Assembly (NCBI GenBank): GCA_026770585.1
Contig: MU646438.1
Coordinates: forward strand, 485,834 to 526,452
From: Baffinella frigidus
Taxonomy: Eukaryota > Cryptophyceae > Cryptomonadales > Baffinellaceae
DNA: 40,619 bases
Direction of reading: 5' to 3'
Shown: positions 1 to 40,619 of the stretch, in pieces
Layout of the letters: every line of letters begins with the position of its first letter
Numbering within the stretch: the first letter of the stretch is position 1
Position numbers and translations under genes: made by a program
Notes under the pieces: generated by a model
What the model was told of the DNA's origin: nothing
Databases searched by the model: none
Seen by the model: the letters and a program-made list of their open reading frames with translations, nothing else

Positions 1-34
<34 letters not shown>
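1..34. other. poly-G run at the left scaffold end
   Basis: The window opens with 34 consecutive G and closes with an 11-base G run (40609-40619). Homopolymer G at both termini is more typical of a read or assembly artefact than of genomic sequence, so both ends should be treated as unreliable. Confidence 0.8.
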
Positions 35-172
35 CGTGCAGCCTTGCGTCTGCCAGTGCAGTTATTTGACTACTTGGGACCCGTTGCTCAGGTTATGCTC
101 TAGTGAAGATCGTAGATGCGGCCCGAAATGAAACATGGCTTTTGTGAAGGATACGTTCCAGTGTCCGCCTAT

Positions 173-310
173 CCACACAGTGGACTACGGGCCTTTCATC
201 AAAAGTCAATTTACCCTTTGGGCAGTTAAATTGAAATATTTTCTAATGCAAACTTGGTCACGTTACCGCTAAATCGAGGGGTCACGAAACCCTCGAAGCC
301 CTCCGTGTGG
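173..310. repeat. short terminal-inverted-repeat element, copy 1 of 2 (CCACAC ends)
   Basis: About 138 bp beginning CCACACAGTGGACTACG and ending with its imperfect inverse, CTCGAAGCCCTCCGTGTGG. The interior (CCTTTCATCAAAAGT, then GGTCACGTTACCGCTAAATC) recurs at 28842-28977 with the same ends. No coding potential; it fits a MITE-like non-autonomous element. The rest of 35-721 shows no exon I can support. Confidence 0.6.
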
Positions 311-721
311 ACAGGATCTCGAAGAACCTAAAGGACCTAAAAATATAAAGGAGTCGCCATCCTGCAGGGGGGGCATTGGGCCCAATGCCCCCCCTGGGGG
401 GGGCATTCGAGTTGGCGCAGGAAACAGTGTGGGCAAGGGGTGCACGCCCGAAACGTTCTCTCCAGGAGCCTACTGGGCCTAGGTTGCTGTTACTGTAAAC
501 CGGGATGGGGGTAACTCGGTAACTCAGCGAGGCCTTTTTACTTGGTGCAGTTGTTTCTAGTGGTGATGTGCAGGTGGCGGGTTGACATCTCTCTAGCACG
601 AGTCTTTGCAGGGTAGGGTATCTTCGGAATACGGGGAAACACGGGAAACACGTAGCGCCGACCATTGCAGGGCATCTTCAAGGTTGCAGGCGGGGTTCAG
701 GATTTGGGGGATTGAACACAC

Positions 722-1209
722 CTTGCCCTCCTCGCAGATTCGGACCGCCATCTCGCACGCGTGCACCTCCTTGGCCAACTGCGTTCAGGGTTTAGGGTGT
801 AGGATTTAGGGTTTAGGGTTCAGGGTGTAGAGTGAAATGGTGTAGGGTTTAGGGGTTCGGGTTTTGCGGGGCGTGAGATCAAGTCTCTTGCACGGATAAT
901 GCACCCCGCGCCTAGCATCAGCCGAGGCCGACTCCGGGGCGCAGTGTTGCTGCCGATCCAGCCTTTCTCGCGTGCTCGGAGACACACATCGCGCCGTGGC
1001 GTCAAGGCACGACGCTAGCAGGTGTAGCGCAGACGTTGCATCGGAGTGGAAGGGGTTGCAGACTCTGGTTGATTGCAGGAAAAGCCGCGACTTGCTCACG
1101 CGGGAGGCACAGCACCTAACTTACTAACTAACTAACTAGCTAGCTAAATAACTAACTGACTAACTAACCAACTAACCTACCTATCTACCTGCCTACCTTT
1201 CTACCTAAC

Positions 1210-1250
<41 letters not shown>

Positions 1251-4200
1251 GTCTAACTAACTGTCTAACTAACTAACTAACTAACTAACTAACCAACTGA
1301 CTGTTAGCAACTAGGAATCCGCAATAAGTTAAGAATCCATAATGGCTGCTGTCACAGCAGGCACCTGGTCGCGGAGCGCCTTGACCTCCTCCTGGGCAGC
1401 GCTCAGATTCTTCTTCACAGACACCAGCTCCGCATCGCGCTCTTCCAACCGAACCCTGCTTCCCGCACCCACGTGAGTCATTCGGGTGTCGCTGGGTCAG
1501 TCGCGTGAGCCACGTGACGCCATAACCTCCCCCGCTCTTCCAATCGACCCCGGCTCCCCGGACCAACTTGCGGCAGGCTAGTGTCGCTGGCGGATGCGAG
1601 TGAAAACTTCCCTGGCCGAAGAGGCGAAACGCGACCGAACACGCTCACAAAGGCGCCTGAACACCAGAGCGATCGATTGCGGCTTGGTTGATGGGTCAGT
1701 CAGTCAGTCAGTCAGTCGGGAGATCTGGAGATTATTGGGTGAGTGAGTGAGTGAGTGAGTGAGTGAGAGAGTGAGTGAGTGAGTGAGTGAGTGAGAGAGT
1801 GAGTGAGTGAGTGAGTGAGTGAGTGAGTGAGTGAGTGAGTGAGTGAGTGTGTGTGTGTATGTGTGTGTGAGAGAGAGAGAGAGATGGCGAGAGAGTAAGT
1901 ACCAGGTCTCTGCAAGCTCAGCTCGCACGTCCCCCAGCTCCCTCTCCACCCCCCCTTCCCCCCCTCCACCCGTCGCACCCCCCTCCAGCGGCGACGCACT
2001 CACAGACCGCTCGACCCCTGCCTGGGCCATAGCCGCCCCCGAGGCTCCTGCGCCGTCGGGTGTCGCGCCGCCCCGCGCCCCCTCGCCCCCTACGCCGTCG
2101 GGCGTGGCGTGCGACGCGTCCTGGCGCGTGTTGTAGAGTGTGGAGCGGGGAGTCGCCACCGCGCCCGCCATGCTTTCAGATCCTTGGGGCGTCGCGTGCG
2201 AAGGCGCGGGGCCCCCTTCCTGGCGCGCGGCGTGGAGCAGAGGGCGGGGGGTGGTGCGGGGTGTGGACAGCGGCGTGGTGTGGAGGGCGCCAGGGCGGGG
2301 GGTGGAGAGGGGTGTCGTGGTCGTGCGGCTTACGTTTGAAGCGAGGGATGAATCTAGGTGCTGCGTGAACCTGGTGGTGGATGGGGGGGGGGGGTGTTAG
2401 GTGTGTGCAACAAGGGGTTAAGGGCGGGATGCGACCACGGTGAGGGGGGGTGCGGGAGCGAAGGCAGGAGGCAGGCTCAGGTGCGATGAGGAGCAGCCTC
2501 AGACTCCCCGCTATGCCTGCCTACCAGTCAGAGGTCTTGATGGTACCTCCCCTGCACGTTCAAGTCACAGTCCTGGCACCAGACACCAAACCCTGCCATT
2601 CCATCAACAGCGGAGCCAAGAGTGGAGCTGGACTCCGCTCGAAATGGGGTGTCAAACCCTCAACCCTAAACCCTCCAGATCTCGAGAGGCGGGGGGGGGG
2701 TGTACATCAACGCCGCCTCACGAAGCACGCGACCCTTCTCCAGCTCCCCATACGCCTCCTCCAGCTCCGCCTCCAACCGCCCCGCTTCCTCCGACATGCT
2801 TTCCCGCTCTCTCTCCAGCACCTCCACAGTCGCGGTGAGCGCTGACGCCGCGACCGTGGCCTGGCTCAGCTCCGCCGCCAGCCGCCCCGCACTCGCCGTG
2901 GCCTGGCTCAGATCGCCTTCCAGGCGCCCCGCGCTCTCGCGCTCCTCCTCCGCAACACCCGTGAGCCGCGCGACCTCCCGAAGCGCCTCCTCCAGCGCAT
3001 CCTCACATTTCGTCTCCCCGAGATCCGTCCGCACCACACCCGCATCTTCCTTACGCTCCTCAGCGACCAACGCCAATCGCGCGCTCTCCTCCCGCTCGCG
3101 GCGCAGCTCACCCAGCAGGACCTCATTCCGGGTGCTCCACTCAACACTCTCCCCCACGCGCCGCTGCACCTCCCCTTCCAACTCCGCGGATGTCGCCACC
3201 GCCGCGTCCAAGCGGGCGTGCAACGCGTCCCCGCGCGCCCTCTCCTCCGCCAAGGCACGCGAGACCCGAGTCCAGCTGTCCTTCCCCGCCTCCAGCTGAT
3301 TGGCCACATCCTGCTTCAGGAAATGTACCTGCTTCTCGTGGACCGCCGCCTCCTCCTCCAACCTCTTCTCAAGCGTCTCGACCACGCCCGTTAGACTCCT
3401 CTCCGTCTCCAGAAGCCGTGAGACAGCCTCCCGAAGAAAATCGATCTGCTGCTGCTGTGGCGAAGACTCCGAGCCCGTTCTAGCGTTGGACGTGGTCAAC
3501 GTGGTGGACGCCCGATCCGCCTGGAGGCGTGCCACCTCGGCGCGCAGCCCATCAATCGTCTGCTCTGACTTTTCCAGCACCCCCTGGATCGATTCAACCG
3601 CGAACGCCATCCCGGCAACCACCTTCGCCTTGCTCGCCGCAAGCTCCTTCCGAACCTCATCCAGCTCTGTGCGCATCTTCGCCATCCCCTCCTCCGTCGA
3701 CGATCGTTCCTGGTCCACACTGCCCTGCATCCCCGCCAACTGTCCCCCCCCAGCGTTCAACCCCCCACCCTCCGTCGTCAACGATCCATCCCGATCCGTA
3801 CTGGCTAGGACCGCCGCCAACTCCTCCTTGAACTGCTGCCCAAGCGTCGCCGCGACCGACTCAGCGTGTTGCTGCGAAGCAGCCACCTCGGCCTGCAGCC
3901 CCTGGATGGTAGCCCCCAGCGACCCCCGCACCTCTCCTAGGCCCTTCTCCAACTCCCGCACCTCCACCACCGCCTCTTCCCACGCGTTCTTTGCTGCCGC
4001 CTCAGATGACCGCGCCGCAGACACCTCTGCTTCCAACGCATCCACCCTGCCCCGCTCCTCCCCCAGCTGCCGCCCGCATTCCACCGCCTCAACCATCCTC
4101 CCCTCGAGATCGTTCCCCGTCTCGCGCAGCACCCCCCTGGTCCTTCCCAGCTCCTTGCCCATCCGCGCCAGTTCCGCGTTGGCCGTCGCGAGACCATCCT

Positions 4201-7200
4201 CCGCACGCGCTTTGCTCGCCGCGAATTCCCGCCGCACCTCCCCCAGCTCCTTCCGCGCCTGATCCAGAACCGACGCCGCGTGCTTCTCCACGTCGCCAAG
4301 CAGCTTCCTCAAGCCAGCCACCTCCTCCTCTGTCGATTCCGATCGCTCGCGGTCCTCCATCAGCTTCTCCCCTCCTGAACGCTTCCCCCGTTCCTCCGCA
4401 AGCTTCTTCCCGAGGCGGGCTGCCTCCAGTGCTGCAGCATCGAGGCTGTTCTTCTGAGAGACCAGCTCGCTCTCCTTCATCGCCTTGTTCGCAGCATCCA
4501 GCTCCGGCCGCATGTTCACAACCCCCTCCGCCAACCACCGCTCCTGAACCACGCCAGCCTGCACCGCCGCCAACTGATCATGCACCGCCGCCCCTGACGC
4601 CCACGCCGCGGCCAGCTCGGTCTGCAAGGCGTCCACCCTACCCCGCTCTTCCGCCAGAAGCCTCCTGCATTCCACCACCTTCCTCTCGAGATCCCGCCCC
4701 GTCGCGCGCAACGCGTCGGGTGTGACGATTTGAAGGGAGACGAGGTGGGTGTCGATCTTGGCGACGACGTCCGCGAGGCCTGCGGCGTGCTGCGACCCTT
4801 CGCGCTGCAGCCGCCCCACCTGCGATCCTCACCCCTGTTCAGCACCGCCAAGAGCCTCGCCCAACTTTAGCCCCGCCTGCGCGCACCTCACCCCTCGGCA
4901 GCAACACCTGCACGCCACACGATTCGTCAGCACCACGTTTGCGCGCCCCACCCCTCAGCAGCACCACCAAGCGCTTCACCGCTCGTCTACACCATCACCG
5001 TGTATCTCATCTGCCCCCATCCCCGCATCCCCCCTTGTTAGCACCACCAAGAGAGCCCCACCCCTCGCCGGTCTGCCCGCATCACGACGCCGAAGCCACT
5101 TCTGATCAGATCACGACAGCTCCTTCACGATACAGCGTGGTACCGTGGAGAAGAGCCTTTCTACATAAGATCATCTCTGCAAAGTATTAATTGATTGCTT
5201 TTGGCTCAACAAAATTTACTACACAATTGTTTTACTATTACTAGTATGGCCCAATCGTGTAGCAAATTTCGTTACCCTAAAGCAGTTAATTAACACGTTT
5301 GCAGAGATTCAAGAGCTACCCTTCAACTTGGCTCTGCCGTACCATCTCTTGAGATTCTGGGTTGCCCGGTAGTGATGCTGGGAATGAATCAAACCTGACG
5401 GTCTTAACGGAGGGGGTTGGGTTGGACCTCGTGGAGCACGTTCTGCTGGACCAGGTGGTCAGCCTCAAGCATCTTGCTCCACAGCTCCACTGCCTCGTCC
5501 ACCTGGATTGGGGTTTGGGGTTTGGGGATTAGGGTTTAGGGTTTGGGTTTGTGGTATGGGGTTTGGGGTTTAGGGTGTGGGGTTAAGGGTTTAGGGTTTA
5601 GGGTTCAGGGTTTATGGTTTATGGTTTGGGGTTCAGAGTTTAGAGTTTACCAGCGCCACCGTGCTCTTGCCGCTGTCTGGATCACTCGACCCGAACCATC
5701 CTGGATTAGGGTTTAGGATTTGGGGTTTGGGGTTTGGGGTAGGGTGTATGGTGTAGGGTTTCGTGTTTCGTGTTTCGGGTTTCGTGTTTCGGGATTCGTT
5801 TTCGTGCTTCGGGTTCCGGGTGTTAACCCCCTTGCCCTTGGCCCGTCTTCTTGAGAACTCGGTCCTTGATCGACGCGAAGAGGTCGAACACACGCCTCCT
5901 GTAAAAGAAGAGACGTTTATTGAACTATGACGTCGGAACATAAACTTGAGGTGTCCGGAGAGGGCTCGAACCAAGTGCTTCTTAGACTCTACGATACTCA
6001 CGCCTGTCAGACGTCGTGCGCGAGGGGAGGCTGTCAGCGTGTCGGGTCAAGGTTCGACGTCACGGGTGGAGGGCGCCGCTGGGAAGGATCCAGCGCTGGT
6101 ATCGCTTCAGATTCTGGTTGATGTCTTATCGCTTCAGATTCTGCTTGATCGTATCGCTTCAGATTATGGCCCATGAACGCGCAAGCAGACGTTCTCGAGC
6201 GCCAACGGTTTTCTCGGTGGGGTTCACAGCCGCGTTTGCGGCTAGGAGTCCTACCTCTGTCCCAGTTCAATTGATCTCGTAGATATTTCGCCCCCACCGA
6301 AATTTCACAGGTAAATTTTATGGGGAGGAGTCAAAATTCACCTTTGAAATTTCGGGGGGGGGGGGCGAAATATCTACGTGCCCAAATTAAATTGGGAAAG
6401 AGCCAGAAGTCCGCGGCGGAGGTTCCAGGTAGCAGCTCTATGCCGTCGGGCAGTGAGCTCTAGACAGTCACCAGGAAGGAGGGGCAAACCTGTCAGCGAT
6501 TTTGGCAGTCGCCATGCGCGTGATACACACGTCCATCTCCGCTCCCTGCACAAACAGAGCGTCGTCACTCCCCCATAACCTGTGGCCATATCCTGTATCC
6601 ATGGCGGGCATGGGACGCAAGATCGGCGTCAGAGCTTGGGCCATCCGGCTGCCACTATCCAGCCAGCGACCAGCAGCAAGATGTGCAAGATGCTGCCCTA
6701 CGGACAAGCGGGGGGCGCCGGGGCGCACCGATGAGTTCTTGAGCGTAAGGATCACGCCGACCCCTGCAGCGTCAGCCAGCGTCAGCCCTCGCTCCAAACA
6801 CCAAGTCGCCGGCCGGGCATCGAGCCACGCAGGGAAATTGGGCGTCGTGTGGTCAAGGAGCGGGGTCCCGAGGGGGCTGGGGAGCCGGATTGGTGTGGAT
6901 ATGCTCAATTTCCAATGGGTGGCTATTTACCGGGGTCGTCGTTGCCGACGAGGAGAGTGGAGACGTTTTCGGAAGTGGCTGCTTGGTCATCCACCGCGAT
7001 GATCATGTGCCCTGCGGCACCAAAGGGTCAGCGCTTCTGGCGTGCATGCGCGTCGCTGACGGAGCGCGAGGGGGGATACCTTTGTTGACTTGTGATCCCT
7101 GCGCCGGGCCGCCGGGAAGGATGCTGTCGATTCTGGTCCCGGAGAGCATGATCCCGACGGTCGAGCGGTTGCTCTTCCCCACATCGACGCCAGACGTGTG

Positions 7201-7383
7201 GTGGAACGCCATGTGCACGCACTGCGCGTCCTTCTGCAGCATGTGCGTCAGGCTCCCGCACAGCCGGCGCGTCTCCTCGATGTGACCCTGCAGATCGGGC
7301 ATTCCCTGCATCTCCGCGCCCCCTTGCCCCTCCGCGCGCGCCGTGGCGGCGCCAGCCGGCTGCGCGACGACCGTCCCGCTCAT
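722..7383 (-). CDS. Gene A: PDZ-domain plus long coiled-coil protein (3'-incomplete)
   Basis: Eleven exons join in phase: 7383-7080, 7011-6931, 6763-6729, 6545-6490, 5898-5828, 5700-5651, 5502-5428, 4819-2706, 2370-1903, 1455-1365, 778-722 (1134 codons, no stop reached). Residues about 75-158 form a PDZ fold: carboxylate-binding loop STVGIML, then KGHMIIAVDDQ and LLVGNDDPG, closing with DVCITRMATAKIADR. A conserved linker RRVFDLFASIKDRVLKK follows. From residue about 225 the protein is heptad-rich coiled coil with internal repeats (MQGSVDQERSS, KMRTELDEVRKELAASK), interrupted at about 930-1050 by a Thr/Pro/Arg-rich stretch. The start is the first ATG before the PDZ and matches paralogue B in exon length. 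Likely a scaffold or cytoskeletal protein; the exact role is not recognised. The 3' end lies beyond the left edge or in unreadable sequence. Confidence 0.8.
779..860 (-). repeat. telomere-like tract in gene A last visible intron
   Basis: TTTAGGG-type repeats (GTTTAGGGTGTAGGATTTAGGG) begin a few bases upstream of the exon 11 acceptor. On the gene's sense strand they read CCCTAAA. The rest of this intron (861-1364) holds no exon I can support, apart from the TAAC microsatellite at 1117-1302. Confidence 0.7.
1117..1302. repeat. (CTAA)n microsatellite
   Basis: Repeats of TAAC/CTAA with minor interruptions lie in the intron between gene A exons 10 and 11. Simple tandem repeat, no other content. 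Confidence 0.9.
1695..1882. repeat. (GTGA)n/(CAGT)n microsatellite
   Basis: A CAGT block (1695-1718) is followed by a long GTGA array grading into GT and GA dinucleotides. It lies in the intron downstream of gene A exon 9; the exon 9 donor is only about 20 bp away. Confidence 0.9.
4840..5060. repeat. degenerate C-rich repeats in gene A intron 7, shared with gene B
   Basis: Several degenerate copies of a unit like CCCCTCAGCAGCACCACCAA. The segment GCTCGTCTACACCATCACCG and the following CCCCGCATC (4980-5035) match 22447-22500 in the corresponding intron of gene B. No reading frame is kept, so this is shared intronic sequence from before the duplication. Confidence 0.6.
5172..5310. repeat. AAATTTACTACAC hairpin element (family 1), copy 1
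   Basis: Imperfect inverted repeat: outer arms ATCTCTGCAAAG and GTTTGCAGAGAT, inner arms AAATTTACTACAC and GTGTAGCAAATTT, around a TTACTAGTA-like centre. It lies in gene A intron 7. Its closest relative, sharing the outer arms, is at 33043-33176. Confidence 0.75.
5503..5650 (-). repeat. telomere-like intron between gene A exons 6 and 7
   Basis: 148 bp from donor GTAAAC to acceptor ATCCAG, almost wholly degenerate CCCTAAA-type repeat on the sense strand. Paralogue B has no intron here: its exon at 23084-23282 reads straight through. Removing it joins ..STVAL to VDEAVELW, matching B's ..SSAGL-VDEAVELW. Confidence 0.8.
5701..5827 (-). repeat. telomere-like intron between gene A exons 5 and 6
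   Basis: 127 bp from donor GTTAAC to acceptor ATCCAG. The sense strand is a run of CCCGAAACACGAAA and CCCTAAACCC-type units. Gene B again has no intron at this point. Removing it joins KKTGQGQG to GWFGSSDPDSGK, the counterpart of KKTDRRESGGWFGS in B. Confidence 0.8.
6283..6383. repeat. GAAATTTCG/CGAAATATCTA hairpin element, copy 1 of 2
   Basis: Inverted repeat: left arm TAGATATTTCGCCCCC plus CGAAATTTCAC, right arm TGAAATTTCG, poly-G, CGAAATATCTACGTGCCC. A second copy with the same arms lies at 8931-9030. MITE-like; gene A intron 4. Confidence 0.65.
6490..7383 (-). CDS. Gene A exons 1-4: the PDZ module
   Basis: Four exons of 304, 81, 35 and 56 nt encode the PDZ domain. Gene B has four exons of exactly the same lengths and phases (25334-24236), which confirms the splice sites. 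One difference stands out: the usual PDZ GD turn before the fourth strand is GH in A and GD in B. All introns here are GT-AG. Confidence 0.82.
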
Positions 7384-7656
7384 CTGTGAGCGCGCGTGTC
7401 CCGCTCGGCCCTGCTTCCTCTCGTGTCGCCTCTTCGCGACACCTTTCCTCCTGCTTGCGCCTGCAACCTTGTTTCGCCGAGGGGCACCAGCAGATAGAGG
7501 ATGGAGGTTGAGCGATTTCTACTGCATAAGGTTCGAATTTTGAACTTTTGCTTGAAAAATCGGGTCAAGCTCCATCTGCGATTTGGTCCACTAAAAAGTC
7601 ATCCAGGGCTGGAAGCTTCGCGTGCGAGAAGATTGAAGATCCCCTGAGACCGCGGC
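7384..7656. promoter_or_regulatory. divergent intergenic region, gene A / phosphatase
   Basis: 273 bp separate the two start codons, so both promoters and 5' UTRs must lie here unless there are further 5' exons. I see no TATA box or other clear core motif. Confidence 0.45.
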
Positions 7657-10600
7657 ATGTCCCGTACTATGCTGCGAGGCCTCGGCGCTTCCCTCTGTGC
7701 CTCGGCGCGCCGATCCGCGTTCGCCGGAGGAGGGCGGATGCGGGGCAGGGCGATTTCCACTCCTGCCGCGCCTGTACCGCGCAAGTGGGACGTTTTCGAG
7801 GCGGACTCAAGCATGTATATGCCGGCCAATTCGACGTCGAAGCTGGTTGTGTTTGTGCGCCACGCCGAGGGGCTGCACAACGCCGCGCATGAAGAGAACG
7901 AGAAGCTCTTCTGGTCCGAAATGTGGAACTCTCCGAAGCTCTGGGACGCTCCGCTGACGGATCTCGGCAAGGAGCAGAGCAGGCTATTGGGAGAGGAGCT
8001 CATGAACGAGGGCGTCAACGTTGACCTCGTCGTCGTCTCGCCGCTCACGCGCACCCTTCAGGTGCCCCGCACCGGACATAATTTCGACCACCCCTTCCTG
8101 CCTGCCTCCCCCCCCGTTCGTCAGGATGCTTGGCCTGAGCATTGAGGTCTGGGGGGGGGGGGGTCCCGAAATTCGACCACCATAATTTGGTGTATTATGC
8201 AGCGGCTTGGGCTGGGCGGCCGCAGGCACCCGACGTGAACCAGATTGGGTAGAACCAGATCGGGCCTTTTCACCATTCCGTGAATTGTCCGGGTTCGCCT
8301 GTGTAATTTACTACAGGTAGCCAGATCGATCTGGTAACCCTCGGGTGGCTGGTGGGGGTGGGCACGTCTCGTCCCACCCTATTTGACAATTTAGTAAACC
8401 GCTGTTTCCCATGGCAGACCGCGGCGCTGAGCTTCGGGGCAGTGGACCCGATGGTGCCGATGCTCGCGTGCGAGACGTGCCGGGTAACCCCTCAACCCTC
8501 AACCCTTACCCCAAGACCCTAAACCCTAACCCTAAACCCTAACCCATAAACCCTCAACCCTTCACCCTTGTCCCGAAGCCCGAAACCCGAAACCCGAAAC
8601 CATAAAACCGACACCCTAAACCCTAAACCCTGAACCCTAAACCCTGAACCCTAAACCCTAAACACTAAAACCTAAACCCTAAACCCTAAACCCTAAACCC
8701 TGAACCCTAAACCCTAAGCTCCAAATCGTAAACCCTGAACCCTAAGCCCTAAGCCTTAAACCCTAAACCCTAAAACCTAAACCCTGGACCCCAAACCCTA
8801 AACCCTAAACCCTAAACCCTAAACCCTAAACCCTAAACCTCCAAACCCCTAGGAGCGGATCGCCGTGTACGCCTCCGAAGGCCGGTCGAAGACCTCAGAC
8901 CTCGTCGTCCACTGGCCCAAGGTGGTTCCTAGATCTGGATATTTTGCCCCCCCCGAAATTTCACAAGTAGATTTCTTGTCAAAAATTGAATGTGAAATTT
9001 CGGGGGGGGGGGGGATATCTACGTGCCCAACTTTACTCGGACAGATCTAGGATTCGAGAGAATGGATGGAGAGAATCCACCCTGGAGGCAACTCTTGGGA
9101 AAATCTGAAGTCAGCTCTCATACAAATGCACTCGGATTCAAACCATCAATCTGCCCATAAGTTGCATCCAGGGTGGGCAGCGCGTGTTTCAATGTAGCGC
9201 GTGGGAATGCAGCGCTTGGCCGCTCCTCGACTTTGCCCGCTGGCCAAAGGTGATTGGAGAGAATGGCGAGAATTCAGCGCGTGCTTCAATGTCCAGCTCT
9301 ACGTCACACGGTTTGGTCTCGCCGCTTTGGCGAGACCGGAAGTCAATTCTCCGGGGATTTGGTGCATATCCGGTCAACTTTTGGAGTGAAAACTATCAGT
9401 CAACCCGAGTTAGGTAGAGCTAGAATGTACCGCGTGCGAATGCAGCGCGTGGCTGCTCCAAGACCTCCCACCTCGTCGCCCACTGGCCCAAAAGGTCAAT
9501 TTCCCCACACGCGGGGGGTGGGTAGGGGAGGGGGGGGTGGCGGGAGAGCGCCGGAGCAGAGCTGCGACTGGCGTGTCATCCTTTCGCTGGAATCACGCGC
9601 TTTCATCTCGAAAGACAGCTGAATCATTTCTCCAATTAGCGTTTTCATTTAATTAGGATGCCTCATTAAATTTGCTATGCCCTGACTAATCTCTCCTTTG
9701 CAACCTCCTATTGAAAAGGAACTGATTCAGTTATCTTCCGAGATGAGCTTGGCCGATGACGACGAAACAGTTGCCATCGGCCTCCATGAGAAGAGAGGGG
9801 AGCGTGCTCGCGGGTCGGGGGGGGGCGCTCTAAGTGTATGGTTCGACGTCATATGGTCAATCAAATCTCGCCACCGCAGGTGGGGGGGGGGTTGTTCTGA
9901 AACATCGGACCCTTTTTCCCCCTTCTAAAATCTGACACTTTTTTTTTCGTTGGCCCTTTTTTTCTGTTGACCCTTTCCCCCCCTTTTGCAGGTAAACTTC
10001 TCAGAGGTCGTGTCGGAAGAGGATCCGATGTTTGAGCACAAGGTCCTCCCCCCACCACACGAGGCTATCTATGCACTCAGAATAAATGTCAAGTGTAGCG
10101 TTTTGTGGGAAGCTGGTCACGTGTCCGATCGTTTTGCGTTCGGACACGTGAACAAACATATAATATTACTACACAAACTCCTACAATTAACATGTATTGT
10201 GCGTGCATAGAAAGCCTCGTGTGGAAACCCGCGGGCGCGTTTCCATGTCCTAGCTCTACATCATTTAACCCATGTGTACCATAAGCGGAGTTGAGTGAAC
10301 CGAGTCAACGTTCCGGCTCGTACAGTAATCCGGGTGCCTCGTCGAATGCATTGAGCGCAGGACTGCCTGCCAAAACTCACCCTGGGTTGCGACACTATGA
10401 AAGTACAAGGAGCATCTAGATATATTTATTGAGGATCCCAGATAAACTGAGGCAGAAGTAGATCTGTTCGCATGGAGCGTGTGCAGGCTGGGTGGATGTG
10501 GCGCGCCAGCGTTTGCGCGCATACATCAGCCAGACCAACGTTTCGGTGTTGAAGCCTCGTCGCTAGTCCCTGCACCCTGACCACCACCCTTGGCTTCCCC

Positions 10601-13600
10601 CCCACACACAAAGACGATCGTACCGCACACCCAAGGCCGTGCATCAACACGCCCCCGCCGCGCAGAGACTTCCTCGAGAGTCATAAACCCGCCTAGACCC
10701 TAAACCCTGATCCCTACACCCTACACCATATACCATTAACCATGAACCATAAACCATGAACCATAAACCATAAACCATAAACCATACACCATAAACCATG
10801 AACCAGAAACCAGAAACCAGAAACCAGAAACCAGAAACCAGAAACCTTAAACCCCAAGCCCTGAGCCCTAAACCCTAAACCCCAAACCCTACACCCCAAA
10901 CCCTAACCCCTAAACCCTAAACCCAAAACCCCAAACCCAAAACCCAAAACCCCAAACCCTAAACCCTGGATATGACAAGAAACGGACGAGGCGGTCAGGA
11001 AGCAGGTGCTGCTGTTTCTCGACTGGCTCATGAAACACCCGGAGAAACGCCACACCCTGAATATGTACCTGCATTTGTGAACATGCCCCGCCACACCCTG
11101 AATATGTCAGGAAGCGGATTCAGCGGTTGGGGCTTAAATCTTCAAGCCTAAACCCCTGACCCTGGATACGGCAGGAAACTGACGAGGCGGCCGGGGAGCG
11201 GGCGTTGGTGTTTCTCGACTGGCTCATGAAACGCCCGGAGGAGTGTACCTGAATATGCCCCGTAATATGTACCTGAATATGCCCCGTAAACTCTGAATAC
11301 GTACGTGAATATGTGAATTCGGCGGTTGGAGCCTACACCCTAAACCCTAAACCTTAAACCCTAAACCCTCAACCCCAAAACCCAAACTCTGAGACCCTCA
11401 CCCTGGATACGGCAGGAAACGGACGAGGCGGTCGGGGAGCGGGCGCTGCTGTTTCTCGACTGGCTCATGAAACGCCCAGAGGAGCGCATCGCCGTCGTGT
11501 CCCACAGGTGTGCCCTCTCCCTCCATCCCTACACCTTGGCGGGGCAGGAAACAGACCATGTGGTAGGGCAAAGGGCGCTGGTGTTCCTCGACTGGCTGGT
11601 GACAAGCCCGGAGGAGCGTCGTGTCCCACAGGTCCATTCTCGCCCGGGAAACACGCCAAACTTCTAGGGATTTGAGTTCCCGGCAATAATGTGTTATCTG
11701 TACCACGAAACGCTTTTACCAGGCGCGTGTGTTTCTCGACTCGCTGATGAAACGCCCAGAGGAGCGAGGAGCGCATCGCCGTCGTGTCCCGCAAGTGCCA
11801 CACACCAGACTACACAGGGATTTCTTGAATACCCCTTACACACTCGTCCATGGGATCCTACGGTAGGCAATATCGTAGGGACATAGGGGGGTTCCTACGG
11901 AGAAGGTAACTGATGAAAAAGACCGGAAGAACGCATCGCCGTCGTGTCCCACAGGTCCATTCTCGCCCGGGAAACAGGCCAAACGTCCAGGGATTTGAGT
12001 TCCCGGCAAGAATGTGTTATCTGTACCATAATGTGTTATCTGTACAACGCTTTTACCAGGCGCGTGTGTTTCTCGACTCGCTGATGAAACGCCCAGAGGA
12101 GGGAGGAGCGCATCGCCGTCGTGTCCCTCAGGTGTCACACACCAGACTACACAGGGATTTCTTGAATACCCCTTACACACTCGTCCATGGGATCCTACGG
12201 TAGGCAATATCGTAGGGACATAGGGGGGTTCCTACTGAACAGATAACAGATGAAAAAGGCCGGAAGAGCACATCGCCGTCGTGACCCACAGTCCATTCTC
12301 GCCCGGGGAAAGGCTAGGAATTTGTGCCATTCCTGGCGCAATAATGTGGAATCATTCCAAAGTTGATGATCACCCGGGAAACGCGCCAACAGTCAGAAAA
12401 TCTCGCCCGGGATGGAGGGAGAGGGCAGATAGGGAGGGATGGCGAGAGGAAGAGCGAGCAGGAGAGGGGCGGCGGTGTTGGGGAGAGAGCGGCAGAAGTC
12501 ATGCAACATACGAAGAGTGCAAACTGACGCTATTCGTTGCATTCCACGCGTATCCGGCAGGCGGTACGGCAATCGTGCGGCCAATTGGCCTTGCCGTTTC
12601 TGGTGTGGGATTGCGCGCGTGAGCAGAGTGTTGTTGATTCTGCGTGAGATGGGGCGCTCTGATTCTGTGTGAGATGGGGTGTTTTCTGATGTGAGACACG
12701 CGTGAGCAGCGTGTTCTTGCAGCAGCTCTGCATGCAGTGCCAAGACACCCGAAACCCGAAACCCGAAACCCGAAACCCTGAACCCTGAATCCTGAACGCG
12801 CTTTCGCAGCGTTTTCCTGCAGCAGCTCTACATGCAGTTCCAGGACACTCTTCCCAAGGAGTTCTTCGAGGCTCGCCAGGTCCCCCCCCCCCCCTTCTGG
12901 AATCCACACCCTCTCTCACACACTCCCTCCTACCCCTCTCCTCTCCCCTGCAATCCTCACCCCTGCAATCCACATCCCTTCCTGCACACCTTCCTACCGG
13001 GATTACTCGAAATTCAGCACACTCACCTGAGGAACGTCAGGTTGCCCCCCAACCCTGCAACCACCCCCCCCACCCACCCTCCTACTGGGGTTACTGGCGT
13101 GTCCCCTTTTCCCTGCAATCCACCCCCTCTCACACACACCCTCCTACCGGGATTACTCGAAATAAAGGACACGCACCGGCCTATGGTCCTACTGTAGGGC
13201 GAATCCTAGGAACCGAGGAGCCCAGGGACGCTGCGTGCCCTTATGCGCGGGTTACCCCTGTGCAGGGGTACCGCGCCTATACGAAAGCGCCTCCTCCTAG
13301 CACCCTACAGGGGGGGCATGCCTATGGCCGTACGGTGGTCCTACGGGGGGGGTAGTTTCTTATCAGCGAGATAACCCTGTAATGGCCCGAGGCGGGCGCA
13401 TCCTAACCCCGGCCCTCACAGAACGTCTCACACGCATCCCTTAAGTGGCCGGGGGGTCCAAATAGTCCCCCGGAGGTCCTGGGCAGGTGCAAGGGCCCTA
13501 CGGTAGGGTGTTTGCGCCGAATGGCCACTTAAGGGGTATCATACCTTACGCGCACCAGCGTCCCTCCTCGAGTGTGAAGCCCTGAATGCCTCGAGTGCAT

Positions 13601-13804
13601 ACTGCACGCACAGAGTCACTGTGTAAAGTCACTTCATGTGTAAAGTCACTCCGTGTGTAAAGTCACTCCGAACACTCCTACATCTTGTCCCCAGAGAGTC
13701 CCTCAGCCTCAGCCCTGAAAAACAAACCCCTGGAGCAGGACTTCGCAAAGATGAAGGTGGTGGTGGTCTGCCCAGCCAACGGGGGCAAAGGCGAGGCTCA
13801 ATAA
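7657..13804 (+). CDS. phosphoglycerate-mutase-like histidine phosphatase
   Basis: Seven exons join in phase: 7657-8061, 8418-8483, 8853-8921, 9992-10042, 11416-11507, 12810-12879, 13739-13804 (272 residues). This is the branch-1 histidine phosphatase superfamily, closest in pattern to plant and fungal PGM-like proteins. The RHG motif is RHAEGLHN (R68, H69); SPLTRTLQT supplies the conserved Arg (R132); the acid is in CRE (E158); the second catalytic His is in AVVSHS (H227). The C-terminal exon gives DFAKMKVVVVC, the family's closing strand. Residues 1-40 are rich in Arg, Ala and Ser with few acids, which suggests a mitochondrial or plastid presequence. Substrate cannot be told from sequence. 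Exons 3, 5 and 6 each have decayed extra copies in the neighbouring introns; I chose the copies with intact acceptor, frame and donor. Confidence 0.9.
8484..8852 (+). repeat. telomere-like intron 2 of the phosphatase
   Basis: From donor GTAACC to acceptor CCCTAG the intron is almost entirely AAACCCT repeats with point variants (AACCCGAAACC, AACCCTGAACCC). The C-rich strand is the transcribed sense strand. Confidence 0.85.
8931..9030. repeat. GAAATTTCG hairpin element, copy 2 of 2
   Basis: Same arms as the element at 6283-6383: TAGATCTGGATATTTTGCCC and CGAAATTTCAC on the left, GTGAAATTTCG, poly-G and ATATCTACGTGCCCAA on the right. It begins about 10 bp downstream of phosphatase exon 3. Confidence 0.65.
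9213..9252 (+). pseudogene. decayed copy of phosphatase exon 3 (a)
   Basis: GGCCGCTCCTCGACTTTGCC followed by CGCTGGCCAAAG|GTGATT resembles the 3' half of exon 3 and its donor, with a deletion and several changes. It is in intron 3 and is not needed for the reading frame. Confidence 0.5.
9290..9421 (-). repeat. TAGCTCT...CAACCCGAGT element, copy 1
   Basis: Inverted-repeat element: TAGCTCTACCTAACTCGGGT (minus strand) at one end, AGCTCTACGTCACACGGTTT at the other. The interior (AACTTTTGGAGTGAAAA, GGAAGTCAATTC) recurs inverted at 23727-23858; related pieces occur at 30049-30192 and 32715-32818. It fits a MITE-like family. Confidence 0.5.
9450..9493 (+). pseudogene. decayed copy of phosphatase exon 3 (b)
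   Basis: The sequence encodes KTSHLVAHWPK followed by a GT, a clear copy of the exon 3 end (KTSDLVVHWPK). It lacks a matching 5' part and acceptor. In intron 3. Confidence 0.6.
10690..10972 (+). repeat. telomere-like tract in phosphatase intron 4
   Basis: AAACCCT units interspersed with variants AAACCAT and AAACCAG, ending about 6 bp before the first copy of exon 5. C-rich strand is sense. Confidence 0.8.
10978..11050 (+). pseudogene. phosphatase exon 5, copy 1
   Basis: Encodes TDEAVRKQVLLFLDWLMKH in frame and then diverges after PEKR; no donor follows. The acceptor is altered (GACAAG instead of GGCAG). Confidence 0.7.
11174..11243 (+). pseudogene. phosphatase exon 5, copy 2
   Basis: A good acceptor (TACGGCAG) and TDEAAGERALVFLDWLMKR in frame, but it runs into a stop after PEECT, without the IAVVSHS end or a donor. 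Confidence 0.7.
11548..11631 (+). pseudogene. phosphatase exon 5, copy 4
   Basis: Encodes TDHVVGQRALVFLDWLV, then an 8-bp deletion relative to the intact copy (11416-11507) removes the codons for the catalytic motif and shifts the frame. The acceptor and the CCCACAG|GTCC donor survive. Confidence 0.7.
11640..12305 (+). repeat. about 330-bp tandem duplication holding phosphatase exon 5 copies 5-8
   Basis: Two units share CCATTCTCGCCCGGGAAAC, GAGTTCCCGGCA, ATGTGTTATCTGTACCA, ACGCTTTTACCAGGCGCGTG and TGGGATCCTACGGTAGGCAA in the same order. Each holds two exon 5 fragments: 11723-11793 with 11911-11954, and 12061-12131 with 12249-12291. The fragments keep VFLDSLMKRPEE or the CATCGCCGTCGTG stretch but are frameshifted. 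Confidence 0.75.
12710..12749 (+). pseudogene. phosphatase exon 6, extra copy
   Basis: Preceded by GAGCAG, it encodes VFLQQLCMQCQDT, against VFLQQLYMQFQDT in the intact exon at 12810-12879. It ends in CCCGAAACCC repeats with no donor. A weaker fragment may lie near 12615-12650. Confidence 0.65.
12746..12800 (+). repeat. short telomere-like tract before phosphatase exon 6
   Basis: CCCGAAACCCGAAACCCG and CCCTGAACCCTGAATCC units lead directly into the exon 6 acceptor (TTTCGCAG). C-rich strand is sense. Confidence 0.75.
13260..13383. repeat. GGTACC-type hairpin element (family 2), copy 1
   Basis: Imperfect palindrome: left arm CAGGGGTACCGCGCCTATAC and GAAAGCGCC, right arm TTTCTTATCAGCGAGATAAC and CCTG, centre with CCTACNG runs. 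In phosphatase intron 6. Confidence 0.65.
13437..13541. repeat. TTAAGTGGC-type hairpin element (family 3), copy 1
   Basis: Terminal inverted repeats ATCCCTTAAGTGGC and GCCACTTAAGGGGTAT enclose a palindromic GGGCCCTACGGTAGGG centre. Other copies: 13870-13985, 14869-14970, 28540-28606 and 29083-29150. Confidence 0.7.
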
Positions 13805-13869
13805 ATCGACAAACACGACCGCTTCACGCCAGAGAGAGAGGTCAACGCGAGCTGAGTCCCGTGTACCTC

Positions 13870-13985
13870 TCTCTGGGGATATTCAAGTGGCGAGTAGGTT
13901 CATACGCCCTACGGTAGGGCCCTAGGAACTGCCTAGGGCGAGTTAGGGCGATTAATCGCCCGTCCGCCTTTCAAAGGATAGCCCC
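13870..13985. repeat. family 3 hairpin element, copy 2
   Basis: Imperfect copy: TTCAAGTGGCGAG at the left, GCCTTTCAAAGGATAG at the right, with CGCCCTACGGTAGGGCCCTA inside. It starts about 65 bp after the phosphatase stop codon. Confidence 0.6.
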
Positions 13986-14213
13986 GTGTAGAGTCACTCC
14001 GGGCATCTTACACGGCGCTGTATCATCCTACACGGCGCAGTATCCCCAGACTCTCGTGCCCTCTGGTGAGGCGTGACGCTGTCGCGTTATCGTGCTCGTT
14101 GCAAAAAGGGGCCTTCTCGTTCTAGGCCCAGGAGGGATGTGGTCCGTCTGGTGAATCTTCGAAGCCTAAGTGGATCTACTTTGGAAGCTGCATAACCGTG
14201 CATGCGTAGGTGC

Positions 14214-14347
14214 CCTTACAGGGGTACCTCGCTCATGAGAAAGCGCCCCCCTTGCCCCTTGGACCCTACAGTAGGCCTATGCCTAGGGCCCTATGGTGGT
14301 CCCAGGGGGGGGGGGGGCGGTTTCTTATGAGCGAGGTACCCCTGTAG
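14214..14347. repeat. family 2 hairpin element, copy 2
   Basis: Strong inverted repeat: CTTACAGGGGTACCTCGCTC then ATGAGAAAGCGCC at the left, CGGTTTCTTATGAGCGAGG then TACCCCTGTAG at the right. Centre CCTACAGTAGGCCTATGCC. Confidence 0.8.
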
Positions 14348-14504
14348 ACCCTTCATACCCACACGCCGCCGGCCCCAACGCAACCGCACCGTCCTGGTCC
14401 GATGTGTGCTTTGTTGAAAGTGGAGTGACACGGTGAGATGCGCCACGGCTCGCTTCCCGCCGAGTACATCTGCGTCATTCGAGCAAGCGCCCTGTGTCTG
14501 CAAC

Positions 14505-14536
14505 ATGAGAGGGAGAGAGGGAAGGAGGGAGGGAGG

Positions 14537-14585
<49 letters not shown>

Positions 14586-14620
14586 CGCGCGCGAGTGAGA
14601 GAGCGATGAGAGAGAGAAAG
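14505..14620. repeat. (GA)n-rich microsatellite
   Basis: GGGA and GA repeats followed by (GC)n and GAGA. It lies between the convergent phosphatase and gene B; no gene is visible in 13805-15728 outside repeats. Confidence 0.9.
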
Positions 14621-14804
14621 CCACTTTGTTGAAACGGGCATGAGAACACGGCAGCGTCAAGCTTCGCCAGAGGCCACGCAACGTGCGTCCGCCCTGCTCG
14701 TCTCGCACCGCCGCAGCCGCTTTACACCAACTGCTGCGGGGATCATCGACTCGTGTGTCCTACCAACTCGGCCGCTGTGTATGCACTCCCACCGAGGCTG
14801 TTTC

Positions 14805-15042
14805 TGAGCAGGATAAAGGGTTTCCTCGCGCATAAGGAGCCGCGCCTCCCCATAGGACCACCGTAGGGCTATCCCTTAGGTGGCGAGGAAGCGCATACGC
14901 CCTACCGTAGGGCCCTAGCTAGGACCTGCCAAGGACCTCTCTGCGGTCAATTTTGACCGTCTCGCCATTTAAGGGATAGATAGGCCTACTGCAGGCTTCT
15001 AGGAGAGTGCGCCTACTTATGAGCGAGGTCACCCTGTAGAGA
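14805..15042. repeat. family 2 element interrupted by a family 3 element
   Basis: The left half (TTTCCTCGCGCATAAGGAG, 14821 onward) and right half (TTATGAGCGAGGTCACCCTG, ending about 15039) of a family 2 palindrome are separated by a complete family 3 element (14869-14970) with ends TATCCCTTAGGTGGCGAG and TCGCCATTTAAGGGATAG. This is a nested insertion. Confidence 0.7.
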
Positions 15043-15128
15043 GCCTTTCCGTGTGCCCCTATGACGAGATGGCCCACATTCTCGAGTAGCACATGTACTC
15101 GGCTGAGTAGTACAAAGCAACACCGCGC

Positions 15129-15250
15129 TCCCTCACAAGGGTACCTCGCTCATGAGAAACTGCCCCACCCTTAGGATCACCAAAGGGCCCCAGGCATAGC
15201 CCTACTGTAGGGTCCTAGGGGGGGGCGGTTTCTTTTGAGCGAGGTACCCC
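15129..15250. repeat. family 2 hairpin element, copy 4
   Basis: Left arm CCTCACAAGGGTACCTCGCT then CATGAGAAAC; right arm GGTTTCTTTTGAGCGAGGTA then CCCC. Centre CCCTACTGTAGGG. Confidence 0.75.
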
Positions 15251-15306
15251 ACGTACCCTCCTCGGTCCCGGGCGCCTCTGCACTAGCGCGCACCCGTCGC
15301 CGCACA

Positions 15307-15308
15307 TG

Positions 15309-15364
<56 letters not shown>

Positions 15365-15374
15365 NNNNNNNNNN

Positions 15375-15431
<57 letters not shown>

Positions 15432-15486
15432 TCTCTCCCTCTCTCTCCCTCTCTCTCTATCTATCTCTCTCTCTCTCGCTCGCTCG
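15307..15486. repeat. (CT)n microsatellite with a 10-N gap
   Basis: A long CT array interrupted by an assembly gap at 15365-15374, so its true length is unknown. It lies about 240 bp beyond the gene B stop codon. Confidence 0.95.
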
Positions 15487-15728
15487 CTCGCACTCGGCGC
15501 CTACATCTCGATATCCTCGACGAGGCCGTCCTCGCAACTTATTTCCTCTCGCTCTACACAATCCCAAGTCAATTCACGTTCCCGGGGGAGTTCCCGCGCG
15601 CGTCGTCCCCACCAGCAGCCGCGCCTGTGCCATAAGTTAATTCACGTCCCCGCCATCTTAATAACCTCGCCGCGGTCGCCCTCAACCAGAGCTCTCAACC
15701 ACTCTCGACTCTCCCTACGCGCCAAACG

Positions 15729-18700
15729 TCAATTTGCGTCCCCGGTTCCCTCGCGCGCCGCCCCCGCACCAGCAAGCACTCGCTCCTCTCTCTCACGCTC
15801 CAGCCGCCCGCGCGTCTCGCTACTCCACCCAGAGATCTCCCCCAACCGCCGCTCAAGCTCCACCGTCCACTCCACCGACTCCGTCTCAAGCTTGGAGACA
15901 CTCTCTGCCACCTCCGCCTCAAGTCGCTCAACTTCGCCCTGGAGGCGATCCACCTCGCCTTGCAGAGCAGCGATCGTGTGCTCCGACGCGTCCCGTACCC
16001 CCCCCTGGATCGATCGCTCCTGGTCCATGCTGCCCTGCATCGCCGCCAAGCGATCCGCCCCAGCCTTGACCTTCTCACGCTCCGCCGCCAGCTCAGCCAC
16101 CACCGCCCCCGCCCGTTCCTTCTCAGCCGCGACATTCGCCTCTTGCGCTGCGAGCGCCTCCATCAGGCTCTGCGCATCATGTTCCAACACGTCGGCGCGA
16201 TCCTTCTCGACGGCAAAAGAGCGCGAGAGCATTTTCCCGTGCTCCAGCAGCCGCGCCACATCCTCCTTCAGAAACTCAATCTGCTTCTGCGGCCGCGCCG
16301 GCGACCCTTCTGATTCACCGTTCGAGACATCCTCTGCCAACGCCGCCTGTAGACGCGCAACTTCGCCTTGGAGCGCCGCCATTGCCAACTGCTTTGGTGC
16401 GTCCGCCTCGGAAGACGCTTCGGCTGTGAGGCGCTCCACTGCCGCAGCCACCCCGGCAAGCACGCTCGCCTTGCTGCCCCCAATCCCCCCCCGCACCCCT
16501 TCCAGCTCCGCACCCATCTCCTCGCGCACCTGCAATCGTTTGAGGTGCCAAGGTTTAAGGTTTAGGGTGCCAAGGTTGAGGACTGAGGGTACCAAGGTTT
16601 AGGGTTTAGGGAATCGTTTAGGGAAAAGTCAAGGTTTAGGGTTGAGGGAATTGTCGCCGCCACCGCCCACGGACCCACCTATGGTTCTCGTTATCTCCGG
16701 GCAACAACACGAGGGTGTGTTGCAAGGCTGGACAGGAAGGGGGTGCAATAAGGGGTGGGGCCAAGAAGGGGTGGGACCGGCAACGCCACCGCCCACGGAC
16801 CCACCTCGACTTCTCATCAATTCCAGACGACAAAAGGGGGAGGGTCTTGGGGGAATGTGTTGCAAGGCTGGAGCACAAGAGGTGCAAGAGAGAGAGGGAG
16901 AGAGACAGAGAGGGAGAGAGACAGCGATAGAGAGAGAGAGAGAGAGAACCTGCGCCACCTCGGCCGCAGCGCGACGAAACTCATCGGAAAGTTTCTGCTG
17001 CAGCTCCGCCGCCTCCCCAAACCACTCATCCGTCTTCACCGCCTGCGCCGCCAGCTCCCCCTCCAACCTCACCACATCCCCCTTTGCCGCCGCACCCTCG
17101 CCGTGGCTTGCCGAAAGCCTCTGGCGCAGGTCAGTGACCTCGCCGTCGAGGTGGACGAGAGAGACTTGCAGCCCGATCCGTTCCGAGCGGAGTGTCTCGG
17201 CCTCGCGGCGTGCCTGGTTTAGGGTTTGGGGTTGAGGGTTCCGGGGTTGAGGGTTCCGGGGTTTCGGGGTTGAGATTTAGAGTGAGGGATTAGGGTGTGG
17301 TTGGAGCTTCAGGAGCTTCGGGGTTGAGGTTTACAGTGTGGGGTTGGGGTGTGGTTTACGCGTCAGAGGTTTCGGGGTTGAGGTTTAGAGGTAGGGGGTA
17401 GGGTGCAGGGTGCGCGCCTCGCCCTCATCTTCGAGCCGCCCGAAGTGCTTGTCCTGCAACTCCCCCAACTCCCCACGCACCCTCTCCAGCTCGCCACCAT
17501 TCTCCACCGCTTTTCCAACAAGTTCTTGGATGTGTTTCGTGGAGGCGTCGAGCTCGGCCGTGCGGAGGCGGTGCGCTTGCGAGGCGTCGCTCAGCTGCCT
17601 GTCGGCTGCGTTGAGCGCCACCTGGTGTGGGGGTGAGGGGTCAGAGTGAACCTCAGCCCTGAACCCTGGAGTAGAAGGCAGGTGGGGCACTGCGCGAACG
17701 ACTGGTCGAGTAGCTGGACCTCGAACACGTGCAGTACCCTCAGCGTGAGCAACACCTGCACACCCCACGCTGTCAGGACTCTGTCAGCTGCGTTCCCGAG
17801 GCGGGCCTATCTATCCCGAGGCGGGCTTAGGGTCGCATGCGAGGTCCGAAAGGAAGCAGGGCTTTTCTGCAGAACCAGTTCCAGCGTCCGCCTATGGTGG
17901 GAGTTAAAAGAACCTAAAGAACCCTGAAGAGGAAGAGCACCTGCAGGTGGTCGCCACGGACCGAGGGTTGCATGCGAGGAAGAGCACCTTAATCTCAAAC
18001 AAAGCTTTCTAAAAAGGGTTTTTGTCAACGAAATTTACTACACAATTTGATCTTACTAGTAATAGTAGAGCGTTTGTGTAGTAAATTTCGTAGGCGGGAG
18101 ACCCTTTCTAGAAAGGCTTTTCCGAGTTGAACCTGCAGGTCGTCGCCACGACGCTGCTCCTCCACCAAACGCCGCGAAAGACTCTCCCCATTCTCCAGAC
18201 GCCGTGCCGCCTGATCATTCTGAGGATCGAGCTGCTTCTGAAGCCCAGGAGACGCCGAGTCTGTTTCAGCGTTCGAGACACGCTCTGCCAACTCCGTCTT
18301 GAGGCGCACCACCTCGCCCTGGAGAAAAGAGATCGTCTGCTCCGAATCCAACGTGTCCCGCACCCCCCCCTGGATCGCATGCTCTGCCGCAGCCTTCAAC
18401 TCCACTACCGTGGCCTTGCTCGCTTCCAGCTCCTTCCGAACCTCCTCCAGCTCCGCACGCATCTTCGCCGTCTCCTCATCCGAGGAAGATCGCTCCTGAT
18501 CCATCGCTGCCAACGCCGCCACCGTCACCTCACCCGCAGCCAGCCTCTCCTCCAGCACCCGCACCATCTCCGCCTCCGAGGAAGATCGCGCCTGGTCCAC
18601 GCTGCCCTGCATCGCCGCCACCCGCGCGCCCTCTCGCACCTGCTCCCCAACCTCCGCCAACTCCCCCCGCGCCGCCTCAAGCTCGCCCGTCCGGGTGGCC

Positions 18701-21700
18701 ACAGCACCCTGCAACGTCGCCACCTCCATCTCCAACCTCTCGGCCGCGGCGGTCTTTGCCGAAAGGCGCTCGGAGGTGTCCGTGTGTTCGGCTTGGATCG
18801 CAGCCACCTGGTCCTCGAGCGCGGCGACCTTCCCGAGAAGACCCTGATCCATCTCACCGGGCGCCGGCTGCCCAGCCAGCACCAGTTGTTCTTGCGCCGC
18901 CGCCTGAAGGAGCCCAACTTCGCCTTCGAGCTCCGCTATTGTCAACTGCTGATCCTCAGATGACCGATCGGCTGTGAGGCGAGCCACCTCGACCTCCAGC
19001 CCCTGAATAGTCGCCCCCAGCGACCCCCGCACCTCCCCCAGGCCCTGCTCCAACTCCCGCACCTCCACTAGCGCCTCCTCCCACGCGTTCTTCGCCGTCT
19101 CGTGCGCCGCCGACTCATATTGCAACCGCTGAGTAAGCGTCTCCACCTCACCCCGCAGCCCAACGATCGTCTCCTCCGACGAGCCCCGCACGTCCAGGAT
19201 CGATTCCTCGAGCGCTGCCACCACCTCCCTCACCTCCACCACGCTGGCCTTGCTCGCCGCAAGCTCCGTCCGAGCCTCCTCCAGCTCCACACGGATCTTC
19301 GCCGTCCCTGCCTCCGAGGAGGATCGCTGCAGGTCCATGCTGGTCTGCATCGCAACCAACTGCTCCGCGTGCGCAGCCTCAGATGACCGATCAAATCCTG
19401 TGTGTTGTTGCGCAGCGGACAGCTCGGCCAGCAACGCGTCCACCCGGGCGAGACCCTCCTCTACCCGCGCCTTGCTCGCCCCCAGCGCCTCATCAGTCGA
19501 CGCAGATCGCTCACGCTCCTCCTTCAGCTCGCCCCCCACGCGCGCAAGCTCCACGCCAGCCTCCACCCGCTGCGTCTCCTTCTCAGCAAGGTCTCCCAAC
19601 GCCTCCTCAAGTTTCATCTCCAGCGCCGGCTTCGCGTCCTCCAGCGCCAGCATCTCCTGAGAAAAGGCCTCGAGGATACTGCTGCTTTTCGCCAGCCGCG
19701 TCTGCACGTCAGAGAGCTGCAGCTTCAACGCCGCAACTTCCTCAGCGCCAGCCGTCCGCTGGGCCCGCTCATCCTCGAGGTCCGCCGCAAGCTTCATCAC
19801 CTCTGCCACTCTTGCGCGCGTATGCTCCAGCGCACCGCGCTCCTCCTCCGCGGTGTTCAACGCCACCTCGTCCTCCCGCGTCTGCGCCAGCGCAAGTTGC
19901 TGCTCCTCCGCCGTCGTCATTGCCCTCTCTTCTCCCGCGGACGCGTCCGCCAGACCTATCCTCACCCGCGCCAGATCCGCGTTCGCCATCGCAAGAACCT
20001 CCGCAGCACGCGCCTTGCTCGCCGCCAGCTCCCCCCGCACCTCATCCACCTCTTTCCTCCTCTCCTCCTCCAACACCTTCCTCCCGCGCTCCGCCACCGC
20101 CAACTTCCCCCTCATCTCCTCCACATCAATCCTTGCCTTCTCCGCCTCCTCTCGCATCCTCTCGACCTCCTCCGCGTGCCTCTCCCCGTCCGCCAGGCGC
20201 TCCCCCACGCCTGCACCCTTCCCCCGCGCATCCTCGAGGTCATGCATCCGAGCCGCCTCGCTCTCCCCGAGCGCCGTGTTCGCAGCATCCAGCGCCCACT
20301 GGAGCTCCGCCAACGCCCTCCCCCCGTCCACCCGCACCACCTCCAGCTCTCGCTTCACGTGTGCCATCGCCTCCCCCGCCGCCCCCGCCGCCGTCTTCAG
20401 CGCCGCTACCTCAGCAGCCAAGGCGTCAGCTACTTCTTTGCTCCGCCGCTCCAATTCCGCATAGGCCGCCGGGACGTCCGACAACGCTTTCACGCCATCC
20501 GCGCGCGCTGCTTCAAGCTCTCGATGCAGTTGTGCAATCGCCTCCGCCGACGCCGCCGCCGCCACCTCACCAGCCGCGAGCTGCTGCCTCAGCCCTCGCG
20601 CTACGCCATCCGCCTCCCTCGCGGTCTTCTCGAGGTCCTTCAACGCGGCTGCTGATTCGCTGGCCGCGTGTTGTGCCGTCGTCAACTTGGATCCAGAGTC
20701 GTGCGCAGCCTCATGCGCCTCCGCAAGCTTCTCTCGGAGCCTGGTTGGGGTCGAGGCTTGAGAGGGTGTGGCACAAGGAGCCAGGCCAGGGTCTCATCTC
20801 AACTTGATCGACGGTAACACAGGCCCGTGCACCTTCGCCAGATGAATAAAGAGCATGAGCAAGGATCTGAGGAGGCTGCGAGGGGGCAAGGATGCGAGAC
20901 TTTTCCAGATGAATGAATCACGAGTAAGGACAGAAGGAGACTGCCAGGGGTCTCACTTCGCCATCTCATAAAGAGCATGAGCAAGGGTCGGGGGAACAAA
21001 GAGCATGAGCAAAGATCGGGGGAATAAAGAGCATGAGCAAGGGTCGGGGGAACAAAGAGCATGAGAAAGGATCGGGGGAAGCTGCGAGGGGTCTCACGTG
21101 GTCATCTCGCGCTCGAGCTCTGCGATGCGAGCCGTGTCTTGGGGGGTGGAAGAAACCGTCTGCCATCACCCAGCCCCTCCGTTCAACAGCCGATCACCCA
21201 GATCCTGTAAACTTAGTTTGAAAGTGCCCCGCAAATGTGCACGGGGCCTGCCCGGAAGAGCGAGCTCGCTTTAGCCAAGGAGTGAGAGGTGCGCGCGACC
21301 CACTTAGCAGCGCCCGAGTTATATCTTCCCCGGATTTCCGGGGATCATTTCACGCCCCTTACGATGAAATTAACTGCAATGTGTGCCGGAATCGTTTTCA
21401 TGGACACATCATCGAGGACCCCGGTGGCTGCTAAGTGGAAAAGAACGAGGAGGACGGGGGGTAGCCAATTTTACCTGCATTCCCAAGCAAGTAGACTATG
21501 TGAAGCGAACTCGCCACGCGCGGGAGACCGAGTCAAAGACGGGGCTCTAACCCTCTCTGGCACCCAGTTCCAGGAACGGATTTATACCCGGCCCCGCACG
21601 AGTTCGCACCTAGAGACTTGATGGGAGAACATCAGCGCCATTTTGTCGACCACCTCCACGAGACCCGCAGCGTGCTGCGACCCGTCGCGCTGCAGCCGCC

Positions 21701-24700
21701 CCACCTGTCGAGTGGATTTCAAGAGGGCGTCGTGAGGATTCCAGAACCGTCGAGAAAAGTGGCATCGACCCAGGGATTCCAAAGCCCGTCGCGCTGCAGG
21801 CGGTCCACCTGCCAGCGCGCAGAGGTGCAAGTCCATTCAGCCGCTTTCAATTTGCTCAAAATATATATCCTGTGACTTCTGAAATCCTGGTCCGATTTCC
21901 CTTTAATCGACGGTTCTGGAATTCTTTCAAGAGGGCGTCGTGAGGTTTCCAGAACCGTCGAGAAAAGTGGAATCGACCCAGGGGTCCCAAAGTTACGTTG
22001 GACGAAGGTTCCCACGGGCCCGCTTCGGGACCCCAGAACTCGGTACATGCAGAAAGCGTACTACGCGGGAGAGCTACATGTCATTTTACGCCCTGCATCC
22101 ATCTATTATTTTCCCATGAAATATGCAAAAGTCGCCGGAAATACCCACAAATAATTGACTTTGACGGAAAAGTAACCGCAGGATATGGGGGGAAATGGCT
22201 CCAAGAAACCACCTAGCCCTCCCCCGTAGTACGTTCGAGGAGCACCTATTTGGACGTGACTCAGTACAAAACTTGGGCTTGACTAAGTACAAAATACTAA
22301 AATCTTATCCATTGCTATGGATTACAACACGAACTTCGCCCGGAAGTCCAGGCGAAAAGGAACTGGGCCGCTGCTCAGAAGTGGATGTTACAGACGTGAG
22401 GTAAACATGTCCCTACGCAAACATCCCGCGAGGGCCCCCTCCCCACCGCTCGTCAGCGCCATCACCGTATCTCTCCTGTGCCCCCCTCCCCGCATCTCGA
22501 CTGCCAAGGCGCTTCCTACGGCACCTGAATCAAGCTGCACAGTGGTACCGTCAGGGGGGGTGGGCTCATCCGGGGATATCATTTAATTTAATTAAAATGG
22601 GCAACGAACTTTACTACACATGAGGCTCATTTTGGTGAACAGTAAAGATTTTTTTTAGTAAATTTCGTTTCGTTAAATGATTGTCCCGGATGAGGTCTCG
22701 CGTCTGCCGCATTTCGTCCGGTACTTAGGCCCCGAAACACCGAAACTCGAAACATCAAACACCGAAACTCGAAACATCATCTTACACCCGATACACTACC
22801 CGAAGCCCGAAACACTACCCGAAAGCCCGAATCACTACCCGAAACACGAAAGACTACCCGAAACATTACCCAAAACACTACCCGACAATTCTCCAGCAAA
22901 ACCTGTGCGGGGTGGGGTTGGACTTATCCGGGGAAGCCTATTTTTCTTTCAGAATCTGATGACGAAAATTACTACGCACATGCTACAATATTACAAGTCA
23001 GAACGAGTCGTGTAGGTTTCCCTGGATAAGGTTCCCAAGGGGAAATACCCCCCTCCAGCAGTCTGGCGTGGTGGGGTTGGGACCTCGTGGAGCACGTTCT
23101 GCTGGACCAGGTGGTCAGCCTCAAGCATCCTGCTCCACAGCTCCACTGCCTCGTCCACCAACCCCGCCGAGCTCTTGCCGCTGTCTGGGTCCGTCGACCC
23201 GAACCACCCCCCCGATTCCCGCCTGTCCGTCTTCTTGAGAACTCGGTCTTTGATCGCTGCGAACAGGTCGAAGATGCGCCTCCTGTGGTGGGGGCGTAGG
23301 GTTCAGGGTGGAGGGTGCAGGGTGGAGGGTGGAGGGTGTAGGGTGTAGGGTGCAGGGTGTAAAGTGTAGGGTGTAGGGTGTAGGGTGTAGGGTATAGGGT
23401 GTAGGGTGTAGGGTGTAGGGTGTAGGGTGTAGGGTGTGGGGTGTGGGGTGTGGGGTGTAGGGTGTAGGGTGTAGGGTGTAGGGTGTAGGGTGTAGGGTGT
23501 AGGGTATAGGGTGTAGGGTGTAGGGTGTAGGGTGTAGGGTGTAGGGTGTGGGGTGTGGGGTGTGGGGTGCGGGGTGAAGGGTGTAAGGTATAGGGTGTAG
23601 GGTATAGGGTGTAGGGTGTAGGGTGTAGGGTGTAGTGCCTTCCTCCCCCCGGTCACGGTTGCTGAGGACCGTGCGCGGGACCAGCCGCGCATCCCGTCAT
23701 ACGTCGCACGCGAGGGGAGGCTGTCTAGCTCTGCCTCACTCGGGTTGACTGATCGTTTTCACTCCAAAAGTTGACGGGTTTGCACCAAACCCCCGAGGAA
23801 TTGACTTCCTGTCTCAAAATTTTGATGGAACCAGATTAATTCAGGGAGAGCTAGGCTGTGCGTCAGCTTGTGGAGTCAAGAACCGACCCCGGCGCTCCAG
23901 TTGCTGTACGCGCACGCAGACGCGCTTGAGCCTAACGTTTTGTTTCGGTAGGGTCCACATCCGCGTGGGGTTTGTTTCCAGCGTCTGGGTAGCAGTTCGG
24001 AGTGGGGCGTGTGGTAACGCCCCCCCCACAGGTTGTTGGTGCGCCTCCCCAGGGATGAGGCTTCGTGAGCTGTAGGACAGTAGGGCGGGGTTCATCCGGG
24101 GAAACCTTTCTTCCATTTGGTGGCAATGAAAATTACTACACAGTTCGTTCTTACTAGTAATATTAAATCATTCGTACAGTAATTTTCTTTGGAATCAAAT
24201 GAAAGAAAAATAGGTTTCCCCGGGTAAGGGTAGACCTGTCGGCGATCTTGGCAGTCGCCATGCGCGTTATATGCACATCCATCTCCGATCCCTGCACCAG
24301 AGGTTTCTCAGAGGGCGGTTCTGGAGAATGAACGATTTTTTTTAGGATTTTTCCTGAAAAATGAACGATTTTTTGTTAGTTTTTTTGGACCGGCCAGCCC
24401 TGGCAGAAATTATGTGCTGCACCAGCGGACAGTCACTGTTTTAGGTCTTTGATTTTTTTGTAACTCCCGCCATAGGCGGACACTGGAACTTCGCATCAAG
24501 CCCCCCGGTGCAGAAGGATCGCATCAAGCCCCCCGATGCAGAAGGATCGCAGCAGAAACCGGCTCAAGCCTCCGGCTGCGACTGTCCAGCCAGCTGCCAT
24601 GAAATCTGCGAGAGGCTGCTCTACGGACAAGAGGGGGGGGGCATGGGGGGCACCGCTGAGTTCTTGATCGTCAGAATCACGTCGACCCCTGCGTCAGCCA

Positions 24701-25334
24701 GTGTCAGCAGCCCCAACCAGACTGAGACAGAGCCAGGACTCGACCGCCTGCCCGCGCTCCATTCACATGAGTGGCCGCCCGGGCATCGAGCCACGCAGGG
24801 ACCTTGAGTGGGCGGTGGGCGGGATCCGGAGGGGGCTGGGGAGCCGGATTGTTGTGGACATGCTCGATGTGTGGGTGCTCACCGGGGTCGTCGTTGCCGA
24901 CGAGGAGAGTGGAGACGTTATCGGACGTGGCCGCTTGGTCATCCACCGCGATGATTATGTCCCCTGCGGCACCAAAGGGTCAGCGCTTCTGGCGTGCATG
25001 CGCGTCGCTGACGGAGCGCGAGGGGGATACCTTTGTTGACTGGTGATCCCTGCGCCGGGCCGCCGGGAAGGATGCTGTCGATTCTGGTCCCGGAGAGCAT
25101 GATCCCGACAGTCGAGCGGTTGGTGTTCCCCGCATCAACGCCAGACGTGTGGTGGAACGCCATGTGCACGCACTGCGCGTCCTTGTGCAGCATGTGCGTT
25201 AGGCTCCCGCACAGCCGGCGCGTCTCCTCGATGTGACCCTCCAGATCAGTCTTACCCTGCATCTCCGTGCCCCCTTGCTTCGCTGCGCGCTCCATCGCAT
25301 TGCCAGGCGGCTGCGGGAGGGGCCACCTCCTCAT
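15729..25334 (-). CDS. Gene B: PDZ-domain plus long coiled-coil protein, paralogue of gene A
   Basis: Exons: 25334-25031, 24963-24883, 24688-24654, 24291-24236, 23282-23084, 21704-21610, 21137-21098, 20740-18133, 17621-17418, 17213-16950, 16529-15729 (stop TGA). The first five give the same PDZ and linker as gene A (TVGIMLSG, KGDIIIAVDDQ, ITRMATAKIADR, RRIFDLFAAIKDRVLKK). VGRLQRDGSQHAAGL then leads into coiled coil with internal repeats (MDQERSS, ELEEVRKELEASKA, LEQGLGEVRGSLGAT). All joins are in phase except 21610 to 21137, so one small exon or a different donor is missing there. The 17418 donor is GC, not GT. The C-terminus is less certain: gene A has about 200 more residues of a different type at its end. 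Probable scaffold or cytoskeletal protein; function not recognised. Confidence 0.78.
16530..16660 (-). repeat. telomere-like tract in gene B last intron
   Basis: GTTTAGGG units and variants (GTGCCAAGG) begin right at the exon 11 acceptor. The rest of the intron (16661-16949) holds a roughly 90-bp direct duplication (CACCGCCCACGGACCCACCT at 16667 and 16788) and a GA tract. Confidence 0.75.
16880..16949. repeat. (GA)n tract at gene B exon 10 donor
   Basis: GAGA and GACAGAGA repeats directly abut the donor of exon 10. Confidence 0.85.
17214..17417 (-). repeat. telomere-like intron between gene B exons 9 and 10
   Basis: The whole 204-bp intron is degenerate repeat (TTTGGGGTTGAGGGTTCCGG and similar). 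Its donor is GCGCGC, making it a GC-AG intron; joined, the frame reads ..RLEDEGE-ARREAETLRSER, a continuous heptad pattern. Confidence 0.6.
18004..18117. repeat. family 1 hairpin element, copy 2
   Basis: Outer arms GCTTTCTAAAAAGGGT and ACCCTTTCTAGAAAGGC, inner arms CGAAATTTACTACACAA and TTGTGTAGTAAATTTCG, centre TTACTAGTAATAGTA. It lies in gene B intron 8, about 15 bp from the exon 8 donor. Confidence 0.85.
21718..21990 (-). repeat. tandem duplication with a decayed exon copy upstream of gene B exon 6
   Basis: TCAAGAGGGCGTCGTGAGG and CCAGAACCGTCGAGAAAAGT recur about 190 bp apart. One unit also carries, on the minus strand, CAGGTGGACCGCCTGCAGCG, a copy of the exon 6 start (CAG|GTGGGGCGGCTGCAGCG). 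Confidence 0.6.
22440..22510. repeat. intronic segment shared with gene A intron 7
   Basis: CACCGCTCGTCAGCGCCATC and CCTCCCCGCATCTCGACTG match the gene A segment at 4976-5035. It is followed in both genes by GTGGTACCGT and a family 1 element. The frame is not conserved. Confidence 0.55.
22563..22695. repeat. family 1 hairpin element, copy 3
   Basis: Outer arms CTCATCCGGGGATATCATTT and AAATGATTGTCCCGGATGAG, inner arms CGAACTTTACTACAC and TTAGTAAATTTCG. Gene B intron 5. Confidence 0.8.
22735..22885 (+). repeat. CCCGAAACACTA-type degenerate repeat
   Basis: Units such as CGAAACACCGAAACTCG and CACTACCCGAAACAC. This is one of the few tracts with the C-rich strand antisense to its host gene (B). 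Confidence 0.6.
22923..23031. repeat. family 1 hairpin element, copy 4
   Basis: Ends CTTATCCGGGGAAGCC and GGTTTCCCTGGATAAG, interior ACGAAAATTACTACGCACA. The right inner arm is shortened to CGTGTAGG. Gene B intron 5. Confidence 0.7.
23283..23637 (-). repeat. GTGTAGGG array in gene B intron 4
   Basis: About 355 bp of near-perfect GGGTGTA repeat with phase shifts and variants (GGTATAGG, GGTGTGGG). It directly abuts the exon 5 acceptor (CCACCACAG on the minus strand). It translates to an LHPTPYT repeat in one frame, which I do not regard as coding. Confidence 0.9.
23727..23858 (+). repeat. TAGCTCT element, copy 2
   Basis: TAGCTCTGCCTCACTCGGGT at the left and a shorter AGAGCTAG inverse at the right; interior TTTTCACTCCAAAAGTTGAC and GGAATTGACTTCC match 9290-9421 inverted. 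Confidence 0.55.
24091..24229. repeat. family 1 hairpin element, copy 5
   Basis: Long arms: TTCATCCGGGGAAACCTTTC and CCATTTGG against CAAATG and AATAGGTTTCCCCGGGTAAG; inner arms GAAAATTACTACACAG and CGTACAGTAATTTTC; centre TTACTAGTAATATTA. It ends 6 bp from the exon 4 donor of gene B. Confidence 0.85.
24236..25334 (-). CDS. Gene B exons 1-4: the PDZ module
   Basis: Exons of 304, 81, 35 and 56 nt, identical in size and phase to gene A. The exon 4 peptides (GSEMDVHITRMATAKIADR here, GAEMDVCITRMATAKIADR in A) differ at two residues, although the N-terminal 20 residues have diverged. The PDZ is therefore under selection in both copies. Confidence 0.82.
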
Positions 25335-25671
25335 CGTCGGATGGTCGTCGGAACACCGCCGAGCGAGAATCCTGTGCTATTTCCTGGTCCCAGGAGTCCT
25401 ATTTCGTGTCACGTCCCGATTTCGGGTCACGTCCCTCGGAAATTGTAACGAGGGTCGTAAGTCTTGTTTGTAGCAACAAATCGATTTAAAAATTCAAAAT
25501 TTGCCACCAGCCGACTGCACCCCAACAGCATCACAGGGTGCCACATAGGAGGGCTCATCTGTGGGGTGTTGGAAGATCTCCTGAGATCCCTGAGATCTAA
25601 CAAAACCACCGCCTCCTGTCCCTGGTGGTCTTGCAGACCTGGGCGGCTTCCGAGGCGTTTCGGGTTTGGGT

Positions 25672-25712
25672 GAGGCGCTGTGTTCTTGCACCACCTCTAC
25701 AGGCAGTTCCCA
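25672..25712 (+). pseudogene. displaced fragment of phosphatase exon 6
   Basis: TGTGTTCTTGCACCACCTCT and ACAGGCAGTTCC encode VFLHHLYRQF, close to VFLQQLYMQF of the phosphatase, 13 kb from that gene and between gene B and ESS2. No donor follows. The rest of 25335-26214 holds repeats and no gene. Confidence 0.5.
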
Positions 25713-25837
25713 GGGGGCAGCGTGTTCTCAAGTGGATCACTCTCATGTACCAGAGGATGCGGTATCCCTGCACGCAAAATCGCCTGGGGTATTTCTGTTT
25801 TGAGGCCAGAAACCAGCGTGCTCGCACACGGGGGCGC

Positions 25838-25962
25838 AGGTACAGAGATACCTCGATCATCAGAAAGCGCCCTCCTCCCTAGCTACAACCACCAAAGGGC
25901 CCCAGGCATAGGCCTACAGGTACAGGGTTACTTCGCTCATAAGAAACCGCCCCCCCCCCTCA
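25838..25962. repeat. partial family 2 elements in direct order
   Basis: Two left arms, AGATACCTCGATCATCAGAA then AGCGCC, and GGTTACTTCGCTCATAAGAA then ACCGCC, lie about 75 bp apart without a matching right arm. Confidence 0.55.
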
Positions 25963-26214
25963 GGAATCCTCTCGAGCGAACGATCAAGGTTACGTTCTCG
26001 AGTATCGCATGTACTCACTCGGCTGTACAAAGCATCGCCGCGCTCCCTTACCATCCTCACTCCCAGGCGCCTCTGCACTAGAGTACACCTGTCACCGCAC
26101 GCGCCTTTCTCTCTCTCTCTCTTTCTCTCTCTATCTCCCTCTTTTTGTGAGCCTCAGTCGAGGCTCACACTCTTTCTCTCTCTCACTACACCCGGCCGCA
26201 CCCTATCTACCCCC

Positions 26215-29200
26215 CTACAGCTCCAGAAGCCCATCGGTGACGTCCTTCTTCCCCGCTTTCCCAACCCCCGCCGCCAGCAACCGCTCCCGCAGCAGCCGCT
26301 CCCGCATCTCCGTCTCCATCCCGCGCCCCAGCAGCTCCTCCAGCTGCGCCCCATCCGGCAACCCCTTCTCCCCCGCGCCCGCCCGCGCCGGCGCCTCCTC
26401 CCGCGCGTGGCTGGGCGTGGCGTGGCTGGGCGTCGCCATACGCGGTGTCCCGGGCCCCGACGGCCCCACCGCCGCGCACCGCGGCGTCCCCGGGCCCGCG
26501 CTCCGCCCCGGCGTCCGCCCCGGCGTCCGCGCGGGCGTGCCGCGGTACGACGCGCGCAGCGACGTCCCGAGCGGCGTCGAGTCCCCCGCCTGCTTCCCGA
26601 GCTTCGCCGCGAGCGCGCGCGCAGCGGCTGAGAACTGCGGGGTGCCGGGTGCGGAGCGCGCGGGGGCGTGTTTGCCGAGGCCCGTGTGCTTCGCGGCCAG
26701 CGCGGATTTCTCGACCTGCTTCCGGTGGAGCTTTTCTGCCATCTGCTCCTTGCCCGTTGCTCCTTGCACCTGATCCGGGGATGGTGTGAGGACCTAGGCT
26801 AGTTTCGCAAGGCGTCAGCACTGAATGGCTTTCTCGCCACTCTTTTAGATAGCTTCGTGGTACAAATTTTGAACACAGGCAATCTAAAAGTCTTTTGACT
26901 CCCGCGAATTGTAAGATTTGTACCACGAAACATCCAAAAGAGGGGCGAGAAGGCCATCCAGGGCTGACGCCTTCGGTAACGAAGTCTAGGACGAGCCCGC
27001 CTCAGGCCGTAGATCTGAGTAAATGACCACCGAGCGGCCCGAGGCGGGCTTGTCCTATACTAGCTCTTCACAACCAGGGCACTCGGTAAACGTCGCGGGG
27101 GACAACTGCACTCACCACTTTGCACGACCCGAACTCCTTCAAGTCAATTCCCTGAAGGTTGTCCTGGAAATCCCAGGACAGCCATCTAGTGGAATATGGT
27201 ACCAAAAGGTCGAATACTTAGTGTGGTCACACACATCGCATGTTTCGTGAAAAAGTCGTACGTGAATCACCCATAGGACCCTACGGTAGGCCATCCCGCA
27301 TGGACGTAGGGTGGTCCTACGGATATTTTAACCAATTCTTGCTTGAAATCCAACCAAGAATATCTTCGTAGCCCGCTGTGTGATCAACGCGAAAATCTGC
27401 CAAGCAGCCCCGCAGGACAGAAAACTTCGCAAAAGGAACGCCTCCGGGCCAGGGAGAAGCAATCATGCCGAAAGGACTCAGGGTAGCGTACCTTACTGCT
27501 GATACAAACGTTTTGCAAGCATTGAGTCAAAGATCTTTCGGGGTTTGAAAAGGCCATGAGATGTAAAAAGTGTACCAACATGGCTCCGCAAGGTCCCAGG
27601 GGTGGGCTCCGCAAGGCCCCAACCGCTGAACGCTTTCTGCATGAGCGAGAAGCGTGTGGCAGGAACAGAGAGGTTCAGTACAGTGGCAGAAAAAAGAGTC
27701 ACTGGACAGAAAGTTGGCGCGCACCTTGAAGGGCTGGAAGTTGGGCAAATCGTCGTCCGGGAGGATCAGCGGCGTGCCGTCCACACTCCCCCACGTGAAC
27801 TGCGGCGCGTCGTCCACCCCCGGCGCCGGGGACGGCGTGAGCAGGAAGTTGAAGCCCCCGACGCGCGGCGAGGCGGCTACCTGCTTAAGGCCTTAGGGTT
27901 TAGGGTGAAGGGTTTGGGGTTGAGGGTTTGGGGTTTGGGGTTTAGGGTTTAGGGTGTAGGGTGTAGGGTTGAGGGTTGAGGGTGTAGGGTTAAGGGTGTA
28001 GGGTGTAGGGTGTAGGGAGAAGGGTGTATGGTGTAGGGTGTAGGGTGTAGGGTGTAGGGTGTAGGGTGTAGGGTGTAGGGTGTAGGGTGTAGGGTGTAGG
28101 GTGTAGGGGCGGCACCCCCCCGTCGCGGCTTGGCGTGGCGTTGGTGTTCTTCCCCGTGATGGTTTGCTGGCCCTGCTTCGCCATGTTGAGCAGGAACGAT
28201 GTGCCGATGCGCGTCGCCGCGCTGTTTGGGATTGGGGTTTGGGGTTTAGGGTTTGGGGTTTGGGGTTTGGGGTTTGGGGTTTGGGGTTTGGGGATTGGGG
28301 ATTGGGGTTTAGGGTTTAGGAGTTGAGGGTTTTAGGGTTTAGGGTTTAGGGTTTAGGGTTAAGCCCGTCAGCCAACCAACCAATCCCAGAGGCAGCGCCA
28401 GGGGTCTCTGGTTCAGAACCATGCAAACCAGCGCGTGATGTTAGGCATGGCACGTTCTGGCCGTACGCGTGCACTTGGTTTATGGCGAGGGTACAGGGAT
28501 GATGGTTTAGGGTATCCCATCAGTTGGGGGGTCAAAATTCACCCCCGATAGGTCCTAGGCAGGGCCCAGGGCCCTACGGCAGGGCGTATGAGCCTGACGG
28601 CCACCCACACAGAGGACTTCGAACGGATGTTGAATAACCCCTGAGCGGTAAGACCCAGGACCCTACGGTAGGCAACCCGTACGGACATAGGGCGGTTCCT
28701 ACGGATAAGGTAACAGAATCTCGGGCAAATCCTGCCCGAAAGCCCGCTGTGTCGTAGCCCGCTGTGTCGTAGCCCGCTGTGTCGTAAGGCGCGCGCATCG
28801 CGACCTCGGGAGCCTCCACGCGGCGGTATTTTCAGGGCTTACCACACGGTGGACTACGAACCTTTCATCAAAAGTTAAGTTATCCAGGAGGCAGTTAACT
28901 TTAAGAATTTTATAATACAAATTTGGTCACGTTACCGCTAAATCTAGCGTGGTCGAAACACTCGTAGCCTACCGTCTGCAGGCTACAGGGCTTAGGGTAT
29001 AGGATATAGGGCTTACTTGTTGGTGATCTTGGGCGCGCGCATCGCCACTTCGGGAGCCTCGGCGCGATAGCAAAAATGACTCGCGAAAGGTCCTAGCCAG
29101 GTCCCAGGGCCCTACGGCGTATGAGCCTCCTGGCCACTTGAGGGATAGGCACGTGGGGAAAGGCTATTGGAGCCATCAAGGGATAGGTCGTACTTGTTGG

Positions 29201-31598
29201 TGATCTTGGGCGCGCGCATCGCCACTTCGGGAGCCTCGGCGCGGCGGTACTCCGTGGTGGGAATGAACGCCATCAGCGCATCATCCGGGTTGTACGCGCA
29301 CGACATTGTCAGGTTCAGCGTCATGTCCTGGTTGAGGGTTGAGGGGTTAGTCGGCGCTGCTGCACTCCGTGGTGGGGATGAAGGCCATCAGCGCATCATC
29401 GGGGTTGTACGCGCACGACATCGTCAGGTTCAGCGTCATGTCCTGGTGGAGGGTTGAGGGGTTAGTCGGCGCTGCTGTACTACGTGGTGGGGATGAAGGA
29501 CATGAGCGCGTCATCGGGGTTGTACGCGCACGACATCGTCAGGTTCAGCGTCATGTCCTGGTNNNNNNNNNNNNNNNNNNNNNNNNNNNNNNNNNNNNNN
29601 NNNNNNNNNNNNNNNNNNNNNNNNNNNNNNNNNNNNNNNNNNNNNNNNNNNNNNNNNNNNNNNNNNNNNNNNNNNNNNNNNNNNNNNNNNNNNNNNNNNN
29701 NNNNNNNNNNNNNNNNNNNNNNNNNNNNNNNNNNNNNNNNNNNNNNNNNNNNNNNNNNNNNNNNNNNNNNNNNNNNNNNNNNNNNNNNNNNNNNNNNNNN
29801 NNNNNNNNNNNNNNNNNNNNNNNNNNNNNNNNNNNNNNNNNNNNNNNNNNNNNNNNNNNNNNNNNNNNNNNNNNNNNGTTTGGGGTTTGGGGTTTGGGGT
29901 TTAGGGTTTAGGGTTTGGGGTATGGGGTTTGGGGTTTGGGGTTTGGGGTTTGGGGTTTAGGGTTTAGGGTTTATGGTGTGGGGTATAGGGTTGAGGGTTA
30001 AGGGCTTAGTGGGCGGTCAGTGGGGCAATATGGGGCGCGTGCTCGAGTTCTAGCTCTGCCTCACTCGGGTTGACCGACTTTTCTGAAGTTGTTATTCTGG
30101 GTGTGCTGTACAGATCCGTCAACTTCGGAGCGGAAAAGAGCCAGGCTCACTAAATTGGCGAGCCCAAAACAGACTGAGACAGCGCTAGGAGTTGGCTCTG
30201 CAGTACTCCCCCCTGGGGTACTCTTGAAGGCGCGGCGTCGCGGGTAGGATGCGCCCAGGTGGAAAGAGAGCGCAGGGCGTCAGGTCTAGGGCGCAGGGTG
30301 CAGAGAGGGCGTAGGGCTTCAGGTGTCGGGTAGGGCGTAGGGAGCAGGCAGGGCGCAGGGCGGCAGGTGTAGGTGTAGGGCGTAGGGCGCAGAGAGGGTG
30401 TATGGCGTCAGGTATAGGGGGACAGGTGTAGGGCGCAGACCTCCTGGCGGGGCCCGTTGTGCAGAAGGAGGTGCTGCCGCATGTTATGTTCCGCGGCCTG
30501 TTCGTACACCCACCGCCGCCGCTCCTCCATGTTCAGCGTGTCCTCCAACATCAGCTCCGATGCCGCCCTGCAATCCGCACGGCTGAGTCAGTTCTTGGAC
30601 GCCAACCCTCGACGCTTGTGTTGGCCCAATGCCCCACGCTGTCAAAAGGAGAGAGAGAGTGTTCTTTATTGACAACCAACTGGTCCGGTTCCACTGCATC
30701 ACCGGGATACTTGAACGGTCCCGCCTTGTGCCATGGCAGTTTTGAATTCCCTGCATGCGGTAGCCTCATATCTACCTTCCTGTCAGTCGAAAGGACTTCC
30801 CTCCCGGTGGAACAACTGCAGGGAAGACAGACAGGGACAACCAGCGAGCAAGCGGGCGCGTGAGCAGGCTCTGAGCCCTGCAGCGCCGCCTTCTGGGGCG
30901 GGATGAAGAGATATGGCTGGGGGCAAGCGCGACCTGTTGTCCTCGCTCGTGTAAATGTTGCAAAACTGGTCCAGCGACTTGGTCTTGGTGACGCGCAGCA
31001 CCTCCTTGTCCACCGCCGCATGCTCGTCCTCCTCCATTTCCTCATCCCCCATCACTGAAGCCGCGCGAGACCCGTTTCGAGACCCGCCAGGCCCGGGCGT
31101 CCCGGGCGCCGGGGAGGGGGAGTTCCCCCACCCCCCACCCCCTGACGCCGTCCCTGGGCGTGGTGTTGGGTTTGCACTGTCGCGGCCGGAGGAGAAGCGC
31201 CCTGGCGTGGCGATGGACGTCCCGAGCGGTGTCAGGGCGCATTTACGGAGGTGTTTCTCCGCCTCGCGGATGCGTACAGGGTCGCGGGACGCCACGGCGT
31301 CCTCGAAGTCCTGCTTGGCGCGCAGGTACGGCAGCTCGGGGAAGAAGTCTCGCTCAATGATCGTCTGGATGGAGGAGGTGTACGTGTCCTCGTCCAGCGC
31401 TTTCTGGCGCAGCGCAACGCGCGGGCCCGGTCCCCTCGGCAGTGGCTTCTTAAAGACGTCGTCGTTGCCGTCATTTCGAAGCACAACAACATGCCCTTGG
31501 TCTGTAGTCTGGATGACAACCTTCCCCATCTCAGGCACATTGCGGTTGATCGAGGGCGTGATCCCCGTCGCGCCTGAGAGCGCCGACATGCACGACAT
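26215..31598 (-). CDS. ESS2: ESS2 / DGCR14 homologue, spliceosome-associated nuclear protein
   Basis: Six exons join in phase: 31598-30934, 30567-30441, 29327-29194, 28221-28116, 27880-27725, 26769-26215 (580 residues; animal and plant homologues are roughly 480-510). Family landmarks appear in order: LDEDTY then IIERDFFPELPYLRAK (68-95), SLDQFCNIYTSEDN (208-221), RRRWVYEQ, ALMAFIP, SPRVGGFNFLLTPSPAPGV (348-366), FTWGSVDGTPL, LRASY, and the C-terminal VTDGLLEL. ESS2 proteins associate with the C-complex spliceosome in the nucleus and affect splice-site use; that role is known for the family and inferred here. The start is ATG 31598, with a second ATG at 31589. The long Gly/Pro/Ser stretch in exon 1 explains the extra length. 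Exon 3 is partly duplicated (see the repeat at 29213-29562). Confidence 0.93.
26808..26975. repeat. long inverted repeat in ESS2 intron 5
   Basis: Arms AAGGCGTCAGCACTGAATGG, TTCTCGCC and TTCGTGGTACAAAT pair with ATTTGTACCACGAA, GGCGAGAA and GGCTGACGCCTT. About 168 bp, MITE-like. A related CATCCAGGGCTGGA fragment is at 7599. Confidence 0.75.
27265..27392. repeat. CCTACGGTAGG element (family 4), partial copy
   Basis: Contains AGGACCCTACGGTAGGCCAT, GGACGTAGGGTGGTCCTACG and, at the end, TTCGTAGCCCGCTGTGTGAT, the parts of family 4 seen complete at 34002-34112 and 36604-36716. Confidence 0.6.
27881..28115 (-). repeat. telomere-like intron 4 of ESS2
   Basis: The 235-bp intron is almost wholly TTTAGGG and GTGTAGGG repeat (minus-strand CCCTAAA and CCCTACA), from donor GTGCCG to acceptor AAGCAG. 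Confidence 0.85.
28228..28362 (-). repeat. telomere-like tract in ESS2 intron 3
   Basis: TTTGGGG and TTTAGGG units starting 6 bp upstream of the exon 4 acceptor. Confidence 0.85.
28540..28606. repeat. family 3 hairpin element, half copy
   Basis: CCGATAGGTCCTAGGCAGGG then CCCTACGGCAGGGCGTATGA and GACGGCCAC, the right half of the family 3 palindrome. Confidence 0.5.
28612..28722. repeat. family 4 element
   Basis: ACTTCGAACGGATGTTGAAT, AACCC, AGGACCCTACGGTAGGCAAC and GTTCCTACGGATAAGGTAAC. Same order as 36604-36716, inverse of 34002-34112. Confidence 0.7.
28741..28785. repeat. three direct repeats of AGCCCGCTGTGTCGT
   Basis: A 15-bp unit repeated three times. It lies next to a decayed copy of the ESS2 exon 3 end (28785-28830). 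Confidence 0.85.
28785..28830 (-). pseudogene. decayed copy of ESS2 exon 3 3' half (a)
   Basis: The minus strand encodes YRRVEAPEVAMRAP, matching the intact exon, then loses KITNK and the donor. Confidence 0.65.
28842..28977. repeat. CCACAC-ended element, copy 2 of 2
   Basis: ACCACACGGTGGACTACGAA to CGTAGCCTACCGTCTGCA; interior matches 173-310 (TCATCAAAAGTTAA, GGTCACGTTACCGCTAAATC). Confidence 0.65.
29013..29069 (-). pseudogene. copy of ESS2 exon 3 3' half (b)
   Basis: The minus strand encodes RAEAPEVAMRAPKITNK followed by GTAAGC, a better donor than the GTACGA of the intact exon, but no acceptor-side half is present and a stop lies just upstream in frame. It could serve as an alternative exon end only if spliced into from elsewhere. 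Confidence 0.6.
29083..29150. repeat. family 3 hairpin element, half copy
   Basis: CGAAAGGTCCTAGCCAGGTC, CCAGGGCCCTACGGCGTATG, TGGCCACTTGAGGGATAG: the right half of family 3. Confidence 0.5.
29213..29562 (-). repeat. 115-bp tandem repeat containing the 5' half of ESS2 exon 3, about 3 copies
   Basis: Exon 3 acceptors (minus-strand CAG|GACATGACG) occur at 29327, 29442 and 29557, exactly 115 bp apart. Only the 29327 copy continues into the full exon. The other two read DMTLNLTMSCAYNPDDALM.. and then meet a stop (TAA after CSSAD; TAG after FIPTT). The array runs into the N gap, which may hide more copies. Confidence 0.85.
29563..29877. other. assembly gap (315 N)
   Basis: Unresolved bases in ESS2 intron 2, between the 115-bp tandem array and a telomere-like tract, both hard to assemble. 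Confidence 0.99.
29878..30010 (-). repeat. telomere-like tract in ESS2 intron 2
   Basis: TTTGGGG and TTTAGGG units; C-rich strand is sense for ESS2. A degraded AGGGCGTAGGGCGCAGG tract (30260-30440) leads up to the exon 2 donor. Confidence 0.85.
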
Positions 31599-31791
31599 CC
31601 TACCTCTCCTGTTGGTCACACACGCTGGGCGACGGGCGGCGGGGCGGTGAAGGTTCGCTGTCGTTTGAGGGCGCCCTGCTGGTTGTCTAATTCCCTTGAA
31701 AAGGGCTCCAACTGATCCAAAAGCGACCAGGGTTGAGGGTCTTTCTGGCTTTTGGGCGGGCGTTCCTTCACTTCCGTTGTTCGCCTTTTTG
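31599..31791. promoter_or_regulatory. divergent intergenic region, ESS2 / Nudix
   Basis: 193 bp between the two start codons. It must hold both 5' UTRs and promoters unless an untranslated 5' exon exists. No TATA-like box is evident. Confidence 0.5.
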
Positions 31792-34700
31792 ATGCAGAAC
31801 GGCGGCTTCCAGAACGCGATCCACGTGAGACGCCCCCCCGACCCCCCCACCCCACCCCCTGTCCATACTGCACCCTCAATTCCCCCCCTTTCCATGCTCC
31901 TCTATCTCCCTCTCGTCTCATTTCGTCCCCCACTCCCAGATCACGAGCGGGCACTTCACGTCGCACAAGTCCTTCCTCCCGGACGACCAGTATGGCGTGT
32001 GCCTCGACAACATCGTCAAGGTTCCCCCCGAAAAACGCGTTGGCAACCCTTTCTCCCCGCCAAAGCGAAACTCGCCCCGTTAACCCCGTTGCCGCATCCA
32101 GGGCTGCTCGGACATGATCGTGCGGAACCCGGAGGGGGAGATCCTCATCGGCCGCCGCAATGTGCATCCGCAGCCAGACTGGTGGTACGTGCTCCTGCGT
32201 GCTCTCGAATTTCTCAAGGCGTTCTCCTTGCGACCCGTCATAAAACATAGCACTGTGGAGGCGGCGCTGCTTATTGGCATGGGGCAGATTCGTTCCGTCC
32301 TGACGGCAGGACGTACCTGAAACGTCGGGAAGGATAATTTTGTGCGGACACGGGTGGCATGTGACCAACACGCAGAGTTTTTCGGGTGAGCAGGTACATC
32401 GGCGGGCGCATCATGCCCGGGGAGAGCCCCGCGCAGAGCTGCTCACGCCTCGTCACGCGGGAGCTCGGGCTGTTGATTGAAGCCGAGCGGTTCGAGCCCA
32501 TCTGCTGCATGTCGCAGGTGTGGGGCATGCGCGAGCAGGCGCCCCAGAACCACGGTACTTTCCACCACGCCACCTTTCTCTCACTCAGTAGTATCAGATA
32601 CGCTCTGGGAGGGGACTGCGATTCGTCGAGTGGCGTTTGTGTTCCGGTTTCTCTCCTAGCTATTTCCCTCGGGGATGTCAATCTCTGCCTTAATAATGTT
32701 GCCCGACTATTATCAAGTCCACATGCTGGGTTTACGTTACAAATCCGTCAACTTTGGAGCGGAACAGAGCCCGGGCTCGCCAAATTAGTGAGCCCAAATA
32801 GACCGAGCCAGATCTAGGATGTAGGCGGTGACAAAGTCCACTCCGAGCCACAAGATTTCAGCTAAGTCAACCAGCTCACCTAAGTCAACTTTCTCCTGAT
32901 TTCGTTTAGATGGACCCTGCTCTGGGAGCAGGCATTTGACTTAAGGCGCTGGCTTTCAGTGGGAGTTGACTTACGCGAAATGTTCTGGATCGGAGTGAAG
33001 TCGGGCGTGCGGTGTGATGGTTGGAGGCACGTTGCAGACGTTAATCTCCGCCAAAGAATTAATTGATTGCTTTCGGGATAAGAAATTTACTACACGATTG
33101 GTTCATACTAGTGATAGTAACCTGTGCAGTAAATTTCGGTGCGCCAAAAGCCATTAATCGATAAGTTTGCAGAGATGAACGTGGGCGTGTGGTAATGTAC
33201 CCGGAGACAGACTTGGACGCGGGGCGGCTCTTGCAGGCACTAAGAGCACTTGGCTGCAAGCCTCGGCCCTGCCCTCGACCCTCGGGAGTGAGGCACGTGA
33301 CTCCGCGTGTGGTGACTGCAGGGACGTACGACAGGCCTGTCCATGTCCTTGAGGTTGTTCGAGCTGCCACCATAGGAGAGTTGACATGATTGGGCGTGTG
33401 GCAGGGACGTGCGATATCAACCTGGTGCTGACCGTCGAATTGACGGCCGAGGAGGCTGATGGCCTCAAACTCGATGCCCAGGAGTACCACGAAAGCAAGT
33501 AAGCTGCCGTGAACCCAGCCTGAACCCTGAAATCTGAAAACTGAACACTGAGCTCTGAACACTGAACACTGAATACTGAAACCTAAACCATAAACCATAA
33601 ACCATAAACCATCAAACTCAAACCCTAAACCCTAAACCCTAAACCCTAAATCCTAAACCCTAAATCCTGAACCCTAAACCCTAAACCCTAAACCCTAAAC
33701 CCTCATCCCTAAACCATAAACCCTCATCCCTAAACCCTAAACCCTAAGCCCCAAACCCTCCTCCCTGAACCCTAAACCCTAAGCCCCAAAACCCCAAACC
33801 TCAAACCTCAAACCCTGGCCAGCCGGTCCCTCACCCGGTGAGCAACCTTGCAAGGTCATTCGATCTGCGTGCTTGATTTAGAGGAACCTGGAAGTTGATT
33901 CTACGTTTTCCTCTGGTGGTACCGGGGGGGGGGGGGGTCGACCAGCCCTCCTAAGCGAATCATTTCGATGGTTCAGCCTACCGCTGAATCCACACAGCTG
34001 GGTTACCTTATCCGTAGGACCCCCCCTATGTCCCCACGGGTTGCCTACCGTAGGGTCGTATGTCTTATCGCTTATGGGTTATTCAAAATCCCTTCGAAGT
34101 CTGCTGTGTGGTGCAGGAGGGATCGCCTTGGCCTGCAGCCTTTTAAAAATTAATTAACTACTTTACAGCCACGTACTGAGTTCTGAGTATTCAAAAGGTC
34201 TACCGGAACTCGGGGATCCCTGGTGCAGTCAGCCAGAGCATCAACGATGAAACCTTTGACCACGCTAGGTCACTAGTCGGAATTTCAGGTACAACTCTTA
34301 TTTCAAATTTTGTACCCGCATCCGAAATTCGGACTCACAAATCGGACGTGGAAACGACGAGGAGTTGCGTCTCACTTGGGACCGCACACTCATTTAGTAC
34401 CACGAAATGAAACGTTGCGTTCTGAAATTCCCACCGATGACCTGGCTTGGCGTGGGAGGGCGGTTGGATGGGACCGACACAGGCTATGCACAGTGCATAT
34501 CCTGAGGAGGGGGGGGTGCATACCCTCCTCAGGGGAACCGACGTTGCGGCCATGGCAGCATCGTCAATCGGGATCTCTCTCGCGTGGGAATACACGGTGG
34601 CCATGTTGGCTTCGATCCGCAATACACGCTTGTTTCTCTTTCTCTGGGTATGTGGATTCCGGCTGTTGTGGGCAGGTAATAAACAATACATGGTGGCAAC

Positions 34701-37150
34701 GTTGGTTTCGACCCGTAATAAAAAAACGTTTTCTCTCTGCTGGTGGATATCGGCACAGGAGGTGGAGGAGGGGGACTACCACCCTGCGCTCTGGTATGTT
34801 GGTTTCGACCCGTAATATCGTTGGTTTCGACCCGTAATAAACGCAATTTTCATGTTGGTTTCGACCCGTACTAAACGCAAGTTTCTCTCTCTCTGGGCAG
34901 GTGAATTTCGGAACGGGGGGGGTGTCTCTCGGTCCTGCTCAGAAACAGCCGCGGTGGCGGCGCATACATGGCGGGTGTGTTGCTGGTAATGATAGTCTGT
35001 GTGGTGTGGGCAGGTGGACATCGGCACGGGAGGTTGAGGAGGGGGACTACCACCCTGCGCTGCGATACTCCGCCAAGTCGCTCCGCACGCACATGAAGCT
35101 TAAGGACCTCAGGTTGGGAACAGCACTGGGCCCTAGGGTGCATGTATGCGATTGCAGGATCATTTTTTGTACTGGGATTGAAGTCGATGCTATGCTGCTT
35201 AAGGGACTCAGGCCCCGGGGTAGAGGGGTTGCTCGAAATTCAGGACACGCACCGCCCCTAGGGTGGTACTATGCTCCTATGTCTAGCCCTAATGTAGCAC
35301 TGTAAGTCGGTGTGTCCTTGATTTCGTGTAAACCCTGTAGGCTATGTTAGGACCACAGGTTGTACGGGACCTGGAGCCGATGCTTGGACTTGCGAAAAGG
35401 AATGCTCAGCCGAAGGTCACCAAGGAGTGATTCTCCTTCTGACTCTCTCTCTCTCGCTCGCTCTCGCTCGCTCTTTCCCTCTCTTTCTCTGGATGCCTTC
35501 GTGGCTCGTGTGCCCAGCGGGACTTCCGTTCACCCAGAGCAGGGCTCCTCGATTGATCTAGTGCCACGCATAAGACAACCACACTCATCCGAGATCGCAG
35601 AAAAGCACCCTTTTGCTGGGTAGGCCTGCGGTTTAGGTTTTAGGGCTTACGGTTCTGAGTTTAATGTTTGGGGTTTAAGGTTCATGGTTGAGGGTTGCGG
35701 GTTCAGGTTTCAAGGTTCAGGGTTCAAGGTTCAGGGCTCAGGGCTCAGGATTCAGGGTGCAGATGGTGACGAGACAACCGCCTCTCGCGCTGCAAGAGTG
35801 CACCCTGCCTCCTGCCTCCCGAGCAGGATGCACTCCCGACTCGAGAGTCATGCCACGAGTCAAACCCCTACACCCTCAACCATGCGGCAGAGCGGCGACG
35901 GACGCAGCTACTGCAAAGCCACAGGGGAAGTTTCAATTTCTCTGGACACGACACTATTGTTGCCTTTTGACGAATTTTGGTCACGTCCTTTGGGGGGAAA
36001 TGCCTTTTGAGGGTAAAATGGCTCCAAAGTATAGGACACCAGAGTGTCCGCTACTTTTTGACACTTTCCTTGGGGGTTTCCAGTAGAGGGGGGGGACGAT
36101 ACCCCCTGCCTTCCCGTGCAGGGTGCAATCATGACTACAAGTGGTATCTTGCTAACCCGCTCCCCCCCCTGCTCTTGGCAGAGCGGCTTCCGAATCCGGA
36201 GGAGACGACGTCTCGTGTGACGTGGACGATACTCCCTATACTCCCTAAACCATGCGTGTGGCAGAGCGGCGACGGATGCGGGGGGGGACGACGCAGCAGT
36301 CGCAGCGCTCGCGCGAGAGTACGTTGCGCTCCTCGCCCCGCCCGAGTGCGTGCCCCCCCCCACACACGAGGCTGGCCCAGCACCCTTTTTAAATGTTGAT
36401 TGTGGGCGTTTTGTATGGGAGTTGGTCACGTGGCTGCACGAAAGTGTGTGGTCACGTGACCAAACATGTGAGGATTGCTACGCACTGCGTCACTTGTACA
36501 GCTCCCCCGGGTTTTAAAAAGGGTGCTTGGTCCGCCTCGTGTGGTCCCACCAGCATGCTGTTTTCGCGGCGTCGTGTAAGTTGGGACAGCCGGATTCTTG
36601 TAGCCACACAGCGGGCTTCGAAGGGATGTTGAATAACCCATAAGCGATCAGAGATAGGACCCTGGCAATTTGTAGGGACATAGGGGAGGTACCTACGGAT
36701 AAGGTAACGGGAAATGTCTTAGATTTGGCCATATTTCCCCTTCGTAGTCAGCTGTGAGGTTGGGGCAGCCTGCAGGAAAGAGGTGAATTTGTGTGACGTG
36801 CCGCGACTTGGCTGGCAAGGTGCATGTCCAGAAGGATGACACTCTGCAGGCCGGCTTTCCGTGGAGGGTATTTCCGCCATCTCGTTAGCGCCCACCGGTG
36901 CCCGTTCCCCCCGGATTTCCGGGGGAGATTGGTCACGTTACTTGCGAAAGATTTGCAATGACATGTATCCCCGCTCGGTTCAAACCGGGAGAATGGCTCC
37001 AATCCCCTGGTGCAAATAGCGTGGTTCCAAAAACGAATCTTTCCGCAAGAAGTGAGTGTGAGGGGTCCGTGCAGGCTGGGCGAGACCGCGTACAAGATCC
37101 GGAGCCCTGAGAAGGGCTACGAAGGCAAGGTTTCGGTTGCGTTGATGTGA
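31792..37150 (+). CDS. Nudix protein, GDP-mannose mannosyl hydrolase-like
   Basis: Eight exons join in phase: 31792-31824, 31940-32020, 32102-32184, 32394-32554, 33405-33498, 35014-35112, 36265-36345, 37075-37150 (235 residues, stop TGA). The Nudix fold is clear: DMIVRNPEGEILIGRR, then WWYIGGRIMPGE with G70 and E76, then RLVTRELGL (84-92), and a second half INLVLTVELTAEE with LDAQEYHESKW. The box departs from GX5EX7REUXEEXGU: Leu and Arg replace two of its Glu residues. The E. coli GDP-mannose mannosyl hydrolase box (RLxxxELGL, from memory) departs in the same way, so that subfamily is the best guess; the substrate is not proven. Exons 1-6 are well supported. Exons 7-8 rest on phase agreement and plausible sequence (ALAREYVALLAPPE-LGETAYKIRSPEKGYEG). 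Alternatives: exon 7 read on to a stop at 36515-36517, or exon 6 read through to a stop near 35305. Confidence 0.83.
32715..32818. repeat. AAATCCGTCAACTTTGGAGC element, also at 30105-30192
   Basis: TCCGTCAACTTTGGAGCGGA, ACAGAGCC, CTCGCCAAATTAGTGAGCCC and AGATCTAGGA recur in the same order at 30105-30192 (TCCGTCAACTTCGGAGCGGA). The CTCGCCAAATT..GAGCC part forms a short hairpin. Nudix intron 4. Confidence 0.6.
33043..33176. repeat. family 1 hairpin element, copy 6
   Basis: Outer arms AATCTCCGCCAAAGAATTAA and TCGATAAGTTTGCAGAGAT, inner arms GAAATTTACTACACGA and TGTGCAGTAAATTTC, centre ATACTAGTGATAGTA. Nudix intron 4. Same arm type as 5172-5310. Confidence 0.8.
33510..33815 (+). repeat. telomere-like tract in Nudix intron 5
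   Basis: ACTGAACACTGA units, then AAACCATAAACC, then long AAACCCT repeats. It starts about a dozen bases after the exon 5 donor. C-rich strand is sense. Confidence 0.9.
34002..34112. repeat. family 4 element
   Basis: GGTTACCTTATCCGTAGGAC, CCCTATGTCCCCACGGGTTG, CCTACCGTAGGGTCGTATG, TATCGCTTATGGGTTATTC and CTTCGAAGTCTGCTGTGTGG. Nudix intron 5. Confidence 0.7.
34585..34995 (+). repeat. repeated TTGGTTTCGACCCGTAATAA unit and decoy copy of Nudix exon 6
   Basis: The unit TTGGTTTCGACCCGTAATAA recurs at 34602, 34703, 34799, 34820 and 34855 (some variant), followed by TTTCTCTCTCTCTGGGCAGG. At 34741-34795, GTGGATATCGGCACAGGAGG and GGGGACTACCACCCTGCGCT copy the start of exon 6 (35014), without the AG acceptor and with a frame change. 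Related units occur inverted at 40190-40225 and 40510-40545. Confidence 0.65.
34933..34997. repeat. dispersed CTGCTCAGACACAGCC unit, three copies
   Basis: GGTCCTGCTCAGAAACAGCC, GGCGCATACATGGCGGGTGT and GTTGCTGGTAATGATA recur at 38261-38322 and 39584-39646 with minor changes. Unknown element; the copy here lies just before the exon 6 acceptor. Confidence 0.65.
35432..35500. repeat. (CT)n-rich tract
   Basis: CTCTCTCTCTCGCTCGCTCTC repeats in Nudix intron 6. Confidence 0.8.
35622..35762. repeat. telomere-like tract, G-rich on the sense strand
   Basis: GGTTTAGGTTTTAGGGC, GGTTCAGGGTTCAAGG and similar. It lies in Nudix intron 6 with the G-rich strand as sense, the opposite of most tracts in the window. 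Confidence 0.7.
35884..35925 (+). pseudogene. decoy copy of Nudix exon 7 start
   Basis: GGCAGAGCGGCGACGGACGC and the following bases match the acceptor and first codons of exon 7 (GGCAG|AGCGGCGACGGATGC at 36261), then diverge. Confidence 0.55.
36604..36716. repeat. family 4 element
   Basis: CACACAGCGGGCTTCGAAGG, GATGTTGAATAACCCATAAG, then GGTACCTACGGATAAGGTAA. Nudix intron 7. Confidence 0.75.
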
Positions 37151-37992
37151 GCGCCGTGCGTAGGAGCAGGAGATAGAATCCATCCGGAAAATGCTCGAAT
37201 GAGCGGCCGACGCAGGGTACAGTAGTGACACATTGCGTGGCATGTTCGGCGCTGACGCTGGTTGTTTGGCAATAAATTATCAATCTCTCTGAGCGCCGTG
37301 TGGAAAGTGTCACTGGCGTGTGCATCAAGCATGCAGCCCAGAACCCCCCCCCCCGTGAGGCCCTCTTCTGCCAGCTTGGTGCTTTTCAGTACTGGTAATG
37401 CCATGGGTTAGGCAAAACGGCGAAGTCCTCTTTAATAAATTCAGTAATCGGTAATCAGTACATCTCTCGTGCGTATACATTTTAGCTGGTCTCATATTTA
37501 GTAGGTACTTGGCTTCTGCCCTCACGTCTCTCCCTGAGCTTTCCACGGTCGTGATACACATTTATGTGCGCATTGGTCCCTGCTTTCCCGCCCACGTCGC
37601 TCCAAGAGAAAACTACACGTGCTCTGTCACTGCTGGCACTGCACGCTACAGGGGCTACAATGTACCGCGAATACCAACACGCACCGCCCTGGGTTCCTAC
37701 GGTAGGGCTGTTCGTAGGAGCATTAAGACCTCCCTAGAGAAGAGCTCTCCTCTTCTTGTTCGCGAGTAACCCCAGTGGTGGACATGCAAAGAGCGCTCGA
37801 GTCTGTGCGAGACGGTGTGTACACTGCCGCAGTAAGAACGCTGTGCATCCGAATTTCGCTTTCATTACACATTTGCATGTGTAACACATTTACATGTGTA
37901 ATGATTTCGCTTTCATTACACATTTCACAATGCTTCGACTCCTGTCCCTGCCGCAGAAGCGGCGAACACAGGCTCCAGCCCACCCGCCTCTC

Positions 37993-38122
37993 CTACAGGG
38001 GTACCTCACTCATAAGAAAGCGCCGCCCCCCCCCCCCCTGGGACCACCAGAGGGCCCTAGTTATGGCCCTACGGTAGGGTCCTAGGGGGTGGCGCTTTCT
38101 TATAAGCGAGGTACCCCTGTAG
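37993..38122. repeat. family 2 hairpin element, copy 5
   Basis: The cleanest copy: CTACAGGGGTACCTCACTCA then TAAGAAAGCGCC against GGCGCTTTCTTATAAGCGAG then GTACCCCTGTAG, centre GGCCCTACGGTAGGGTCC. Confidence 0.85.
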
Positions 38123-38327
38123 CACTGAGCCGGCGTTTTCCGCGGTGCCCCTGCGAAAAGTCACACACCCCGGGCCTTTCGCTCCCTCGACTCTTGTTTT
38201 TATTTATGTACAGAGAGACCTTTATCACTACCAACTTATCTATCAGAACAGGACCTCTCTCCAGGTCCTGCTCAGACACAGCCTCGGCGGGGGCGCATAC
38301 ATGGCGACCGTGTTGGTAGTAATACAG

Positions 38328-38385
38328 CTCTCTCTCTCTCTCTCTCTGACACACACATCGTCCCTGGAGTGGTTCTGGGTTCCTG

Positions 38386-38446
<61 letters not shown>
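38328..38446. repeat. (CT)n microsatellites
   Basis: Two CT arrays (38328-38347 and 38388-38446). No gene is supported in 37151-38530. Confidence 0.9.
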
Positions 38447-38449
<3 letters not shown>

Positions 38450-38534
38450 GAACAGGTCCACAGCGGTGGGTGTCCCGTGTTCGCGAGAAACCCCGGTTGG
38501 AAGGGCCGCGTCACCTGTTGGAAAAGCAGCAGGA

Positions 38535-38960
38535 TTAGGGTTTGGGGGTCGGGGAATAGGGATGAGAGATTTGGGTTTGGGGTGTGGGGTCCAGGATTTA
38601 GGCAGCAGGTCAGGCGAGCGCTGACAGAGACACTCGCGCACACGGACACGCAGGTTTTGTGGCCGCCACTTGTGTGGGGATGAGGTATTAGGGTTTAGGG
38701 TTTAGGGTTTAGGGTTTAGGGTTTAGGGTTTAGGGTTTAGGGTTTAGGGTTTAGGGTTTAGGGTTTAGGGTTTAGGGTTCAGGGTTTAGGGTTTAGGGTT
38801 TGGGGTTCTGGGTTTAGGGTTGAGGGTTGAGGGAATAAGGTTCAGGGCCGTCACCTGGGGTTTAGGGTTTAGGGTTTAGGGTTTAGGGTTTAGAAATTAG
38901 GGTTTGGGGTTTAGGGTTCAGGGATGAGAGATTCAGGTTTGGGGTGTAGGGTCCAGGGTT
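38535..38960. repeat. telomere-like tracts with a duplicated spacer
   Basis: The longest perfect TTTAGGG run of the window (38689-38778, about 13 units) plus degenerate flanks. The spacer TTTAGGCAGCAGGTCAGGCG with the following ACACGC-rich stretch occurs at 38597 and 38958. Confidence 0.9.
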
Positions 38961-39128
38961 TAGGCAGCAGGCCAGGCGAGCGGCAGGTGCAGGGACACGC
39001 GCGCACAAGGACACGCAGCGCCGTAGGAGCCTACCTACAGTAGCACTCTGCCCATGCGCCACGGACCACCCTGCCAACCTACGGAACCAAAGCCTCTCGG
39101 GCGTCCCGGCAAGTCCTCGAGGGTTACG

Positions 39129-39188
39129 AGAGAGTGGTTCAGGAGGACCGAGAGTGGTTCAGGAGGACCGAGAGTGGTTCAGGAGGAC
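39129..39188. repeat. three 20-bp direct repeats
   Basis: GAGAGTGGTTCAGGAGGACC occurs three times in a row. Confidence 0.9.
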
Positions 39189-39237
39189 CACCCTACGAGC
39201 TGCGTGTCGCCTCTCGAGAACCCCCTGAAAGGTGTCC

Positions 39238-39342
39238 GTAGGGTTTGGGGTTTAGTGTTTGGGGTTTAGTGTTTGGGGTTTAGTGTTTGGGGTTTAGTGT
39301 TGGGGGTTTGGGGTTTGGGGTTTGGGGTTTGGGGGTTGGGGT

Positions 39343-39395
<53 letters not shown>

Positions 39396-39485
39396 GGTGT
39401 AGGGTTTGGTAGTTAGGGTTTGAAGTCTGGGTTTTAGTGTTTGGGGTTTAGGATTTGGGGTTTAGGGTTTAAGGTTTGAGGTTTC
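39238..39485. repeat. telomere-like tract with (GGGTTGA)n block
   Basis: TTTGGGGTTTAGTG, TTTGGGG and about eight GGGTTGA units, then TTTAGGG variants. Confidence 0.9.
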
Positions 39486-39689
39486 CGTAAGGCGAGCGCC
39501 GGCGAGAGGCGAGAGAGGTAGGGTGTGGGGGGGTGGAGGGAGGGGAGAAGGTGGGCACGGTGAGGGAGGGATGACCTCTCTCTAGGTCCCGCTCAGACAC
39601 AGCCTCGGTCGGGGTGCCTACATGGCGGCCGTGTTGGTATGTATAACAAAGGTCTTTCTATGGACAACAAGGGTCTCTTTCGGACCGGT

Positions 39690-40150
39690 GAGGAGGTTTG
39701 GGGTTTGGGGTTTGGGGTTTGGGGTTTAGGATTCGGGGTTTGGGGATGAGGGTTTAGGGATTAGGGTTTAGGATTCGGTGTTTGGGGTTTGGGGTTTAGG
39801 GTTAAGTAGGTCGGGGTTAGAGCTGGGGCTTCAGGGGTTAGGACCGGCTCGGAGGAAGGAGGACCAGATGATCCTCGGAAGTAGCTCTGCTGCTCCCACG
39901 CCTCCGCCACCGCCTGCCTCCGGTACATTCAGGGTTTAGGTATAGGGTGTAGGGTGTGTGGTTTAGGGTGTAGGGTTTAGGGCTTAGGGTTGGTGGTTTC
40001 TGGTTTTTAGCCACCGCCTGCGAACCAACAGGAACACTGGGCTTAGGGTTCAGGGTTGAGGGTGTAAGGTCTAAGGTTGAGGGTTTAGGGTTTAGGGTTT
40101 AGGGTTTAGGGCTTAGGGTGTAAGGTCTAAGGTTTAGGGTTTAGGGTTTG
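39690..40150. repeat. telomere-like tracts near the right end
   Basis: TTTGGGG and TTTAGGG variants at 39690-39840 and 39928-40150, broken by short unique stretches. Confidence 0.85.
39843..39913 (-). CDS. possible exon of an unidentified minus-strand gene
   Basis: After an acceptor GAGGCAG, the minus strand reads AVAEAWEQQSYFRGSSG, a plausible helix, between telomere-like tracts whose C-rich strand would be sense. Similar GAGGCAG|GCG..GCG starts occur at 40154-40173 and 40471-40490. Without a full gene model this is only a hint of a gene running in from beyond the right edge. Confidence 0.25.
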
Positions 40151-40565
40151 CTGAGCGCCAGCGCCTGCCTCGGATGTCAAGAGGGACAAGAAAACGCGTT
40201 TCTTGCGGATCGAAACCAACATGGCCACTGTTGGGTATTCCCGTCCGTGAAGGCGTTGACTGTCCGCCATCAGAGAGAGACCTGTATTACTACCACGCGT
40301 TCTCGCAGTACCTTGGCCCATAACCAGGGAGAGATAGTTATTGCTACCACCACGTAAACCGGGGTTGAGCACTAAAGGATGACGGAAAGTTGACGGGTTT
40401 GAGCACGTGTTTGAGCTCAAACCCAGCTCAAACGTCAACTGCCCATCCAGTAGTGCGCAGGAGTTGTTCAGCGCCAGCGCCTGCCTCCGAAGTAAAGAGG
40501 GGGAACAAAGCGCGTTTATCGCTCATCGAAAACAACATGGCCACCATGTATTCCGTAAACTGCCC

Positions 40566-40619
40566 GGGGGGGGGGGGGGCTCAAACCCGATTTGTACTTT
40601 GTGCCAGGGGGGGGGGGGG
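40566..40619. other. G runs at the right scaffold end
   Basis: Runs of 13 and 11 G bracket a short stretch. As at the left end, they look like a sequencing or assembly artefact. Confidence 0.6.

Follow-up and report, generated by a model that had tools for sequence, protein, structure and literature searches.

Two consecutive introns of a gene from the cryptophyte Baffinella frigidus consist of telomere-like repeats from one splice site to the other, and neither is present in the neighbouring paralogue of that gene. To account for them, we lean, with modest confidence, towards the view that telomere-type DNA has repeatedly been inserted into genes of this alga, probably as filler in the repair of breaks, and that at least the second of the two introns was born by insertion into an exon. 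The analysis covered a single stretch of 40,619 nucleotides, referred to below as the window, and the positions of the features discussed are collected in Table 1.

Table 1. Features of the window, numbered from its first nucleotide.
Feature	Position	Strand	Remarks
Gene A exons 1-4 and their introns	6490..7383	-	PDZ-domain part, Pfam PDZ below cut-off
Gene A exon 5	5828..5898	-	71 nt
Gene A intron 5 (A5)	5701..5827	-	127 bp, GTTAAC...ATCCAG, GT-AG; CCCGAAA/CACGAAA, then CCCCAAA-type heptamers
Gene A exon 6	5651..5700	-	50 nt, repeat intron on either side
Gene A intron 6 (A6)	5503..5650	-	148 bp, GTAAAC...ATCCAG, GT-AG; CCCTAAA/CCCCAAA-type heptamers
Gene A exon 7	5428..5502	-	75 nt
PGM-like gene	7657-13804	+	span 6.1 kb
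PGM-like gene intron 2 (PGM2)	8484..8852	+	369 bp, wall-to-wall telomere-like repeat, GTAACC...CCCTAG
Telomere-like tract in PGM intron 4	10684..10968	+	
Gene B coiled-coil part, probable repeat intron	17214..17417	-	204 bp, GC donor needed (GC...AG), less certain
Telomere-like tract in the span of gene B	22731..22880	+	G-rich in the sense strand of B, nearest modelled splice site 203 nt off
Gene B exon equivalent to A exons 5-7	23084..23282	-	199 nt, single, intronless
Telomere-like tract in gene B intron 4	23289..23635	-	347 bp, CCCTACA type in sense strand, acceptor 6 nt away
Gene B exons 1-4 and their introns	24236..25262	-	PDZ-domain part, Pfam PDZ above cut-off
ESS-2 (Es2) intron 4	27881..28115	-	235 bp, wall-to-wall repeat, GT...AG, frame restored
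Telomere-like tract up to the acceptor of ESS-2 intron 3	28222..28363	-	
Degenerate tract in the plus-strand gene without exon models	35627..35762	+	G-rich in sense strand

Introns 5 and 6 of gene A

The paralogous genes A and B lie about 18 kb from each other; each has a PDZ domain followed by a coiled coil, and a phosphoglycerate-mutase-like (PGM-like) gene sits between them on the opposite strand. All four upstream intron positions are common to the two paralogues, and gene B lacks both A5 and A6. An earlier sequence-only reading of the window had described the coordinates, the exon and intron lengths and the common ATCCAG ends of this region, and all of these proved correct. The spliced exons 5-7 of gene A (196 nt) align with the corresponding exon of gene B (199 nt) with a difference of one codon in length, so that the claim that removal of the two introns yields the protein of B to within one codon also holds. 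Both introns have GT...AG ends and their removal restores the reading frame, from which A5 was derived to be in phase 1 and A6 in phase 0; we infer that both are spliced in gene A, with indirect support from the dN/dS values given below.

Degenerate CCCTAAA-type heptamers fill A5 and A6 wall to wall. The lag-7 match rate of the interiors is 0.76 for A5 and 0.80 for A6, far above the chance values of 0.36 and 0.39 (means of 5,000 mononucleotide shuffles per intron interior; sd 0.04; maxima 0.52 and 0.54), which bears out the earlier description of the two introns as almost purely repeat. The gene A protein finds its best match in a protein of Baffinella frigidus (67% identity, with 60% of the query covered); no gene A transcript was present among the homologues found in two protein searches (6 and 2), and no relative of the protein was found in the viral contigs. 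A search for more cases of presence and absence between the coiled coils of A and B was uninformative, because the coil segments align many-to-many.

Telomere-like tracts across the window

Telomere-like tracts total 4,768 of the 40,619 bases (11.7% of the window), a figure that includes one apparently spurious 55-bp coding stretch and for which two merged tracts were split by hand; the same search on one shuffled window returned zero tracts. In all, 22 introns were modelled at both ends: six in gene A, four in gene B, five in ESS-2, six in the PGM-like gene and one in the coiled-coil part of gene B. This last intron was included because of its repeat, and the other 21 were not selected on repeat content; A7 and B5, whose acceptors are badly placed, were left out of the count. 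Repeat runs wall to wall in A5, A6, PGM2 and ESS-2 intron 4 (4/22; lag-7 0.71-0.83), the intron of the B coiled coil (17417-17214; lag-7 0.52) is a fifth, probable repeat-built intron, and five further introns contain a tract (B4, ESS-2 introns 2 and 3, and PGM introns 4 and 5), the remaining 12 being tract-free with lag-7 values of 0.22-0.34. Intron 4 of gene A has no tract, unlike the tract-bearing intron 4 of gene B. The wall-to-wall introns, with lengths of 127, 148, 235 and 369 bp, have the kind of unit in common and differ in unit variants and ends, the splice sites alone being shared. More repeat-bearing introns, outside the 22, were seen at about 16530-16948 and in the plus-strand gene after 31,790.

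Several other repeats were observed in the window. Near the end of the contig, 1.6 kb without a gene model (38530-40149) are dense in G-rich telomere-like tracts; the stretch may be DNA of subtelomeric type or else a minus-strand gene that was missed. Short elements that resemble non-autonomous DNA transposons, their ends similar to AAATTTACTACAC and AGTAAATTTCG, are found repeatedly within introns and in intergenic DNA (for example at 5180-5310, 18000-18110 and 33045-33180), as are hairpin-like elements whose arms are close to GGGGTACCTCGCTCAT(A/G)AGAAA (for example at 14210-14340, 15130-15250 and 37990-38120), both recognised by eye. Perfect or near-perfect AAACCCT runs were also seen by eye between the apparent reading frames of unrelated viral contigs (L001, L002, L004, L005 and L006), often with AAAGGATAGAAAATG following them; six viral contigs with such runs were considered as relatives and, by eye, look unrelated.

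Orientation of the tracts and suitability for splicing

The sense strand is C-rich in 14 of the 16 in-gene tracts of at least 50 bp (sign test p = 0.004, an approximate value because tracts within one gene may be non-independent). This count excludes the 55-bp coding stretch, four tracts shorter than 50 bp (three C-rich and one G-rich) and three tracts outside genes; when the two tracts of the unmodelled plus-strand gene are removed, 13 of 14 are C-rich. The G-rich exceptions are the tracts at 22731-22880 and 35627-35762. A splice site lies within 11 nt of the tract end in 11 of the 14 C-rich tracts. An identical bias in orientation would also be expected if G-rich RNA, which forms quadruplexes, were avoided.

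A perfect CCCTAAA array contains neither GT nor AG, so that few or no rival splice sites arise inside it, while in the opposite strand each of these dinucleotides occurs about 14 times per 100 nt. The real introns follow this pattern: internal GT/AG counts in the sense strand are 0/1 for A5, 0/0 for A6, 2/5 for PGM2 and 0/2 for ESS-2 intron 4, against 21/4, 21/11, 48/42 and 47/29, respectively, in the antisense strand. Judged by eye, donors in the window show little conservation beyond GT, and acceptors are CAG in 21 of the 22 introns and TAG in PGM2. Given such weak donor requirements and CAG or TAG acceptors, a C-rich insert flanked by G can yield G/GTAAAC...CCAG/G or G/GTAACC...CCCTAG/G (slashes at the splice junctions).

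The PGM-like gene and ESS-2

The spliced PGM-like protein matched 72 proteins when used as a query, and among the best named ones are a Hemiselmis transcriptome protein (59% identity) and, lower, a Cryptomonas curvata entry (45%), with other algae also represented. Together with the Baffinella frigidus match of gene A, these relatives point to nuclear cryptophyte DNA. One match, P0002 (JGI), comes from 4 contigs, none longer than 1,284 nt; its 245 residues show 100% identity with the spliced model over six junctions, and it lacks PGM2. Five of these junctions, PGM2 included, had been fixed before P0002 was seen, and the sixth was adjusted to it. Since the contig is at most 1,284 nt long and the gene spans 6.1 kb, it is best read as cDNA, and PGM2 is very probably spliced from RNA, although P0002 might conceivably stem from a retrocopy without introns. 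Two further relatives, P0008 and P0009, are continuous over the PGM2 site and, if genomic, hint at another case of presence and absence for PGM2; P0008 looks genomic at both ends.

The PGM exon-5 unit is repeated in tandem several times within introns 4 and 5 (10967-12130), and the copy matching P0002 is at 11416-11507. The tracts ahead of the first three copies measure 285, about 25 and 73 bp (the second by eye and below the threshold), so that such repeats also lengthen or shorten within existing introns.

The gene that carries the two repeat tracts at 27881-28363 encodes a protein related to the splicing factor ESS-2 (Es2). Against Pfam Es2 its joined model reaches 153.8 bits. The alignment with 8c6j_4, a structurally characterised ESS-2 homologue, extends across the area of the intron-4 junction; it is firm immediately downstream (SPRVGGF) and weak immediately upstream. 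Exon 3 of this gene lies within a tandem array (29236-29562; 115-bp unit, 2.8 copies), and at least two exon-3 copies have a short CCCCTCAACCC tract and an AG in front; duplication of the exon driven by the tract is possible.

Presence and absence of A5 and A6 among homologues

Two homologues of gene A besides gene B can be read at the A6 site. P0080, from an ENA contig, reads GSAAPDSSTSTVALVDEAVEVW unbroken and thus has no intron there, with 14 continuous codons upstream of the site (GSAAPDSSTSTVAL, then VDEAVEVW). P0079 reads STRVALVDEAVELW, likewise without an intron at the site; it resembles A for only three codons upstream (VAL) before departing, which leaves room for an intron nearby. 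Beyond the conserved exon neither runs on into the coil; both share a mutually similar PLxPERxRPVxxPTLVPA, and they depart from the family sequence upstream as well. Because they exit conserved exons on either side, as when reading into introns, P0079 and P0080 are taken to be genomic. A third homologue, P0078, spans the whole region and was left out of the polarity analysis, its transcript or genomic origin not being distinguishable.

The absence of A6 from two copies besides B is strongly indicated. A6 is missing from three of three other readable copies (B, P0080 and P0079, all paralogues rather than orthologues), and if P0079 and P0080 are genomic, a gain in A takes one event where loss takes at least two. 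This favours gain of A6 in gene A. P0080 leaves the family sequence just upstream of GSAAPD, near the A5 site, where it may carry an intron, and for this reason the direction of change at A5 stays unpolarised. The sequence-only reading had proposed an alignment of all family members to separate gain from loss; the copies compared here favour gain for A6 and leave A5 unpolarised. The earlier proposal that telomere-like DNA inserted into an exon became an intron fares differently for the two introns: it gains support for A6, with its absence from B, P0080 and P0079 and with the comparable PGM2 missing from an RNA-like contig, and is unproven for A5.

Origin of the repeat introns

We infer a route through break repair together with a selective filter on orientation. 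A ready telomeric fragment would be captured as filler in end joining at a double-strand break, and an insert whose sense strand is the C-rich one would be a nearly ready-made intron, splice-silent inside. A G beside TAAAC or TAACC would supply the GT donor, and a G after CCCTA or CCCCA the AG acceptor; reversed inserts, each unit of which holds a GT and an AG, or inserts without flanking Gs would not be cleanly removed and would be lost. At the junctions of A5, A6 and PGM2 a G stands on either side, and inspection by eye shows no nucleotide that is in register with the repeat. Priming by telomerase was considered and rejected, the in-register nucleotides being missing at all three introns; working splice sites would, for their part, select for exactly the flanking G. 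Repeats could also have overgrown an ordinary intron, given the length change in the PGM tandem copies. A bolder form of the proposal, which we offer only tentatively and regard as rather doubtful, is that new introns keep arising from telomere-type DNA in this lineage, with hundreds made, in a single orientation, a G on each side being sufficient.

It is also conceivable, though in our judgement unlikely, that A5 and A6 are ancestral introns that repeats overgrew in gene A, and that gene B lost both exactly through recombination with reverse-transcribed mRNA. Intron loss mediated by cDNA predicts adjacent losses, and the differences at A5 and A6, being adjacent, match this; the variation of tract length among the tandem copies of PGM intron 4, the introns with partial tracts (5/22), the possible ancestral intron near the A5 site upstream of which P0080 breaks off, and the break in P0079 three codons upstream of the A6 site speak for the same explanation. 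It requires, however, at least one additional exact loss, the A6 site being empty in P0080 and P0079, and gene B retains its four upstream introns, the fourth of which bears a repeat tract of its own. Exact loss in B, which the sequence-only reading had named as its alternative, is thus made less likely by the absence of A6 from P0080 and P0079. We give little credence to the idea that gene A is unspliced in this region, either as a decaying copy or through misassembly of low-complexity DNA. Repeats make assembly difficult, the window contains N gaps (15365-15374 and 29563-29877) and the search found no gene A transcript, but the dN/dS between A and B is 0.34 in exons 5-7 (66 codons) and 0.37 over 200 codons, values given without a significance test; in addition, the PDZ exons are intact, the coiled-coil part is an open frame of 720 residues, both introns are GT-AG, and a comparable repeat intron, PGM2, is missing from the RNA-like contig P0002.

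Least probable of all, in our assessment, is that a transposable element with a telomere-like body, that is, a true introner, made A5 and A6. The same kind of unit does occur in introns of unrelated genes, its presence does differ between paralogues, and some introner families, in the available parts of the survey, lack target duplications or inverted ends (PMC9860276). The junctions of ESS-2 intron 4 also carry a gapped direct repeat of 9-10 nt, at a level reached by 0.024 of 462 mismatched pairs; against this, one such case in 22 introns compares with about 0.5 expected, A5 and A6 stand at 0.73 and 0.98 of the null, and no significant target-site duplication was found at the junctions of the 22 introns relative to these 462 pairs. 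No terminal inverted repeats (at least 8 nt) were found at the ends of any of the four wall-to-wall introns, whose lengths and unit variants differ and whose ends are unshared except for the splice sites; six short inverted pairs were detected, all in the A region, one of them a palindrome over the A5 donor. The lack of terminal inverted repeats and of significant target duplication speaks against an introner of the transposon type. The earlier suggestion that the introns could represent a new kind of introner is, in the transposable-element sense, unsupported, with the qualification that some introner families have neither feature.

Relation to known systems

Our preferred explanation, insertion of telomere-type DNA at breaks, joins two known processes. 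Interstitial telomeric sequences at double-strand breaks (PMC2246262, PMC6410037) are, in the portions of these papers available, internal telomere-type arrays set against an empty counterpart, and the same is seen here: tandem repeats that are telomere-type by unit sequence (TTTAGGG class) stand at an internal site, and the homologous site is empty in B for A5 and A6 and in P0080 and P0079 for A6, all of them paralogues. The array described here differs in lying within coding sequence, in being bounded by splice sites and in having ends without in-register microhomology. In mammals, according to the same portions of PMC2246262, at least one in-register base is present at the break in 67-80% of informative species-specific telomeric insertions, and a share of such insertions likewise has none; the term 'intron' occurs in that paper once, in the reference list only. 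Intron gain by break repair (PMC3443670, PMC4202315) resembles the present case in that filler at a break becomes a new intron with the frame kept, and differs in that the filler here is a telomere-type repeat, recurrent across genes. The term 'telomer' does not occur in the main texts of PMC3443670, PMC4202315 or PMC9860276.

Introners, as described in the available parts of PMC9860276, are likewise recurrent introns with shared sequence whose presence differs among homologues and whose splice sites may come partly from the target; of the families that allowed a judgement, 49 of 130 were reported there to have target duplications and 72 of 177 to have inverted ends, and neither feature was found here. 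According to the same parts, low-complexity families were removed from that survey after manual examination, so that any class built from telomere repeats would have been dropped with them, and the silence of the survey is evidence neither way. The lineage-specific introns of the chlorarachniophyte Amorphochlora, as far as the accessible text of PMC12730881 describes them, were apparently gained and half of them contain simple repeats, as here; these repeats are (AT)n rather than telomere-type heptamers, and the authors do not, in that text, ascribe them to introners. Introns made of telomere repeats were not described among the literature matches listed, which cover open-licence papers and leave absence unproven. 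Since both break-repair intron gain and telomeric insertions are known, the unusual and informative element is the source, a telomere-type repeat.

Significance

The source of new introns is still an open question, and most gains have lost the trace of their source before discovery. If the explanation is true, repeat introns that are recognisable, directional and splice-silent would name their own source and predict a countable strand bias, and they would supply presence/absence differences between neighbouring paralogues. They would also link chromosome-end DNA to the birth of introns, through a class invisible to surveys that exclude low complexity. Our analysis suggests that telomere DNA, when it strays into a gene, may turn into a new intron.
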